From Pseudovibrio sp. M1P-2-3 (GTDB lineage Bacteria; Pseudomonadota; Alphaproteobacteria; Rhizobiales; Stappiaceae): 64,000 nucleotides of DNA. Of the stretch, positions 1 to 64,000 are shown piece after piece. The stretch is taken from contig NZ_JARRCW010000001.1 of the NCBI RefSeq assembly GCF_031501865.1, positions 1,556,501 through 1,620,500 of the forward strand. The letters are read 5' to 3'. Numbering within the stretch: position 1 is the first letter of the stretch; each line of letters starts with the position of its first letter. The notes under the pieces were generated by a model, which did no database searches, was not told where the DNA came from, and saw only the letters and a list, made by a program, of their open reading frames with translations. Both the position numbers and the translations under genes were made by a program.

Positions 1-196
1 AAGTATGAAGTATTAAACTGATCTTTTGGGTACCATTTCTCCATAACCTGTCTAAGTGCCGGACAAAATAATCAAAAGCATCATTGTTTATCTGCCCCTC
101 CATGTGAGGTCTGTCGCTGGTAGCATACAGAATTACATTGGATTCTCTTAGCTTTTGAATTCTCTCAAAAAGAGTGAGTCTGTCTGAATACGCCAT
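1..196 (-). CDS. SDH-family Clp-fold serine proteinase, N-terminal part (runs off the left edge)
   Basis: The minus strand reads from an ATG at 196 with a strong ribosome site (GGGAGGTG) about 5-10 bases upstream and stays open to the window edge. The 65 visible residues begin MAYSDRLTLFERIQKLRES, followed by a segment like VILYATSDRP and later ISLILHT. This is the pattern of the N-terminus of serine dehydrogenase proteinase-like (ClpP-fold) proteins, whose first beta strand precedes the catalytic region. The catalytic Ser, His and Asp would lie outside the window. It is divergent from the phage gene to its right and may mark a non-structural part of the prophage. The family call rests on the N-terminus only. 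Confidence 0.55.
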   Translation of the reverse strand, partial: MAYSDRLTLFERIQKLRESNVILYATSDRPHMEGQINNDAFDYFVRHLDRLWRNGTQKISLILHT

Positions 197-274
197 GTAA
201 CACCTCCCACGGTAAGCTAGCCCGTCATTCATGAGTAAGAACAACCCCCAAAAACTACTAAAACGAGAGAAAAC

Positions 275-526
275 ATGGACGCACTCACAGCCCCGTGGCT
301 TGGCCTTTATGCATTCAATGTCACTTGCTGGTTACAGGTAATGAAGCATATGGGAGTGGGTCTGAGTGATTACCAAAAGCACTACACTGACAGTAAAGGC
401 CGTAGGATCAAGCTACGCATTGCTAAGCCTGTGCCAGAGGACCAGAGGCCAACAGTAGAAGAGGCACATAAGTACTGCGTTCGGAACTATAGAGAGACAT
501 TGGATAGACTGACGGAGGATGATTGA
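275..526 (+). CDS. small hypothetical phage protein
   Basis: An 83-residue ORF with ATG start, preceded by AACGAGAGAAA which serves as a weak ribosome site. It is the first gene of a same-strand run leading into the HNH and terminase genes, and only 3 bases separate it from the next ORF. The sequence is mixed polar with no recognisable domain, signal peptide or membrane helix. Its place upstream of HNH-terminase suggests an early-to-late boundary protein, but function is unknown. Confidence 0.55.
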   Translation: MDALTAPWLGLYAFNVTCWLQVMKHMGVGLSDYQKHYTDSKGRRIKLRIAKPVPEDQRPTVEEAHKYCVRNYRETLDRLTEDD

Positions 527-529
527 GAA

Positions 530-748
530 ATGAAAAGCCTACGCTACCTAATCCTCACTTGGGCTTTAACTCAATATATCAGGGCTAGGCTACGCGAAGG
601 GCACAAACGCAAACAAATTCGCAAGATTATAAAGAAGGCCATATCAGAAAGAACGGAGCAGCACAGTAAGCCGATAACAAAGGGTGGAACACATAACCCG
701 CGCCGTACTGTAGCAACACCCGTTCCACGGCCCATGCCTAAGAGATGA
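530..748 (+). CDS. small, highly basic hypothetical phage protein
   Basis: A 72-residue ORF starting 3 bases after the previous stop; TTGAG just upstream is a plausible ribosome site. The N-terminus is hydrophobic-aromatic and is followed by a dense Arg/Lys helix (RLREGHKRKQIRKIIKK), then a Pro/Arg-rich tail. The charge suggests nucleic-acid binding, but no family is recognised. The antisense ORF over the same region has no credible features. Confidence 0.5.
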   Translation: MKSLRYLILTWALTQYIRARLREGHKRKQIRKIIKKAISERTEQHSKPITKGGTHNPRRTVATPVPRPMPKR

Positions 749-842
749 CTGTTAGCATTCCATTTCACATGCCTACGGGTCAATAAAAACCATATTCCAA
801 CATAACCACTAGATTGGTGTGATTGATAGGATGGGTTGCTAA

Positions 843-1199
843 ATGGCTGACAATAGAAGTGCTGCGGCCAAAGAATACAGGCGCTGGTACAACACAAAGC
901 GTTGGCACAGGCTCAGGCAGAAGGCTTTAGTAAGAGACGGGTATAGATGCCAGAAGACTGGAGAGATCCTATCCGGTAAGAAACCTGAGCCAAACTCTCC
1001 AATAGCAGATCATATTATTCCCCACAAAGGAGATCCCAAACTCTTCTGGGATTTAGATAACATCCAAACAGTCAGCAAAGCCTATCACGACAAGCAGAAA
1101 CAGCTGCAAGAGAAAAGAGGCTACTCGACTGATTGTGACGATGAGGGGTGGCCGGTTGATCCGGCTCATCCTGCCAATAGAGGAAGGCAAGGGCGTTAG
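843..1199 (+). CDS. phage HNH endonuclease next to the terminase genes
   Basis: A 118-residue protein. The N-terminal RWYNTKRWHRLRQKALVRDG and central ADHIIPHKGDP...FWDLDNIQ are typical of the small HNH nucleases encoded just before terminase in cos-type siphophages, where HNH is needed with TerL for specific DNA cleavage at packaging (family knowledge). The HNH core is DH (about residues 57-58), the N of DNIQ, and the H of AYHDK. The usual zinc-knuckle cysteines are mostly replaced: CQKT instead of CxxC, and SKAYH instead of a CxxCH-like sequence. The protein may therefore fold without structural zinc. It starts about 95 bases after the previous gene and 133 bases before the small terminase. 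Confidence 0.85.
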   Translation: MADNRSAAAKEYRRWYNTKRWHRLRQKALVRDGYRCQKTGEILSGKKPEPNSPIADHIIPHKGDPKLFWDLDNIQTVSKAYHDKQKQLQEKRGYSTDCDDEGWPVDPAHPANRGRQGR

Positions 1200-1331
1200 G
1201 TATCAGTTCGCTGCTCCAAGGGGTGGGGGGGTCTAAAGTCTGGAAATATAAGGGTTCTAAGACCGGACTGGGGGAAAAGCGCACAAAAAGCTCTAATTGA
1301 AATGAGAAAACCCACCAGAGGAAGAGACACG

Positions 1332-1790
1332 ATGAGAGGCAAAAATCCAACGGCTGATGTGGTGAGTATAGGCACAGGCTTTGAAGGCGATAGTATTGAA
1401 ATCGCTAAACAAAGGGCGCGTGAGCTGCGTCCTGATTACATCAAAGGTGATGTGCGTAAGATGTGGGATCGTCTTGCTCCATCGCTCTGTTTATCGAGTA
1501 ATTCTAGGCTAAATAATCCCCTTTTTATACCCCTTTTTGTCGAGTATTGCGTGAAATGGGTAGAATTTCAGGAACTAAAAGAGTTCCTTTCTGAAAACGG
1601 GAATACCTATAAAGTCTCTGGCCGGAACGGCGACCAAATCAAGAATTATCCAGAGGTCGCTCAGTGCAATCAGACATTCAGTCATATCCTGACGCTAGCG
1701 CGTGAATATGGGCTAACCCCATCTTCTTCAAGAGCCTTTACTGCTGGCCTTGCTGTCAATCCAACTGGTAACGATTCCGATTTTACATGA
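1332..1790 (+). CDS. phage terminase small subunit, P27-like
   Basis: A 152-residue protein that binds DNA and recruits the large terminase during packaging. The ATG at 1332 has GAGG about 10 bases upstream; an in-frame ATG at 1302 has no ribosome site, so the shorter form is chosen. The protein begins MRGKNPTADVVSIG, a style common in P27-family small subunits. It has an alpha-helical centre, and LAREYGLTPSSSRAF near the C-terminus is a P27-like signature. The last codon overlaps the start of terL (ATGA), indicating translational coupling. Confidence 0.8.
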   Translation: MRGKNPTADVVSIGTGFEGDSIEIAKQRARELRPDYIKGDVRKMWDRLAPSLCLSSNSRLNNPLFIPLFVEYCVKWVEFQELKEFLSENGNTYKVSGRNGDQIKNYPEVAQCNQTFSHILTLAREYGLTPSSSRAFTAGLAVNPTGNDSDFT

Positions 1791-3574
1791 GAACAAACCC
1801 TGAGCGTGATCCTGTCACGGCTTGGGCGGAGGATGTGGACGCAGGCCGTATAGTAGCGGGGCCGCACATTCGCGCCTCTGCACGGCGGCACCTGACTGAC
1901 TTGGAGGACGGGCATAAGCGCGGCCTAATCTGGGACGCAAAGGCGGCTCTGGATACGATTGAGTTTTTCCCTCGTAAGCTTAGGCTGAACGGTGGCGAGT
2001 TTGAAGGTATTCCTTTTCACTTACACCCCTCTCAAAAGTTTCGCGTAGGCTCTATCTTCGGCTGGAAGAATAAAGAGACAGGATTTCGGCGGTTCCGGCG
2101 TTTTTATGATGAGGAAGGGAAGGGCAACGGAAAATCCCCTATGCTGGCAGGTATTGGTATGGTGGGACTTTTGAAGGATGGAGAAAATAGAGCGCAAATA
2201 TACTCTGCTGCCGCCAAAAAAGATCAGGCTGATATTCTCTTTCAGGATGCTGTGGCTATGCGCGAGCAATCACCAGCGCTAGCCAAGGCTATTAGAGCGT
2301 CAGGAGTAGAGCCTGTTTACCAGCTTACCTATATAGGGAAGCAAGGGGATAAGCGGATTTTTAAGCCAATATCTTCCGACAAAAAGAAATCGGGGCACCG
2401 CCCTCATATGGCTCTCTGCGATGAGGTCCATGAGCATCCAGACAGAACTACAATTGATATGCTGGAACGTGGATTTAAGCAGAGGAAACAGCCGCTCCTT
2501 GCTATGGCGACGAATGCGGGGACTGACCGACATTCAGTCTGTTATGAGGAACACACCCACGCAAAGAACGTGGCGCATGGACTTGTTGAAGATGACACAA
2601 CCTTTTCTTTCGTCTGCTCACTGGATGAGGGGGACGATTGGGAGAATGACCCGAGCTGTTGGATTAAGCCTAACCCATTACTCGGCACAATCTTAACTGA
2701 GGAATACCTTGCCATTCAGGTTAAGCAGGCCAAGGATATTCTAGGGCGCAGGAATGGCATAGCGCGGCTTCACTTTTGCGAATGGACGGATTCAGAAACA
2801 GCCGCATTTTCTCGCGAAGTTTGGATGAAATGCGTTGGCGAAGTCGATGAACGGGAAATGATCGAGGCGGGCTACCCTTGCTATGGTGGTCTTGATCTAT
2901 CAAGGACGAAAGACTTTACAGCCTTTTCCCTGACATGGGTTCTGGACGATACAAAAGACGCTCAAATCTTCAAAAGCAAAACATGGTTTTGGACACCTGC
3001 TGACACCTTGAGACAACGCGCACAAGAAGACGGTCGCGACTACGATATATGGGCTGAGCAGGGGTATATTGAACCAGTTAAAGGCGTTCGCATTTCTTGG
3101 CGCTGGCTAGCTGAAGCAATTGCTGAAATTTGCGGCAGAGTACAGCCTGAACAAATTGGGTGTGACGAATACGGGCTAGATAACTTAGCGGATCACCTAA
3201 ACGAAATAGGTGCATGCCTCCCAATTATTAAACATCCTCAAGGCTTCCAAAAGAAAGTGATTGAAGTCGACAAAACCAAACCGGAAGGCGAACAGGAAGT
3301 TTACCTCTGGATGCCTGACTCTATCATTAAATTCGAGAATGCAGTCTTAGAGCAGCGGACCACCGTTGAGCGGAACCTGATGATGAATAACTGCGTAGGA
3401 AACTGCACCTATGCAGAGAATAGAACAGGGCACCGCATGTTCGACAAAGAGAAGGCTACGGGGCGCATTGATGGCATGGTGTCTATGGCAATGTCGATAG
3501 GTATGGCGACTTGTCGGGAGCGGTTTAGCCAAGGCCCTTCAGTCTACGAAACGCGCGGGATTAGAATGGTGTAG
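1787..3574 (+). CDS. phage terminase large subunit (TerL)
   Basis: 595 residues: the packaging motor ATPase plus nuclease. The Walker A-like loop GKGNGKSP is near residues 110-117, a Walker B region LCDEVHEH near 207-214, and a C-terminal RNase H-like nuclease with GLDLSRTKDFTAF near residues 367-380 (Asp ligand of the metal site). This is the HK97/Terminase_1-type arrangement. The start overlaps the small subunit stop by 4 bases and the portal gene begins one base after the stop. Length is normal and the reading frame is intact. Confidence 0.95.
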   Translation: MRTNPERDPVTAWAEDVDAGRIVAGPHIRASARRHLTDLEDGHKRGLIWDAKAALDTIEFFPRKLRLNGGEFEGIPFHLHPSQKFRVGSIFGWKNKETGFRRFRRFYDEEGKGNGKSPMLAGIGMVGLLKDGENRAQIYSAAAKKDQADILFQDAVAMREQSPALAKAIRASGVEPVYQLTYIGKQGDKRIFKPISSDKKKSGHRPHMALCDEVHEHPDRTTIDMLERGFKQRKQPLLAMATNAGTDRHSVCYEEHTHAKNVAHGLVEDDTTFSFVCSLDEGDDWENDPSCWIKPNPLLGTILTEEYLAIQVKQAKDILGRRNGIARLHFCEWTDSETAAFSREVWMKCVGEVDEREMIEAGYPCYGGLDLSRTKDFTAFSLTWVLDDTKDAQIFKSKTWFWTPADTLRQRAQEDGRDYDIWAEQGYIEPVKGVRISWRWLAEAIAEICGRVQPEQIGCDEYGLDNLADHLNEIGACLPIIKHPQGFQKKVIEVDKTKPEGEQEVYLWMPDSIIKFENAVLEQRTTVERNLMMNNCVGNCTYAENRTGHRMFDKEKATGRIDGMVSMAMSIGMATCRERFSQGPSVYETRGIRMV

Positions 3575-3575
3575 A

Positions 3576-4808
3576 ATGGGATTATTTGATTATTTTAAAA
3601 GCAAATCTCTTGCACCAAAAGCGCAAAGTTCGGCTGGGACGTTTCGCGGATTTGATGATCCGGCGTTTTTGGAATTTATCCGCTCCGGAGCGGGTGCAGA
3701 AACAGAGTCCGGTGTTACTGTTACAGTTGAAAAAGCGCTGAAGAATACAACTCTTATGCGCTGCGTTTCTCTTATCTCGTTTTGTATCGGTAATTTGCCG
3801 CTGCACTTGAGAGAGAGGGATACTAAACATAAGGCTGAGCAACATCCTTTATACTCTCTGCTTCAAAAGCCAAACAACTGGCAAACACGATTCCAGTTCC
3901 GTTCATTAATGCAATATCGAGCACTCGTTTATGGGGATGCTTACGCTAGAATAATTTGGAGCGGTCAAAAGCCTATAGCTTTAATCCCTATCAGTAATGA
4001 GCGGATCAAGCCCAAGCAGCTTGATAATTTTGATGTTCTGTATGAGTACACAAGTCCTAATGGTCGGCAAATCACACTCAACTGGAAAGATGTTTTCCAT
4101 ATTTCCTATGGCATTTCGCATGACGGGCTAACAGGCGTTTCGTTGGTCAAGGAAGCTGCGGAGGCTATCGGCCTCGCGATCCAGACGGAAAAAGCGGCGG
4201 CAAGGCTCTTTACTAAAGGAATGCTGGCTGGTGGGGCGCTTGAGGCTACTGGTGCGCTGTCAGATGAGGCTTTCAATCGACTTAAGAAGTCAATGGAAAA
4301 GCACGAGGGCGCTGATAACGCTCACCAATGGCTAATCTTAGAAGAAGGGTTGAAAGCAAACACCTTCAACCAAACGGGCCGCGATAGTCAGCACATAGAA
4401 ACCCGTAAACATCAAATAGAAGAAATAGCACGACCCTTTGGCGTCCCAAGGCCACTACTCGGCGTAGATGATACCTCATGGGGATCTGGGATTGACGTTC
4501 TAGGGCAGTTCTTTGTTCGATACGGCCTGAATCCTTGGTTCGTTGCTTGGGAGCAAGCGATTGAGCGCGACCTCCTGAGTGATCGGGAAGCTACTCAATA
4601 TGAGGCCAAGTATAACGCTAACGCGCTTCTTCGTGGATCAATGAAGGAGCAAGCTGAATATTGGGCCTTAGCTCTCGGCGCGGGCGGGCATCATCCGTGG
4701 CTACTGCAAGAAGAGGTTCGAGAATTGGATGATCGGCCACGGGCAGCCGATCTAGGCAAAGGCTTTGCACATAAAGAGGCTACAAATGTCACTACGGAAT
4801 CTACCTGA
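3576..4808 (+). CDS. HK97-family phage portal protein
   Basis: 410 residues forming the dodecameric vertex through which DNA enters the capsid. Family signs include LMRCVSLISFCIGNLPLHL near the N-terminus, a central QFRSLMQYRALVYGDAYARI, and PFGVPRPLLG followed by GSGIDVLGQFFVRYGLNPW near residues 285-320. It lies between TerL and the head protease as in HK97-like phages. The 3' end overlaps the protease gene by 23 bases. Confidence 0.93.
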   Translation: MGLFDYFKSKSLAPKAQSSAGTFRGFDDPAFLEFIRSGAGAETESGVTVTVEKALKNTTLMRCVSLISFCIGNLPLHLRERDTKHKAEQHPLYSLLQKPNNWQTRFQFRSLMQYRALVYGDAYARIIWSGQKPIALIPISNERIKPKQLDNFDVLYEYTSPNGRQITLNWKDVFHISYGISHDGLTGVSLVKEAAEAIGLAIQTEKAAARLFTKGMLAGGALEATGALSDEAFNRLKKSMEKHEGADNAHQWLILEEGLKANTFNQTGRDSQHIETRKHQIEEIARPFGVPRPLLGVDDTSWGSGIDVLGQFFVRYGLNPWFVAWEQAIERDLLSDREATQYEAKYNANALLRGSMKEQAEYWALALGAGGHHPWLLQEEVRELDDRPRAADLGKGFAHKEATNVTTEST

Positions 4809-5628
4809 AATTCAAGCGTTTTCACTTCCTGAGACATGCGAGTTTATGCCTGATGAGCAGGCCTACAATGCGTGGGATGCAGGCCTAATCAGCGCTAAGT
4901 CAGGAGACAATAAAATCTCAATCCTTGGGGTGATTGGGCAAAGCTTTATGAATCCTGAGGGCGTGACTGCGAACCGTATTTCTGCGGCTTTAAGGTCTAT
5001 CGGTGATCGGGATGTGGTTGTTGATATAAACAGTCCTGGGGGGAGCTACTTTGAAGGCGTGTCAATCTACAGCCTTTTGAAAGAACACCCCGCGAAAGTC
5101 ACAGTCCGCATTCTTGGGCAAGCGGCGTCTGCTGGCTCTGTAATTGCAATGGCTGGCGACGAAATTCAGATCAGCAAAGCAGGGACTCTCATGATCCATC
5201 TTGGTTCTGTTGGTCTTTATGGTAACCGGAATGCGCACATGAAAGCAGTTGACGCGCTGGACCGTGTTGATGACGCAATGGCTGGTGTTTATGCCGATAG
5301 AGTAGGCATCGACCTAATACAGCTAAAAGCGTGGATGGCAGAAGAGACGAATTTCAGCGGCTCCGAGGCTGTATCTAAGGGCCTTGCAGATTCCTATCTC
5401 CCAAGTGACCAAATTTCCTACGACCAAACACGGGCAGAAGCGGAAGAGCTGTTAAAGCCTGAACGTAAAACAGAATACGCCCTTATGAGGGCAGGACTAT
5501 CACGCGATGAGCGCCGTAGCCTCATTGGTGACCTTAAGGGTTCAGCCGTAGCGGACCCGCAAAGCCAAGCCGTAGCTGGCGATTTTGTGAGCGCGGTGAG
5601 AGCCGCAACTGAAACTCTGAAATCCTAA
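4786..5628 (+). CDS. head maturation protease, ClpP-related (S14/U35 type)
   Basis: About 280 residues. The ATG at 4786 (MSLRNLPEIQ) has GAGG 8 bases upstream and lies inside the portal 3' end; a longer reading from 4765 lacks a ribosome site. The Clp-fold core shows INSPGGSYFEGVSIYSLL, then GQAASAGSVIAMAG with the catalytic Ser near residue 116, and MIHLGS with the catalytic His near residue 137. It cleaves capsid and scaffold during prohead maturation and sits between portal and capsid genes as expected. The C-terminal ~70 residues are helical and may act as scaffold. Confidence 0.92.
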   Translation: MSLRNLPEIQAFSLPETCEFMPDEQAYNAWDAGLISAKSGDNKISILGVIGQSFMNPEGVTANRISAALRSIGDRDVVVDINSPGGSYFEGVSIYSLLKEHPAKVTVRILGQAASAGSVIAMAGDEIQISKAGTLMIHLGSVGLYGNRNAHMKAVDALDRVDDAMAGVYADRVGIDLIQLKAWMAEETNFSGSEAVSKGLADSYLPSDQISYDQTRAEAEELLKPERKTEYALMRAGLSRDERRSLIGDLKGSAVADPQSQAVAGDFVSAVRAATETLKS

Positions 5629-5639
5629 AGGGAAATTCA

Positions 5640-6806
5640 ATGACAACTCCTGAAGCAGTTGCAGCTGTAAGTGAGCTGCAAAAGACCTTTTCTGAATTCA
5701 AGGCTGCGAGTGATGAGCAGATAAAATCTAAAGCTGACGATGTAATCGTTACAGAAAAACTTGATCGCATTAACAACGCAGTGTCCGATATGCAGGCCGC
5801 GATTGACCAAGCCAACATTCAAATCGCCGCCAATCAGCTCAATGGTGGTGCTAACGGTCCTGTTGATGCTGAGTACACAGGGGCCTTTGAGGCACATGTT
5901 CGGGCAGGTGAAATTCAAGCGTCCCTAAGTAAAGGGACTGATGAAAAAGGGGGCTATGTCACTCCTATTGAGTGGGACCGAACCATCACCGACAAGCTGG
6001 TTGAAATCTCACCAATGCGTCAAGTCTGCGGCGTGATAAGCACTTCAAAGGATGGTTATTCCAAGCTGCTCAATCTACATGGGGCAAGTTCTGGCTGGGT
6101 AGGTGAAACGGACGCCAGACCAAATACAAACAGCCCTCAGTTCGCCCAAATGGAATTCTCAACTGGAGAAATTTATGCTAACCCCTCCGCAACTCGGCAG
6201 TTGCTGGATGACGCAGAAATCAACATTGAAAGCTGGCTAGCAAGTGAAGTTCAACAGGAGTTTTCAGTTCAGGAAAACTTGGCTTTTATTGCGGGGGATG
6301 GCAATAAAAAACCCAAAGGGCTGCTTACTTACGTTGATGGGGAGGCAAACGCTAGCGCCAACCCTCTAGGGCCTATCGAACAAGTTGTTGCAGCCTCTGC
6401 GACAGGTGTTACCCCCGACGAACTGCTTGACCTGATTTATGACCTCCCATCCACCTTCCAAGGCTCTGCCCGCTTCTTGATGAACCGGAATAGTCAAAAG
6501 GCAATCCGTAAACTCAAAGATAATGATGGGAATTACCTCTGGCAGCCTAGCCTAGTTGCAGGGCAACCTTCTTCCCTTTTGGGGTACCCTCTCACTGACG
6601 TTGGCGGGTTCCCAGATATGACTACAGGGGCAATCCCAATCGCCTTTGGTGACTTCAAGCGCGGGTACAAGATCATTGATCGCATCGGTGTTCGTATTAT
6701 CCGTGATGAGCTTACCAATAAGCCCAACGTCCAGTTCTACACCACCAAGCGCGTAGGCGGCGGTGCTGAAAACACCGAATGCATGAAGGTCATCCGCATG
6801 GCTTAA
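5640..6806 (+). CDS. HK97-fold major capsid protein
   Basis: 388 residues. The N-terminal ~100 residues are helical and charged (a delta domain removed by the protease in this family). The HK97 fold follows with GGYVTPIEWDRTI, the conserved ATRQLLDDAEINIESWLA, FIAGDGNKKPKGLL (N-arm and P-domain signature), LLGYPLTDVGG, and RIGVRIIRDELTNKPNVQFYTTKRVGG at the end. The ribosome site AAAGGGAAA lies just upstream. A Rho-independent terminator follows the stop closely. Confidence 0.95.
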   Translation: MTTPEAVAAVSELQKTFSEFKAASDEQIKSKADDVIVTEKLDRINNAVSDMQAAIDQANIQIAANQLNGGANGPVDAEYTGAFEAHVRAGEIQASLSKGTDEKGGYVTPIEWDRTITDKLVEISPMRQVCGVISTSKDGYSKLLNLHGASSGWVGETDARPNTNSPQFAQMEFSTGEIYANPSATRQLLDDAEINIESWLASEVQQEFSVQENLAFIAGDGNKKPKGLLTYVDGEANASANPLGPIEQVVAASATGVTPDELLDLIYDLPSTFQGSARFLMNRNSQKAIRKLKDNDGNYLWQPSLVAGQPSSLLGYPLTDVGGFPDMTTGAIPIAFGDFKRGYKIIDRIGVRIIRDELTNKPNVQFYTTKRVGGGAENTECMKVIRMA

Positions 6807-6832
6807 GCCCTGCAAAATATCAACTCAACAAA

Positions 6833-6855
6833 GGGGCAATTACTGCCCCTTTTTT
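6833..6855 (+). terminator. Rho-independent terminator after the capsid gene
   Basis: Perfect stem GGGGCA/TGCCCC with a 5-base loop followed by six T residues, 27 bases after the capsid stop. Attenuation here would raise capsid mRNA relative to the downstream connector and tail genes. Confidence 0.8.
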
Positions 6856-6864
6856 CATGGAGAA

Positions 6865-6996
6865 ATGGAAGTGACAGCAAAGACCACACAAGCCAAACCA
6901 ACAGATACCAAAGACCGCAAGCAAAGCATGACAGAAGAGCAGATTAAAGCCTCCGGCCTTTCTGGTTCTGTCTACGGCTACAAGGCGTCAAAATAA
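6865..6996 (+). CDS. small hypothetical phage protein between capsid and connector
   Basis: A 43-residue ORF (or 41 residues from the in-frame GTG at 6871, which has a better-spaced GGAG 8 bases upstream). It is Lys/Thr/Gln rich (TAKTTQAKPTDTKDRKQS) and ends GLSGSVYGYKASK. Its stop overlaps the next ATG (TAATG), which supports translation. Short ORFs in this position are common in HK97-like head modules. No function can be assigned. Confidence 0.55.
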   Translation: MEVTAKTTQAKPTDTKDRKQSMTEEQIKASGLSGSVYGYKASK

Positions 6997-7580
6997 TGCA
7001 ACCACCTGTCTTGATTACCCCTCCTTCCGAGCAAGTCCTATCTCTGGAAGAGACAAAGCGGCATTGCCGTGTCGATAGCTCGGATTTTGACACTGAGATA
7101 CAGGCTCTCATTGATACGGCTACAACTCATTTGGACGGCTATTCGGGTACTCTAGGCAGGTGCTTATGTAATCAGGAATGGCAGATTCAAGGCTCCTGCT
7201 TTGGCTATGATATTGCTATCACACTGCCGTTTCCTGATGTTTCTTCTGTGTCTGTTAAGTATCTGGACAGAGACGGGCAAGAACAGGTTTTCAGCGATGT
7301 TAATTATGAGCTTGGCAATAGCTATCTAGGCTCGTTCATTCAGCTCAAAAGCGGCGTGTCATGGCCTGAAATAAATGGTAGCTTAAGCGCCGTTTCTATC
7401 CAGTTCGTTGCGGGCTACGGCGGGGCTGAGGACGTGCCTGCCGATATCAAAACCGCAATGTTGATGATGATAGGGCACTGGTTTGAACACAGCGAAAGTG
7501 TAGCTGTTGGTGTAGGCGCAAGTGAAGTGCCCCTGTCGTCGCAATTCCTTCTCAACAAGTACCGTTTCAGGAAATTCTAA
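6996..7580 (+). CDS. head-tail connector, phiE125 gp8 / HK97 gp6-like
   Basis: 194 residues. LSLEETKRHCRVDSSDFDTEIQALIDTA at the N-terminus is the hallmark of phiE125 gp8/gp6-like connectors, helical proteins forming a ring under the portal. The C-terminal half (AVSIQFVAGYGGAEDVPADIK followed by a helix) also matches the family. It overlaps its neighbours by 1 base at each end, so the head-tail joining genes are tightly coupled. Confidence 0.88.
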   Translation: MQPPVLITPPSEQVLSLEETKRHCRVDSSDFDTEIQALIDTATTHLDGYSGTLGRCLCNQEWQIQGSCFGYDIAITLPFPDVSSVSVKYLDRDGQEQVFSDVNYELGNSYLGSFIQLKSGVSWPEINGSLSAVSIQFVAGYGGAEDVPADIKTAMLMMIGHWFEHSESVAVGVGASEVPLSSQFLLNKYRFRKF

Positions 7581-7900
7581 TGCAAGCTGGGATGCTTAAG
7601 GAGCGGGCGGCGTTCTTGGTGCGTGGCGCTGTTGTGAGCGCTGGCGGTGGTGAGACTGTTACTTGGACAGAATCTTATTCATGTTGGGCGGGCTTCAAGC
7701 AAGAGCGGATGAAAGAGCGCGTAGAGGCGGGCAGATTGGATGCTCCGGCCTCCGGCGTTCTAACAGTCCGGTATTGCTCAGAAGCTTCCCAGATCACTAC
7801 CAGCGACCGCGCAACGCTCGGCGGCGTTGAGTTCAATATCCTCTCGGTTACGCCTGACACATTCAAGAAATTCATAGAGATGTATCTGGAGGCTGTTTGA
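7580..7900 (+). CDS. phage head closure / head-tail adaptor protein
   Basis: 106 residues. The MLKERAAFLVRG start, TWTESYSCWAGFK centre and LTVRYCSEASQIT...GGVEFNILSVTP end match the SPP1 gp16-like / HK97 gp7-like head closure family, beta-barrel proteins that seal the connector. The stop overlaps the next start codon (TGATG). Confidence 0.85.
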   Translation: MQAGMLKERAAFLVRGAVVSAGGGETVTWTESYSCWAGFKQERMKERVEAGRLDAPASGVLTVRYCSEASQITTSDRATLGGVEFNILSVTPDTFKKFIEMYLEAV

Positions 7901-8379
7901 TGGCTGATGGAATTAAGCTCAGCAATCCAAATTTCAAAAGCAGCATGGCACGGCTGCGCAAGATTGCACCTAACTTAGACAAGGAAGTTGAGAAGGCGCA
8001 AAAGCGCTCAGCTCAAGAGGTTGCAGAGTATGCAAAGCTGAATGCTCCAACGGGGGAAACAGGAAGGCTCAAAAACTCAATTCGAGCCGTCAATCTACGA
8101 GAAGCCAAGCAAGAGGACTTTCATAAAGACGATAGGGTGATGAGCCACAGCTCGTCCGGTTGGGGCATTGTGATGATGTTCTACTGGCAATTCGTGGAGT
8201 TTGGTACAGCCGCAAGACATGCGCGGAAATTCCGCAAATCACGCAAAACCCAAGGCAATAGAAGCGGTACTCCTGCGCGGCCATTTTTTTGGCCTGCTTA
8301 TCGCAATGTCAGAAAGAAGCATAAGGGCCGTATGAGCCGCGCCATGAACAAATCAATCAAGGATGCACTCAAGAAATGA
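7900..8379 (+). CDS. HK97 gp10-like neck/tail completion protein
   Basis: 159 residues from ATG 7900; a TTG three bases earlier is not needed. The N-terminus has a helical basic segment, then APTGETGRLKNSIRAV (GxL-type signature), a central WQFVEFGTAARHARKF and the typical end TPARPFFWPAYRNVRKK. These are hallmarks of HK97 gp10 family proteins, which connect the head-tail interface to the tail terminator. It overlaps the next gene by 4 bases. Confidence 0.88.
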   Translation: MADGIKLSNPNFKSSMARLRKIAPNLDKEVEKAQKRSAQEVAEYAKLNAPTGETGRLKNSIRAVNLREAKQEDFHKDDRVMSHSSSGWGIVMMFYWQFVEFGTAARHARKFRKSRKTQGNRSGTPARPFFWPAYRNVRKKHKGRMSRAMNKSIKDALKK

Positions 8380-8771
8380 GCAGCTACTCCAATGCATTAC
8401 AGATTGCTGTACGCCAAAATATTCTTGGCGCTAACACGGGCGCTCATTCTGTTCTGGATCATCAGGCCGATGATGATGCGCGGCACCCATTAATCCAAAT
8501 CGGCAATTGGCAAATCATCTCCGATGATGTGAGCGGGTTTAATGGAACCGACCGTTTCTTAGACCTTCATGTCTGGTCGATGAAGACGGACAAAGAAGAA
8601 GTTAATACCATTTTGGATGCGCTTTACTCGGCTTTTCACGCAAGTGAATTGACGGTTGAAGGGCTGCGTTCCTGCCATGTTTACATTGAGAAAACCTTAG
8701 TCCTTGAAGACCCCGAAGCGGAAGCAATGCACGGGGTAATCACCCTTAAAATCCATTGTAGAGAGGAATAG
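8376..8771 (+). CDS. DUF3168-type tail terminator/completion protein
   Basis: 131 residues. The start (YSNALQIAVRQNILG) and centre (FLDLHVWSMKTDKEEVNTILDALYSAF) fit the DUF3168 family, a lambda gpU-like fold that caps the tail tube. Synteny with gp10-like upstream and the major tail protein downstream agrees. Confidence 0.85.
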   Translation: MSSYSNALQIAVRQNILGANTGAHSVLDHQADDDARHPLIQIGNWQIISDDVSGFNGTDRFLDLHVWSMKTDKEEVNTILDALYSAFHASELTVEGLRSCHVYIEKTLVLEDPEAEAMHGVITLKIHCREE

Positions 8772-8773
8772 AT

Positions 8774-9193
8774 ATGGCTGAACAACAAGGCAGAATACTG
8801 CTGCTTAAAATCAAGTCCGATGGCGGCAGTTATGACCAAGTGTGTGGGATTAAATCTCGCTCTTTGTCGGTGAGTAATAACATGTCAGATACAACCACTG
8901 CAGATAAGGATGATGCGTCTAAAAAGCTTAGCTCCTCATCTATCTATGGCATCCAATCAGTTGCCCTCTCTGGCTCGGGAATTAGCCAAAGCGACGATGT
9001 TCTCAAGACATTGAATGAAGCAGCATTGGGGCCAAGTGCTCTAGAAACTCAGGTGGTTGTCCCGGGCATAGGAACTTACGAAGGTAGCGCCCTTATTGAA
9101 ACCTTTGAGTTTACCGGCGAACTTGAAGAGGCTCTTGGTTTCAGTATCTCCTTGAAAATGTCTGGTGAAGTGACCTTCACAGCGGAAACGTAA
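8774..9193 (+). CDS. phage major tail tube protein, TP901-1-like
   Basis: 139 residues. It has the tube-protein pattern: GRILLLKIKSDGG at the N-terminus, LSVSNNMSDTTTAD, a variable loop, then EGSALIETFEFTGELEEALGFSISLKMSGEVTF at the C-terminus. The start is two bases after the previous stop, with GAGAGGAAT as ribosome site. It precedes the tail assembly chaperone as expected. Confidence 0.87.
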   Translation: MAEQQGRILLLKIKSDGGSYDQVCGIKSRSLSVSNNMSDTTTADKDDASKKLSSSSIYGIQSVALSGSGISQSDDVLKTLNEAALGPSALETQVVVPGIGTYEGSALIETFEFTGELEEALGFSISLKMSGEVTFTAET

Positions 9194-9202
9194 GAGGTCA
9201 CT

Positions 9203-9532
9203 GTGAAAAAGCCAAACAAAGCACGGGGTGAGGTGGCTCTTAAAATTGGAGAGCATGACCTCATTTTATGCGCGGAAATGGAGCGGCTGGAACAGTTTGA
9301 ACAGGCCACAGGCGGGGTTAATATCTCTCAGCTTCTGTTTGATATTAGATCGCAAAAGGCCTCCACATTAAAGGCTGGTGTTCTTTCTCTGACAGTTGCC
9401 GGAGATGCTGACAAAGCATGGAAGAGCCAAACGGGGATACTGCAATTCCCGTTTATTATGGAAGCCTTGATGACCGCCTTGTGTCCTGAGGTGGAGGAAA
9501 AAAAGCCGGAAGCCGAGGCGGAGAGACCTTAG
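9203..9532 (+). CDS. tail assembly chaperone, short (G-like) product
   Basis: 109 residues, similar in size and pattern to GTA/TAC-family chaperones (LILCAEMERLEQFEQATGG). It lies between the tail tube and tape measure genes, the invariant position of the G/GT chaperones that coat the tape measure before tube assembly. Near its 3' end a classical slippery heptamer is in the correct phase, and the downstream -1 frame is open for another 74 codons (see the next two entries). A minority of ribosomes should thus make a longer G-T fusion. Confidence 0.82.
   Translation: MKKPNKARGEVALKIGEHDLILCAEMERLEQFEQATGGVNISQLLFDIRSQKASTLKAGVLSLTVAGDADKAWKSQTGILQFPFIMEALMTALCPEVEEKKPEAEAERP
9499..9505 (+). 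promoter_or_regulatory. programmed -1 ribosomal frameshift site (A AAA AAG)
   Basis: The zero-frame codons read GAA AAA AAG CCG, so the heptamer A_AAA_AAG is in exact X_XXY_YYZ phase, 9 codons before the zero-frame stop. Slipping by -1 enters a frame open to 9729. A_AAA_AAG is among the most efficient bacterial -1 shift sequences (established knowledge), and this location matches lambda G/T. Confidence 0.85.
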
Positions 9533-9729
9533 AGCATTTTCCGTTTCGGCAGTGGCTAAGGTGGCTACCTCACATTGGGTGGACACCCGAGATATTTTGG
9601 AAATCCTCTTACATTGAGTTCATCGAGGCAGTTGAGGGATGGCGTGAGATTAACCGGCCGCAGCAGGCAGGGCACGTTACCAGCTCAGACCGCGAAGAGT
9701 TCAAGCAACTTCTTGAGAAATACGGTTAG
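9505..9729 (+). CDS. T-like extension of the tail assembly chaperone, reached by -1 frameshift
   Basis: The -1 frame from the slippery site encodes 74 residues with no start codon of its own near the overlap. They include LEHFPFRQWLRWLPHIGWTP and FIEAVEGWREINRPQ, followed by an acidic C-terminal helix, and end 5 bases before the tape measure ATG. The composition is that of a folded protein. In lambda the T domain binds the tail tube protein while G binds the tape measure. This segment is usually missed by annotation because it lacks an initiation codon. Confidence 0.8.
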   Translation, partial: AGSRGGETLEHFPFRQWLRWLPHIGWTPEIFWKSSYIEFIEAVEGWREINRPQQAGHVTSSDREEFKQLLEKYG

Positions 9730-9734
9730 ATCAT

Positions 9735-11933
9735 ATGGCTGATGCTTCTGAAAAAGTAATCATGCTCTTTGAAGCGCGTACGAAAGACGTGGAGAAGAAG
9801 CTTGAGCGTATGGACCGCGCTGTCAACAAGTCGATGCGGGGAAGCCAAAAGGCGGTGGGCCGCTTTGATAGCTCCATAAAAGCGGCATCAGCTACGGCTG
9901 GGAAATTCTCCAAAACACTTGCTGGTCTTAGTTTTGCGGGCGGTATCGCAGGCGCTCTAACATTCAGCGGCGCAATAGATAAGGCTATGGAGGGTATAGA
10001 GGACTTCGACAGAGTTGCTAAAACTGCTAGGCAGAACGGGTTTTCCGGTGAATTTTTCCAAACCTTGGGCTTTATGGCTGGGGAGTCATCAGTTGAGATC
10101 TCCACTCTTGAAACCGCTCTACGAAAATTCACTATAGGCGTGGGAGAGGCAAAGTACGGAACGGGTGAGCTTTACAATACATTGAGCCGTGCAAATCGTG
10201 GCCTGCTTGAGCAGCTGTTGAATGCGACAACAAATGAAGAAAGGTTGAAGCTCTATGCTGATGCAGTAGCGAACGCACAAAGCGCAGAAGAAAAAGCGCT
10301 TCTTACCAAAGCTGCCTTTGGGCAGCGAGGCGCTGATCTGGTGCGGGTTCTTGAGCAAGGATCAAAAGCATTTGATGAATCCGGTCAAAAAGCAAAGCAG
10401 CTCGGCAATATCATTGAAGATGAAATCTTAGAGCAGGCAGAAGAGCTGCAAAACAGGCTCGGCAATGCCTCCGATGCGCTGGACAAGCAGCTCAAAGCAG
10501 CTCTTATCGATATCACGCCTTATATGATTAACTTCAATGAAAACATGGCAGCGAGCGTTAAGTGGCTGCGGGAAATGAAGAAGGAGGCAAGCTCAGGGTT
10601 TGGAGATTTTAAGGGCTGGCTTAATGGTCAGGTAGGGGACATTAGTCCGATTACTGTTGAGGATGTAGCAAGCGCTATCTCGAAGGGATTATCCTTTACA
10701 GACAAAGGTTTGGAGCAAGCTCTTAAAGAAGGACGTGGGCGGCTTAAAGAGCTGCAACAGGTCCAAGCCGAGTTTCAAAGAGAGCATGGCGTTTATGATG
10801 GTCCTCGGGTCAGTTACTCAGATGAGCTGATCCAAGAGGCGGCGAATAGACAACAAGAACAAATCAATGATTTGCGAGCAAATCTAGCAGTTACTCAAAG
10901 CCTGATTAAGAAAACGAATGCTTCGGCGTCTAGTAACTCCGGCGGTACAGAACTTACTATTCATCCTACACAGCGTGTCAGTACTCTGCCTACATCCAAG
11001 CCAATCCTAGGAATTGATGACGTTGTAGGGACACGCAATGACAACGCCAGAGCGGCAGTAAGAGAAGCAGAGTCCGTTAATCGTGTCATTGAGGCGCTTC
11101 AAATGGAGCAAGCAGCCTTAACGCAAACACAAGCACAGCGCCGCCTTTCTTATGAACTGAGGGCAGCAGGAGCAGGGGCCACGGATGCTCAAAAACAACA
11201 GATTGAACAGCTTGTCACCCAGATAGATGCACAAAGACAAAAACAAGAGCAGCTTAATGAAGTTGCGGGGCTTAGTCAGTCGCTTTTTTATGATGTCTGG
11301 GGGACGTTTAACGCAGGTATTCAAACTGGAAACAGTCTCCTAGACACAATGCTTAACAAGCTTGCAGACCCTCTTTTACAGGCCCTTATCTCAGGCGAGG
11401 GGCCTTTTGCAGGCATATTCGGGGGCGGGCTTGGAAATCTATTTAGCGGCGGAGTGCAACAAGGCGTTTCAGCAGCAGCTCAATCTGCCGTTACCAGCAT
11501 TCCGGTGTACCATGATGGACTACTTCCCGATGAATATCTCGCCCTTTTGGAGCGCGGGGAGTCTGTCGTAACCGATAAAGTCATGGGCCGGACTATGGGC
11601 CTCTTGTCTGACTTCTCAAAGCTAGGCGCGACTCCTGAAATCCCAGAGATTAGCGTTCCGCCTGCAATCATGCTTCCAAGCGCTATCCCGCAAGTCTCTG
11701 TCATGGGCGCGGCTCCTGTTGTCGCGCCAAGTGCACCACCACAAATCAATGTGAATGTGTCTACTCCACCGGGCACTACTGCTGACGTACAGCAACGGCA
11801 AAGCGGTGGGCGTACTGATTTACAGGTCATTATCAAGGAAGTCGATCGCGGGATTGCGGGGCGAATTAGCTCCGGTCAATCGCAAATCCCTCGGGCGATT
11901 TCAGGGCAGTACAAATTGGACCGCAAGACATGA
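9735..11933 (+). CDS. phage tail tape measure protein
   Basis: 732 residues that set tail length and are ejected with DNA. The N-terminus is basic and helical (FEARTKDVEKKLERMDRAVNKSMRG), followed by a small-residue hydrophobic stretch (LAGLSFAGGIAGALTFSG) near residues 60-78. Long Gln/Ala-rich coiled-coil sections follow. The end has a GEGPFAGIFGGGLGNLF-type glycine-rich hydrophobic patch and YHDGLLPDEYLALLERGESVV, a motif of lambda-like tape measures. The length predicts a tail of roughly 100 nm using the usual ~1.5 angstrom per residue rule (inference). It overlaps the next gene by 4 bases. Confidence 0.9.
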   Translation: MADASEKVIMLFEARTKDVEKKLERMDRAVNKSMRGSQKAVGRFDSSIKAASATAGKFSKTLAGLSFAGGIAGALTFSGAIDKAMEGIEDFDRVAKTARQNGFSGEFFQTLGFMAGESSVEISTLETALRKFTIGVGEAKYGTGELYNTLSRANRGLLEQLLNATTNEERLKLYADAVANAQSAEEKALLTKAAFGQRGADLVRVLEQGSKAFDESGQKAKQLGNIIEDEILEQAEELQNRLGNASDALDKQLKAALIDITPYMINFNENMAASVKWLREMKKEASSGFGDFKGWLNGQVGDISPITVEDVASAISKGLSFTDKGLEQALKEGRGRLKELQQVQAEFQREHGVYDGPRVSYSDELIQEAANRQQEQINDLRANLAVTQSLIKKTNASASSNSGGTELTIHPTQRVSTLPTSKPILGIDDVVGTRNDNARAAVREAESVNRVIEALQMEQAALTQTQAQRRLSYELRAAGAGATDAQKQQIEQLVTQIDAQRQKQEQLNEVAGLSQSLFYDVWGTFNAGIQTGNSLLDTMLNKLADPLLQALISGEGPFAGIFGGGLGNLFSGGVQQGVSAAAQSAVTSIPVYHDGLLPDEYLALLERGESVVTDKVMGRTMGLLSDFSKLGATPEIPEISVPPAIMLPSAIPQVSVMGAAPVVAPSAPPQINVNVSTPPGTTADVQQRQSGGRTDLQVIIKEVDRGIAGRISSGQSQIPRAISGQYKLDRKT

Positions 11934-12295
11934 CTCCAATCAACTGGCCTTCCAGTGTTCCTTATGCGCCGCTTCTGGATAGCATTGACGTGGTTCAAGC
12001 CTATTCTCCTCCTGTCTCAACTTCATTCGAGGCTGGGAACACACGGGAACGGCACGTCACCAATATGCACTTTCGCAAGCAAAAGCAGACGGTTCCAATG
12101 TCGCTTGCTGAGTGTGAGGCATTCAAGGCTTTCTTTGAGGGCGAGCTTTATACAGGACACCGGCGCTTCAATATGAAGGTGCTACTTGAGACGGATTACT
12201 TTGAGAAAGAAGTCAAAATCAACCCTGCGAGCCTGAGCTTTAAACGTATCGGGCGCACGGTCCAAGTGACTATGGAGCTGACAATCACGCTATGA
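11930..12295 (+). CDS. minor tail protein (distal tail region), hypothetical
   Basis: 121 residues. The pattern (INWPSSVPYAPL, FEAGNTRERHVTNMHFRKQK, then MSLAECEAFKAFFEG) resembles short tail-tip proteins encoded between the tape measure and DUF1833 genes in alphaproteobacterial prophages, analogous in position to lambda M. Four-base overlaps on both sides place it firmly in the tail operon. Confidence 0.7.
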   Translation: MTPINWPSSVPYAPLLDSIDVVQAYSPPVSTSFEAGNTRERHVTNMHFRKQKQTVPMSLAECEAFKAFFEGELYTGHRRFNMKVLLETDYFEKEVKINPASLSFKRIGRTVQVTMELTITL

Positions 12296-12819
12296 CAGAT
12301 TTAATGACAGAGGCTATGGAGGAAGCCTATGCCTCCACAACATCGGCAGTGATTTGGTCAACAGTGGAGCTGACGCATTCTTCGTTTATTCAAGACGGTG
12401 AAGTGGTGCCGTTGCGATTTGTTTCCGAAGGCATTGGCCGTACATTCAAACTTGAAGATGACGCGCCTTACAACTCGGGGCAAGAAGTGGAGTTTATGGC
12501 GGTGCCGTTCGGGTTTGAGCTTCCTGATATTGTCGAGGGCTCTATGCCAACGTTTCAAGTCTGGATTGACAATGCCGTGCATGAAGTTGCGCCATATCTG
12601 GAGGCGGCAAAAGATATGCGCGAGCCTATATTTCTGAATTATCGAGAGTTCCTTGAGGGACTAGAAGGCCCGCAACATAACTTAATGGGCTTGGAAATTA
12701 AAACTATCCAGATCAAAGCGGATCGTGTCACTGCTACCAGCCAGCTTTACAATTGGCAAAATAGAGGCTTCCCGCACAAGACATATAGGCCCGAAGAGTT
12801 CCCAACACTTGCCCTATGA
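12292..12819 (+). CDS. DUF1833 tail-tip protein (lambda L-like position)
   Basis: 175 residues starting MTDLMTEAMEEAYAS and continuing WSTVELTHSSF, typical of DUF1833 proteins found just upstream of NlpC/P60-like tail peptidases. The end YNWQNRGFPHKTYRPEEFP is also characteristic. It probably forms the tail hub, perhaps with an iron-sulfur-like role as in lambda gpL, but the Cys residues needed for a cluster are not visible here. It overlaps both neighbours by 4 bases. Confidence 0.82.
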   Translation: MTDLMTEAMEEAYASTTSAVIWSTVELTHSSFIQDGEVVPLRFVSEGIGRTFKLEDDAPYNSGQEVEFMAVPFGFELPDIVEGSMPTFQVWIDNAVHEVAPYLEAAKDMREPIFLNYREFLEGLEGPQHNLMGLEIKTIQIKADRVTATSQLYNWQNRGFPHKTYRPEEFPTLAL

Positions 12820-13226
12820 TAGATGACCAGATCACCCGATTGAGTTCTTTAATCGGTAAGCCATATTCCAAAACAAATACCGCCCCCGGCCTCCACTGTT
12901 GGGGGCTTTTTTGTGAAGCTCAGGAAATTCTAGGACAAAAGGGCTTGCCTGCCATTTGCGAGTTGGCAGAGGGGCCAATTGCCAGAGCTAAAGCCTTTCG
13001 GTCTCACGAAGAATATTCCCGCTGGATTGAGGTGGGCGCACCAGCCCACGGGTGCGCGGTGATGATGGCAAAGCGCCCTGACCTCTATCAGCACATAGGC
13101 GTTTATCTCTCATTCAACAGCGGTGGGGTGCTGCATGCACATGAGCCAGCCGTGCAATTTGAAACCTTCTCAAGCTTGAGGTTTGCAGGATGGAAGCTCT
13201 TTCGATTCCTCATCAAAAGCCAATAG
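12816..13226 (+). CDS. NlpC/P60-like tail-tip cysteine peptidase (lambda K-like)
   Basis: 136 residues. HCWGLFCEAQ holds the putative catalytic Cys near residue 27, QHIGVYL the catalytic His near residue 91, and VLHAHEP follows, as in NlpC/P60 tail hydrolases that locally open peptidoglycan during DNA entry. Its 3' end overlaps the J-like gene by 37 bases in another frame. Confidence 0.8.
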   Translation: MIDDQITRLSSLIGKPYSKTNTAPGLHCWGLFCEAQEILGQKGLPAICELAEGPIARAKAFRSHEEYSRWIEVGAPAHGCAVMMAKRPDLYQHIGVYLSFNSGGVLHAHEPAVQFETFSSLRFAGWKLFRFLIKSQ

Positions 13227-16200
13227 GCACACCACACACCTTTACTGTCTTTGACGGTGAGACTGTTGCAAGTGTGGTTGAGCGCTCTGGCCTATCTAAA
13301 GGTTTCCCTATTGTTGCTTGCGTCAATGGCCTACCAGTCTTGCGCAAAAATAATGGTTGGGATTTGGCGCTAAAGCAGGGGGACTGCTTTGAAATTCTAG
13401 TTTTGCCTGCTGGCGGTGAGGGCGGTGATACGGGCAAGACCGTGATGCGCATTGTTGGTATGATTGCTGTGGCCGCATTGGCAGCTGTTACAGGTGGGGC
13501 AGCTTTGGCGGCTTTCCCGGCTATCGGGGCAGCTGGGGCGGCGATTGTCAGCGGGGTTATCACCACCGCAGGTGGCTTACTTGTAAATACCCTACTTGCT
13601 CCAAAATCCTCAGCGCAAGAGCGGGAAACGCTTGCATCCTCTCCCACGTATACAATCAATGCAGTGGGCAATACGGCGCGGCTTTACCAACCTATTCCCG
13701 TCCAATATGGCCGCTTTAAGATGGTATTGGATTATGCTTCTGACCCGTACCAAGAATATGAAGACAATGACCAATATGTGTACTACCTGTTTTCGCGCGG
13801 CTGCGGGCGCTCGGAAGTAAACGAGATCTATATCGGTGAGACAAAAATCTGGGATGCGGAGGACGGCTACACCTCCACGTATACCGATTTGGAGATTGAG
13901 CAGTACGAGCCCGGTGAGCAGATAGATCTCTTTCCAGTACAGGTTGAAGCCTCGGAAGAAGTCGGTTCACAGACCATCAAAACCAATGAGTATCTAGGGC
14001 CGTTTGTGGCAGTGCCAGCGGGCGAAACGGCAAAGCGGTTAGCGGTGGACGTGGTCTGGCCGCTTGGCGGCTACAAGACCAATGATGATGGCAGCTACCA
14101 TAAAGCGACCTTCAAGTTTGATATTGAGTATCAGGAGATTGACGACAACGGCGATCCGCTTGGCAGCTGGCAGAACCTCGCTTCCTATGACAAGGGAATG
14201 AAAACCAAGACAGCCAAGCGAAAGACGTTTTCAAAGAAGGTGCCGAGCGGGCGCTATCAGGTGCGTATCTTGCGCCACGATCAATTTGATGAGGACAATA
14301 CTACCGACGCCAAGGTGATGCAGTGGGGAGGCTTGCGGGCCTACCTTGACGGGCCGCAATCGTTTGCCAATGTCTCGACAACGGCCGTTAAAATTCGGGC
14401 AAATGAGCAGTTGCAGGGCGCGGCTTCAAAGCAGTTTTCTATTGTGCAGACCCGTATTCTGCCTGTCTGGAATGGGTCTGCTTGGGTGGAGCAGCCAAGC
14501 CGCTCGATTTGCTGGGCGGCTATCGATGTGATGAGAAATAGCGTTTATGGCGCGGGCCTGTCGGATACGCACATCGACTACGCCACCTTCATGCACTACG
14601 ATAGTGTATGGGCTTCAAACCCAGATACTTTTGACGGTGTCTTTGATAGCCAAACCACTATTTTCGATGCGCTCAACACCATCCTAGCCGCTGGTCGCTC
14701 GGCCTTATCCTTTGTGGGGCACACTGTCTCGATGGTGCGAGATGAGCCTAGAGGCCTACCCCGACAAGTCTTTACAGATCGCAATATCGTTGCAGGCTCG
14801 CTTGAAATCAACCAAACGCTGTTAAGCGATGATTACGCCGATGACATTCTCGTTGAGTACATGGATGGGCAGACGTGGCGGTGGGATACAGTCCGGTGCT
14901 CACTGGCGACTTCTAGTAGCTCTCGGCCTACCAGTATTCGGATGATGGGTGTCTCTGATAGAGATCATGCGTGGTCGGAAGGAATGCACATTGCTGCTGA
15001 TAACGCATTCCGGCGGCGTACCATTCGCTTCACAACAGAACTGGAAGGGCGAATCCTACAGCGCGGGGATGTGGTTGAGGTGCAATCCCATGTGCCGCAG
15101 AAATGGGGACGGTCGGGCGTTATTGAGGGATTTAACGGCCTTGATTTAACGCTTTCAGAAGAGCCGGAAACTGACCCTGACAATACATATCTTCTCGTGC
15201 GCAGAAAAGATGGCGGGCCGTGGGGGCCTATTAAGATCACATGGTTCGAAGGTTCGCGTGTTGTTACTCTTGATGGTGATGATACTGAATTCTGGGAGGA
15301 CTACTACGGCGAACTACAGCGACACTTGCTTGATAGCGGTGACGAGGCTCCGAGCTATGCAGTTGGTGAAGGGGCGAGTTTTACTTTTCGTGGGATTGTT
15401 GTTGGGGCTGAGCCTCAAGGTAACCATGTTACATTGACCCTCAAGGAAGATGATCCAAGGGTCTACTTGGCTTCAAGCGGGGTGTCCGTTCCGGAGCGTC
15501 CTGTCGGTTCACTTCTGCCCCCATCGGTGGAATTGCCGCAGGTTATGCAGTTTTTTGCATCTCGCGGATTGGAAGCCGCAGAGTCTATTTTGTCAGTGCA
15601 AATTGTTCCAGTCGCGGGGGCAGAAGGCTATATCTGTGAAACCAGTTTAGACGATGGCGTAACGTGGGACCGTAAATATTCAGGTTTTCACTCTTCCTTT
15701 GATTTCGTCTGCTCCCGCGATGCTTTCGCAGTGCGTGTCTGCGCCATTGGAGCCGCTGGACAGGGGCCTTGGAAATACGCCAGTGTGCCTGAAGAAACGC
15801 GGGCTATTGTGCTACCTGCGGGGAGCGTGGTGACAACCGCAGCTCAGCTTTATGATGCGGTTGCTGATGAATTCAAAACACCGGTAGACCTTGCTACGGA
15901 TATCAATAACGCAAAGCAGGATGCACTTGATGCAGCGGACGCGGCTGCACAGGGTGCCGCAGATGCAGTGGATGCAGCCGCCGCAGCGAAACAAGAAGCG
16001 CTGGATGCAGTAGGCGAGGCAAAACAAGAGGCGCTAGCTGCAGCCGCCGCAGCGAAACAAGATGCGCTGGATGCAGTAGGCGAGGCAAAACAAGAGGCGC
16101 TAGCTGCAGCGAACGCGGCTGCGCAGGGGGCAGCAGATGCAGCGGATGCAGCCGCCGCAGTGAAACAAGATGCGATAGATGCAGTAGGCGAGGCAAAACA

Positions 16201-19200
16201 AGAAGCTGCAGACGCAGTGGGCGAGGCAAGAGAAATCGCGTCGCTCAATGTTTTTGATGTTTTCAGCAAAATTAACGAAATCGAAGGGCGGCTTGATCAA
16301 ACAAACGAAGCGGTAATTTATCAAGCGTTTTCAACTCAGTATGACAGAGCGGAATATAAAAATATCGTCACGCTCGTTGAGCAGGAAGGACGTACAAGAG
16401 CACAGGAGATTACAAGCCTTGGTGCGCGGCTCCAAAGCTCCGATGGGAAAATAAGCGGTCAAGCAACCGCATTACAGTCTATCGAGGCGCGAGTTGAAAG
16501 CACGGAAACGGGGATCACCTCTAACGCAACCTCCATCACCGGGCTGAACTCATCGTTATCAAACCTCTCAGGCTCAGTTAATGCACATGGTGCGGCAATC
16601 CAGTCACTTGAAACAACGACAGGTGATAACGCTGACGAAATCGAAACGCTTTCAAATAGTGTGACAGCCCTCCAAAGTAATCTCTCTGACGCAGAAGGTG
16701 GCATTGATGCGAATTCCGAGGCTATGACAGCGCTCACCACTCGGGTTACGAGCGCAGAGGGGGGGATCACCTCGATCTCCAGCGATGTGACGAGTTTACA
16801 GAGCGGCTTGAACGATGCCGAGGATGATATTAGCGCTAACGCGAGTGCAGTTGATGCAGTAACTACCCGTGTGACGGATAATGAGGGAGAAATTATCAGT
16901 AACTCTAACCGGATCAGCAATCTGAAGGTGCGGATAAAAGATACTGAAGACGACGTGGAAGCAGGCGCAGATGCAACCACAGCATTGACTACTCGGGTTA
17001 CGAGCGCAGAGGGGAGTATCACCTCGATCACCAGCGATGTGACGAGTTTACAGAGCGGCTTGAACGATGCCGAGGGTGATATTAGCGCTAATGCGAGTGC
17101 TGTCGATTTACTGAACACTGAGGTCGTTAAACACGATGATAAAATAACGTCTCATGCAGGCAGCATTAGCAGCATCCGATCACGCATAAACGATGCAGAA
17201 GATAATATTGACGCAGGCGCAGACGCAACCTCGGCGCTCACCACTCGGGTTACGAGCGCAGAGGGTGACATTAGCAGTATGTCATCTGATATAACCAGCC
17301 TCCAAAGCGATCTTACTGACGCGCAAGACGGGGTTGATAGCAATGCCAGCGCTCTTAGTTCTCTCAACTCAACAGTTAGCGATCAAGGCGATGATATCAC
17401 CAGCAACGCCAGCAAGATTAGTGATTTAAAATCGAGAGTTAAGGACACTGAAGACGATGTGGAGGCAGGCGCAGATGCAACCACAGCATTGACTACTCGG
17501 GTTACGAGCGCAGAGGGGAGTATTACCTCGATCTCCAGCGATGTGACGAATTTACAGAGCGGCTTGAACGATGCCGAGGATGATATTAGCGCTAACGCGA
17601 GTGCAGTTGATGCAGTAACTACCCGTGTGACGGACAATGAGGGAGAAATTATCAGTAACTCTAACCGGATCAGCAATCTGAAGGTGCGGGTAAAAGATAC
17701 TGAAGACGATGTGGAAGCAGGCGCAGATGCAACCACAGCATTGACTACTCGGGTTACGAGCGTAGAGGGGAGTATCACCTCGATCTCCAGCGATGTGACG
17801 AGTTTACAGAGCAGCTTGAACGATGCCGAGGATGATATTAGCGCTAACGCGAGTGCAGTTGATTTACTGAACACTGAGGTCGTTAAACACGATGATAAAA
17901 TAACGTCTCATGCAGGCAGCATTAGCAGCATCCGATCACGCATAAACGATGCAGAAGATAATATTGACGCAGGCGCAGACGCAACCTCGGCGCTCACCAC
18001 TCGGGTTACGAGCGCAGAGGGTGACATCAGCAGCAACACCAGCAAGATTAGTGATTTAAAATCGAGAGTTAAAGACACTGAAGACGATGTGGAGGCAGGC
18101 GCAGATGCAACCACAGCATTGACTACTCGGGTTACGAGCGTAGAGGGGAGTATCACCTCGATCACCAGCGATGTGACGAGTTTACAGAGCGGCTTGAACG
18201 ATGCCGAGGATGATATTAGCGCTAACGCGAGTGCAGTTGATGCAGTAACTACCCGTGTGACGGACAATGAGGGAGAAATTATCAGTAACTCTAACCGGAT
18301 CAGCAATCTGAAGGTGCGGGTAAAAGATACTGAAGACGATGTGGAAGCAGGCGCAGATGCAACCACAGCATTGACTACTCGGGTTACGAGCGTAGAGGGG
18401 AGTATCACCTCGATCTCCAGCGATGTGACGAGTTTACAGAGCAGCTTGAACGATGCCGAGGATGATATCAACGCTAATGCGAGTGCTGTCGACTTACTGA
18501 ACACTGAGGTCGTTAAACACGATGATAAAATAACGTCTCATGCAGGCAGCATTAGCAGCATCCGATCACGCATAAACGATGCAGAAGATAATATTGACGC
18601 AGGCGCAGGCGCAACCTCGGCGCTCACCACTCGGGTTACGAGCGCAGAGGGGAGTATCACCTCGATCTCCAGCGATGTGACGAGTTTACAGAGCGGCTTG
18701 AACGATGCCGAGGATGATATTAGCGCTAACGCGAGTGCAGTTGATGCAGTAACTACCCGTGTGACGGACAATGAGGGAGAAATTATCAGTAACTCTAACC
18801 GGATCAGCAGTCTAAAGGTGCGGGTAAAGGATACTGAAGACGATGTAGAAGCAGGCGCAGACGCAACCACGGCGTTGACTACTCGGGTTTCGAGCGCTGA
18901 GGGCGATATTAGTTCGCTGTCCAGTAGTCTCACATCTGTTTCAACTCGCGTCGGAGACAATGAAAGTTCTGTATCAGCGCTTGCATCGTCTGTTGATGGG
19001 CTTGAGGCAAAATTTGTTGTACGCGTTGAAACTGGCGACAGTGACGCAGGATTTTACATTAAGGGTGTGAAAAAAGCGGACGGAACAGAGTATTTTGATT
19101 TTGTCATCAAGTCCGACAAGTTCGTTATAACTGATGGAACAGCAACCGCTGCACCATTCGTATTTACAAATGGTACTGCGTATATCGATGATGCTGTCAT

Positions 19201-19666
19201 CAATGAAATCACGACTGACAAGCTAACCCTTGGTGGTACTGCTATCACTACACAGCTGCTGGAAGATCGCTCAATCACGAAAAGGAGCTACTTTCAATCA
19301 TCAGGGAAAAGCACGAATACCGAGTTTGCCTCCACTACAATTTCAACTGATGGTGGTGAAGTAAGAATTGATTGTCAGGCATTTATTTTCGCCAAATCAA
19401 AAAACACCAATTTGAACCAGCCTGCTGTTCATATTCGACGTGATGGCACAGATTTAAAAGAATGCCATATCAACTGGGATACCTACATAGCTGGCTCCGG
19501 CGATGACGCTGTCGCAGCAGGGCGAGGGTCTTTGTCTTTTACTTATATAGACGACGACCCCGGTGCAGAATCCAGAACTTACAAGCTGGCAATATCAAAC
19601 AAGTCCGACCTTGATGACTGGTACGTGGAAAATCGCTGTTTGACTGTTACAAACTATAAGAAGTAG
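13190..19666 (+). CDS. tail tip / host-specificity protein, J-like, with very long repeat fibre
   Basis: 2158 residues. It begins with a beta-grasp-like ~75 residue segment and an Ala/Gly-rich hydrophobic pair (about residues 85-135), reminiscent of lambda gpI fused to the J N-terminus. The J core follows (YTINAVGNTARLYQPIPVQYG, LFSRGCGRSEVNEIYIG, then receptor and FN3-like regions) to about residue 890. An Ala/Lys hendecad stalk lies near 905-1015, and a Thr/Ser/Asp-rich stalk of 42-residue units near 1175-1925. The end is a DUF1983-like domain (FVIKSDKFVITDG, PFVFTNGTAYIDDA, ITTDKLTLGG) and a beta-rich tip of ~130 residues. The start has GAGG 8 bases upstream. It should contact the host receptor. 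Confidence 0.9.
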   Translation: MEALSIPHQKPIGTPHTFTVFDGETVASVVERSGLSKGFPIVACVNGLPVLRKNNGWDLALKQGDCFEILVLPAGGEGGDTGKTVMRIVGMIAVAALAAVTGGAALAAFPAIGAAGAAIVSGVITTAGGLLVNTLLAPKSSAQERETLASSPTYTINAVGNTARLYQPIPVQYGRFKMVLDYASDPYQEYEDNDQYVYYLFSRGCGRSEVNEIYIGETKIWDAEDGYTSTYTDLEIEQYEPGEQIDLFPVQVEASEEVGSQTIKTNEYLGPFVAVPAGETAKRLAVDVVWPLGGYKTNDDGSYHKATFKFDIEYQEIDDNGDPLGSWQNLASYDKGMKTKTAKRKTFSKKVPSGRYQVRILRHDQFDEDNTTDAKVMQWGGLRAYLDGPQSFANVSTTAVKIRANEQLQGAASKQFSIVQTRILPVWNGSAWVEQPSRSICWAAIDVMRNSVYGAGLSDTHIDYATFMHYDSVWASNPDTFDGVFDSQTTIFDALNTILAAGRSALSFVGHTVSMVRDEPRGLPRQVFTDRNIVAGSLEINQTLLSDDYADDILVEYMDGQTWRWDTVRCSLATSSSSRPTSIRMMGVSDRDHAWSEGMHIAADNAFRRRTIRFTTELEGRILQRGDVVEVQSHVPQKWGRSGVIEGFNGLDLTLSEEPETDPDNTYLLVRRKDGGPWGPIKITWFEGSRVVTLDGDDTEFWEDYYGELQRHLLDSGDEAPSYAVGEGASFTFRGIVVGAEPQGNHVTLTLKEDDPRVYLASSGVSVPERPVGSLLPPSVELPQVMQFFASRGLEAAESILSVQIVPVAGAEGYICETSLDDGVTWDRKYSGFHSSFDFVCSRDAFAVRVCAIGAAGQGPWKYASVPEETRAIVLPAGSVVTTAAQLYDAVADEFKTPVDLATDINNAKQDALDAADAAAQGAADAVDAAAAAKQEALDAVGEAKQEALAAAAAAKQDALDAVGEAKQEALAAANAAAQGAADAADAAAAVKQDAIDAVGEAKQEAADAVGEAREIASLNVFDVFSKINEIEGRLDQTNEAVIYQAFSTQYDRAEYKNIVTLVEQEGRTRAQEITSLGARLQSSDGKISGQATALQSIEARVESTETGITSNATSITGLNSSLSNLSGSVNAHGAAIQSLETTTGDNADEIETLSNSVTALQSNLSDAEGGIDANSEAMTALTTRVTSAEGGITSISSDVTSLQSGLNDAEDDISANASAVDAVTTRVTDNEGEIISNSNRISNLKVRIKDTEDDVEAGADATTALTTRVTSAEGSITSITSDVTSLQSGLNDAEGDISANASAVDLLNTEVVKHDDKITSHAGSISSIRSRINDAEDNIDAGADATSALTTRVTSAEGDISSMSSDITSLQSDLTDAQDGVDSNASALSSLNSTVSDQGDDITSNASKISDLKSRVKDTEDDVEAGADATTALTTRVTSAEGSITSISSDVTNLQSGLNDAEDDISANASAVDAVTTRVTDNEGEIISNSNRISNLKVRVKDTEDDVEAGADATTALTTRVTSVEGSITSISSDVTSLQSSLNDAEDDISANASAVDLLNTEVVKHDDKITSHAGSISSIRSRINDAEDNIDAGADATSALTTRVTSAEGDISSNTSKISDLKSRVKDTEDDVEAGADATTALTTRVTSVEGSITSITSDVTSLQSGLNDAEDDISANASAVDAVTTRVTDNEGEIISNSNRISNLKVRVKDTEDDVEAGADATTALTTRVTSVEGSITSISSDVTSLQSSLNDAEDDINANASAVDLLNTEVVKHDDKITSHAGSISSIRSRINDAEDNIDAGAGATSALTTRVTSAEGSITSISSDVTSLQSGLNDAEDDISANASAVDAVTTRVTDNEGEIISNSNRISSLKVRVKDTEDDVEAGADATTALTTRVSSAEGDISSLSSSLTSVSTRVGDNESSVSALASSVDGLEAKFVVRVETGDSDAGFYIKGVKKADGTEYFDFVIKSDKFVITDGTATAAPFVFTNGTAYIDDAVINEITTDKLTLGGTAITTQLLEDRSITKRSYFQSSGKSTNTEFASTTISTDGGEVRIDCQAFIFAKSKNTNLNQPAVHIRRDGTDLKECHINWDTYIAGSGDDAVAAGRGSLSFTYIDDDPGAESRTYKLAISNKSDLDDWYVENRCLTVTNYKK
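15911..16220 (+). repeat. 66-bp / 22-residue Ala-Lys hendecad repeat inside the fibre gene
   Basis: Successive copies of GATGCAGTAGGCGAGGCAAA are 66 bases apart (for example near 16004 and 16070). The encoded AKQEALDAVGE AKQEALAAAAA pattern is two 11-residue units, which predicts a right-handed or straight helical bundle, unlike the heptad-compatible stalk that follows. Confidence 0.8.
16712..18970 (+). repeat. 126/252-bp tandem repeat array in the tail-fibre gene
   Basis: The landmark GGCGCAGA[T/C]GCAACC recurs at 16964, 17216, 17468, 17720, 17972, 18098, 18350, 18602 and 18854 (one copy has GGC for GAC). The spacing is 252 bases except one step of exactly 126. The half-unit encodes 42 residues (six heptads) of the type ATTALTTRVTS... 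and SLQSGLNDAEDDI. Units alternate between two versions (DAVTTRV and DLLNTEV types) and are nearly identical at DNA level. Long antisense ORFs here are by-products of the repeats. Confidence 0.92.
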
Positions 19667-19669
19667 CTC

Positions 19670-20023
19670 ATGAACTATATTCTATATGACGTTTCTACGG
19701 GCCAGGTTATTGGCTCTGGCTACTGCTCCGTGGATGATTTCTTTGCTCAAGGTGACATGGGGCAAGCTGTACTCGAAGGTGATGCAGATGGGCGGTTGCA
19801 GTATGTCTTTGGCGGGGTTGTTATTGACCGTCCCGCGCTACCTGAGCCGGTTGAAGGTGTCTGGTCTGATCTACCTGCTGGATGCACAGTTGACATAAAT
19901 GGGCAAACCTATGCTCTGACTGACACTTCCTTGGCGCTATCAATTGAAATTGGCGGCACGTTTGATGTGACCGTCAAACCACCTTTTCCTTACATAGAAA
20001 AATCTTGGAGGCTTGAGTTGTGA
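19670..20023 (+). CDS. hypothetical tail-associated protein
   Basis: 117 residues starting 3 bases after the fibre gene. It reads as beta-rich: VSTGQVIGSGYCSVDDF near the N-terminus, and CTVDINGQTYALTDTSLALSIE then FDVTVKPPFPYIEKSW near the C-terminus. The 4-base overlap with the next gene and its position suggest a tail-fibre accessory or chaperone. The family is not recognised. Confidence 0.65.
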   Translation: MNYILYDVSTGQVIGSGYCSVDDFFAQGDMGQAVLEGDADGRLQYVFGGVVIDRPALPEPVEGVWSDLPAGCTVDINGQTYALTDTSLALSIEIGGTFDVTVKPPFPYIEKSWRLEL

Positions 20024-20421
20024 TAATTGATCTGAACCCGCATATTGATGACTTCAAAGCTCAAGCTTTTGCAGATATCGACCAACAAGCAGAAGAGCGA
20101 CGCTGCGAGTATGTGACAACTGGGAGCGCTCAGGCGATGGTTTATCTAACCAAAGATGCTGAGGCTTTGGCTTATCAAGCTAACACTGCAATTGACCCCG
20201 CGTTGATCCCGCATATAGCAGCAGAAGCAAGCGCAACCAGTTCCACGCTCGCTGATATTGCTGCTCTCGTGATCCAAAACGCAGAGAGCTGGCGCATTAT
20301 ATCTGCTCGCATTGAAGGGGCAAGGCGCGGGGCAAAAACCACGATAGAACAAGCAACAACCCTTACACAGATCAAGCAGGCACTTGTCATTGACTGGGCC
20401 ACAATAGAGGCGGGCGCATGA
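20020..20421 (+). CDS. hypothetical tail protein, helical
   Basis: 133 residues, almost entirely predicted helix and Ala-rich. The pattern (LTKDAEALAY..., PALIPHIAAEA..., VIQNAESWRIISARIEGARRGAKTTIEQA) resembles small helical proteins found after tail-fibre genes in alphaproteobacterial prophages and Mu-like phages. Four-base overlaps on both sides indicate an operon. The role is unknown. Confidence 0.65.
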   Translation: MIIDLNPHIDDFKAQAFADIDQQAEERRCEYVTTGSAQAMVYLTKDAEALAYQANTAIDPALIPHIAAEASATSSTLADIAALVIQNAESWRIISARIEGARRGAKTTIEQATTLTQIKQALVIDWATIEAGA

Positions 20422-21383
20422 CATATTACAACACAGGAACGATTGACTTAAATAACGGCTCGAAGCATGTGGCTGGGTACGGAACAAGCTTCGGAAGTTT
20501 TGTGCGGGCGGGGGATGTGCTCGACCTTGGGCCTGCTGCGAAGTATGCCATTAAATCCGTAAATTCAAATACAAGTCTCACGCTCTTCCACGCTTATGAA
20601 GGGGAAAGTGAAACAGGTATCGACTATCTTATTGTGCTCAACGCTATCGGTCGGGATTCCACAAGTGAGCTGGCGCGCGGTGTAGCAGAACTACTAGCTG
20701 AGCAACGCAGCAAAGCAGCGACAATAAACGAATACGTTGAGCTGCTGAGAAATACAAATCTTGAGCTTGAGCGAGAGTTCTACGTTGATTCCGTTTTAGG
20801 TGATGATAACGCAGTCGGAAACTCCTCAGCGCCTCTACTGACGATTGCACGAGCAATGGAGCTTACTCCGGCTCATGGGTCGGTCGAAGTTACTCTTCTT
20901 GAGGACTATAACTTTTCTGTTCAAGTAGATGTTTCAAACCGGGTAATTCAACTTCGAGGCGAACAGGGGAGTAAGCCCCAGTTAACGTTTGATAGGTTTC
21001 TTCATAGCGGGACCCTCCGAGGGTGTCGTGGCGTGAGTATGAGAGGCACTACGGCGTTGGTTTGTGAGAATTTGAGTATTCAGGTCCCAAGCTCTGCGGG
21101 GGGCTATGAAGAATTAGAAAAAAGCTCATACGCCTCACCGTTTCGAGCGGCACGTTTCGCAGGAATCAGACAGGCGTTGACGTTTGAAGAATGCGACATT
21201 CATTTCAGTGACGAGCCGCTAGGTGGATTAATCAATCACTTTGGTTGCACGGAGCTGAATGTAGCTGGAAACTCATTTCCAGACTATAGTTATCGAGGTC
21301 GAATGCTACAACAATATACTGATTTAGCGGGTACGGTTGTTAATACGATTCCCGAATTACAGTCGAACTTAGACTACATTTAA
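20418..21383 (+). CDS. tail fibre/spike protein with beta-helix-like region
   Basis: 321 residues. The N-terminal ~75 residues (TGTIDLNNGSKHVAGYGTSF, GDVLDLG, TSLTLFHAYEG) form the small beta domain that begins many tail-fibre proteins. A helical linker spans about 85-115. The C-terminal part (FYVDSVLGDDNAVGNSSAP, LLTIARAMELTP, RGCRGVSMRG, FEECDIHFSDEPLGG) resembles right-handed parallel beta-helix spikes with repeated short strands. No catalytic residues of a polysaccharide lyase can be identified. Confidence 0.72.
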   Translation: MTYYNTGTIDLNNGSKHVAGYGTSFGSFVRAGDVLDLGPAAKYAIKSVNSNTSLTLFHAYEGESETGIDYLIVLNAIGRDSTSELARGVAELLAEQRSKAATINEYVELLRNTNLELEREFYVDSVLGDDNAVGNSSAPLLTIARAMELTPAHGSVEVTLLEDYNFSVQVDVSNRVIQLRGEQGSKPQLTFDRFLHSGTLRGCRGVSMRGTTALVCENLSIQVPSSAGGYEELEKSSYASPFRAARFAGIRQALTFEECDIHFSDEPLGGLINHFGCTELNVAGNSFPDYSYRGRMLQQYTDLAGTVVNTIPELQSNLDYI

Positions 21384-21405
21384 TCCCCCCTGCCAAACTG
21401 TTCTG

Positions 21406-21429
21406 CCCGCTCATTGAAGCGGGTTTTTC
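21406..21429 (+). terminator. terminator between fibre and lysis genes
   Basis: Stem CCCGC/GCGGG with an 8-base loop, then TTTTTC, 23 bases after the fibre stop. It separates the structural operon from the lysis cassette, which starts immediately downstream. Confidence 0.75.
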
Positions 21430-21444
21430 ATGGAGAAATCAATC

Positions 21445-21915
21445 ATGAAAGTTACAAAGACTCGGCTCACTGGGGCCGTGATTGGAGTCGTGCTTGCCTT
21501 CGTGGGAGTATGGGAGGGGCTGCGAACAGAGGCCTATGTGGATTTAGTTGGTGTGCCGACGATCTGCTACGGCGAAACCAAAGGCGTAAAGCTTGGTGAC
21601 AAGAAAACCAAAGACCAATGCTCTTATATGCTTCTTGAAAGCTTGAAGCGCCATGAAGCAGGAATGCGGACTTGTCTCAATAAGCCAGATGAGATCCCGA
21701 TCAAATCCTACATCTCTTTTGTCTCCTTGACTTACAACATCGGTACTGGTGCTTTTTGTCGCTCAACTGCAGTCAAGCGGTTAAACCGTGGTGATCTAGC
21801 TGGGGCCTGTCAGGCGGCTACTTGGTACAACAGAGCAGGGGGTCGAAGAGTCAAAGGCTTGGTCAATCGTCGGGCCGCTGAATATGAGCTATGCATGGAG
21901 GGGGTGAAGGGATGA
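21445..21915 (+). CDS. GH24 lysozyme endolysin, SAR-like
   Basis: 156 residues from ATG 21445, with GGAG 9 bases upstream. The T4/P21-type active site is complete: Glu24 (WEGL), Asp33 (YVDL) and Thr39, spaced E-8-D-5-T. Residues 9-22 (TGAVIGVVLAFVGV) form a weakly hydrophobic, Gly/Ala-containing segment directly before the catalytic Glu, as in signal-arrest-release endolysins such as P21 R. The enzyme would wait membrane-tethered until depolarisation. It overlaps the Rz-like gene by 4 bases. Confidence 0.9.
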   Translation: MKVTKTRLTGAVIGVVLAFVGVWEGLRTEAYVDLVGVPTICYGETKGVKLGDKKTKDQCSYMLLESLKRHEAGMRTCLNKPDEIPIKSYISFVSLTYNIGTGAFCRSTAVKRLNRGDLAGACQAATWYNRAGGRRVKGLVNRRAAEYELCMEGVKG

Positions 21916-22337
21916 GCTTCTTTCTCTCTATGTTCAAAGTAGGTGTCTTCAATTTGATCGCCTATGCGGCTTTGATGTTGGCTGTAGTGGCCTACTTTGC
22001 GCGGCTTGATCCCCGCATTCCCAAGTCTCTTTCTTCTGTTATTGCGATATTTGCGCTTTGCGTTTCTGTCTGGTTCTTCTCGGCTGTTTACTATGACCGC
22101 AAAGACGAGCTGATCAATCTTAAGGCGCAAGTTGAGGCGCAACAGCAACTAGCCGCAGCTCGTGAGTTAATTTCCAAACAAGCAAACACTGAATTGCTCG
22201 AAAGAGTTGAGCAAGTCGTGACCCTTCAAGAGCAGGTGAATAGCTATGAACTTGAATTGGAAAATGGTGGGGTGTCTGCTTGCCCTACTGACCCCGCTTA
22301 TATTGAGCGGATGCAAGCACTCCAGTTCGGTGAGTGA
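21912..22337 (+). CDS. inner-membrane spanin (Rz-like)
   Basis: 141 residues. Two hydrophobic helices (about residues 8-27 and 35-55) are followed by a long Gln/Glu/Leu-rich coiled coil (NLKAQVEAQQQLAAARELI) that would span the periplasm. The second spanin gene starts inside this one in another frame. It begins within the endolysin stop. Most Rz proteins have one membrane helix; the extra one here may mean it combines other functions. Confidence 0.72.
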   Translation: MSFFLSMFKVGVFNLIAYAALMLAVVAYFARLDPRIPKSLSSVIAIFALCVSVWFFSAVYYDRKDELINLKAQVEAQQQLAAARELISKQANTELLERVEQVVTLQEQVNSYELELENGGVSACPTDPAYIERMQALQFGE

Positions 22338-22521
22338 TCAGAGACTTCCGGATCCACCTGCAGATTTAACGAAAAAATGTAAAGACCCTGGCGTAACGGG
22401 GGACAAGGGCCGCGATGCTATCCGGCATAGAGCTGCATTGATTGCCTGTGATGCCAAGCGAAAAGGCTGGCTCAGATTTTATGGACATGTTCAAGACAAC
22501 TTAAAAGGAACTGCCAGATGA
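22246..22521 (+). CDS. outer-membrane spanin lipoprotein (Rz1-like), nested in Rz
   Basis: 91 residues. The signal peptide ends in the lipobox LILSGC, giving a lipidated Cys23, followed by Ser-rich and Pro-containing residues (RLPDPPADL). This is the Rz1 pattern. The first 92 bases overlap the Rz-like gene in a different frame, as in lambda and its relatives. Together the two would fuse inner and outer membranes in the last step of lysis. The stop overlaps the next ATG. Confidence 0.8.
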   Translation: MNLNWKMVGCLLALLTPLILSGCKHSSSVSDQRLPDPPADLTKKCKDPGVTGDKGRDAIRHRAALIACDAKRKGWLRFYGHVQDNLKGTAR

Positions 22522-22730
22522 TGCCCAAAACTGATTTTGGATACTTCCTCGGCTTTAGCGGACTTGGGGCCGCAGGGGCTTGGAGCATATATGTGGAGCC
22601 AGCTTTACAAGGAGCGCTTCTCGTGGGGTCGGTTGTAGGAATGCTTCTGCTTGTTCGCGGGAGGATCTTGGACAACCGGATCAAGAAAAGGCAGCTGAAG
22701 GAACTGGAAGAAGTTGAGGATAGCGCCTAA
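22518..22730 (+). CDS. small membrane protein, holin candidate
   Basis: 70 residues with two predicted helices (about 8-25 and 29-46) and a strongly charged C-terminal tail (RILDNRIKKRQLKELEEVEDS). This is the size and topology of class II holins. Its TGATG overlap with the spanin gene places it in the lysis cassette, where a holin or pinholin is otherwise missing; a SAR endolysin would need only a pinholin. Family not recognised. Confidence 0.6.
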   Translation: MMPKTDFGYFLGFSGLGAAGAWSIYVEPALQGALLVGSVVGMLLLVRGRILDNRIKKRQLKELEEVEDSA

Positions 22731-22739
22731 GGTGTGTTC

Positions 22740-23075
22740 CTATATAGAGTTACCGCACTTGATAAATATCTTGTAGCTGCGGGCATCTCTGCCCGTAAGG
22801 TACTTACCCATTTCAATAACCTCTTCGTTAACAATGAAGGCGCTAGGGCACTGTTGCTGAACATATTTCAGAGCGACATCCTCCCTAGTTTCTTTGTTAC
22901 TAGGGTTGAAGCCAATGTCTACGATGTTCCTAATTGAGACAACGTAGTCGTAGTTTATTGCTTCGGGATGGCTATCAATACGAATTGTTCCATCTCTTTC
23001 TAACATACGCATATATGTAGGTGAGCCAGCGCAGCCAACCAAAAACATTAGAGAAAGAAATGCAACGGCCCGCAT
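22740..23075 (-). CDS. small lipoprotein of unknown function
   Basis: 111 residues from the ATG at 23075. The signal peptide MRAVAFLSLMFLVGCAG has a lipobox with Cys15. The mature part contains RIDSHPEAINYDYVVSIRNIVDIG and two further Cys residues that could pair. It is transcribed against the lysis cassette, ending 10 bases past its last stop, and so belongs to the prophage-end cargo. An upstream in-frame start at 23195 is unlikely because it would bury the signal peptide. Confidence 0.6.
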   Translation of the reverse strand: MRAVAFLSLMFLVGCAGSPTYMRMLERDGTIRIDSHPEAINYDYVVSIRNIVDIGFNPSNKETREDVALKYVQQQCPSAFIVNEEVIEMGKYLTGRDARSYKIFIKCGNSI

Positions 23076-23227
23076 GTAGTGCCCCTTGTAGAACTCTGAT
23101 AATTCTATTCCTGACAATAGAAGTTGCATATTGGTATAAATTTCCAACGGGTGTTTGCGGGTTGGAATAGACTGAATATGGCGGATGTAAGCCATATTAG
23201 CTCCTTAGTTGGACTATAACTACGCTG

Positions 23228-23431
23228 TTAGTGTGTCCCATTCTCTATCTTCCTCAGATAGAGGGGCAGGTCTATGTAATCTCCAATATCAATCAGAGCC
23301 CGCCCTACTGTGAAATGGTAAGTTGTAATCAGGTCATGGGTCTTTTTCTGCTGCTCACCCGATAAAAGCTTTGCCTGATCTGCCAGAAGCCTGACTGTCC
23401 CGCGAATAGCCGTATAATCTGCCTGATACAT
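23228..23431 (-). CDS. small hypothetical protein
   Basis: 67 residues, two helices judged by eye (TVRLLADQAKLLSGEQQKKTHDLI and FTVGRALIDIGDYIDLPLYLRKI). The start has GGGAGG about 7 bases upstream, a strong ribosome site. It lies in the same direction as the lipoprotein gene. Function unknown. Confidence 0.55.
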   Translation of the reverse strand: MYQADYTAIRGTVRLLADQAKLLSGEQQKKTHDLITTYHFTVGRALIDIGDYIDLPLYLRKIENGTH

Positions 23432-23589
23432 TATTTCCTCCCTTAAATAGGAACGAGCCTATCAGATTCGCCCTCAAAAAAGGGGGGACATCTCAATTCT
23501 ATGTAGATGAAACATACAGGCTAAAATAACCCAAATTAAAGCTAGTGGAGAACACAGCTAGACGATTATAAGTTGTGCTGCACTTACCG

Positions 23590-23617
23590 TTGTTATTGGG
23601 GAATTTTCCCCTATAAT
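23590..23617 (+). promoter_or_regulatory. putative sigma-70 promoter with palindromic operator in the spacer
   Basis: TTGTTA, a 16-base spacer, and consensus TATAAT. The spacer contains GGGGAATTTTCCCC, an interrupted inverted repeat touching the -10 box. This arrangement suits a repressor-controlled prophage cargo promoter. It lies upstream of the ORF starting at 23631. Confidence 0.45.
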
Positions 23618-23630
23618 GAAAGGTAAAACT

Positions 23631-23807
23631 ATGTATATTGCTTATACAAAACATGCAGTTTGGGCTTATGCAGAGTCAGAACTTGCGGCGATCGACAAGG
23701 CTTTCAGGGTCGTAGATGAAACCTTAGGTCGAAGGGAAGCCGCTCGGCTGATGTCAAACCTATGGGTAAAGTGGGTTGATTTGGCTCCTAAGCCAGTTCA
23801 GGCATAA
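23631..23807 (+). CDS. small hypothetical protein
   Basis: 58 residues from ATG 23631, with AAAGG 7 bases upstream. An earlier in-frame ATG at 23616 overlaps the -10 element and is unlikely. The sequence MYIAYTKHAVWAYAESELAAIDKAF is aromatic and helical. No family recognised. The convergent neighbour is 32 bases downstream. Confidence 0.5.
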   Translation: MYIAYTKHAVWAYAESELAAIDKAFRVVDETLGRREAARLMSNLWVKWVDLAPKPVQA

Positions 23808-23839
23808 CATTAAAGAGCTGCCAGCGGCGGGGCAGCATC

Positions 23840-24076
23840 TCAAGTTCTTTTAATAATCCCGACACCTGCAGCCACAAAAACAAAGGCTATGAACAGCGCG
23901 GTAAAAGAAAGCTCGTACTGCTCAAGCCTGAATTCATTTATTATGTAATGTATACAGAAGCCAGCAATCGTAAAAAAGCCAAACGCAACCAGCCAGCGCC
24001 AGATTTTAGTCAGGTAGTCAACCTGCCTAATCTCTTCGTGTTTCAGTTCTCTACGCTTGCGGCCTGACTTCTTCAC
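23840..24076 (-). CDS. small inner-membrane protein
   Basis: 78 residues. A basic N-terminus (KKSGRKRRELK) is followed by two hydrophobic helices (about residues 27-46 and 57-75). The start overlaps the 3' end of the S1/P1 nuclease gene by 4 bases, so the two are probably one transcript. Positive-inside charge puts the N-terminus in the cytoplasm. No function assigned. Confidence 0.6.
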   Translation of the reverse strand: MKKSGRKRRELKHEEIRQVDYLTKIWRWLVAFGFFTIAGFCIHYIINEFRLEQYELSFTALFIAFVFVAAGVGIIKRT

Positions 24077-24858
24077 TGCGCGAATAGCTCATTCAAATAA
24101 GCTGCCATTCTGATCCCGCTCTTGGATAGCTGCTCTTCTATCATAACTCTATGCTCAAAAGTATAGTCATAGGAGAGTTTTGCGCCCTTGTCGGGGTAAA
24201 TTGTGTCTCTAATGCCGGCACTTTCATTCACCCAATTTACTGGGTTAGTATCGCTCCACTTCTCAATGGTGCTTTCATCTATCCGGCGTAATAGTCTGTC
24301 ACCGTATTCAGAGTAAGAAAGGCGCTGCCCCTCCAGCATTTGACTATCCCAGACGCGGTGTAAGTTTGAAGACTTTCCGAACCATTTGACATAGTGATCA
24401 TTGCCACCCCTATCCGTTCCATTACCCGCATGGAGTGGTTGATGAACATCGCCGATAAGGTGCACTGTGAATTTCAATGCGAGCTTCTTATCCTCCAGAG
24501 AGGCACTTGGGTCTTTCAGAGTGGCCTTAAATGTCTCCAGAGCTGAAACTGCATCGCCTTGCTCTGGAGCCCCTACATCCTCGTATTTTACATCAACGGG
24601 GATCGTGACGTAGTGAAATGGGCCAGCTTTTTTCCAGAAGTCTTCGTCACTGGAACGCATAAAGTCAGCCCAAGTCGAGACTTCCGTCAATGTCTCATTG
24701 CCCAATATTTCTGAGATAGATTCATGAGCTTTTGCAGTTAGGTGTTCCTGAGCAATATAGCCCGTGATTCGGTGGCCGTCTTGCCCCCATGCAAATGCAG
24801 CCTGTGGTGCAGCTACCGCCGCGGCGACAAGCGTCGTCTTCAAAAGTGCCTTGAACAT
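24073..24858 (-). CDS. secreted S1/P1-type zinc nuclease
   Basis: 261 residues. A Sec signal peptide ends FAWGQDGH, so cleavage after Ala23 gives Trp24 at the mature N-terminus, the invariant first zinc ligand of this family. His29 (GQDGH) and the central TVHLIGDVHQPLHAGNGTDRGGND supply the other His/Asp ligands, with HRVWDSQM further on. The family hydrolyses single-stranded DNA and RNA (3'-nucleotidase/nuclease) using three zinc ions. It lies among prophage cargo rather than metabolic genes and is followed by a membrane protein overlapping by 4 bases. It could scavenge nucleotides or degrade extracellular nucleic acid for the lysogen (inference). Confidence 0.92.
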   Translation of the reverse strand: MFKALLKTTLVAAAVAAPQAAFAWGQDGHRITGYIAQEHLTAKAHESISEILGNETLTEVSTWADFMRSSDEDFWKKAGPFHYVTIPVDVKYEDVGAPEQGDAVSALETFKATLKDPSASLEDKKLALKFTVHLIGDVHQPLHAGNGTDRGGNDHYVKWFGKSSNLHRVWDSQMLEGQRLSYSEYGDRLLRRIDESTIEKWSDTNPVNWVNESAGIRDTIYPDKGAKLSYDYTFEHRVMIEEQLSKSGIRMAAYLNELFAQ

Positions 24859-25011
24859 AAATACCCCGAATAGCCTGTTAGTAATTTCTTACAATATGCA
24901 GGTAGAGGCAAGGGCGTGCAACTGGGACTTCTTGGAGTGTATATGTCGAAGTCCTCCTTTTTGGGACTTGTTTTACGGTTGGAGATGCCGCCCCTATTGT
25001 CCGTCTGCTTT

Positions 25012-25518
25012 CTAATTTATGGGGAAAGCAAGCTTAGTATCGAGATCATTAATTCCCAGAGCAACCATCAATTGCTGTCTCGTATTCATAAAGTCACTTC
25101 CAATTGTGAAATGCTCTATGTCTTGTGTCTTAACTTTGGGTTTGGAAGAGCTAACTAAAAGCTGAATGCCACGAGAAAAATCAATGAGTAATTGAGAAGG
25201 CGTTTGGCATAATTTCTTGCTCCCAATGCGAATGAAAAATGAGTTTTGGGTTTTCCAGAATGCAAAACGTGGCTGATGGCAGAAAACAATATAGTTATTG
25301 ATATAACCTTCAATTGTATATTTACCGTCAGAAATAGAACCCCAAACTACTGGGCCCATTTCGTTGCACATGGAGATTTCCAAAATATCAAAGGCGGCTA
25401 CAAACTTTGTTTTATCAGCATTGTAGCAAATTTCATTCCTCATCCAAGGATTGTGCTTTTCACGCCTCAAGGCATCAAGGTTCAGTTCATTGGGTATCTC
25501 ATTACTGTAGTCGGCCAT
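25012..25518 (-). CDS. hypothetical protein, 168 aa
   Basis: The sequence has an N-terminal polar region with NEICYNADKTKFVAAFDILEIS, a central beta-like GPVVWGSISDGKYTIEGYINNYIVF, and a helical C-terminus. It reads like a cytoplasmic folded protein with several Trp, Cys and aromatic residues. No signal peptide, membrane helix or known motif. AT-richer than the phage structural genes. Neighbours on the same strand are the S1/P1 nuclease and the cupin. Confidence 0.55.
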   Translation of the reverse strand: MADYSNEIPNELNLDALRREKHNPWMRNEICYNADKTKFVAAFDILEISMCNEMGPVVWGSISDGKYTIEGYINNYIVFCHQPRFAFWKTQNSFFIRIGSKKLCQTPSQLLIDFSRGIQLLVSSSKPKVKTQDIEHFTIGSDFMNTRQQLMVALGINDLDTKLAFPIN

Positions 25519-25633
25519 AATACGTCGCTATTGTCTCAGAAAAAGAGTATATGTGATAATTCTGTTTGGTATGGTTTTCTCCTTTTTAGGACTTATGTAC
25601 TTCTCATCAGGCTCCTTGCTGTAGCAACTTGAG

Positions 25634-25942
25634 CTACTCAGGATCGATTAGGAGCATTATTCCGTGCCCTCCGGGCTCAATGGAGTGGACTGTCCCTTTG
25701 GGTATTAGCTGAAAGTCGCCAGTTTTCATTCGAACAAGATCTTTACCAAGGCGCAAATCCAGATGACCTTCGATAACCAACAATGCTTCTGGATAATTCT
25801 CGTGGATTTCTGGGCTTAAGCCATTAGGGTCAATACGAAACAATTTGATCTTAGAAGCTGGTAGTTCGGCCAAAATTACAGACTTCCAATTTGTGTTCAA
25901 GTTGGAAGCGGTTTCCAAGGTATTTATCAATTTATGTTGCAA
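25634..25942 (-). CDS. small cupin-domain protein
   Basis: 102 residues, one beta barrel. Cupin motif 1 is degenerate (SPEIHENYPEALLVIEGHLDL) and motif 2 is GDFQLIPKGTVHSIEP. The metal ligands appear as His and Glu in motif 1 and His in motif 2, so metal binding is possible. Such small cupins usually bind or isomerise small molecules. No pathway context exists here. Confidence 0.8.
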   Translation of the reverse strand: MQHKLINTLETASNLNTNWKSVILAELPASKIKLFRIDPNGLSPEIHENYPEALLVIEGHLDLRLGKDLVRMKTGDFQLIPKGTVHSIEPGGHGIMLLIDPE

Positions 25943-25999
25943 AATGGATCTCCAATCCTTCCGAAGTTGGCATAAGGTGTAGAAGTCTCCTTAGTTGGA

Positions 26000-26677
26000 C
26001 TACAATTGCCTATGCCTAGGTTGGCGCTTTGATTTATTTTTTCTCTTATTTTCACTAAAATCAAAGTCTTTTAAAGAGCGAAGATCATCTATAGTTTGCG
26101 ATGAAAGGTATTCTTGAAGTATATGGTCGTTTTTTTTATTCTCATGTTCTAAATGATTAAGAGTTTTTTTTGCTAATTTATTGAGGGTTTCTATGTACTG
26201 ACTTTGAAATTCTGTCCTTCTATATGTAGGTTCAAAGTAATATTCCTCTTCTTTAGTGGAAACTTTTAAATTTATGTATGTCTCCCTAGAGTCGTTGACG
26301 TCATGCGCAAAATACTTTGAACGGTCAGTTATTAAGGCCTCATGTAAATTTAGCTCTTCCTCATTAAATACTTTAGCTGGATCTATTTTCTTAACCCCAC
26401 CTGTAAAACACCTTGCATACTCTGTTACCATTCCTGTAACCAAAGTATGAGTTAGGTTCGCAGCTCCAGCTGGAGTAAGCCCAAAATGATCTCTGTTTTG
26501 AAAAAAATAGATCAGCCCTTTTTGTGCGAACGGCACTTGAGAAATAACACTGCTCATAGTCTCAATGACAGTCTGATTATCAGACATTTCCTGAGCAACA
26601 TCATGTATAAGCAATTTAGAGATAAATTCTTTTTTCTTCTCGTCGTCATAATCACTTAACCGCTTAACTCTTTTCAT
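26000..26677 (-). CDS. HEPN-like (AbiU2-like) putative RNase / defence protein
   Basis: 225 residues, mostly helical. The central stretch TEYARCFTGGVKKIDP...LHEALITDRSKYFAHDV carries an Rx5H motif (Arg119, His125), the catalytic signature of HEPN ribonucleases (Rx4-6H), in a layout close to AbiU2-type HEPN proteins. The C-terminus is a basic tail (ENKRKNKSKRQPRHRQ). Low GC and a position at the prophage end fit a phage-borne abortive-infection or toxin role (inference). No nucleotidyltransferase antitoxin partner is visible next to it. Confidence 0.6.
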   Translation of the reverse strand: MKRVKRLSDYDDEKKKEFISKLLIHDVAQEMSDNQTVIETMSSVISQVPFAQKGLIYFFQNRDHFGLTPAGAANLTHTLVTGMVTEYARCFTGGVKKIDPAKVFNEEELNLHEALITDRSKYFAHDVNDSRETYINLKVSTKEEEYYFEPTYRRTEFQSQYIETLNKLAKKTLNHLEHENKKNDHILQEYLSSQTIDDLRSLKDFDFSENKRKNKSKRQPRHRQL

Positions 26678-26750
26678 ACGCCTATCAATTCCTTTAAGGT
26701 ATTTGTTTTAAACTATGTTACCCTTCATCTAGGGCGGTTTGTTTTTATTT

Positions 26751-27248
26751 TTATTTTGATCTTCTTCGCTGGCGATAATCTGCTTGAGTGGCATTCGTGA
26801 GTTGGCGTTGCCACTCTGACCACAAAGCGTCCAACTCGTCGCCCTGTTTGTAAAGTCGGCTCATGTCGTGGATGTAGATTCCGCCTCCACCGCTCAAAAT
26901 GGCGGATGAAAGCTCTTTGGCAAGTGCTTCAGTCCACCCCAAACAAAGCGGATTTGCAAAGAATACAACATGGTTGTTGCACTTTCCGGTATTGAAGTCA
27001 GCCATTAATGCACGTCGCAGTGGGAGCTTTGGGGCCCAGTTGGTTGTTCTGACTTTTGAAACATCCTCAATTAGAACCGCAGAGATATCTTCACCATCGA
27101 ATAATAGTTCTCGGATACCCCAAGCTCTGGCAGCCGCGATCTGTTCGCTTCGACTGGGCAGGTATTTATAGAGCGTAATAAGCGCTCTTTTCTCTATATC
27201 TTCTGGGACTTTTCCTACCACTTTGGCAGTGCCTTTCTTTTCCTGCAT
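26751..27248 (-). CDS. hypothetical protein, weakly resolvase-like pattern
   Basis: 165 residues. The start MQEKKGTAKVVGKVPEDIEKRALITLYKYL, central GIRELLFDGEDISAVLIEDVSKVR and IYIHDMSRLYKQGDELDALWSEW suggest an alpha/beta fold with a passing likeness to the N-terminal domain of serine recombinases. The catalytic Ser context (YxRVSxxxQ) is absent. It may be a regulator of the cargo region. Function unknown. Confidence 0.55.
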   Translation of the reverse strand: MQEKKGTAKVVGKVPEDIEKRALITLYKYLPSRSEQIAAARAWGIRELLFDGEDISAVLIEDVSKVRTTNWAPKLPLRRALMADFNTGKCNNHVVFFANPLCLGWTEALAKELSSAILSGGGGIYIHDMSRLYKQGDELDALWSEWQRQLTNATQADYRQRRRSK

Positions 27249-27331
27249 TTATTTATATTTGTCTAATAAATGCTTGACTGAGTCAAGTTGTTATGCTTTT
27301 ATATATTTGTATGAAAAGTAGGGTGCGTCAT

Positions 27332-27781
27332 ATGCAGGAATTACTTTTTGACTTACCTACCAAGGCTCGTAGCAAGCGTCTAAACAAGGCGCATATCGTG
27401 GATGCTGGAGATGGGAATGGGCACTTCATGTGTGCAAAATGCGGCTGGGATAGTGGCTGGGTTGAGTGCACATTAGTAGAAGAAAAGAAAGGTATTCCTT
27501 GCCCAGATTGTAACGATGCTCCAGAACAGCGAGTGCATAACAAGCACCATAATACAGCGCCGATCGATGCGGTTTATATCGGTCGCGGCTCGCCGTGGGG
27601 CAATCCGTTTATAGTTGGCAGGCACGGTACCCGCGAACAGGTCATTGAGCGCTTTAAATGTGAGGTCCTGCCCAAACTGGATTTGTCGCCCCTCGTTGGC
27701 AAAGATTTGGTTTGTTACTGCCACCCAAAGCACTGCCACGGTGATGCGATTATCCAAGCAATTTCCAAACAATCCCAATAA
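27332..27781 (+). CDS. DUF4326 protein with N-terminal zinc ribbon
   Basis: 149 residues from ATG 27332. The first half has MCAKCGWDSGW...GIPCPDCND, two CxxC pairs that can bind zinc. The second half AVYIGRGSPWGNPFIVGRHGTREQVIERF and DLVCYCHPKHCHGDAI is the DUF4326 domain common in phages; it is short and has conserved Gly/Cys/His residues, with suggested likeness to nucleoside-modifying folds. In-frame ATGs at 27293 and 27311 are possible but have poorer ribosome sites. It is the first gene of a small plus-strand cargo operon. Confidence 0.8.
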   Translation: MQELLFDLPTKARSKRLNKAHIVDAGDGNGHFMCAKCGWDSGWVECTLVEEKKGIPCPDCNDAPEQRVHNKHHNTAPIDAVYIGRGSPWGNPFIVGRHGTREQVIERFKCEVLPKLDLSPLVGKDLVCYCHPKHCHGDAIIQAISKQSQ

Positions 27782-27797
27782 GGCCGGAGAGTGAAAC

Positions 27798-27950
27798 ATG
27801 TGGCGCACCATGATTTGCAGCTTAGCCGTTTGGGCGCTTCTTGAAACTCTAGACATCTTTTTCGGCTTCGCATTAGCCGGTGCTGTTGCTGCGTTTCTTG
27901 TCATTGTGGCGCTTGTGTTGTGGCTGAGAGAACCGAAGCAATCCAGTTAG
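27798..27950 (+). CDS. small membrane protein, 50 aa
   Basis: ATG with CCGGAGAG 6-12 bases upstream. Most of the 50 residues are hydrophobic (SLAVWALLETLDIFFGFALA and AFLVIVALVLWL), forming two short or one long helix, with a polar end REPKQSS. It starts 16 bases after the DUF4326 gene stop and ends 15 bases before the next gene, so it is part of that operon. Confidence 0.55.
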   Translation: MWRTMICSLAVWALLETLDIFFGFALAGAVAAFLVIVALVLWLREPKQSS

Positions 27951-27965
27951 CAGGAGGTGAGTGAA

Positions 27966-28208
27966 ATGGAAATAAAACGCACTGACAGTCTTGGAGATAC
28001 TCAAGTTGGAACACTCTGGAAGCACGTTAAGAGTGGCGGCATATATACCGTGTTCGCCACCTGTCAGATAGAAGCGACAAATGAACCGGGTATTTTATAC
28101 CACTCAGTGGAGGGAAAAGGACCTCTTTGGTGCCGACCGTTCAAAGAGTTCCTTGATGGCCGGTTTATGCCAGTCGAAATCAACAATCCCAATAAGGCCT
28201 TAAAATAG
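27966..28208 (+). CDS. DUF1653-like small protein
   Basis: 80 residues. The perfect AGGAGG at 27952-27957 lies 8 bases before ATG 27966, deciding the start over an upstream in-frame GTG. GTLWKHVKSGGIYTVFATC and LYHSVEGKGPLWCRPFKEFLDGRFMPV resemble the DUF1653 pattern (short beta domain, often phage-borne). Role unknown. Confidence 0.62.
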   Translation: MEIKRTDSLGDTQVGTLWKHVKSGGIYTVFATCQIEATNEPGILYHSVEGKGPLWCRPFKEFLDGRFMPVEINNPNKALK

Positions 28209-28209
28209 C

Positions 28210-28413
28210 GTGAGCGATATTAACTGGCACACTGATATGGAGAACTGCCCGAATAGTGTTCCTATTCTTCTGAAGTTGAGTGATGGGTATTTTCAATTCC
28301 AGCATCAGAACGAAGAATATACTATTCTTGACTGGGCTGATGTCTACTCTAGACGTGATGAGAACAGTAATAGTGATGCTCCATATGCGATTGCTTGGGC
28401 GCATGTGGAGTGA
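28210..28413 (+). CDS. small hypothetical phage protein, DUF551-like
   Basis: 67 residues from a GTG start one base after the previous stop. INWHTDMENCPNSVPILLKLSDGYF and a later DWADVYSRRD resemble short DUF551-like phage proteins that begin with a W..(M)..CP..G..VL pattern. Function unknown. Confidence 0.5.
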   Translation: MSDINWHTDMENCPNSVPILLKLSDGYFQFQHQNEEYTILDWADVYSRRDENSNSDAPYAIAWAHVE

Positions 28414-28489
28414 ATAAATGCTGGACTGGAAAGAGTAAAACTAAAGGAAAATCCCCTTTTTTTGGTAAAGTAAAAAGAAAGGTTCAGAT

Positions 28490-28750
28490 ATGGAAGAAAA
28501 AACTCGATTGATCGACAAAAGCGTATTTTACATTGTTAATAGCGTTACAAAAAAATTCATAGATATTGGAATTCATGGAGAACCTACAGAGGTGTCCTTT
28601 GAAAATGCGCCTTATTTTAGAAGTGAAATATATGGCTGTAACACCAAAGAATTCGTAGAAGAACAAGTAGAAAAAATGCGCAAGATAAGTGATGGAAACT
28701 ATAAAATTGTAAAAGCGAATGTGGTGATTGAAGAACCGTTTATAGATTGA
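28490..28750 (+). CDS. small hypothetical protein
   Basis: 86 residues with an AGAAAGG ribosome-like site 8-14 bases upstream. Sequence KSVFYIVNSVTKKFIDIGIHGEPTEVSF is beta-like and the rest helical. Strongly AT-rich DNA compared with the structural genes. Last gene before the putative attachment site. Confidence 0.5.
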   Translation: MEEKTRLIDKSVFYIVNSVTKKFIDIGIHGEPTEVSFENAPYFRSEIYGCNTKEFVEEQVEKMRKISDGNYKIVKANVVIEEPFID

Positions 28751-28930
28751 GAACTGACTGTATTTTTTTACTTTTGTGTAGGTGTATATAATCAATCAGC
28801 CAGCTGCATAATTACATAACAAACTACATAACATTCTCTAAATTCATATGGTTATATATAGGTAGGTAATTATGTTAAGTTATTGTAATATATAAAATAT
28901 TACTGTTTCAGTTTTGCGGTTCAATTTCTA
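28751..28930. other. AT-rich non-coding stretch at the prophage right end
   Basis: No convincing ORF. The sequence is very AT-rich with repeated TACATAACA-like words, as is common for integrase arm-binding regions beside attachment sites. No exact arm consensus can be proved by eye. Confidence 0.35.
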
Positions 28931-28953
28931 ATTGAATCCCTCCGTGTCCGCCA
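28931..28953 (+). repeat. putative attR: 3' end of a Ser-type tRNA
   Basis: ATTGAATCCCTCCGTGTCCGCCA reads as the end of a tRNA: T-loop remainder TTGAAT, T-stem 3' strand CCCTC, acceptor 3' strand CGTGTCC, discriminator G and encoded CCA. The 5' T-stem GAGGG and the rest of the tRNA are absent, so it is a 3' fragment only. Integration into tRNA 3' ends is the commonest phage attachment mode, and this sits right after the last prophage cargo ORF. The acceptor sequence would suit a tRNA-Ser starting GGACACG. Confidence 0.6.
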
Positions 28954-29129
28954 TATCATCTATAATAGTAGAGAAGTAGGTATTTGTCTGTTTGAGTTCA
29001 TTGTGGAGAAATTTGTAGATAACGGAACTAAAGTAATTTCCGTTGAAAGTTTCCCACTTTTTATAGGTTCCCCAAAAGTGGGAAATAAACGCTAAATAAA
29101 TTAATAAAATCAAGGGGAAGAAAAGAGGT

Positions 29130-29203
29130 TGGAGGCGTCGACCGGAATCGAACCGGTGTACACGGATTTGCAATCCGCTGCGTCACCACTCCGCCACGAC
29201 GCC
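29130..29203 (-). tRNA. tRNA-Cys (anticodon GCA)
   Basis: Complete 74-nt cloverleaf on the minus strand with encoded CCA: acceptor GGCGTCG/CGACGCC, discriminator T, anticodon loop TTGCAAA within stem GCGGA/TCCGT, and T-arm CCGG-TTCGATT-CCGG. It is the intact copy of an integration target, since a broken integrase lies 93 bases upstream of its 5' end and a degenerate partial copy sits at 51.53-51.59 kb. Confidence 0.96.
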
Positions 29204-29215
29204 TAACCAGTGGTG
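29156..29215 (+). repeat. left copy of tRNA-Cys direct repeat (attL candidate)
   Basis: Contains the 5' half of tRNA-Cys, from the variable region through the 5' end, plus 12 flanking bases (TAACCAGTGGTG). It matches 51532-51590 in the same orientation with about six substitutions and one small gap. The final 15 bases, GCCTAACCAGTGGTG, are identical in both copies. Confidence 0.72.
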
Positions 29216-29295
29216 TTGAAAGGGCTTTTCTATCATTTCCCGCTTGTAGTCAAGCATGTTAGGCAACTTTATCCTCAGTGTTAGGCAATTTCTGT

Positions 29296-29700
29296 TCATA
29301 AGCTGTTCTTGTTGGATAGAGTTTTTATCGCCCTCTCGGCAAATTTGCGGGCTTCTGCCCTGTGAGAGAAATGCTTGCCCATTGCTACTGATTTATCGCC
29401 AATAGCCTCAGCCACTTCCTCGTGAGAAAATCCCAGCTCTTTAAGCTCACTACTATAAGTTACACGCAAGCCATGTAGGGTGAGACCTCTGCCAGTAGGG
29501 CAGGCGTCATGTGCCTTGGTAGGATTGTAAAGACAGCTTCGAACTCTTCATTCGTCCACCTGCGGTTTGTGGTCGTTGAGTTCCTATGAATACGGCGGAT
29601 GCCCTTCAACGGGTTAAACTCAACCTGTGCGTACCTACCAGCTCTGTATATAGCTTTGATGAAGCCATGGTCAGGCAGTTTGAGAAGGTGGCTGCATGAA
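29296..29700 (-). pseudogene. tyrosine recombinase (integrase) remnant
   Basis: The minus strand encodes integrase pieces in two frames. One reads HGFIKAIYRAGRYAQVEFNPLKGI...RRWTNEEFEAVFTILPRHMTPALLAE, the core-binding to catalytic-domain join. After a frame change comes LTLHGLRVTYSSELKELGFSHEEVAEAIGD, the HxxR box. It ends ...ERAIKTLSNKNSL with a stop at 29296-29298. The section normally holding the first catalytic Arg and Lys between these pieces is deleted, and the N-terminal DNA-binding domain is missing. The position beside tRNA-Cys identifies it as the integrase of the element to its right, now dead. Confidence 0.85.
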
Positions 29701-31010
29701 CACTCTAGTATCCGTTGAACAGCAGGCCCTAGCGCGGCTTCTAGGAACCCCAGACCTTTACTGGGAAGTTGCTGACACGCTCAGCCCTGAACACTTCTTT
29801 GATCCTATCTGGAAAGCGGTTTGGATTGGCCTTTCCTCTTGTTTGAAAGAAGGAGGTTTTGACCTGCACTTGGTTGAGGCTGGCGCACCCTATCAGGGAG
29901 AGGAAGACCTTGTGGCAAGGCTTTGGTGAACAGGCACAAGATAGGCCAGCTCCAGAACGTGCAAGCCATGCTGCAAAAGAGCTTGGCAGGTAAAGACTTA
30001 AAAGCCACTGAGATTGCAGACAAGGCAGCAGCAGAGTTTCAAAAGATAGCAGATGAGGGGGCAGAGAAAGGCCCTGTCACTGTTCATGCAAGCGCTATGA
30101 ATGTCTATGAGCAGATGAAAGAGGCTCAAGGGTCGGGGGGGGGCTGGCAATCCCTACAGGTTTTAAGCCTCTTGATGACTTGCTTGCAGGCGGGCTTATG
30201 CCTGAGGAACTTCTGGTTCTAGGCGCTCCCTCCGGCGTTGGTAAGTCAGCTCTTGCCTATGGTGTTTGTGAGAAGGTGGCACTCAACACAGGGCCTGTCT
30301 TCTATGAGCAAAACGAGATGACAGCGGATCAGATGAGTTCACGCAGGCTCTCAGCAATCACCCAGATTCCTACCTATAAAATCAGAACAGGAAACCTCAC
30401 AGCAGAAGAGGAAGAGAAGCTTTACATAGCAGCTCAAAGCCTTGAGGGAATGCCCCTACATCTCTCAGCGGGCTCAACCAACACCATTGAGAAGGTGCAC
30501 AGGAAGGCAGCAGCCATGCAGGCGCGAATGGGACTTTCCTTGATTGTTCTGGACTCTATCAAAATGACAGCGGTAGACGATAAGCGCATGAACGCACCGG
30601 ACAAGCTACCCGCTCGCTGTGAGTATGTGGTGGGATACAGCAAGTTTATAGCGAAGGACTTGAGCATTCCTGTCATTGCCATAGCCCACGACAAGCGCGA
30701 AGCCCGCGACCCGCTGCAAAGGATCAAGAGAGACGATCTCTATGGCGGCGGCGCAGTAGAACAGCAGGCCGATAACGTTATTATCATTCACAGACCAGAA
30801 GACGCCCTAAAGCGCAATGAGCCACTGGATACAGGCTCAGAGGCCTACATTGAATGGCAACAACGCTGCGGTGAATGGGAAGGAATAGCCGAACTCCACG
30901 CAGACAAAGTGCGCATGGGGCAGGCGAACAGGAAAGCTCAGGTCTACTGGAACGGGGCAACAACAACTTTCCATGAGAACAGGTCATTCGAGGAGGGCGC
31001 GCTGCTATGA
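29696..31010 (+). pseudogene. dnaB: phage replicative DNA helicase DnaB, broken by two frameshifts
   Basis: Three frames together give one DnaB-like protein. Frame one (29696-29929) is the N-terminal domain (VEQQALARLLGTPDLYWEVADTL, HFFDPIWKAVW). It shifts at about 29920 into NRHKIGQLQNVQAMLQK. It shifts again at a run of nine G near 30137 into IPTGFKPLDDLLAGGL, then Walker A GAPSGVGKSALAYGV and Walker B LSLIVLDSIKM, with the C-terminal AIAHDKREARDP and GGGAVEQQADNVIIIHRP. Both changes fit loss of one base each. The homopolymer case could also be a sequencing error. Presumably the replication gene of the degenerate tRNA-Cys element. Confidence 0.85.
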
Positions 31011-31016
31011 GGGATA

Positions 31017-31043
31017 AGACCCCACTCAATTTGAACGGGGTCT
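31017..31043. terminator. possible bidirectional terminator hairpin
   Basis: AGACCCC/GGGGTCT, a perfect 7-bp stem with a 13-base loop, between the convergent dnaB remnant and the VCBS/RTX gene. The T-run is weak, so efficiency is uncertain. Confidence 0.5.
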
Positions 31044-31091
31044 ATTCGCTTTGCTACTAAGGAAAATTATCCCTTATAAAGCCAAACTTTT

Positions 31092-33848
31092 TTAAACGAA
31101 CAAGAAGTCATCCTGATGCAGATCACTCACCTGAACGCCAGTGAGCGTAACAGAGGTATCAGCATCAATGGTGATTACAGTATCCCCATCAACATCAGCG
31201 GCTGCTGCAAGAACAGTATCAAAGTCAGCAAACTGAGCAGTTTCAAACTCAATCACATCCTCAGAGCCAGCACCTGCTGTAAAGTCTGTGATGATATCAT
31301 GGCCAGTGTCGCCAGCGTTGAATACGAAGATGTCGTTTCCGGTGCCACCTGTTAGCTGATCATCTCCAGCGCCGCCAGTGATGATGTCGTCACCGCCATT
31401 GCCGTTGATGGTGTCAGCGCTATCACCTCCTAGAAATGTCTCTGCTGCGTCGTTACCGATGAACTCAAGAGGGACCACACCGTAAGTCTGCATCACTGGA
31501 GGTGTGTCGGAGGGCTCATAGACTGTCCCGTCAGCACCGACGTAGTTACCGTTTTCATCTGGCACGAAGATGTAGACGGACCCAGAATCCTCGCCTTTAT
31601 CATCGTCATACCAAGCGCCAACGGTTATAATCCCATCTTCATTGATCGAAACGGATTGCCCGAAGAAGTCCCAATGCTGTTTATCAAATGCGGAAAGTGT
31701 GATCTGGTCGTACCCCCCAGTTTCGTTGGGCACATAAACGTAGGCGACACCTTGATATTTATTTAAGGAGGATGAGATGAAACTATAGCTGGGTGCACCC
31801 ACTACAATCACTCCAGAATCGTTAATAGAAAATTCGTATCCGCCAAAACCCGATCCTGTAGCTAATCTGGAAGCACTGTAATTTCCTTCTCCATCCGGTT
31901 CGAAGAAAAAGATTGAGCTTATTGAAGTAACGACAATAGTTCCATTGGCTTGAACATACCCGTTTCTCCCGAATTGGGAATTGGGAGAAGATGCAGCCAG
32001 CTGCATTTCCGTATAGCCACCTGCGCCATCGGGGGTGAATATATGAACTATCTCACCCGACCCGCCAGCAAACACAACGCCCTGATCGTTCACAGTGATA
32101 TCGTTGACAATGTCAGTATCAGTATCACTATAAAAAGCAGGAAGTTTTGTTTCCGTATAGTTACCTGATCCATCAGGAGTAAAGATATAAATATCATCGG
32201 GTTCGTTATTTGGGCCAGAAGCAATAATCACCCCATTCTCGTTCATCGATAACATATGGCCTAGGTAGTCCCTATACTCACCGTCAGATGCGGTTAGCTT
32301 CACTTCAGAGTAGCCACCGTCTTCTTGCGGCGTATAGACATATATCGCACCTGTACTTTCGACCTGATCGATATTCGTCCCACGCGCACCGACTGCAATG
32401 ACACCGGAATTATTAACAACAACCGGTCTTCCGAAAGCACTCATACCTGCAGTATCTGAAGGTACAATTCTTTCTTCACTATACCCATCATCATCAGGAG
32501 TATAGACGTAGATCACACCGGCTGGTGTGCCGGCGTTAGAAGCAACGACCACAACACCATGGTCGTTCAAATCATGACTTTTGCCAAAGAGGTCATTTTC
32601 TTCACCATCCGAGGCAACTAGCTTGAACGGAACTCCTGAAAGTTCACTCTCCCCCTCAACCGTAATCGTAACGGTTTCTGTAGAACTCTCGCCCTCACTA
32701 TCCGTCACCGTATAACTAAATGTATCCGTTGCACTTTCACCGTTGTTCAGAGCATCAAACTGCCCGTTTGGATTATAGGTGAAGGTGCCATCATCATTAA
32801 TGATTACAGTGCCGGTGGTGCTGGTTGTGTCCACGGTGAAGGTGTGGGTGTCGTTGATGTCAGGGTCCACAAAGTCAGGCGTGATATCAATTGCAGAGCT
32901 TTCTGTGGTGGTCACTTCCATACTTGAGGCAACCGGGGCGTCGTTTTCGCCGATAACAGTAATAGTGGTTGTGGAGGTATGGCTGCCACCGTGGTTATCT
33001 GTCACCGTATAGGTGAAGGTGTCGATTGCTGTTTCACCATTGGCCAGATAATCAAAGGCGGGATTTGGGGTATAGAGGAATACGCCCCACTCTGTTTCAG
33101 TCAGGACACCTTCCATACCGTCTGTGTTCACTGAGTAGGTATGGGTGTCAAATACATCTGGATCTTCAAAGATGATGCGGAATTTGATTGTACCGTCTTC
33201 ACTAACTTCCATTTCCACCGGATAGGTGGTTGGTGGAGTGTTTTGGCTAAGCCCGTTCACTGTGACAGTAATTGTCTCAGTCGAGCTTTCACCTTGGCTA
33301 TCTGTCACGGTGTAAGTGAAAGTATCCGTGGCGGTTTCACCTGCGTTCAGGTGGTCGAATTGACCGTTTGGATCATAAGAGAACGTGCCGTCTTCATTAA
33401 TGATCACTAAGCCGATTGTGTCGGTCGTATCTACTGTGAAAGTGTGGGTGTCGTTGGTGTCCAGATCTGTAAATTCAGGTGCAACAACAACAGGTGCATT
33501 CTCATCGGTTTCGGCTTCCAGAGCAACAGCTACAGGTCCGTCGTTCTGGCCGGTGACTGTGATTGTAACTGTTGAGCTGGAGCTTTCTCCGGCACTGTCT
33601 GTCACTGTGTAAGTGAAGGTGTCTGTTGTCGTTTCGCCTGCAGCTAAATAGTCAAAGGCTGTGCCCGGATCGTAGTGGAAGGTGTCGTCATCGATCACAG
33701 TACCTGTGCCGATCATTTCGTCATTATTCAAAATGAGGGAGTGGCCATCCAAAAGATCAGCGTCTTGAAAAATAACTCGAATTGAAACTACGCCGTGTTC
33801 GTTAGCATTAACGATGACCGGATAGGAAATTGGTGCTGTGTTAGGCAT
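31092..33848 (-). CDS. VCBS/RTX secreted protein with beta-propeller-like centre
   Basis: 918 residues. There are four N-terminal VCBS/cadherin-like domains of ~100 residues each, marked by TDTFTYTVTDSxGESS and GQNDGPVA/GENDAPVA motifs (to about residue 400). The centre (about 405-765) has repeats of the form TASDGE...FG.S...N..GVI.VGA....G.IYVYTPD, which resembles FG-GAP/integrin-type propeller blades. The C-terminus (about 790-918) has RTX nonapeptides (GGDSADTINGNGGDDIITGG, GGAGDDQLTGGTGNDIFVF) followed by a hydrophobic tail. There is no N-terminal signal peptide, as expected for a type I secretion substrate; calcium folds the RTX part outside the cell. No ABC/MFP secretion genes lie nearby. 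A likely surface adhesin or sensor of unknown ligand. Confidence 0.88.
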   Translation of the reverse strand: MPNTAPISYPVIVNANEHGVVSIRVIFQDADLLDGHSLILNNDEMIGTGTVIDDDTFHYDPGTAFDYLAAGETTTDTFTYTVTDSAGESSSSTVTITVTGQNDGPVAVALEAETDENAPVVVAPEFTDLDTNDTHTFTVDTTDTIGLVIINEDGTFSYDPNGQFDHLNAGETATDTFTYTVTDSQGESSTETITVTVNGLSQNTPPTTYPVEMEVSEDGTIKFRIIFEDPDVFDTHTYSVNTDGMEGVLTETEWGVFLYTPNPAFDYLANGETAIDTFTYTVTDNHGGSHTSTTTITVIGENDAPVASSMEVTTTESSAIDITPDFVDPDINDTHTFTVDTTSTTGTVIINDDGTFTYNPNGQFDALNNGESATDTFSYTVTDSEGESSTETVTITVEGESELSGVPFKLVASDGEENDLFGKSHDLNDHGVVVVASNAGTPAGVIYVYTPDDDGYSEERIVPSDTAGMSAFGRPVVVNNSGVIAVGARGTNIDQVESTGAIYVYTPQEDGGYSEVKLTASDGEYRDYLGHMLSMNENGVIIASGPNNEPDDIYIFTPDGSGNYTETKLPAFYSDTDTDIVNDITVNDQGVVFAGGSGEIVHIFTPDGAGGYTEMQLAASSPNSQFGRNGYVQANGTIVVTSISSIFFFEPDGEGNYSASRLATGSGFGGYEFSINDSGVIVVGAPSYSFISSSLNKYQGVAYVYVPNETGGYDQITLSAFDKQHWDFFGQSVSINEDGIITVGAWYDDDKGEDSGSVYIFVPDENGNYVGADGTVYEPSDTPPVMQTYGVVPLEFIGNDAAETFLGGDSADTINGNGGDDIITGGAGDDQLTGGTGNDIFVFNAGDTGHDIITDFTAGAGSEDVIEFETAQFADFDTVLAAAADVDGDTVITIDADTSVTLTGVQVSDLHQDDFLFV

Positions 33849-34077
33849 TAAATAAACTCCAAAGTTGCACAGTCACTTAGGGAGCTGAAACTTGTGTGAA
33901 GCTTAATTTTGAGTTGTGTGCGGCCAAAGTGTTAACTTAAAAGTTGCTGATGCAGGCAGGTAAATTTGGGCGGTTGGTGATGCCGAATAACGGTTCTATT
34001 GGAGCTAATTTTGCTGCGAAATTGAGGGAAATCTGCTAAGTTCAGCTAGCATACTTCTTCCATTTTAAGGAGCCCAT
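33849..34077. other. divergent promoter region
   Basis: 229 bases between the VCBS/RTX gene and the DUF6362-like gene, with no ORF. TTAAGGAG at 34067-34074 is the ribosome site for the rightward gene. No convincing promoter boxes can be assigned by eye. Confidence 0.4.
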
Positions 34078-34611
34078 ATGAGCGACATTCTTGCTCTAGA
34101 AGCTGTTATCCTAGATAGACTGATTGAGGCCCAAGTGGTGATGCGTTTGGCAAAGGTGAGGGGAGCCTATCCGGGGCAGCCTAGAACCTTTTGGCCTGAT
34201 AGCCAGCCGGGGCAAGAGGAGCAGTGGGAGGCAGCCCTTCAATCTGTAGCCTTGAAACTGACAGATGCAGAGAAGAAGGCGCGAAACATGGCAAGGCCAG
34301 ATGCTGCTGCAATCTCAAGAATGGAAGAGCCATGGAACTGGCTAAGCTTGGTCAAGGAAGATCAAGACAGAAAAGCCTTGGCTGTCATGGTCTTCTGCTA
34401 TGCCTATAAGATCCAGCCTAAGCGCATTTTGGATAAGATAGGACTAGCAAAATCTACAGCGCATTACAGGCTGCATAAGGCTCTAGCTGATATTATGCTA
34501 AGTGTTTGTAATAGAATGCAAAATACAACATTTGCAAGTGAATTATTGGTTGGACAGTTTAGGCCTAAATCGGGTATCTATTCAGATAAGATGAGAACAC
34601 TTGCGGCTTAG
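34078..34611 (+). CDS. DUF6362-like phage protein with C-terminal helix-turn-helix
   Basis: 177 residues. LIEAQVVMRLAKVRGAYPGQPRTFWPDS near the N-terminus and DAAAISRMEEPWNWL in the middle resemble DUF6362 proteins of alphaproteobacterial prophages. Residues ~118-145 (IQPKRILDKIGLAKSTAHYRLHKALADIM) read as a sigma-region-4-like helix-turn-helix. It probably acts as a late regulator in the parent phage. The ribosome site is AAGGAG. Its phage partners here are the broken dnaB and the methylase. Confidence 0.7.
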   Translation: MSDILALEAVILDRLIEAQVVMRLAKVRGAYPGQPRTFWPDSQPGQEEQWEAALQSVALKLTDAEKKARNMARPDAAAISRMEEPWNWLSLVKEDQDRKALAVMVFCYAYKIQPKRILDKIGLAKSTAHYRLHKALADIMLSVCNRMQNTTFASELLVGQFRPKSGIYSDKMRTLAA

Positions 34612-34689
34612 GCTGTACTCATCAAAACCCACTCTAAAACAGGACGGCCAGCCTTTAGAGAGATGGGTATGAACGACAGTGTTGAGTAC

Positions 34690-34733
34690 CATAAGCAAAG
34701 ACCATTCAGGGAGCTGATTGGCTTTTGCTTATG
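34690..34733. other. imperfect inverted repeat
   Basis: CATAAGCAAAGACC and GGCTTTTGCTTATG face each other across ~16 bases between two convergent genes. It may form a weak terminator hairpin, but there is no T-run on either strand. Confidence 0.35.
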
Positions 34734-34755
34734 TTGTTGAACAGGAGTAGTACAT

Positions 34756-35322
34756 TCAATCCTGCGGCATTGTTTCGGGGCGAAGGTAAGCGAACATGTG
34801 TGGCACGTAATCAGCTTTTCCTAGTTCAATCTTCTGATTTCGCAGGATCGCGTAAGCCGTAATCAGATGAAAGTAGAATTGGGCCAGTGCCCAGTCCCGC
34901 GCATATTGTTCACCTGTCATGTCAAAAATCATACCTGTGGGGAGCTCAAGCGAAATCTGCTGTTCCGCACCAGCATCAAGCGAGTTTGCATCAAGAGTAT
35001 TAAGAAACGTGATAGTTTCACTAATCCGGCCTTGAGCATTTGCAATTGAACCAGGGCGTTCTGCTGCATTTTGACCATCGGCGGCAATTTGTTTTAATGC
35101 GTCCGGCACAGATTCACCTCTAAGTCGGTATGTCGCTTCCAGAGCTTGGAAGCAGGCAAAACTAACTTGAGACGACAAGGGGTACATATCAGGCGCAAGC
35201 CGCGCAGATAACAAAGCCTCGGCTTCTGCTTTCGGCAATTGCTTTTGTGCCTTATCGAGCCAACCCGAAAGCCCTCGCAGCATTTGAGCGTAGGTGGGTA
35301 CAAGGAGGTTGGTTAGTGGCAT
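34756..35322 (-). CDS. DUF1993 family protein
   Basis: 188 residues. The start LTNLLVPTYAQMLRGLSGWLDKAQ, RLAPDMYPLSSQVSFACFQALEA and end FYFHLITAYAILRNQKIELGKADYVPHM match DUF1993, a DinB-like four-helix fold typical of chromosomal proteobacterial genes. The usual His ligands of DinB folds are only partly visible (one in FYFHLITAY). It interrupts the phage remnants in opposite orientation. Function unknown. Confidence 0.85.
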   Translation of the reverse strand: MPLTNLLVPTYAQMLRGLSGWLDKAQKQLPKAEAEALLSARLAPDMYPLSSQVSFACFQALEATYRLRGESVPDALKQIAADGQNAAERPGSIANAQGRISETITFLNTLDANSLDAGAEQQISLELPTGMIFDMTGEQYARDWALAQFYFHLITAYAILRNQKIELGKADYVPHMFAYLRPETMPQD

Positions 35323-35424
35323 TGGAACGGCCTCTCCTTTTCGTAGCTATCTGAGTTAACATTATCAGATGATTCCCAGATAACGGGCAAGGGCCGCTAG
35401 AGTTGATCTCCTAGCGTTTAATCC

Positions 35425-35483
35425 GCCCCTGTCAAAGTACCCACCTCACTATCTGGAGGACTGGAGAAAGGCAGGGGCTTTTT
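35425..35483 (+). terminator. branched terminator-like structure
   Basis: Outer stem GCCCCTG/CAGGGGC encloses a small CCTC/GAGG hairpin and is followed by TTTTTA. No upstream plus-strand protein gene ends nearby, so it may end a short untranslated RNA begun after 35330 or be a relic of the phage. No RNA family is recognised. Confidence 0.4.
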
Positions 35484-35648
35484 ATTATCTTGCTGAATGA
35501 GGCGAGAGGCTTGGAGGGTGCAACCTCCTAAGCTACGGGCAAAGTTTATGACGACAAGCCCGCACGATAAGACTTAGCATATTACCGCTCCCGCCAATGC
35601 TACTCACTGCGAAAATGAGCAGGGACGCTATATGCACCGAGAATTAAA

Positions 35649-35807
35649 GTGGAATCAACCCGTTGTGGTAAGTGTAATGCCTTGCTGTTTAAAAGCGAGC
35701 AGGGCGCAATTTCTGGCAAAGTAGAGATCAAGTGTCGCCGCTGCGGCACATTAAATCAGTTGAGGCCAATAGAGCCCATACACGAGTGCCCAGAGCATCA
35801 AGCATAG
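35649..35807 (+). CDS. Com-family zinc-finger regulator (Mu Com-like)
   Basis: 52 residues from a GTG start; the frame is open upstream only to a stop at 35616, without ATG. STRCGKCNALLFKSEQGAISG and VEIKCRRCGTLNQLRP give the CxxC...CxxC zinc knuckle with the hallmark RCxxCxxLL and IKCxRCxxxN of Mu Com, which binds mom mRNA and activates its translation (established for Mu). The next gene, 12 bases after its stop, is a DNA methylase, the position held by mom in Mu. It is too short for many gene finders. Confidence 0.82.
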   Translation: MESTRCGKCNALLFKSEQGAISGKVEIKCRRCGTLNQLRPIEPIHECPEHQA

Positions 35808-35819
35808 AGATGCATTGGA

Positions 35820-36728
35820 ATGAGTAGTGGGGCGCTAAGCCGTGATTTTATAATACCTCCGTTTTCTGTTTTGAGTGCCCGATCGGGTGAATGGCAGGAG
35901 CGCAAGAAGCAATGGCTTGAACTTGGCATTGATAGCGGGGAAGGGCGCAAGGACAACCTGATAAGCGGTTACAAAAACGCTATGCAGAAATGGAAAGAGA
36001 GCAACGGGGGTACTGGGCCTGTGGGCTCTTGGGCTTCTAAGAGTATCTTTGATCCTGTTTTGACTGAGCTTTGCTATGCTTGGTTTTGCCCTCCAGAAGG
36101 GAAGGTATTGGACCCGTTCGCGGGGGGCTCTGTTCGTGGTTTGGTGGCGTCTTTTATGGGGCGTCACTACACAGGGGTAGACCTTAGGCCTGAGCAGGTA
36201 GAGGCCAACGACGCGCAAGCTGATGTGATCGGCATTAAACCCAAGCCAAAATGGAAAGCAGGGGACGCGGTACAGCTTTATAAGCATGTACGCGGGCAGT
36301 TTGATTTTATCCTGACATGCCCGCCCTATGGGGATTTGGAGAAATATTCACAAGACCCGGCAGACCTATCAAACATGCCCTATGACGTGTTTTTAGGGGC
36401 CTTCAGGGCAGCAATGAAGCAATCAGCGGCAAGGCTTAAACAAGACCGCTTTGCAGTTGTTGTCGTCGGCGACTTTAGAGACCGTCACGGGATCAGCCGG
36501 GGCTTTGTGAAGGATACAATCACAGCCTGCCAGGATGCAGGGCTCAAGTTCTACAATGATGCAATTTTGGTAACGCAAGCAGGCTCGTTGCCTCTACGGG
36601 CTCGCGGGGCCTTTGAAGCAGGGCGCAAGCTGGGAAAGACACACCAGAATGTACTGGTCTTTGTAAAGGGTGACCCTAAAGCTGCCACAGAGGCGGCGGG
36701 GAAGGTCACAGGCTTTGATTTTAAATAA
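35820..36728 (+). CDS. phage DNA methyltransferase (N4/N6-amino type)
   Basis: 302 residues. SAM-binding motif I is VLDPFAGGSVRG near residues 97-108, GVDLRPEQVEAN follows, and the catalytic motif is TCPPYGD near residues 167-173 (variant of D/S-PP-Y). FAVVVVGDFRD and HGISRG lie further on. It belongs to the ParB-associated/'DNA modification methylase' type seen in alphaproteobacterial prophages. The Com-like gene immediately upstream probably controls its translation. The target sequence cannot be predicted. The gene is intact though nearby phage genes are broken. Confidence 0.87.
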   Translation: MSSGALSRDFIIPPFSVLSARSGEWQERKKQWLELGIDSGEGRKDNLISGYKNAMQKWKESNGGTGPVGSWASKSIFDPVLTELCYAWFCPPEGKVLDPFAGGSVRGLVASFMGRHYTGVDLRPEQVEANDAQADVIGIKPKPKWKAGDAVQLYKHVRGQFDFILTCPPYGDLEKYSQDPADLSNMPYDVFLGAFRAAMKQSAARLKQDRFAVVVVGDFRDRHGISRGFVKDTITACQDAGLKFYNDAILVTQAGSLPLRARGAFEAGRKLGKTHQNVLVFVKGDPKAATEAAGKVTGFDFK

Positions 36729-36812
36729 GCCTGCCTTGAAGGAGCAGAATAGGCCAGAAAACGGAGCATATGCTAATAATCAGTGACTAGTGAGGAGGCA
36801 ACGGTGCAAAAG

Positions 36813-37319
36813 TCAATAATACTTTTTGGGGCGCGTCCGTTTAGTGGAGGTTTCAACGTCATGCCCTCGGAAATCAAACCAGGCTTGACACCTCTGACAG
36901 CCTTTAGAGCTCTGATGTCCCTGAAGGATGCTTTTGATACCGTCTTCCTTGCAAGTTGGGCAAAGGTAATGCGTGGATTCTTCCTTGGCGGCTTGCTCTT
37001 TAAGGCGATACACATGTTGACCGGCTGGCGTCTCCCAAAGCTCATAGCGTGCAAATTCGTCAGCCTTGGTCTGCGCATTTACCGCGGCTTGCTTCAACGT
37101 CAGAAGTTGCGTCTTCAGTTCAACATTCGCCAGCTTCGCATCAGTAACCTCACTCATCAGCTCCACGACAAGAGCTTTAAGCTCTTGGTCGCCCGGCGTC
37201 TTAGAAGAACCTACAAGGTCCTTGATAGACTTGGCTAGACCGGCTGCCCTATCAGTGAGTTTGACACCGCTGTCAGCATACTTAATCAATGTGGTGAAAT
37301 TCTCGAAATCGAAATCCAT
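36813..37319 (-). CDS. hypothetical protein with coiled coil and zinc ribbon
   Basis: 168 residues from ATG 37319. An N-terminal helical part (FENFTTLIKYADSGVKLTDRAAGLAKSI), a coiled coil (EVTDAKLANVELKTQLLTLKQAAV), then a C4 ribbon YLCPTCKEDG...GCQRCQAWF with two CxxC pairs and a basic tail. This helix-plus-ribbon layout is frequent in small phage regulatory or DNA-associated proteins. The opposite-strand ORF over the same bases lacks any motif and is rejected. Confidence 0.68.
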   Translation of the reverse strand: MDFDFENFTTLIKYADSGVKLTDRAAGLAKSIKDLVGSSKTPGDQELKALVVELMSEVTDAKLANVELKTQLLTLKQAAVNAQTKADEFARYELWETPAGQHVYRLKEQAAKEESTHYLCPTCKEDGIKSILQGHQSSKGCQRCQAWFDFRGHDVETSTKRTRPKKYY

Positions 37320-37645
37320 CGCTACAAACTCGCCGCTGAGGTCTATCAAAAATGAAGATAATTACTAGGCGATTCTTGGGGCACAAAACAAGGGAAACAG
37401 AGACCAACTAAACCTGTGGCATTGCCGGAGCTTTGAGCGTGTCAACTTAATTGGGTGTTGGTCTACGAATTCCATTAGGCCAGAGGTAAAGACCGCACAA
37501 CCGGGCCGGATAGGTGACTGTAAACCTGCATTGCCATAACTTATGAAACCCTTTCAATCTGAGGCGTGTTCATAGATGGCAATGTCTTTGCATGTACAGT
37601 TTTAAACTGACACTAGTTTCCCAATATGCAAAGGAGGCATACCCG

Positions 37646-38482
37646 ATGGTTGAAATTCGCGGCATTGAGTTTCAGGGGGATACCGACAATAGTATGGGTC
37701 TGGAGTTCTATAATCTAAGCCATAGATATGGTTTCCAATGCCCCAACTGGCCGTATTTTGAAGATGTACAGATTAACCGGAAACACTATATGGCAAAATC
37801 CGGTGTCCTGTCGCAAACAATTACGACAACTATGCACGTTACCACCCATATTGATGCCCCCGCACATGTTGTACAAGGAACTCCATTTATAGACGAAGTG
37901 CCCCTCGCGCATTTCTTCGGCTCTGGCCTAGTCGTATCCGTTCCCAAAAATAAATGGGAGCAGATTACAGGTGAAGATTTAGACAAGGCATGCGGCCACG
38001 CAATCCGTAAAGGGGATGTTCTGCTTATCAATACAGGTTGGCATAAACAATACGAAGACGGAGATTATTTTGCTTACTGCCCAGGGCTGGTACCTTCTGC
38101 GGCTGAGTGGATGATCGAGAAAGGTGTGAAAGTTGTTGGGCACGACACTCAAGCAAACGACCATCCATTAGCAACTGCCATTGGCCCCCAGCGCAATGGA
38201 CCGATCTTACCTCATCTAGAAAAAGAGTATCTTGAATGGTCGGGAGGAACACCGTGGAATGTCGATTTCCCAGAATGGGAACCAGTGCACAATATGTTGT
38301 TTTCAAAAGGTATTCTAGGCATTGAGAACGTTGGAGGTGATCTGGATGCTGTCACCGGTAAGCGCTGTACTTTTGCCTTCTTCCCTTGGAACTGGGATCG
38401 CGGAGATGGTTGTATCATTCGTCTCGTTGCGATGATCGACAAGAAACAGATGTATCGTATTGAATCTGGAGAGGAGTTCTAA
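37646..38482 (+). CDS. cyclase / kynurenine formamidase-family metal hydrolase
   Basis: 278 residues. AAGGAGG about 9 bases before ATG 37646 fixes the start against a longer reading from 37592. The metal-binding motif appears as TTHIDAPAHV (HxDxPxH core), and GHDTQANDHPLATAIG matches the second conserved region of the PF04199 cyclase family, which includes arylformamidases, isatin hydrolases and polyketide-cyclase-like enzymes. It probably forms an operon with the SDR 113 bases downstream. The substrate is unknown. Confidence 0.85.
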   Translation: MVEIRGIEFQGDTDNSMGLEFYNLSHRYGFQCPNWPYFEDVQINRKHYMAKSGVLSQTITTTMHVTTHIDAPAHVVQGTPFIDEVPLAHFFGSGLVVSVPKNKWEQITGEDLDKACGHAIRKGDVLLINTGWHKQYEDGDYFAYCPGLVPSAAEWMIEKGVKVVGHDTQANDHPLATAIGPQRNGPILPHLEKEYLEWSGGTPWNVDFPEWEPVHNMLFSKGILGIENVGGDLDAVTGKRCTFAFFPWNWDRGDGCIIRLVAMIDKKQMYRIESGEEF

Positions 38483-38595
38483 GAGTACTCCGGCCAAACA
38501 ATCGATTAAGTGCGAACAATCTGAACTGGCTCAAACCACATTTACAAGACGCCTGTTACCATTCTGGACCCTCTAGAAGACTAAGGACAAATAAG

Positions 38596-39381
38596 ATGTC
38601 TGATCCCCACAAGATGTTTGATATAAGAGGAAATATTGCATTGGTTACTGGGGCGTCAGGGGCATTTGGACAGGTCGCAGCGCGTACTCTGGCAGAGGCC
38701 GGTTGCAAATTGGTTCTGGCAACGGGTAATCAAGGGGCTCTTGAAAAGATCACCACTGAATGCGAGGCACTGGGGAGCACCGTCGTTGCGGTAAATTCTC
38801 GCCCGACCAATGAGAAATCTTGCCAAGCCTTGGTCGAGGAAGCGGTCAACAGCTTTGGAAAACTCGATATCCTCGTTGTTGCTTCTGGTATGAACAAAGT
38901 GGCTTTGATCGATGAGATGGGCCCCGAAACGTTCCATGCAATCATGGAGGCCAACGTGACCCAAAGCTGGTTGCTTGCCCGCGCAGCGGTACCGCAGATG
39001 AAAAACAACCGATACGGTAAGATCATCTTCGTCAGTTCTGCGCGCAGCATCTTGGGTCATCCTGCGGGGTACACCGCTTATTGCGCCTCGAAAGCAGCCA
39101 TAAACGGGGTCACCCGAGCATTGGGCTGCGAGCTAGGTCCAACAGGAATAACCGTTAATGCAATTGCACCGACGGTCTTCCGTTCTCCTTTGACGGCATG
39201 GATGTTCGAAGACAATGATACCGCCGAGGAAGTACGTAAAGGTTTTCTAACCCGCGTCCCAAAGGGGCGCCTTGGCGAACCCGAAGACTTGGCAGGCCCC
39301 TTGCTGTTCCTTGCCTCGCGCGCCTCTGATTTTTATACGGGGCATATTCTTTATGCTGACGGTGGATACACGGCAGGTTAG
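38596..39381 (+). CDS. short-chain dehydrogenase/reductase (SDR)
   Basis: 261 residues. TGASGAFGQVA near residues 19-29 is the NAD(P)-binding TGxxxGxG, N-A-S/A-G appears as VASGMNK, the catalytic Ser is in VSSARS and the YxxxK is YCASK; the end is YADGGYTAG as in classical SDRs. It is close in layout to gluconate-5-dehydrogenase-like enzymes. The preceding cyclase-family gene suggests a short catabolic or tailoring operon. The substrate is not predictable. Confidence 0.9.
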   Translation: MSDPHKMFDIRGNIALVTGASGAFGQVAARTLAEAGCKLVLATGNQGALEKITTECEALGSTVVAVNSRPTNEKSCQALVEEAVNSFGKLDILVVASGMNKVALIDEMGPETFHAIMEANVTQSWLLARAAVPQMKNNRYGKIIFVSSARSILGHPAGYTAYCASKAAINGVTRALGCELGPTGITVNAIAPTVFRSPLTAWMFEDNDTAEEVRKGFLTRVPKGRLGEPEDLAGPLLFLASRASDFYTGHILYADGGYTAG

Positions 39382-39840
39382 GTGAGGGAGAAATGCCTCC
39401 CAAAAGGATAACGAGTAATACCAGCGGGTATGTTTTTGACATGGAATTAGGATTCATAAAATGAGTATTGGGACGCCCCTTTCAGGCTTTACCGTACCAA
39501 AGTGGTGTCATGACTACTTGTATAGGAGGCGTCCATCCATCACCCACTCATAAACTCAAAAAATACCCGCTTTATCAGAGAACTTGCAGCACTGGATCTG
39601 GATGTGCGCCTGATGTCTGGGGCTACATATTAAAGCCAGTGAAGCGTGGAATTCTTTGCCTTGCGTGGGTACATGTTGCCTGCGTTTGACACAAAAGGGA
39701 TGGTAAGCTCAGATCTAATAACGGTAGATCAGCGAGGCCGAATGCGCACACTCTACCGAGGATAAATTTGCTTTGACACCTGTAGTTGTGGAGTGCCGAT
39801 TGAGCGAAAACAATATAAAAGTGGCCGGTATACACCACAA
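39382..39840. other. intergenic, nothing convincing
   Basis: 459 bases between convergent genes. Short ORFs on both strands lack ribosome sites and motifs. No clear terminator seen. Confidence 0.4.
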
Positions 39841-40353
39841 TCATGCTATGCCGTTTGCTCGTTTCCACTTACGCAGCCTTGTACGTGCATTGGCATAAGG
39901 CGATGAAGTGTTGAACTGGATCATACGTCCTAAGGTATATTTCTCATACCAGTTTGAGCCGTAGAGGCGTTCGTTTGACTGATCTGAAATGAATTTGACA
40001 ATCTCCTGCTTGGCGCCTTTGAAGTCTTTTAAAAGCTGATCGAAGGCGGTGTTTTCGTAGTCTGAGTAGAATTTTTGAGCAAGCAGGCCGAGTTGGTTCC
40101 ATTGAAACCCTGTTTCTGGAAAATCAATAGGTGCGCCTTTAGCATCAAGATTTATCCATTTCAGGACCAAATGATTCCACCCAACCAGATAACTAACCAG
40201 ATTATGCACATCCATCATTGTGCCTTTGGCATGTCCTTCAAGCGTTGCCTCCCGGCATCGTGCATCCGGGACTGTTTCTAGGTCTTTGAACAGTTTTGCA
40301 AAATTCACTTCAATTGCGTTGAGCAACTCGTCACGGGAGGCTGGGGTCGGCAT
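39841..40353 (-). CDS. ClbS/DfsB (DUF1706) family protein
   Basis: 170 residues from ATG 40353, the same length as E. coli ClbS. Conserved blocks are LEGHAKGTMMDVHNLVSYLVGWN, IDFPETGFQWNQLGLLAQKFYSDY, LYGSNWYEKYTLGRMIQFNTSSPY and ARTRLRKW. ClbS is the colibactin self-resistance cyclopropane hydrolase, and DfsB is a relative (family knowledge); many members have unknown substrates. It is 0.7 kb from the IS3 copy that abuts the NRPS. No colibactin PKS genes are seen. Whether it protects against an NRPS product here is inference. Confidence 0.9.
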   Translation of the reverse strand: MPTPASRDELLNAIEVNFAKLFKDLETVPDARCREATLEGHAKGTMMDVHNLVSYLVGWNHLVLKWINLDAKGAPIDFPETGFQWNQLGLLAQKFYSDYENTAFDQLLKDFKGAKQEIVKFISDQSNERLYGSNWYEKYTLGRMIQFNTSSPYANARTRLRKWKRANGIA

Positions 40354-40383
40354 GTGAACCGTCTCTTTTCCAAATAACACCAA

Positions 40384-41068
40384 TACATCACAATGCGGGT
40401 GTTACTGCTAAAGGTAGTCATTATCGGTAAGTGCAACTATTGGGATGATATGACTTTGTCTTTGGCTCTTCAAGACTCTGAGCTAATAGCTTTGATACCG
40501 CGCTTATATGGGCAGTAAGGGCGTGTACGAGCGCGAAGCGCGGGGCTTCCAGCCTGAGATAGGGGCGGAGATTGAGAGGCTGTTTGCAAAGCAGTAATCA
40601 AAAGCCCCTTAATCAATGAAAAAGTTATAAAGCGCTATTCATTTTCGTTTTGAGGTCAGGTTTGCACCACCATCAAAACGGAGAACCAGCATCGCAATGG
40701 TGAGGAGAATTGCACGAAAAGACAATTCTTAAATGGACTCTTAGATTGTGAAAGAGGCAGTATCGCCACGGAGATATTCTGATTACAAGGCTTGCGCCTA
40801 GACAGCACAGTCAATGTTAATCTACCAAATGTTCATTATATTGCCAAAATACATGCTTAAAATGAAGCTAGTCAATTCTGCTGGCTTTATGAGTTATTTT
40901 CGATGGAAAATACAGGTTTCTCCCGTTGCAAATCTTATAGTTCAAGGCGGTGCGGACATGATTGCTTTAGAACACCCCTATATTTCTGATGGTGCGGTAC
41001 ATCATACTCGCCGGTTGTAAATATGAAGTTAGGTGTTCCTGTTTTGGCTCACGCCCGTGCACGTGACT
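40384..41068. other. 685-bp region without a confident gene, left flank of the IS3 copy
   Basis: Contains a 29-codon ORF at 40508-40597 (GSKGVYEREARGFQPEIGAEIE) that may be the tail of a lost gene, and an AT-rich ORF at 40814-41020 with no motif. No NRPS-like coding is visible in the last 400 bases before the IS, so the missing NRPS 5' end is not here. Confidence 0.45.
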
Positions 41069-41124
41069 GAGCCTCCCCCAAAGAAGTGGTCCACGTTTAT
41101 GATTAGGAAAACGGAGGACTCGAT

Positions 41125-41403
41125 ATGGGAATCAAGAGACCCAAACCAGAAGAGATTGTCGTTAAACTGCGGCAAGTTGAAGTCCTGATGGGGCAAGGAA
41201 TGGCGCGCTTGGATGCGATCCGCCAGATCGGCGTTACCGAGCAAACCTATTACCGTTGGAAGAAGAAGTATGGCGGAATGGGTACGGAGCAACTCAAGGA
41301 ACTGAAGCGGCTGCAGAAAGAAAATGAACGTTTGCGCCGTGCGGTCTCTGATCTGACATTGGACAAGCTGATCCTTACGGAGGCTGCAAAGGGAAACTTC
41401 TGA
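41125..41403 (+). CDS. IS3-family transposase OrfA
   Basis: 92 residues. A helix-turn-helix ([39 protein letters not shown]) is followed by a leucine-zipper-like helix [28 protein letters not shown]. It binds the IS ends. Near its 3' end A_AAG_GGA is in slippery phase to produce the OrfAB fusion. Confidence 0.93.
41388..41394 (+). promoter_or_regulatory. IS3 -1 frameshift heptamer (A AAG GGA)
   Basis: OrfA codons GCA AAG GGA put AAAGGGA in X_XXY_YYZ phase two codons before the OrfA stop. A -1 slip enters the OrfB frame, reading [14 protein letters not shown], the usual junction in this family. Confidence 0.75.
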
Positions 41404-42251
41404 GCCCTGCTCGTCGCAGAGCCTGCATTAACCATATACGCAGTCAGGTGAAGGTTTCCGAGCGGCGTGTTTGTCGTGTTCTTGGTCAGCATCGCTCCAC
41501 ACAGCGTCGCTTCCCCAAAGGGCGAGCGGATGAAGATCAGCTGGTTGCAGATATGATTGAGCTGGCACGCCAATATGGCCGTTACGGTTACCGTCGCATT
41601 GCCGCTTTGCTCCGAGAGGCTGGATGGCAAGTGAACGATAAACGTGTTGAACGTCTGTGGCGACGGGAGGGGCTGCAAGTTCCCATAAAGCAACCGAAAC
41701 AGGGGCGGCTCTGGCTCAATGATGGGTCTTGCATACGTCTCCGGCCACAGTATCGCAATCACGTGTGGTCCTATGACTTTGTCCATCATCGCACTGATGA
41801 TGGCAGGGCATTCAGAACGTTGAATATTTTGGATGAGTATACGCGTGAATGCCTTGCTATTCGGGTGAAGCGAAAGCTGAATGCGAGCGAAGTCATCGAT
41901 GCGCTGACGGACCTGTTTATCCTGCGCGGCATACCTGCCTATATTCGTTCAGATAACGGCCCGGAGTTCGTGGCGGAGGCGGTTCAAAAGTGGATCAAAT
42001 CCGTCGGAGCCCAAACAGCCTACATTGAGCCAGGATCGCCTTGGGAAAACGGATATTGCGAAAGTTTCAATGGGCGAATGCGTGATGAATTATTGAATGG
42101 AGAAATCTTCTACTCGCTACATGAAGCTCAAATAATCATAGAACGCTGGAGGAAACACTACAATACCAAACGACCGCATAGTGCTCTGGGCTACCGCCCT
42201 CCAGTTCCGGAAGTCATTATTCCGATAGACCAAAGGCCAACCATGCACTAA
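41401..42251 (+). CDS. IS3-family transposase OrfB (DDE integrase domain)
   Basis: The OrfB frame is open through the OrfA stop and joins it by frameshift; an internal GTG at 41448 is the first conventional start. The DDE triad is visible: [30 protein letters not shown], and [22 protein letters not shown] with the Glu. It ends [14 protein letters not shown]...THE-like tail, 33 bases before the right IS end. Intact, so the element could be active. Confidence 0.93.
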
Positions 42252-42294
42252 CTTTCAAAGCGGACCACTCAAACGGGGCTGCTCACTCATTCCT

Positions 42295-45200
42295 TTGTCT
42301 TATCAGCAAGAGCGCCTCTGGTTTTTAGATCAGTTCGATAAGAACGCGGGTACTGCCTATCATGTGGAACCAATATTCCATCTGAAAGGTAACCTTGACT
42401 TAAGAGCTTTGGAAAAAGCGCTGCTAAAGCTAGTTGTCCGTCATGAGAGTTTGAGAACAGTTTTCATCGCTGGTGAGGATGGAGTACCTCACCAGAAGAT
42501 CATATCTCCCACTACTGCAAATTTCAGTCTGGAGATTCAAGAAGACTTTTCTGGAAATAAAGAGGGAATAAAAGCTCGCATCAGCGGTCTACTGGCTCGT
42601 CCGATTGATTTGGAGACAGGCCCAGTTTTCAGGGCGACTGTTATAAAACTATTTGATGGATCTCACCTTCTAATAATTGGAGGCCACCACATCATTTTAG
42701 ATGGCTGGTCTTTGGACGTTTTATATTCTGAATTAGAAGCGCTTTATGAAGAGGAGCTGGGCGGGCAGAAGGCAAATATTTTAGATTTACCTATGCACTA
42801 TGCCGATTACGCAGTGTGGCAACGAAGGACATATTCAGGGAAAGAGATAAAACAGGATATCGAATGGTGGAAAGAGGAGTTACAAGGACTACCTTCTACA
42901 ATCAATCTACCAGTTGACAGGCAGCGACCTAGCGCAATGAACTATCAAGGCGGCGCTGTTCCAATCTCTATTCCAACTGAGATAATAGAAGAAGCAAAGA
43001 AGTTAAGTCAGCGAGCTGATGCAACTCTGTTTATGGTTATTGAAACAGTGTTTGCTGTTTTACTATCCCGTCTTGGCGCTGGAGATGATTTTGTACTGGG
43101 TACTGCGGTCGCAGGGCGATCGCAGACAGATCTAGAAAGACTTTGTGGCTTCTTCGTCAACACAGTTGCCCTTCGCCAACGGATAAATCTAGACCGAACT
43201 GTATTTCAGCAATTGCAATTAAACCGAGAAATAACTCTTGATGCGTTCTCACATTCTGAAATTCCCTTTGAAGCCATAGTTGATGCTATTGCACCCGATC
43301 GCTCAATGGGACACGCACCTATTATTCAAGTTTTATGCGTTCTACAAAATACGCCAGAGGGTGAAGGCGACATAAGATTGCGCGACCTTTCGGCTTGCGC
43401 CTACCGAGAAACTCCAGTTGAAAAAATAAAATTTGAACTTTGTCTAGAGTTAACGGAAACTGTCGAAGGATTGATTGGTGAGCTAACGTACTCGTCTCAG
43501 TTGTTTAACGCAAGCACTGCGCAACATATTGGTTCTATGTTCGAGAACTTCTTTGCGGCAATGGTCAGCAGTACACAAACTGAGTTGTGGGAGCTCCCAT
43601 TACTGGGAGAGGAAGAAATAGAACTGGTCACCTCAACCTTCAATATTGCGAAAATGGATCAAGCTCCTGCCGCAAATATTACTAGCCTATTAGTAAAACA
43701 AGCCCACATGAGACCGGATTCAATAGCGCTTTTAGAAGGAGAGAAGAGCCTAACCTATGCGCAACTGGATGAGGACTCTGACCATCTGGCTCAGTACTTA
43801 CTTGGTTTGGCAGTCGGACCTGAAATGGTTGTCGGAGTTTGTTTACAAAGGTCAGTAGACCTAATTACGACGCTCTTTGCTCTGTTTAAAATAGGAGGGG
43901 GGTATATGCCCCTTGATCCTGACTACCCTGCGGAACGTCTCAACTTCATGGTGTCGGATGTTGCAGCGAAAGTAATCGTGACAGCCAGCCCTTTTATTGA
44001 GAAACTGAGGCCTGCGATAAAAGGTCTGAACACTACGTTTATTTGTTTAGATGCGCCGGAGGTTAGTTTTAAGATTAGTTCAAATTACGCGTTTGTACCT
44101 GCGCATCAGAAACCGATCGTTTCACCGGATAACCTCGCATACGTAATTTATACATCCGGCTCCACAGGGAGGCCAAAGGGGGTTGCGGTAAATCACCAGT
44201 GCGCTGTGCAGCTTGCAAAATTCCAAGGGGAAGACTTTCTTGGTGGCAAAGCGTTGAGGGTTGGCTGGTTTGCATCCATTGGGTTTGATGCATCAATATC
44301 GGAAGTTTTAATGACATTTTGGTGTGGAGGTAGCCTGATTACTATTCCCAACGAAGTCCGAAACAGCGGCAGAGACGTTATTGAGTTTATTGATAGTCAC
44401 AGAATTGAGGCCATTACTCTCCCTCCACTTTTTTTAAAGGATATCGTTAAAGCTAAACCATCTGGGCTGGAGTGCTTAGTAAACGCAGGGGATATAGCGC
44501 CGCCAGATGCTTCCAAACAGGCAGCAGAACTATTTGATTACATAAATGCCTATGGCCCAACGGAAAATACTGTTTGCGCAACTCGATTTCGAGTGCCACA
44601 AGATTTTGTAGGTGGCTCTGTCCCAATAGGATCGCCTATTTCCGGCACAGAAGCTTATGTCGTGGATGAGCATCTCCAACTGCTTCCTCTTGGTGTGCTA
44701 GGTGAACTCGTAGTCGGAGGACTTCAAGTTTCCCGCGGTTATGTAGGGCGATCAGGGTTGACTGCGGAGAGGTTCATTGCAGATCCATTTTCTGGAAGGG
44801 CGGGTGCCAGATTATATAAGACCGGAGATCTAGTCCGCTGGCTTGATAATGGCGACCTACAATATGTCGGCCGCTCCGACTTTCATGTCAAAATCCGCGG
44901 ATACCGCATTGAGCTGGGTGAGATCGAACAGGCCCTGACCTCGCAGCCGCAAGTCAAACAGGCCTTGGTCGTAGTCCATACCCGTACTGGGTCGGAACAA
45001 TACCAGTATCTGGTTGCCTACTATGTACCCTCAGATCCCGCATGCGATGGGGCAGACTTTGATGACACTTTACGCAAAGTCCTGTCTTCAACCCTTCCAG
45101 AGTATATGGTGCCCAGTGTATTTATCAAACTGATGGCCTTACCACTGACGGTCAGCGGAAAGCTGGACCGTAAGGCCCTTCCCGATCCAGAGACGGCCTT

Positions 45201-48200
45201 GAGTAAAGAGGCGTATGTTGCGCCGAAAAATGATCTGGAACGCCAGCTTTGTAACATATGGATGCAGGTGCTTGGGTTGAAACGTATCAGCGTAAACACA
45301 GGCTTCTTCAAAATTGGCGGCAACTCTATTCAAGCTATCCGGCTGGTGACACGGATTAATCAAGAACTTGGGCATCAACTGACAGTGGCAGCGATTTTTG
45401 AACATCGCACGATCGCGGCTTTGGCTGAAGCTCTAGGCCACACGTCAAGAGCCCAACTAGTCATCCCGAAGGCCGCCGAGAAGGCGCAGTATCCCCTGTC
45501 CTTTGCCCAAGAGCGTCTGTGGTTTATTGACCAGTATGAGGGAGGCATAAGCGCCTATCATTCCCCTAGGCTGTTCCGTCTGTCGGAAACGGTGAACTGT
45601 ACCGCCTTAAAAGTCAGTCTTGCTGCCATAGTTGCCCGCCACGAAGCCTTGCACAGCCATTTTATAAAAGATGCTGACGGGACCTATTATCAGAAAGTTT
45701 GCCAAGCTCCTTTCTTAGTAAATGAACATTTTTTGGAGGAAACTGAATGGGAAGACGCCCTCAAAGGCGCGATCTACCAGACCTTCGACCTTGAGAGAGA
45801 GCCTCCAATCCGGGCTACTATCTATACTGTCGGCGAGCAGGCCTATCTTCTAGTGGTCTTACACCACGTGGCGTTTGATGGCTGGTCCAGTCAGGTCCTC
45901 TTGAACGATCTTGCCCTATTCTACCACCACTACGTCCATGGGGCCCCACTGAAACTTCTGAAACTGACGATCCAATATAAGGACTTTGCTGTCTGGCAGC
46001 GCGGCTACCTGTCGGGTGAGCGCCTTCACACCCAACTGACCTACTGGAAAGAGCGTCTGGCCGGCTATGAGACGCTTGCCTTCCCAACGGACTTTCCGCG
46101 CCCTGCCCAGTTTGACTACAAGGGGGATGCAGTAACCTTTGCGCTGGATGCGGGCTTGTCGACAAAACTTCGAGCACTGGCTAAGGCGCGAAGGGTCAGT
46201 CTCGACACGTTGCTACGCAGTGCCTACGCAGTGCTGCTCAGCCGTACCAGCGGACAGAGCGATATTGTATTTGGCGCGGCCACAGCAAACCGGCACTACC
46301 CGCAGGTGGAAAACCTGATCGGTTTTTTCGTCAACACGCTTGCATTGCGGGTACAGGTGGCGGGGCGGCAGTCGTTTTCAGATCTGCTGCAAACTGTACA
46401 TCTGTATTTAAGTGAAGCCCAGCACTATCAGGATATCCCGTTTGAACTGCTGGTCAGTGCTCTGGAAGTTGAACGGGACCGCAGCCGTCATCCCATTTTT
46501 CAACACAGTTTTAGCCTGCAAAGTTTCCCCGGAAAGCAAATCGAAGGAGTAGAGCCCGTATCCTTGTACGACACGTTCAAGCGCGCGTTGTTCGACCTGA
46601 GTCTGTTTATGGATGCAAGTCTGGAGGCGATCACAGGGCGGATCGAATATGCGACCAGTCTGTTCACACAGGCTAGGATCAAGCGTTTTACTGAGCACTT
46701 TAAAATTCTGCTCACTGGCATCGTTGCAGCGCCGGAGCTACCGGTTTCTGATTATACGCTGCTGCCATCGCGAGAATACGATCTGGTGGTACGCGACTGG
46801 AACCAAACACACGCTCAGTACCCCAAAGACAAGACTTTGACTGATCTGTTTGAGGCGCAAGTTCTAAGAACGCCGGAACGTATTGCCGTGGCGTTTGAAG
46901 ACGAAGCACTCACTTACCTCGAGCTGAATGCTCGGGCAAATCAACTGGCCCACGCCATCTGCCGGGACTATCAAGCTCACGCTGGGGAGCCGCTTCGCCC
47001 TGACACCTTGATCGCACTTTTTCTGGAGCGCGGTCTGGGGAACGTAGTCAGTATTCTAGCGGTGCTCAAGGCCGGGGGAGCTTATCTTCCAATTGATCCG
47101 GACTATCCCAAGGCTCGGGCTTGTTTCATGTTGACAGACAGCCGTGTCCCGCTGCTGCTCACGCAACTGTGTCATGCCCCAAAGTTGAGGGTCTGGATAG
47201 AGGAGATGAGCAAGCCACCGCGCATAATCGCGATAGACGACAAGCACGCACTTGAGGAGTGTTGCTGCGCCAACTTGGGGTTAATCAGCGGTCCGCAAAA
47301 CCTTGCCTATGTAATCTACACATCAGGTACAACCGGAAAACCCAAGGGAGTCATGGTAGCACAGCAATCGGTTATTAACCTTGCCCAAAATGAAACATCT
47401 ACCCTCGGTCTGGTAGGGAATGACCATGTGCTGCAATATGCCTCGTTTGGTTTTGACGCATCTGTTTCTGAATTATTTGCCCCATTAGTAACCGGTTCCT
47501 CTTTGTATATTTGTCCAAAAGTATTGCAGGCTGAGAATATTAAGTTTTCAGAGTATCTGGTTAACAACAAAATTACACTGGCTACAGTCCCACCCCAATT
47601 ACTTAAAGTACTGTCGCATCGCGAAATTCCAGAATTGAAGACTTTGGTAATTGCGGGAGAGGCCTGCGAACTATCAGTGATGAAGTTCTGGTCAAAGGGG
47701 CGAACCCTGATCAACGCGTACGGGCCGACGGAAAGCACTGTTTGCGCATCGAGGCATCCCTATAAAACTGGCGACAGCAATACCAACATCGGCAAACCTT
47801 TGGCCAATATCACTTGCTATGTACTCGACCCTTATCTTGAGCCGGTTGCTGTTGGCGCATTTGGGGAGCTTTACATTGGCGGGGTCGGTCTGGCCCGAGG
47901 ATATCTGAACCGTCCAGGCTTGACCAGCGTACGCTTTATTGCCAATCCCTTTGCTTGTGAAGACGACCTCACCAATGGCCACACCCGGCTGTATAAAACC
48001 GGTGATCTGGTCCGCTGGCTCGACAACGGAGACTTACAGTATGTTGGCCGCACAGATTTTCAGGTCAAGATCCGAGGATATCGCATTGAGCTGAGTGGAG
48101 TCGAACAGGCCCTGACTTCACAGGCGCAAGTCAAACAAGCGGTGGTTGTGGCCCAGACTCGCCCGGGAGCGGAGCAAAGCCAGTATCTGGCGGCGTACTA

Positions 48201-51066
48201 TGTGCCCTCGCAAGAGGCACAACAGACACTGCTCAGCACCCATACCAAAGACGCTGTTGAGGCTTGGAAAGGACTGTATCAATCAGCCTATGAACGAGAT
48301 ACAGCGGAGGACAAAACCTTTGACATTGCTGGCTGGGAAAGCTCGTTTACAGGCCAACCCATCCTGGAAAGTGGGATGAGGGAGTGGGTAGCGGCAACGA
48401 TTGAACGCATCACAGCACTTGAGCCAAAGCATATTCTGGAAATCGGCTGTGGTACGGGGTTGTTGCTTTACCCACTGCTAGACGTATGCGAGCACTATAC
48501 AGCCACGGATTTTTCCGAAGCTGCAATCTCTCGGCTTAAGAAAACGGTTGTCGCACTTGGCAAAGCCGACAAGATCACCGGACTTGTGTGCGATGCGGAC
48601 GCAGTTGGCACGCTGTGTAGAGATACTTCAGTCGATACTGTAGTTATAAATTCGGTCGTACAGTACTTCCCCGGCCTAGCTTATTTCGAGCAGGTATTGG
48701 AAGATGCAATCAGTTGCATTCAAGACCATGGAACAATCTTTATTGGCGATGTGCGTGACCACCGCCTGCTGGAGAGCTTCCACTTCGCAGTTCAGGCGTA
48801 TCTGGCCCCCGAATCCCGATTGGGTGAGGCCCAAAAACGGGCCCGCTGGTTGGCCTATCGAGATAAGGAACTCCTGCTTAACCCTGAGTATTTTATCAAA
48901 CTCACCACAGATCATCCTGCTGTTTCACATGTCCAAATCTTGCCCAAGCGCGGGGACGCAAACCATGAGATGAACCGGTTCCGCTACGATGTCATCCTCA
49001 AGATTGATCGGGCACCTGCCAAATCTATACCAGTCCTGACACTTCCCCGCTTCAGCTATTCGCAGAGTGAAAACCTTAGCTCTTGGTTGCAAGATCACAT
49101 GTCTGGAGGCGGTCTGATCATTGATGGTTATCCCAACAAACGGGTCTGGGCTAATTGTCAAGCATTATATCAAGAAGGGGCCGCACCCAGTTTGACGCGG
49201 GTATCCGAGGTTCTGACAACTGTAGACTTTAAGGCTGATGGTATTCTGGACATTGAGGCTTTACATAGTTTTGCAAGGGACAATCACCAGAGTCTGGAGA
49301 TATTCCTGGATCCTCGGTCTGGAAAAGCAGATCAATTTACACTCCTGTTCCGCCCACTCAAAGAAACGGAGGTGCAGGAAATCTTCACTGACCATCTGTT
49401 TGAGCATATCACCACCTCGGATCAGCTCTTCAGCAACATTCCTTACACAGCACAGCGGGCTGAACTTACCCAAACCCTACGCGCAGCCCTGTCCTCAACT
49501 TTTCCCGACTACATGGTGCCAAGTATTTTTGTCGAGCTGAATGCGATACCATTAACGGTCAACGGCAAGCTGGACCGTAAGGCACTTCCTGCGCCAGAGG
49601 TAGTCTTAAGTGAAGAGGCGTATTCCGCACCACGCAGTGATGTGGAGCGTCAACTCAGCTCCATCTGGTCGCAGGTACTCGGCTTGGTGAGGATCGGGGT
49701 GAATACAAACTTCTTCAAAGTTGGCGGCGACTCTATTCAAGCTATCCGGCTGGTGACACAAATTAATAGCCAATTTAGGCTCCAGTTGACCGTGGCAACA
49801 GTATTTGAATATCCAACTATTTCAAAGCTTGCAGAAAGACTGGATGTTGGTGTTGATGAGCCATTAAGGTCTGGTCTTCCTCTTGCCCGAAAGGACATCA
49901 ACCGTATTGAAGGCTTCCCTCCTCCGCAAAAAGGAACTCCAGAAACATTAAAAGATGATAGCACCGTTTTACTTACAGGAGCTACGGGATTTCTTGGCCG
50001 CTACCTACTACGAGACTTATTGGCTACGACGAATACAAAGGTAAAATGCCTGGTGCGAGGAGACACTCCAGAACACGCAAGAACTCGCCTTCTCACTGCT
50101 TTGTCGAGTGTCGAACCTAAACACTTATCTGCCATAACACTTCAGCGAATTGAGGTCATCAATGGAGATTTTTCGGAGCCCAAACTCAATTTATCAGATT
50201 CGCTTTGGAACCAGCTCTGCGAAGAAACAGACCTTATATTGCACAATGGAGCAGAGGTGAACACTGTAAAGCCCTATTCTTCACTGCGCTGCCCCAATGT
50301 GATCAGTCTTTATAACCTGCTCTCACTCATGACAGAAGGTCGTCCTAAGAAGTTACACTTTATCTCAACGATGGGTGTGTTTGCCGGTATTGCATCAGGT
50401 AAGGTTGAGGAAACAACTTCCCTATCTGACCATCCCCCAATGAATACGGGTTATGCTCTATCAAAATGGGTTTGTGAGCAAATACTCGCTCAGGCTAGGG
50501 AACGTGGCTTTAATGTTAACTGGCACCGTCCTGGCCTGATCATTGGCGATTCTAATACGGGTTATTATGATGCCCGGAACTCTGGAACAGCATTTATTCA
50601 GTTAGCCAAAGAAGTTAGAGCGGTTCCAGACTTACCGGCTGGTATTATTTGGATTAACGTGAACCGGGCTTCCTCGATGATCTTGGAGGCCGTGTTTGAA
50701 GATAAAGAAGTTCAAATGCCAACCCATATCTTTGAGTATTCTGCTCCAACGGCTGAAACTGTCGTTGAAGCCGCACGTAGGGCAGGACTAAACCTGCAAC
50801 CGGTGAAATGGAAATGGTGGTACAAGCGTGTTCAAAAACAGGTACGAAAAACGCCAAACCATCCAGCTACATGGTTCGTGTCGCAGTTCCTTGACCCAAA
50901 TCGTAATGTTCAAAAAGACACCGCAGACACTCACGAGAAACTAACTATTGGACCTATGGGTACAGTGTTTATTGATGGTCAAATTTCATCACGGCATGGA
51001 CCAAAGGTGGATAACGACATGGTAGGCCAACTAGTTGAACCCATACGTTGGCGGTTAATGCACTGA
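42295..51066 (+). CDS. dimodular NRPS, C-A-PCP-C-A(MT)-PCP-reductase, 5' end removed at the IS3 junction
   Basis: 2923 residues counted from a TTG at 42295 that is really the Leu of the C1 motif PLSYQQERLW; no ribosome site or ATG lies nearby, and the pre-insertion frame has TGA just outside the IS. Order: C1 (HHIILDG ~131; FFVNT), A1 (YTSGSTGRPKG ~618; YGPTE; YKTGDLVRW), PCP1 (GGNSI ~1010), C2 (HHVAFDG ~1190), A2 (YTSGTTGKPKG ~1675) split by a methyltransferase (EIGCGTG ~2047; NSVVQYFPG; IGDVRDHRLL), PCP2 (GGDSI ~2477), thioester reductase (TGATGFLG ~2560; YALSK ~2720). Both A domains read as DASTVAAVCK, a code assigned to Tyr. Expected activity: couple two aromatic residues, N-methylate the second and release an aldehyde by NADPH reduction. 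All core residues look intact apart from the missing start. Confidence 0.9.
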   Translation: MSYQQERLWFLDQFDKNAGTAYHVEPIFHLKGNLDLRALEKALLKLVVRHESLRTVFIAGEDGVPHQKIISPTTANFSLEIQEDFSGNKEGIKARISGLLARPIDLETGPVFRATVIKLFDGSHLLIIGGHHIILDGWSLDVLYSELEALYEEELGGQKANILDLPMHYADYAVWQRRTYSGKEIKQDIEWWKEELQGLPSTINLPVDRQRPSAMNYQGGAVPISIPTEIIEEAKKLSQRADATLFMVIETVFAVLLSRLGAGDDFVLGTAVAGRSQTDLERLCGFFVNTVALRQRINLDRTVFQQLQLNREITLDAFSHSEIPFEAIVDAIAPDRSMGHAPIIQVLCVLQNTPEGEGDIRLRDLSACAYRETPVEKIKFELCLELTETVEGLIGELTYSSQLFNASTAQHIGSMFENFFAAMVSSTQTELWELPLLGEEEIELVTSTFNIAKMDQAPAANITSLLVKQAHMRPDSIALLEGEKSLTYAQLDEDSDHLAQYLLGLAVGPEMVVGVCLQRSVDLITTLFALFKIGGGYMPLDPDYPAERLNFMVSDVAAKVIVTASPFIEKLRPAIKGLNTTFICLDAPEVSFKISSNYAFVPAHQKPIVSPDNLAYVIYTSGSTGRPKGVAVNHQCAVQLAKFQGEDFLGGKALRVGWFASIGFDASISEVLMTFWCGGSLITIPNEVRNSGRDVIEFIDSHRIEAITLPPLFLKDIVKAKPSGLECLVNAGDIAPPDASKQAAELFDYINAYGPTENTVCATRFRVPQDFVGGSVPIGSPISGTEAYVVDEHLQLLPLGVLGELVVGGLQVSRGYVGRSGLTAERFIADPFSGRAGARLYKTGDLVRWLDNGDLQYVGRSDFHVKIRGYRIELGEIEQALTSQPQVKQALVVVHTRTGSEQYQYLVAYYVPSDPACDGADFDDTLRKVLSSTLPEYMVPSVFIKLMALPLTVSGKLDRKALPDPETALSKEAYVAPKNDLERQLCNIWMQVLGLKRISVNTGFFKIGGNSIQAIRLVTRINQELGHQLTVAAIFEHRTIAALAEALGHTSRAQLVIPKAAEKAQYPLSFAQERLWFIDQYEGGISAYHSPRLFRLSETVNCTALKVSLAAIVARHEALHSHFIKDADGTYYQKVCQAPFLVNEHFLEETEWEDALKGAIYQTFDLEREPPIRATIYTVGEQAYLLVVLHHVAFDGWSSQVLLNDLALFYHHYVHGAPLKLLKLTIQYKDFAVWQRGYLSGERLHTQLTYWKERLAGYETLAFPTDFPRPAQFDYKGDAVTFALDAGLSTKLRALAKARRVSLDTLLRSAYAVLLSRTSGQSDIVFGAATANRHYPQVENLIGFFVNTLALRVQVAGRQSFSDLLQTVHLYLSEAQHYQDIPFELLVSALEVERDRSRHPIFQHSFSLQSFPGKQIEGVEPVSLYDTFKRALFDLSLFMDASLEAITGRIEYATSLFTQARIKRFTEHFKILLTGIVAAPELPVSDYTLLPSREYDLVVRDWNQTHAQYPKDKTLTDLFEAQVLRTPERIAVAFEDEALTYLELNARANQLAHAICRDYQAHAGEPLRPDTLIALFLERGLGNVVSILAVLKAGGAYLPIDPDYPKARACFMLTDSRVPLLLTQLCHAPKLRVWIEEMSKPPRIIAIDDKHALEECCCANLGLISGPQNLAYVIYTSGTTGKPKGVMVAQQSVINLAQNETSTLGLVGNDHVLQYASFGFDASVSELFAPLVTGSSLYICPKVLQAENIKFSEYLVNNKITLATVPPQLLKVLSHREIPELKTLVIAGEACELSVMKFWSKGRTLINAYGPTESTVCASRHPYKTGDSNTNIGKPLANITCYVLDPYLEPVAVGAFGELYIGGVGLARGYLNRPGLTSVRFIANPFACEDDLTNGHTRLYKTGDLVRWLDNGDLQYVGRTDFQVKIRGYRIELSGVEQALTSQAQVKQAVVVAQTRPGAEQSQYLAAYYVPSQEAQQTLLSTHTKDAVEAWKGLYQSAYERDTAEDKTFDIAGWESSFTGQPILESGMREWVAATIERITALEPKHILEIGCGTGLLLYPLLDVCEHYTATDFSEAAISRLKKTVVALGKADKITGLVCDADAVGTLCRDTSVDTVVINSVVQYFPGLAYFEQVLEDAISCIQDHGTIFIGDVRDHRLLESFHFAVQAYLAPESRLGEAQKRARWLAYRDKELLLNPEYFIKLTTDHPAVSHVQILPKRGDANHEMNRFRYDVILKIDRAPAKSIPVLTLPRFSYSQSENLSSWLQDHMSGGGLIIDGYPNKRVWANCQALYQEGAAPSLTRVSEVLTTVDFKADGILDIEALHSFARDNHQSLEIFLDPRSGKADQFTLLFRPLKETEVQEIFTDHLFEHITTSDQLFSNIPYTAQRAELTQTLRAALSSTFPDYMVPSIFVELNAIPLTVNGKLDRKALPAPEVVLSEEAYSAPRSDVERQLSSIWSQVLGLVRIGVNTNFFKVGGDSIQAIRLVTQINSQFRLQLTVATVFEYPTISKLAERLDVGVDEPLRSGLPLARKDINRIEGFPPPQKGTPETLKDDSTVLLTGATGFLGRYLLRDLLATTNTKVKCLVRGDTPEHARTRLLTALSSVEPKHLSAITLQRIEVINGDFSEPKLNLSDSLWNQLCEETDLILHNGAEVNTVKPYSSLRCPNVISLYNLLSLMTEGRPKKLHFISTMGVFAGIASGKVEETTSLSDHPPMNTGYALSKWVCEQILAQARERGFNVNWHRPGLIIGDSNTGYYDARNSGTAFIQLAKEVRAVPDLPAGIIWINVNRASSMILEAVFEDKEVQMPTHIFEYSAPTAETVVEAARRAGLNLQPVKWKWWYKRVQKQVRKTPNHPATWFVSQFLDPNRNVQKDTADTHEKLTIGPMGTVFIDGQISSRHGPKVDNDMVGQLVEPIRWRLMH

Positions 51067-51170
51067 ATGTTCTTGAGACTATAAGGGGTAGTGATGGAAT
51101 AGATGCCTCTCCCGGCGTATTTCTGCAATACAGAGCAGAGTGTAGCTTTTGGAAAAAGAGGGACGCAACC

Positions 51171-51293
51171 ATGAAGAACCTTGCCGTTGTTGGAGTTGAT
51201 TTATCAAAGAGCGTTTTTCTGGCGCTTAACAAAGGGTTTGACGTAAATCGGCACAATCAAGCGAACCTCGTGCCCAGCTTTCCCAGACATTAA
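51171..51293 (+). pseudogene. IS110-family transposase N-terminal remnant
   Basis: MKNLAVVGVDLSKSVFLAL is the N-terminus of IS110-type (DEDD) transposases, holding the first catalytic Asp in GVDLSK. After ~20 residues similarity is lost and a stop follows at 51293. With the IS3 copy on the other side, the NRPS is flanked by mobile elements. Confidence 0.72.
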
Positions 51294-51530
51294 AAAATCA
51301 CCTGCAAAATACTTGATCTAGGCCTTGCGTTCAGCGGTAAGTTTGAACCGGCATCACCGACCCGGATTACTCACAGTCTAATGAGTTTCTATTGAGTTCA
51401 GCACAACGATAAGAGCGGGCTTTGGAAGGGGAATGTTAGGTAAATGACGCTCAAACAGGGCTTAAATGGGTACTTTTTGGCAATATGAAAATGGGGGTTT
51501 TTTATGTAATTACAGACACTTAAAATTATC
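51294..51530. other. non-coding tail of the island
   Basis: No ORF with support. Nothing further recognised before the tRNA-Cys remnant. Confidence 0.4.
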
Positions 51531-51531
51531 T

Positions 51532-51590
51532 GTGTAGTGGATTTGCTATCCGTTGCGTTACCACTCTGCCACGATGCCTAACCAGTGGTG
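51532..51590 (+). repeat. degenerate tRNA-Cys fragment (attR candidate)
   Basis: Partial copy of the 5' half of the tRNA-Cys at 29130-29203 plus its 12-base 5' flank (TAACCAGTGGTG identical). Transitions such as CCGC to CCGT and a changed anticodon-loop base (GCAATCC to GCTATCC) show it has decayed and cannot encode a tRNA. The T-arm and 3' acceptor half are gone. Same orientation as the intact gene. Confidence 0.78.
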
Positions 51591-51872
51591 CGGGAGGCTT
51601 TGCGGTATTTTTGCCTGTTAGCCAAGCGCTTTTGCAAAAAACTGGCGTAAGGCTTGTGTAAAATGCACTTTTCCACCGCTTCAAGCCTGCCAAAAAGGGA
51701 AGCTTGCGGAGTATGTGTAATGCCTCTTCCGTTAAGGCCTTGTAAAGCCTCATATAAAGCAAGCTGTTTGTTGACTTGCCATTTGAGGTAGATTTCATGG
51801 CAAGTTCGCTTGTCATTCGGCTTCGAGAGCGATATTGAACGCATAACTATCTAATTTGGGATTGAGGGCGTT

Positions 51873-52532
51873 ATGGTTGACTACGCACAGCTCCGCACGA
51901 AAATGGTTGATAACCAGTTGCGGACCAATGATATCACGGACCTGAGAATTCTTGGTGCCATGGGAGAGGTTGCTCGCGAGCATTTCGTTCCCGAAGATAA
52001 GCGCTCTTTGGCCTATATCGATGAGGATCTGCCTGTTTTGGATGATGGCTCGCGCAAGAGCGCCAAGCCGCATATCTTTGGCAAGATGGTCCAGTTGGCT
52101 GCATTTGCCAAGGATGATGTGGTTCTTGTTGTCGGTGCATCCAGTGGATATGGTGTTTCTGTAATTTCCAAACTGTGCGACTCGGTTGTCGGGATTGAGC
52201 AGGATGCGAAGCTTGTGGAGATTGCGAGCCGGAATCTTGTGGAGACAGGTATAGAAAATGCTGCCGTGGTCGAGGCTACCCACAAACTTGGCTATCCGGC
52301 TGAAGCCCCATACGACGTGATTTTTGTAGATGGTGCCGTGGAAGAGATTTCCTCGGAGCTGTTTGAACAGCTGAAAGATGGTGGTCGTCTTGTTGCTGTT
52401 GAAGGTCTTGGCGGGGCAGGGGTTGCCAACCTTTACCAAAAAAGTGCGGGAACAGTATCATCACGCTTTGGTTTTAATGCAAATGCGCCGCACCTGCCGG
52501 GATTCGAGCAGGAACTGGAATTTAAATTCTAG
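51873..52532 (+). CDS. pcm: protein-L-isoaspartate O-methyltransferase
   Basis: 219 residues. The N-terminal MVDNQLRTNDITDLRILGAMGEVAREHFVP is the alphaproteobacterial PIMT pattern. SAM motif I appears as DVVLVVGASSGYGVSVISKL (usual GxGSGY here GASSGY), then VVGIEQDAKLVEIA and PYDVIFVDGAVEEI. It repairs isoaspartyl residues in damaged proteins. Neighbour of tolC as in many Rhizobiales. GAGGGCG is the likely ribosome site. Confidence 0.92.
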   Translation: MVDYAQLRTKMVDNQLRTNDITDLRILGAMGEVAREHFVPEDKRSLAYIDEDLPVLDDGSRKSAKPHIFGKMVQLAAFAKDDVVLVVGASSGYGVSVISKLCDSVVGIEQDAKLVEIASRNLVETGIENAAVVEATHKLGYPAEAPYDVIFVDGAVEEISSELFEQLKDGGRLVAVEGLGGAGVANLYQKSAGTVSSRFGFNANAPHLPGFEQELEFKF

Positions 52533-52857
52533 AAAGCGCTGCTGCTAAACTGCTGAATTAGATGGTGGAATTTTATTTTTCACCTATAGAATGATGCGTT
52601 TCTTTTGGTGGGGGTTGTATTGCGAGGAAATTTCGCAATAATTCCCTGTTAATATTTGGTTATTAAATTTAGGGGTTTCTCTGGGGCCGAGCTTTTTTCT
52701 TGATTGTTGCTCGTTTTCACCACTTTAGAAGTTTCTTTTTGAATTAACCAAGGATCCATTTCGTAGACTTGCTTTAGAAGCTATATAGTGATTTGGAATA
52801 GTTTAAACTCGCGCTAAAAGCGTTAACGGTGCAACCGTTGGAATTGGGGCTTTAATA
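52533..52857 (+). other. pcm-tolC intergenic region
   Basis: 325 bases, T-rich, with no ORF. It probably holds the tolC promoter and a long leader. No riboswitch or clear operator is recognised. Confidence 0.4.
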
Positions 52858-54261
52858 GTGGTTTCCTTGAAGATTAAAGCAGCCGCCCTGGCTGGATTCA
52901 TGGTCTTATCAGGTGGTGGGTCTGCAAGTGCCTTGTCGATCAATGAAGCGCTGTCTCTCACATACCAGAACAACCCGTCATTGAATGCGGCCCGTGCACA
53001 GCTTCGCAGCTATGATGAAAACGTACCGCAGGCTCTTTCTGGCTGGCGGCCAACATTGTATGGATCTGCAAGTATTGGGCATATCCATCGTAAAGTTAAT
53101 TTCAATGACCTCCCGCGTAGCACTAATCTATCGCAGTCATATAATGACTACACGGTTGCGGCCCAGCTAACGCAAACGATTTTTCGTGGTTTCCAGACGG
53201 TGAACTCCACTCGCCAAGCCGAGGCAATTGTGTTGGCTCAGCGGGAAGAATTGAAAGCGACGGAGCAGTCTACGCTGCTGAATGCGGTTACGGCCTACAT
53301 GGATGTGATCCGCGATACAGCTCTTGTTTCCCTTTACCGCAGCGATTTGCGCTTTCAGGACGAAAACCTGAGGGCAACAAAGGACCGCTTTGCTGTGGGT
53401 GAAGGCACTAGAACCGATGTGGCACAGTCCGAAGCTGGCCGCGCCAGTTCTGAATCTTCCCTCAATCAGGCTTTGGCGCAGCTTAATGCCAGCCGAGCCT
53501 TTTTTGTTCAGGTTGTTGGAGAAGATCCTAAAAGGTTGAGTGCGAACACCAATGTGGCTTCGCTTTTGCCGAAGACCGTTTCTTCGGTTGTGTCTGTCGG
53601 GCAAAAGGAACATCCCTCCATTCGGGCTGCTTTGCATACAGTGGATGCCGCGCTTTTCGCAGTGAAATCCACAGAAGGACAGTTGCTTCCCGAGTTGTCT
53701 TTGGAAGGAAACCTCTCCTACAATAAAAATACCATTCCAGCGAGCGCTAGCGGAAACGGCGGATCGGAAACCAGAACAGCTTCTGTTTATGGCCGTCTCA
53801 CCGTTCCTATTTATCAGGCTGGTTATGTATCCTCCACCGTGCGGCAGGCTAAAGAAGATTTGGGTCAGACGCAGATCCTTGTGGATGTGGCGCGTGATGA
53901 AATTCGCGCAAGGGCGATCTCTGCATGGGGCTCCCTGAATTCGGCGATAGCGTCTATCTCGGCAGCTGAAGTGGAAGTTGCAGCAGCCCGGCTGGCGCTG
54001 GAAGGCGTGATTGAAGAGCAACGGGTTGGTCAGCGCACCACATTGGATGTGCTGGATTCTCAAAGTGATCTTGTTGATGCGCGCGTAACACTGGTGACAG
54101 CTCAGCGTAACAAAGTTGTCGCCGCTTACACTCTGCTCTCCTCTGTTGGGCATTTGACCTACGATCAGCTTAACTTGACTGGTCCGCGCTACGATGCTTC
54201 TGAGCATTACAATCAAGTTCGCGATAAATGGCTGGGTTTACGCACTCCTGATGGACGCTAG
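52858..54261 (+). CDS. tolC: TolC-family outer-membrane efflux/secretion channel
   Basis: 467 residues with a Sec signal peptide (LAGFMVLSGGGSASA). SINEALSLTYQNNPSLNAARAQL starts the first helical repeat; VAAQLTQTIFRGFQTVNSTRQAEA, RDTALVSLYRSDLRF, AVGEGTRTDVAQSEA and VGQRTTLDVLDSQSDLVDARV are TolC hallmarks. It forms the trimeric outer-membrane tunnel for RND pumps and type I secretion, so it could serve export of the RTX protein at 31-34 kb. A strong terminator follows. Confidence 0.94.
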   Translation: MVSLKIKAAALAGFMVLSGGGSASALSINEALSLTYQNNPSLNAARAQLRSYDENVPQALSGWRPTLYGSASIGHIHRKVNFNDLPRSTNLSQSYNDYTVAAQLTQTIFRGFQTVNSTRQAEAIVLAQREELKATEQSTLLNAVTAYMDVIRDTALVSLYRSDLRFQDENLRATKDRFAVGEGTRTDVAQSEAGRASSESSLNQALAQLNASRAFFVQVVGEDPKRLSANTNVASLLPKTVSSVVSVGQKEHPSIRAALHTVDAALFAVKSTEGQLLPELSLEGNLSYNKNTIPASASGNGGSETRTASVYGRLTVPIYQAGYVSSTVRQAKEDLGQTQILVDVARDEIRARAISAWGSLNSAIASISAAEVEVAAARLALEGVIEEQRVGQRTTLDVLDSQSDLVDARVTLVTAQRNKVVAAYTLLSSVGHLTYDQLNLTGPRYDASEHYNQVRDKWLGLRTPDGR

Positions 54262-54283
54262 TTTACAGCTTAAGTGAAATTTT

Positions 54284-54307
54284 AAAGGGGGCTTCGGCCC
54301 CTTTTTT
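54284..54307 (+). terminator. Rho-independent terminator after tolC
   Basis: AAAGGGGGC-TTCG-GCCCCTTTTTT: UUCG tetraloop, ~9-bp stem and T6, 23 bases after the tolC stop. Confidence 0.92.
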
Positions 54308-54534
54308 CGTTAGGTGGATAGAAGAATTAGATTCGTGCTTTACCGGCTTGATGGTGTTGCTGAGTGTAAAAATGGCGAGCGTAACTGGGCTTTTGATCCA
54401 AGAATTTCCAATTGTAAAGAATGAACCCGTTTATATAGCTTGCAAAGGTGCATCCTCCCAGTGTCATGGAGTTGACAGTGGAGCCCCAATCCGGTTTACA
54501 CCGTGGCAACCTTCGAATTTGGAAGAAAAGAATT

Positions 54535-57375
54535 ATGCTGGACAAGACATATGAGGCGGGCTCTGTTGAACCGCGGATTTACGAGACATGGGAAAAAGCC
54601 GGAGCATTTAAGGCTGGTGCAGGCGCTGTAGACGGCGCTGCTACTTATTCCATCGTGATTCCGCCCCCCAACGTGACAGGCTCTCTTCATATGGGCCATG
54701 CGCTGAACAACACTTTGCAAGACATTCTGGTTCGCTACCAGCGTATGCGCGGGCGCGATGTTCTCTGGCAGCCGGGTATGGACCACGCGGGTATTGCAAC
54801 CCAGATGGTTGTTGAGCGCCAGATGGCCGCTGACGGCGGTAATATCGGTCGGCGTGATATTGGCCGTGAAGCCTTTGTTGAACGCGTGTGGAAGTGGAAG
54901 AACGAATCCGGTGGGATGATTTTCAACCAGCTCAAACGCCTTGGCGCCTCTTGTGACTGGTCCCGCGAACGCTTCACCATGGATGAAGGGCTCTCCAAAG
55001 CCGTTCTTGAGGTCTTTGTTTCCCTGCATAAAGAAGGCTTGATCTATAAAGACAAGCGCTTAGTGAACTGGGATCCGAAATTGCTCACCGCTATTTCCGA
55101 TTTGGAAGTTGAACAGTTTGAAACCAAAGGCAAGATGTGGCACTTCCGCTATCCACTGGCTGATGGTGTGACCTTTGACTATCCGGTGGAGTTTGACGAA
55201 GACGGTAAGCCAACCGCCTTTGAAAAGCGCGACTACATTGTCATCGCCACCACACGCCCGGAGACCATGCTGGGTGATACGGCTGTTATCGTTCACCCTG
55301 ATGATGAGCGCTTTGCCTCTCTTCAGGGCAAAGAAATCATTTTGCCGCTGGTTGGCCGCCGTATCCCGATCATTGCTGATGATTATGTGGAAATGGACAC
55401 CGGTACCGGTGCCATGAAAGTTACACCTGCTCACGATTTCAACGATTTTGATATCGGCAAGCGTCATAACCTGCGTATGATTTCGATCATGGATCGGGAA
55501 GCCAATATCATTCTGGATGAGAATGTCGATTTCCTTGAGGGGCTTTCTGAAACTGACGAACTGAAGACAACCATCAAATCTGTTCACGGTATGGAGCGCT
55601 TTAAGGCGCGTAAGCTGATTGTTTCCGCACTGGAAGAAAAAGGCTTGCTGGACGAGATTGTCGATCACGCCCACATGGTGCCTCATGGGGACCGGGGCGG
55701 CGTTCCAATCGAGCCTATGCTCACCGACCAGTGGTATGTGGATGCCAAAACAATGGCAAAGCCTGCTCTTGAGTCTGTGCGTGAAGGGCGTACCAAGTTC
55801 GTGCCAAGTAACTGGGATAAGACCTACTATGAGTGGATGGAAAACATCCAGCCGTGGTGTGTGTCCCGTCAGCTGTGGTGGGGACATCGCATCCCTGCAT
55901 GGTATGGCCCGGAAGGTAAGATCTTCGTTGAAAAGAGCGAAGAAGATGCTATCGCTGCGGCTAAGGCCTTCTATGGCAAGCCTGTAGAGGTTCTGGAGAC
56001 CAACGATGCCATCGCCCGCCATGATGCTGGTGAAGACGCATCTATTGCCCTTTACCGCGATGAAGACGTGCTGGACACATGGTTCTCATCTGCCCTGTGG
56101 CCATTCTCTACGCTCGGTTGGCCGGATAAGACACCCGAACTTGCACGTTACTATCCAACTTCTGTTCTCGTAACCGGCTTTGACATCATCTTCTTCTGGG
56201 TTGCCCGCATGATGATGATGGGCAAGCACTACATGAAGACGGAACCGTTTGATACGGTTTACATCCACGCCCTTGTTCGCGATGAAAAGGGTGCCAAGAT
56301 GTCCAAGTCAAAGGGCAATGTGATTGACCCGCTGGCTTTGGTTGAAGAATACGGCGCCGACGCGCTGCGCTTCACACTCGCGGCAATGGCGGCTCAAGGC
56401 CGTGATATCAAACTGGCAACCTCTCGTGTTGCGGGCTACCGTAACTTCGCGACAAAGCTCTGGAATGCTTGCCGCTTTGCCGAGATGAACGAGTGTCACC
56501 GTGTGGAAGGATTTGATCCCGCCCATGCAAAACAGACTGTAAACCGCTGGATCGTGACGGAGATGAGCCGCTCTGTGCGCGAAGTTTCCGAAGCTATTGA
56601 TACTTACCGCTTTAATGATGCGGCAGGCGGTGCCTATCGCTTTGTCTGGAATACCTTCTGTGACTGGTATCTGGAGCTGGCCAAACCGATCTTTAATGGA
56701 GATGATGAGGAAGCAAAGCGTGAAACCCGTGCGACTGCTGCTTGGGTTCGCGATGAAATTCTCAAACTTCTGCATCCTTTCATGCCGTTCATTACTGAAG
56801 AGCTGTGGTCGCGCACTGTTGAAGGCGATGGCGTAACCAAGCGCGACAACATCCTTGCGCTGTCCCGCTGGCCGGAGCCAATTGGTGAAGACGCGGCGGC
56901 AGCTGAAGAAATCAACTGGCTTTTGGAAATGATCTCCCAGATCCGTTCCGTACGCTCTGAAATGAATGTTCCAGCCGGTGCGCGTGTGCCTGTAGTGCTG
57001 ACAGGGGCTTCAGAGCTTACCAAGCAGCGTCTGGCAATTCACGAAGCTGCGATCATGAAAAATGCTCGCGCAGAATCTGTGGCGGTTGCAGATGAAGCAC
57101 CACAGGGCTCGGCGCAGATCGTTGTGGGTGAAGCAACCGTGTGCTTGCCACTTGCCGGTGTCATCGATCTATCCGCAGAAAAAGCCCGTCTTGAAAAAGA
57201 CCTTGGCAAAATTGAAGCGGAATTAACCAAGATCAGCAAAAAGCTCGAGAACCCACGCTTCGTGGAAAAAGCTCCAGCAGACGTTGTTGCGGGTGAAAAA
57301 GAAAAAGTCATCGAACTGACCGAGCGTAAGGGCAAGGTTGGTGAAGCCTTGGCCCGTTTGGCGGCATTGGGTTGA
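54535..57375 (+). CDS. valS: valyl-tRNA synthetase
   Basis: 946 residues from ATG 54535 (MLDKTYEAGSVEPRIYETWE) with GGAAGA 7-12 bases upstream; a longer reading from 54448 adds unrelated residues. Class I motifs: NVTGSLHMGHALN (HIGH) near residue 44 and GAKMSKSKGN (KMSKS) near 585. The editing domain includes TTRPETMLGDTAV. The C-terminal coiled-coil tRNA-binding arm includes LSAEKARLEKDLGKIEAELTKISKKL. Full length. Confidence 0.97.
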   Translation: MLDKTYEAGSVEPRIYETWEKAGAFKAGAGAVDGAATYSIVIPPPNVTGSLHMGHALNNTLQDILVRYQRMRGRDVLWQPGMDHAGIATQMVVERQMAADGGNIGRRDIGREAFVERVWKWKNESGGMIFNQLKRLGASCDWSRERFTMDEGLSKAVLEVFVSLHKEGLIYKDKRLVNWDPKLLTAISDLEVEQFETKGKMWHFRYPLADGVTFDYPVEFDEDGKPTAFEKRDYIVIATTRPETMLGDTAVIVHPDDERFASLQGKEIILPLVGRRIPIIADDYVEMDTGTGAMKVTPAHDFNDFDIGKRHNLRMISIMDREANIILDENVDFLEGLSETDELKTTIKSVHGMERFKARKLIVSALEEKGLLDEIVDHAHMVPHGDRGGVPIEPMLTDQWYVDAKTMAKPALESVREGRTKFVPSNWDKTYYEWMENIQPWCVSRQLWWGHRIPAWYGPEGKIFVEKSEEDAIAAAKAFYGKPVEVLETNDAIARHDAGEDASIALYRDEDVLDTWFSSALWPFSTLGWPDKTPELARYYPTSVLVTGFDIIFFWVARMMMMGKHYMKTEPFDTVYIHALVRDEKGAKMSKSKGNVIDPLALVEEYGADALRFTLAAMAAQGRDIKLATSRVAGYRNFATKLWNACRFAEMNECHRVEGFDPAHAKQTVNRWIVTEMSRSVREVSEAIDTYRFNDAAGGAYRFVWNTFCDWYLELAKPIFNGDDEEAKRETRATAAWVRDEILKLLHPFMPFITEELWSRTVEGDGVTKRDNILALSRWPEPIGEDAAAAEEINWLLEMISQIRSVRSEMNVPAGARVPVVLTGASELTKQRLAIHEAAIMKNARAESVAVADEAPQGSAQIVVGEATVCLPLAGVIDLSAEKARLEKDLGKIEAELTKISKKLENPRFVEKAPADVVAGEKEKVIELTERKGKVGEALARLAALG

Positions 57376-57447
57376 TGTGTTCTAGAATAATTTAAAGCGG
57401 TTAGGTGATTCAACACAACCCCTCATGGCTCTAAAACGTCATCTCTA

Positions 57448-57492
57448 ATAAAGGGTGAGACCTACTTTATGGTCTTGCCCTTTATTCGTTTT
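57448..57492 (+). terminator. strong terminator after valS
   Basis: A 15-bp stem (ATAAAGGGTGAGACC with GGTCTTGCCCTTTAT, two G-U pairs), an 8-base loop, then CGTTTTT. Lies 73 bases past valS. Confidence 0.85.
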
Positions 57493-57599
57493 TAGAGCGT
57501 GTTGGGATTATTCACGTTCACACCTCACACTCTAATCCCTTTATTTAAAGCGAATTCATATCGTTTGAATGAATGCAATCAAACTTAGCACGCTCTAAA
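57491..57599. repeat. 109-bp palindromic intergenic repeat (RIME/MITE-like)
   Basis: The ends are perfect 11-bp inverted repeats, TTTAGAGCGTG (57491-57501) and CACGCTCTAAA (57589-57599). The inside has further palindromic pieces (GCGAATTCATATCG, AATGAATGCAATC). No coding capacity. It resembles the short palindromic repeats scattered in Rhizobiales genomes that end in AGAGC. Confidence 0.7.
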
Positions 57600-57697
57600 G
57601 CGGATCTCAGCAAAGGGGAGATCGGTTTTTGGAAAAAGGTACGCGCAAAAACAATCAGTTATAGCTTTAAGGTGTTTCTATAAAATATCGCAGAGCT

Positions 57698-59761
57698 TTA
57701 AGCGGCAGACTGTCCGTCTTTGGGAGTAGGTTTAGAAGACCTCTTATCTTTCCCGTGAAGCTTCTTGGATATTTCTTGTAGTTTACGTAGTGCACTGTCT
57801 TTTGGGGGCCAGAAGCCAGTTTTTTCCTGTCCGTTGGTTATCATCTCGGGGGTATCGGGAAAGGGGAGGTCACTGGTTGAACGCAGATTGTTTATAACAC
57901 CTTCTGCGAACTCTTTTCGCTCGGCATTCAGGCCCGTATCCTTGGCAAAATAAGTGGTGGTGGAGGGGAAGGCAAAGTCGGAACCATTGTCCTCTATGAT
58001 TTCATAAAGAGAGAGAAGGATGTCCTCTTGAATGCCTAGATACTTATCATAGGAAGGTTCTTTAATTTCCACTTTGACTTCTATATTTAACGCACAATCT
58101 GCAAACTCCACCAGTCTTACGCGTACAGTCTGGGTGAGTGTCTTGGGGTGAGCGATAATGTAGTTGCGCATATCAAGCAGGATCTTGCGAATTTGGTCCG
58201 GGCTGGTTTCGTATCGAAGACCAATAATGTGTTGCATATAATTGCGATCACGTTTGGTGTAGTTGGTGATTTTCATCTTTGCCAGATCGGCATTGGTAAT
58301 GGTTGTGAGGGTTCTGTCTTTTGAGCGAATACGCGTGGACCGGATGCCGATCTGCTCCACAGTTCCCATCGTTTCGCCAAATTTACAAAAATCCCCGATA
58401 CGGAGAATGTCGTCTGCATACAAGTTAATGCCACCTAGAAGGTTTTCCATGGTGGGCTGGGCGGCAAGTGCTAGAGCAAGGCCACTTACACTCAAACCCG
58501 CAATAACTCCGTAAAGAGGAATCCCGATCCGGGTGGCACCTATGGCAAGTATTGCTAAAACTGCCACGATAGACAAAAGGTAAAAACCGGTTCGTAAAAT
58601 GCTCTGGTCAAGCTTATTGGCATTGATATTGCGCGTGATTGCGTGTTGGGCAATCAGGTTAATGAGCCGGTAGACGATGAAAGACAGGACGAGCCAGGAA
58701 ACCGCTTCAACAAAAAGGCTCAAGCCAGTGCGAACCTGTCCGGTTACGTTTATTTGATTTATGGCGACATACTGGTAGGCTTGCAATGTGGAAAGACAAA
58801 TGACGGGCATCAACAGGGAGGAAATACGCTTCTTTCCAAATGGTTCTGTTTTCTTTCTTTTGCTGCCTATAATGCGGGTGAGCAGCCATAAAAATAATAC
58901 GGCCACCACTGTTGAGCCCGCTAAGCCAATCCATTGCCATAGGGCTAGCCCCCCGGACTCTTGCATAATCCAGTCTCCCTGCTGGCGTACAAGCTCGAAC
59001 CACGCCGGAGGAAGAAGCCCTTCAGGGCTACTCTTGTAAAAATTGAAAAAATCATCAGTACTCCCTTGTTTATTGGGAAGTACTTTTATGGAGTTGTAGA
59101 ACTTATAGGCGGCGGCCACCGTTTGGGGCGTGAAGGTGTAACTGCCTGCGTTGGGACCTTCTGTTTGCTTACCTATGATGATACGTGAGAAGGGAATTCG
59201 CCATGAATCCGGCAGATCTTTCTGGCTGTAGTCATAAAGACCAGCTGCTTTGCCCGGAATACTTTCAGGGTCAGGTAGGGGCAGCCTGTCGAGCACTTCC
59301 TTCATTAACATAGCCACTTCAAGGCCAGTTTGCTGTCTTTCAGCCTGAGGTATTTGCGAGAGGTTTAAAGTTTCCGTGGCTTTGTTAAAAAGAAGCCGAG
59401 CGATCCGTATATCGCCTTGCACATCACTCGAAGGAGTTAGGGAACCGCCCGTTTTTATTGGAGACAAGCTCGACCTTTGATAGGCTTCCAGAACGGTCTT
59501 GCTAGCTTCATCCATGATGGTGGTAAAGCTTTCAAGCGTGGCGCGGGGGGAGCTGGTATCAAGGGGAGCGAGGGGGTAACGTTCTAAAAAATCAATTGCT
59601 TTGGCGTTGCCCTGATACAGTTGAGAAAGTTGCTTTGCTTTGAAGGGGGTGCCGTTTTGAGTACCCGTGGTTTCCTGTGCCAAACACATGAAAGCAGAAC
59701 ATGCCCATAAAATAAGTGCGATGAGGGTTTGCATGGATGTACGGGGAGGACACGGGACCAT
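57698..59761 (-). CDS. MscS-family mechanosensitive channel with large periplasmic N-terminus
   Basis: 687 residues from ATG 59761 (GGAG 8 bases upstream). Signal sequence (TLIALILWACSAFMCLAQ), a ~280-residue extracytoplasmic domain, five hydrophobic helices from about residue 270 to 435, then the MscS pore and beta domain: LALALAAQPTMENLLGGINLYADDILRIGDFC, GTVEQIGIRSTRIRSKDRTLTTITNADL. The C-terminal tail is charged. It opens on membrane tension to release solutes. Convergent with valS. Confidence 0.9.
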   Translation of the reverse strand: MVPCPPRTSMQTLIALILWACSAFMCLAQETTGTQNGTPFKAKQLSQLYQGNAKAIDFLERYPLAPLDTSSPRATLESFTTIMDEASKTVLEAYQRSSLSPIKTGGSLTPSSDVQGDIRIARLLFNKATETLNLSQIPQAERQQTGLEVAMLMKEVLDRLPLPDPESIPGKAAGLYDYSQKDLPDSWRIPFSRIIIGKQTEGPNAGSYTFTPQTVAAAYKFYNSIKVLPNKQGSTDDFFNFYKSSPEGLLPPAWFELVRQQGDWIMQESGGLALWQWIGLAGSTVVAVLFLWLLTRIIGSKRKKTEPFGKKRISSLLMPVICLSTLQAYQYVAINQINVTGQVRTGLSLFVEAVSWLVLSFIVYRLINLIAQHAITRNINANKLDQSILRTGFYLLSIVAVLAILAIGATRIGIPLYGVIAGLSVSGLALALAAQPTMENLLGGINLYADDILRIGDFCKFGETMGTVEQIGIRSTRIRSKDRTLTTITNADLAKMKITNYTKRDRNYMQHIIGLRYETSPDQIRKILLDMRNYIIAHPKTLTQTVRVRLVEFADCALNIEVKVEIKEPSYDKYLGIQEDILLSLYEIIEDNGSDFAFPSTTTYFAKDTGLNAERKEFAEGVINNLRSTSDLPFPDTPEMITNGQEKTGFWPPKDSALRKLQEISKKLHGKDKRSSKPTPKDGQSAA

Positions 59762-60008
59762 AAAATACACTCCAAAAAGGCTATTCTTTGAAGTATGAAG
59801 ATTTGTTGTAGATAAACCTTTACGTGGGTTCCAGTGAATTCAACTGGGTTAAATTTTACGGCGAATATGCATTGAGGTGTGGCAATCCTCTATTTTATAT
59901 CGGGTTTATGGCAGTTTTGCCCCAAAATGACCTTTTCGGGCTTATACACCTTTGCTACAGACTAAAGGTAGATTCGGGTGAATCGTTTACATCGCGGAAT
60001 GGTTAAGT

Positions 60009-60545
60009 ATGTTTAAGAGATTGCAGCAACTTTCATGGAAGGCTTCAGTTGCCGCCAGCCTTGCTATATTGGCAGGTGGTTTCGGGCTCAGCGAGGCTGC
60101 GGCTGCAAAAATTGATAATCCTGTTGCCGAGTTCAAAGGCTTGGATAAGGTGACAGGCCGTCTCATTTCCTTCGACGTTTATATGGGCGAGACCGTTCAA
60201 TTTGGCGCGCTTCAGGTAACGCCCAAAGTCTGCTACACACGCCCGCCCACAGAGACCGCGAAAACCACGGCCTTTTTGGAAGTCGATGAAGTGACACTGG
60301 GCAATCAGGTTCAGCGCATATTCGGCGGCTGGATGTTTGCGGCAAATCCGGGTGTTCACGCAATCGAGCATGCGGTCTATGACGTATGGCTGGTAGGGTG
60401 TAAGAAATATTCCGACGTGCCGCCGCCGGAGAACTACGAGGGGCCGGATGTAGCTAATGCCCCGGAAGTTGATTATCTGGCAGGTAAAGACTTCGTCAGC
60501 TCTGGTGTAGTTCCCGCTCCATGGCCGAATCCGCTACGGTTCTAG
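60009..60545 (+). CDS. DUF2155 periplasmic protein
   Basis: 178 residues with signal peptide ([24 protein letters not shown]). The domain starts [31 protein letters not shown], then [20 protein letters not shown] and [27 protein letters not shown], the DUF2155 signature, conserved in alphaproteobacteria beside aat/accBC. Two Cys residues could form a disulfide. The last 12 bases overlap the end of aat. Confidence 0.92.
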
Positions 60546-61199
60546 AGCACTTGCCTCATCAATAATGTGAAGAATTTCCTTGCCGGTAGCTGTTTCGGCA
60601 AGGTGGTAAAAGTCCGCTTGCTTTTGCAAGGCGGTCTCCAGCATTTGTATGTAGGTGTCCCGGTGTACTTCTTCTGCGCCAAATTGCATAAGGTGATCGG
60701 TAACGAACTGTGTATCCAGCAGCTGATACCCCCCCTTTATGAGGCGGGCAACGAGAAACGCCAGTGCGACCTTTGAAGCATCCCTTTCAAAAGAGAACAT
60801 GCTTTCCCCAAAAAATACTGAGCCAAGGCTGACGCCATAGAGACCACCAACAAGCCTGTCGTTGAAATAGACCTCGACACTATGGCAATGGCCCAGTTGA
60901 AAGAGGGCGGAATACAAGCGCCTGATCTCGCTGTTGATCCATGTATTGCTTCGCCCGGCACCTGGAGCCGCACACCCGTTGAGGACACCAGCAAAATCCT
61001 GCGAAACTTTGATGTGGAATCGGTCTGACCTGATTGTACGGCGCAAGCGGGAGGGGACATAAAAAAGATCGAGCGGCAAGATGCCCCGCCGCTCGGGTTC
61101 AACCCAGAAAAGTGTTGGGTCCTCAGCAGATTCAGCCATAGGAAACACGCCGCAGGCGTATGCCTTCAAGAGAACTTGCGGGGTAATCTCCAAAAGCAT
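60534..61199 (-). CDS. aat: leucyl/phenylalanyl-tRNA-protein transferase
   Basis: 221 residues. [35 protein letters not shown] at the N-terminus and [50 protein letters not shown] are Aat signatures. The enzyme adds Leu or Phe to N-terminal Arg/Lys, tagging proteins for ClpS-ClpAP. Third gene of an accB-accC-aat run, 37 bases after accC. Confidence 0.96.
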
Positions 61200-61236
61200 G
61201 GATGGTCCACCAACTACCTTTTAAGCACTTTGTTCT

Positions 61237-62586
61237 TTATAGAGACTTTTCCATCTCCAGGAACTTTTCTAGCCAATGAATGTCATAGGCTCCATTTGCG
61301 ATGTCCTGATTGTCCATCAATTCCCTGAAGAGCGGGATTGTTGTTTCAATACCATCTACCACAAATTCACTCAAACAGCGGCGCAGGCGCATCATGCATT
61401 CAAGACGCGTACGTCCATGTACCACGAGCTTTCCGATTAAGCTGTCATAGTATGGCGGAATTTTGTAGCCTTGATAGACACCAGAATCCACGCGCACACC
61501 CAGACCGCCCGGTGGGTGGTAATAGGTGATCTTGCCTGGGGAAGGTGTGAACGTGCGTGCATGTTCTGCGTTAATGCGGCACTCAATGGCATGACCCGTG
61601 AAACGGATATCTTCTTGACTGATGCCTAAAGTCGCCCCACTGGCAATGCGAATTTGCTCATGAACCAGATCGATATCGGTCACCATCTCGGTGACAGGAT
61701 GCTCCACCTGCAAACGGGTATTCATTTCAATGAAATAGAACCCGCCATTTTCATAGAGGAATTCAACAGTGCCGGCGCCGCGGTACTTCATCTTGCGCAT
61801 GGCGTCAGCGCAGATTTCACCAATTTCCTGACGTTGAGCGTCATTCAAGGCTGGGGAAGGGCACTCTTCGAACACTTTCTGGTGGCGGCGCTGCAGTGAA
61901 CAGTCGCGTTCGCCCAGATGGATGGCATTTCCCTGTCCATCACCCAGAACCTGCACTTCGATATGACGCGGCTTGCCAAGGTACTTTTCCATGTACATGG
62001 CATCGTCACCAAAAGCCGCCATGGCTTCTGAACGTGCGGTGGAGAATGCGGTTTCCAGCTCGTCCGGTGTTTTGGCTACCTTCATACCACGGCCACCACC
62101 ACCTGCGGCAGCTTTCAGGAGAACAGGGTATCCAATTTCATTGGCAATAGCATGAATATCATCGTCCGGTGTCACTCCGCCGTCCGAACCGGGAACCACT
62201 GGAATACCAAGCTCTTTGGCTGTGATTTTCGCCATGATCTTATCGCCCATAATCCGTATATGGTCGGAAGTTGGGCCGATAAAGGTAATGCCGTGGGCTT
62301 CAAGGATCTCCGCAAAACGGGCATTTTCGGAAAGGAAGCCATAACCGGGGTGCACTGCATCTGCACCTGTGATTTCACAGGCAGCAAGGATCTGCGGGAT
62401 ATTCAGATAACTGTCTCTGGCAACGGGCGGACCGATACAGACACTTTCGTCGGCAAGCCGCACATGCATCGCATCCTGATCGGCTGTGGAGTGCACAGCA
62501 ACAGTCAAAATGCCCAGCTCTTTACAAGCTCGCTGGATACGAAGTGCGATCTCGCCGCGGTTTGCGATGAGGATCTTTGAAAACAT
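61237..62586 (-). CDS. accC: acetyl-CoA carboxylase, biotin carboxylase subunit
   Basis: 449 residues from ATG 62586 ([16 protein letters not shown]), the standard AccC length; a longer reading to 62628 overlaps accB and is not needed. ATP-grasp features: [44 protein letters not shown] and [16 protein letters not shown]. It carboxylates biotin on AccB with bicarbonate and ATP. The gene starts 13 bases after the accB stop. Confidence 0.97.
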
Positions 62587-62599
62587 CGGAGTCCGTCCG

Positions 62600-63064
62600 T
62601 TATTCGATGATGACAAGAGGTTCGCCAAATTCTACAGGTTGACCATCCGTGACGAGAACCGCAGTGATGCGACCGGACTTTGGTGCCGGGATCTGGTTCA
62701 TGGTTTTCATCGCTTCAATGATGATCAAGGTGTCGCCTTCGCGAACGTTTGCACCAACCTCAACAAAAGCACGGGCACCAGGCTCTGGCGCAAGGTAAGC
62801 AGTACCAACCATTGGAGATGGGACGGCACCAGGGTGGTTGGCTGGGTCTGCTGACACCGCAACCTCAACTGGAGCTGGGGCGGAAACTGCTGCTGGAGCA
62901 ACGGCTGCTGGTGCAACTATTGTTTGGGCTCCGTTTGCTGCCTGACGTGCGACGCGAACGCGGAAGTCATTTTGCTCAAGTTCAATTTCTGTAAGATTCG
63001 TTTCATCCAGAAGGGTCGCGAGCTGACGGATCAGATCCTGGTCAAACTTTTTTGGTTTCGTCAT
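62600..63064 (-). CDS. accB: biotin carboxyl carrier protein
   Basis: 154 residues. The N-terminal helix [24 protein letters not shown] is followed by an Ala/Pro-rich linker and the biotinyl domain with [37 protein letters not shown] (biotinylated Lys in EAMKTM) and GEPLVIIE at the end. The first gene of the acc run. Confidence 0.96.
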
Positions 63065-63569
63065 CGTTTAATCGTCCAGTTTGTGTTGCTCAGGCAACGG
63101 AAGCCAGAGTCACCATCAAATAAAGTGTCCGCCTACAATGAAGTCAGTATGCAGACGAGTGTTATTTTTCTCTAGTGCCCGAAGGATGTTAAGCCCATAG
63201 TTGCACCAGTGTTCTTTTTGCCAAGGACCTGAGAAGTAGGTCTATGGTCTCAATTGCATTTTGAGCCCGAAGGCTCAAATTAGCCCTGCTATCCAAAGGC
63301 TCACACTCATTTGAAGTGGATCTCTTTGGAGCGCTCCTTAGCCTGCAAAAACTCAAGGTTCATAAGTGCCAAATTATTGGCAGACCAGCAGTTCCCAGGA
63401 AAATCAAGAAATTTCCTACTTTTAAATGAACTCCCCTAGAACTACGAGTTGTCAGCAGTTGGAACCTTATAAATTCAGAGCGGATTAAGGAAAAGACCCA
63501 AACCCGCTTCTAAACGCAGAACTTAAAGTTTTTCGCCGGATAATTTGCCCTTTTTGTTACTTGGGCACC
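63065..63569. other. 505-bp gap between accB and the DsbA-like gene
   Basis: No ORF with support. A perfect 8-bp hairpin TTTGAGCC-CGAA-GGCTCAAA lies at 63260-63279 without a T-run. It probably carries the accB promoter. In many relatives aroQ sits here; no aroQ coding is visible. Confidence 0.45.
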
Positions 63570-64000
63570 TTATTGACGTTCAGCTTCAATTTTCTTCTTC
63601 AAAGTGTCGTACCCAACTGCGCCCACAACAACTTCATCTCCAATTGCGTAGGAGGGGGTGCCGGTGAGGCCAAGAGTACCTGCAATACTGTAGACTTCCT
63701 GAAGTGTAGCCTGTGCAACGCCTGCGTCGATTGCCTCTTGAAGTCGAACTGTATCCACGCCAATTGACTTTGCTGTATCCAAAGCGGACTGCTTGTTGGC
63801 ACGGCCTCTGGAGGAGAGCATGAGGCTATGGAATTCCTCATACTTCTCGGGGGCGATCTGGTTCAGGGCAATGGCAACTGTCGCAGCCTCCACGGAAGGT
63901 TGTCCCAAAACAGGAAACTCCTTCAGAACGACGCGGAGATTTTTATCCTCTTCAATCAAACGGAATGTATCGCCAAGAGCACGTTTACAGTAACCGCAAT
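63570..64000 (-). CDS. DsbA-family thiol oxidoreductase, C-terminal part (runs off the right edge)
   Basis: The minus frame continues to the window edge, where CGYC (the CxxC active site) followed by KRALGDTFRLIEED is readable; the N-terminus with any signal peptide lies outside. It continues LRVVLKEFPVLGQPSVEAATVAIAL, and the cis-Pro loop GLTGTPSYAIGDEVVVGAVGYD. This is the DSBA-like thioredoxin fold with helical insert (Com1/BdbD-like) used for periplasmic disulfide formation. Confidence 0.9.
   Translation of the reverse strand, partial: CGYCKRALGDTFRLIEEDKNLRVVLKEFPVLGQPSVEAATVAIALNQIAPEKYEEFHSLMLSSRGRANKQSALDTAKSIGVDTVRLQEAIDAGVAQATLQEVYSIAGTLGLTGTPSYAIGDEVVVGAVGYDTLKKKIEAERQ

Follow-up and report, generated by a model that had tools for sequence, protein, structure and literature searches.

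The window, i.e. the whole 64,000-nucleotide stretch of the Pseudovibrio sp. M1P-2-3 genome analysed here, carries a nonribosomal peptide synthetase (NRPS) whose reading frame starts against the end of an insertion sequence (IS). This raises the question of whether the IS marks the loss of an upstream part of the gene, landed close to the natural start of a stand-alone synthetase, or put a shortened synthetase under new control. We favour the first answer with reasonable confidence: the frame is probably a 5'-truncated orphan NRPS fragment, left by an IS-associated rearrangement in an IS-rich genome.

The synthetase frame and its domains

In the list of open reading frames the synthetase occupies positions 42295-51066 of the forward strand (8.8 kb; 2,923 residues from the first usable start, TTG 42295). 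Pfam and NCBIfam models identify two Condensation, two AMP-binding and two PP-binding domains, a methyltransferase and a thioester-reductase domain, every one of them above its curated cut-off, while the order of the condensation (C), adenylation (A) and carrier (T) domains was set by a search with models built in the analysis. Together these matches give the layout C-A-T-C-A(MT)-T-R; NRPS domains fill the entire length of the ORF, which is no chance frame. Its features are:

42292 to 43542, forward: condensation domain C1, opening with PLSYQQERLW and holding the motif HHIILDG, of putative elongation type by similarity (domain search, matches to PDB sequences)
43723 to 45189, forward: adenylation domain A1 (domain search)
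45214 to 45429, forward: carrier domain T1, with GGNSI (domain search)
45493 to 46701, forward: condensation domain C2 (domain search)
46882 to 49596, forward: adenylation domain A2, matched as two pieces around an inserted methyltransferase (MT; core about 48436-48735)
49621 to 49836, forward: carrier domain T2, with GGDSI (domain search)
49963 to 50928, forward: thioester-reductase domain R (TIGR01746, NAD_binding_4)

The MT inside A2 matches both Methyltransf_12 and Methyltransf_11, and the R domain reaches 249 bits against TIGR01746 (cut-off 213), covering positions 1-330 of the 371 of the profile. To its C, A and T domains the frame adds a thioester reductase at the C terminus, which in sequence terms defines a reductive-release NRPS, and reductive release of an aldehyde or alcohol product is predicted. 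A preceding sequence-only reading had spoken of 2.9 kb of motif-perfect domains; the domains are indeed intact, and the figure is to be corrected to 2.9 thousand residues, i.e. 8.8 kb.

Modules that finish with a carrier followed by a thioester-reductase domain are also known from AusA (aureusimine) and MxcG (myxochelin). The window NRPS has this ending in common with both and matches their NCBIfam models partially, with scores below the equivalog cut-offs (NF047350 for AusA, 1299.6 bits against 2500; NF038078 for MxcG, 999.8 bits against 2300). It differs from them in opening with a C domain and in carrying its methyltransferase inside A2. The A-domain codes, taken by eye at the usual motif positions, read D-A-S-T-V-A-A-V-C in both A1 and A2, presumably a tyrosine code; no evidential use is made of them, and a literature search for this code returned no paper.

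The IS3 border and the start of the frame

The left border of the synthetase is formed by an IS3-family element, with the following features at and ahead of the junction:

41068 to 42285, forward: full-length IS3-family element, 1,218 bp, with inverted TGAGC ends, orfA and orfB, abutting the NRPS
41125 to 41403, forward: orfA of the element (sub-threshold match, 43.5 bits)
41448 to 42251, forward: orfB of the element (NF033516, IS3 transposase, 242 bits, cut-off 160)
42229 to 42294, forward: open frame leading from the right end of the IS into the NRPS, free of ATG, GTG and TTG (translation and sequence)

Its membership in the family is seen in the TG...CA inverted ends (the termini are TGAGCC...GCTCA) and in the two ORFs, the second of which is an IS3 transposase. 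The genome holds 26 matches to the element, 12 of them full-length with the window copy counted; the other 11 full-length copies are 88-99.8% identical to the window copy, and the closest sister differs from it at 2 of 1,218 bases. IS3 elements of marine Alphaproteobacteria, on Sulfitobacter and Phaeobacter plasmids, are nearly equal in length and ends (74-80% identity in the best 15 of 227 matching records), and are unlike the window copy in that no NRPS is annotated within 300 bp at the seven places opened out of those 15.

No target-site duplication is present at the window copy, whose flanks read GTGAC on the left and CTCAT on the right. This does not count against IS3 membership, since most copies of the IS are without one: a duplication of at least 3 bp was seen at 2/12 full-length copies of the same genome and at 1/7 of the plasmid copies opened (seven of 15 listed). 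The missing duplication was likewise rejected as proof of a deletion, as 10/12 own and 6/7 plasmid copies also lack it, and the argument drawn from it is weakened.

Concerning the junction itself, the C1 motif PLSYQQERLW starts two codons past the right end of the IS (42285). The NRPS frame stays open backward into the IS as far as TAG 42226, with no ATG, GTG or TTG in this frame between that stop and TTG 42295; the next in-frame start is GTG 42364, and the first ATG, at 42793, is residue 167. The description of a headless ORF that opens in C1 at the IS3 border is borne out. It had further been held that the frame reconstructed across the target site meets a TGA two codons upstream. When the flanks were joined across the IS with 0-5 bp dropped (n=6), an upstream TGA arose in one join of the six, that with exactly 1 bp dropped, and the direct join is open, with ATG 41023 in frame 17 codons ahead of the C1 motif; the claim is not robust.

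The open direct join is a counterpoint to truncation with loss, as it fits a clean insertion and little loss. Such an insertion near the natural start is the main rival: the IS3 would have landed close to the 5' end of a self-contained NRPS gene, with neither duplication nor deletion, splitting off a start such as ATG 41023 and removing only ~15 codons. The usual absence of target duplications for this IS is in keeping with it; against it, an in-frame start ahead of a stop arises by chance fairly frequently. Together with the comparison of related C domains given below, this leads us to regard a clean insertion as unlikely.

Another possibility is that the gene has been rewired, read-through from the transposase and initiation at TTG 42295 (or GTG 42364) yielding a short reductive-release synthetase. 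The frame is intact with its core domains, no terminator-like site was found between orfB and the NRPS, and a TTG start would cost C1 at most a few residues. The expression signals point the other way. A sigma-70-like consensus scan of 40900-42500 gave no site within the IS directed towards the NRPS, and its single match, at 42335, lies inside the NRPS and is not above chance (shuffled sequence gave a mean of 1.4). The closest run of G before TTG 42295, at 42275-42278, ends 16 nt short of it, a wider gap than a ribosome site normally has. The promoter or other expression signal that had been placed inside the IS is unsupported, and rewiring is very unlikely. A bolder version, in which the IS3 acts as a module trimmer and read-through plus the TTG start frees a C-A-T-C-A-MT-T-R enzyme whose product is a new N-methylated peptide aldehyde of small size, seems to us highly improbable; if true, it would be a natural case in which an IS has cut an assembly line down precisely at the boundary of a domain.

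Sequence ahead of the first condensation domain

Against PDB sequences C1 scores 289 bits with Txo2, 194 bits with tyrocidine synthetase 3 and 41 bits with CDA synthetase I, whose domain we take to be of the starter type; by this similarity C1 appears to be of the elongation type. Eleven other C domains of the PLS/PVS-QQE type were found in 260 kb of the same genome: in ten a carrier domain ends 23-24 residues upstream, and the eleventh is preceded by an A domain. A donor module is hence to be expected before C1, because the domain looks elongation-type and most C domains like it follow a carrier.

Six-frame pieces of 29204-41067 (11.9 kb) gave no C, A or T domain signal at E<=1; the models used were the C, A and T domains of the genome's own NRPSs, which would miss other module types (e.g. 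PKS). Three further NRPSs were scanned at their ends; all three carry a thioesterase and are no obvious donors in trans. An elongation-type C1 with no donor module nearby also speaks against the rewired gene.

The space ahead of C1 was compared with that of related C domains, none of which is an orthologue of it. All 21 with a scored start have at least 26 in-frame residues ahead of the motif, these counts running from stop to stop and being upper bounds (the 21 come from 26 rows after removal of the own locus, L046, two partial L036 rows and a partial L064 row). Five of these are frame-initial, with 26-49 residues counted in this way, and one of the five, L045, has an ATG 16 residues ahead of the motif, a situation that would suit a clean insertion. 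Against such an insertion, four of these five N-terminal C domains have 45-49 residues upstream, and in the left flank of the IS only short repeat matches and a ClbS-like gene were seen, with no NRPS domain.

Taken together, sequence to the left of C1 was probably lost, and the loss of a whole upstream module, which would follow from the elongation type of C1, is likely; loss of a short N-terminal extension alone is possible. The proposal that the IS removed an upstream module and the start fares accordingly in part: the lack of any C, A or T signal in 29204-41067 agrees with a probable loss of sequence, and the loss of an entire module is likely rather than proven.

In the truncation that we favour, the ancestral NRPS would have continued leftward, C1 expecting a donor carrier domain. 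An IS3 copy that moved recently, together with a deletion or through recombination between IS copies, would have produced a new left edge, and this edge would have replaced the start codon, the ribosome site and any upstream module, while on the right the remnant of another IS would have come to abut the stop codon. The frame would still be intact by virtue of a young event rather than of demonstrated use. The deletion, its size and the loss of function we infer; the junctions, the lack of NRPS domain signals upstream and the parallel truncation described below are observed.

The undamaged 2,923-codon frame is itself a counterpoint to truncation, as selection for function would explain it equally. 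It is no proof of use, since the IS copy is recent and few substitutions would be expected in 8.8 kb, and for the same reason it lends little to a rewired gene. We consider the window NRPS to be probably a young pseudogene. Where the sequence-only reading had left the choice between recently silenced and rewired, the young truncation is retained and rewired expression is left without support.

The case seems to be common genome decay caused by mobile elements, which wear down large genes for peptide synthesis, rather than a new mechanism. Biosynthetic genes cut short by an IS are well known, and the likeness to the pseudogenes of symbiont and other IS-rich genomes lies in the cut by a recent multicopy IS and in further NRPS fragments; the difference is that here the event is deduced from one genome, with no IS-free copy found. 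A search of the open-licence literature for NRPS clusters that lost production after disruption by an IS found no paper covering all of these points. For genome mining the locus is a warning, as a reductive-release NRPS may seem complete with neither an ordinary start nor an adjoining donor module. If it were expressed nonetheless, it would illustrate a natural route to shortened assembly lines.

Relatives, surroundings and other NRPS fragments

The check put forward at the outset, i.e. to look for an uninterrupted orthologue in related genomes, yielded none in the collections searched. With C1 (423 aa) as query 20/61 genomes matched, the own one included, at a best identity elsewhere of 43-44%; the same query gave one locus (39%) in genome contigs, in a single-protein search that reaches close relatives only, and no match in viral contigs. 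The whole protein matched 2,252 plasmid records, all below 60%. Its C-terminal 788 aa, at E<=1e-60 and in overlapping draws, found the own genome only in the class (1/385) and the order (1/397), and in the phylum (3/398) the own genome and two others at 31% and 33%. Judged by these searches, the window NRPS is a divergent enzyme with no close relatives in the collections covered.

Beyond the frame, two further features bear on its setting:

51086 to 51286, forward: rearranged remnant of a multicopy IS110-family element, from 19 bp past the NRPS stop (segments ~97% identical)
29204 to 51872, no strand: stretch from tRNA-Cys (29130-29203) to the PCMT gene (51873), 22.7 kb, containing the NRPS

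Segments of the remnant are ~97% identical to several places in the same genome and are rearranged in the window; the equivalent frame in another IS110 copy matches DEDD_Tnp_IS110, and the 40-aa piece in the window gave no match in a profile search. The NRPS is flanked by mobile elements on both sides, the IS3 on the left and the IS110 remnant on the right. The stretch between tRNA-Cys and PCMT, 22.7 kb in the window, measures 0.3-2.0 kb in 6/7 relatives fetched (out of 15 with the PCMT gene; the seventh stretch is without tRNA-Cys). In a report on a Pseudovibrio strain, many mobile elements are described around NRPS clusters, one of which is bookended by integrases and transposases (PMC5563371).

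The left part of this stretch, 29204-37000, holds genes for a DnaB C-terminal domain, DUF6362, a DNA methylase and a cadherin/RTX-repeat protein; in the genome G008 a repeat protein related to the latter is encoded on the opposite side of tRNA-Cys. The ClbS/DfsB-like gene (PF08020) at 39841-40383 on the reverse strand shares 83% DNA identity over 559 bp with a gene of a same-genus genome. There it overlaps a frame read as PPTase, and the contig also has NRPS, PKS, MATE and amidase-like frames, together read as a colibactin-like set; the window frame overlapping the ClbS-like gene diverges from its same-genus counterpart after ~10 codons, and no part of such a set was seen among the 10 window ORFs scanned.

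Three NRPS fragments of this genome, the window NRPS among them, stop at an IS or lie next to IS-like genes, which is in keeping with truncation by mobile elements. The second, at 2.27 Mb (L058, contig C1, 2268561-2277947, reverse strand), is interrupted by one TGA, giving frames of 952 and 2,175 aa, and stops ~95 residues into a C domain at a 99.2% identical IS3 copy, with no NRPS match in the 1.5 kb beyond that copy. The third, on contig C2 (L061, 10448-11149), is a relic that retains a carrier domain and part of a condensation domain. It shares 57% identity with window NRPS residues 967-1188, numbered from 42286, and is flanked by genes read as Ada-like and, putatively, IS66-like.

A search for the missing 5' part beside the 26 IS loci met one other NRPS end, that of the 2.27-Mb NRPS (IS locus L004). 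It was rejected as the missing half: it stops inside a C domain, its GC content, 56%, exceeds the 44% of C1 in the window NRPS (whose other domains reach up to 53%), and no matching 3-4-bp duplication joins the two loci. A two-step deletion may nevertheless relate them.

It should be considered whether the junction is an assembly artefact, one IS copy wrongly linking two distant parts of the genome. The IS is multicopy, and contig C4 (L062, 6,622 bp) is made of frame-broken pieces that match modules of the giant NRPS frames described next and look like uncorrected reads or mis-assembly. The window, on the other hand, lies on a 4.64-Mb contig, the IS is merely 1.2 kb long, and a fitting upstream NRPS end was present at none of the 26 IS loci (1.5 kb on each side), which makes an artefact extremely improbable.

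The giant frames themselves (L050-L054, contig C1, 2121819-2157368 and 2173505-2203216) encode 11,849 and 9,903 aa. They lie on opposite strands with 16 kb between them. Their modules are repeated, one of them containing three identical T-C linkers, and their ends match thioesterases.
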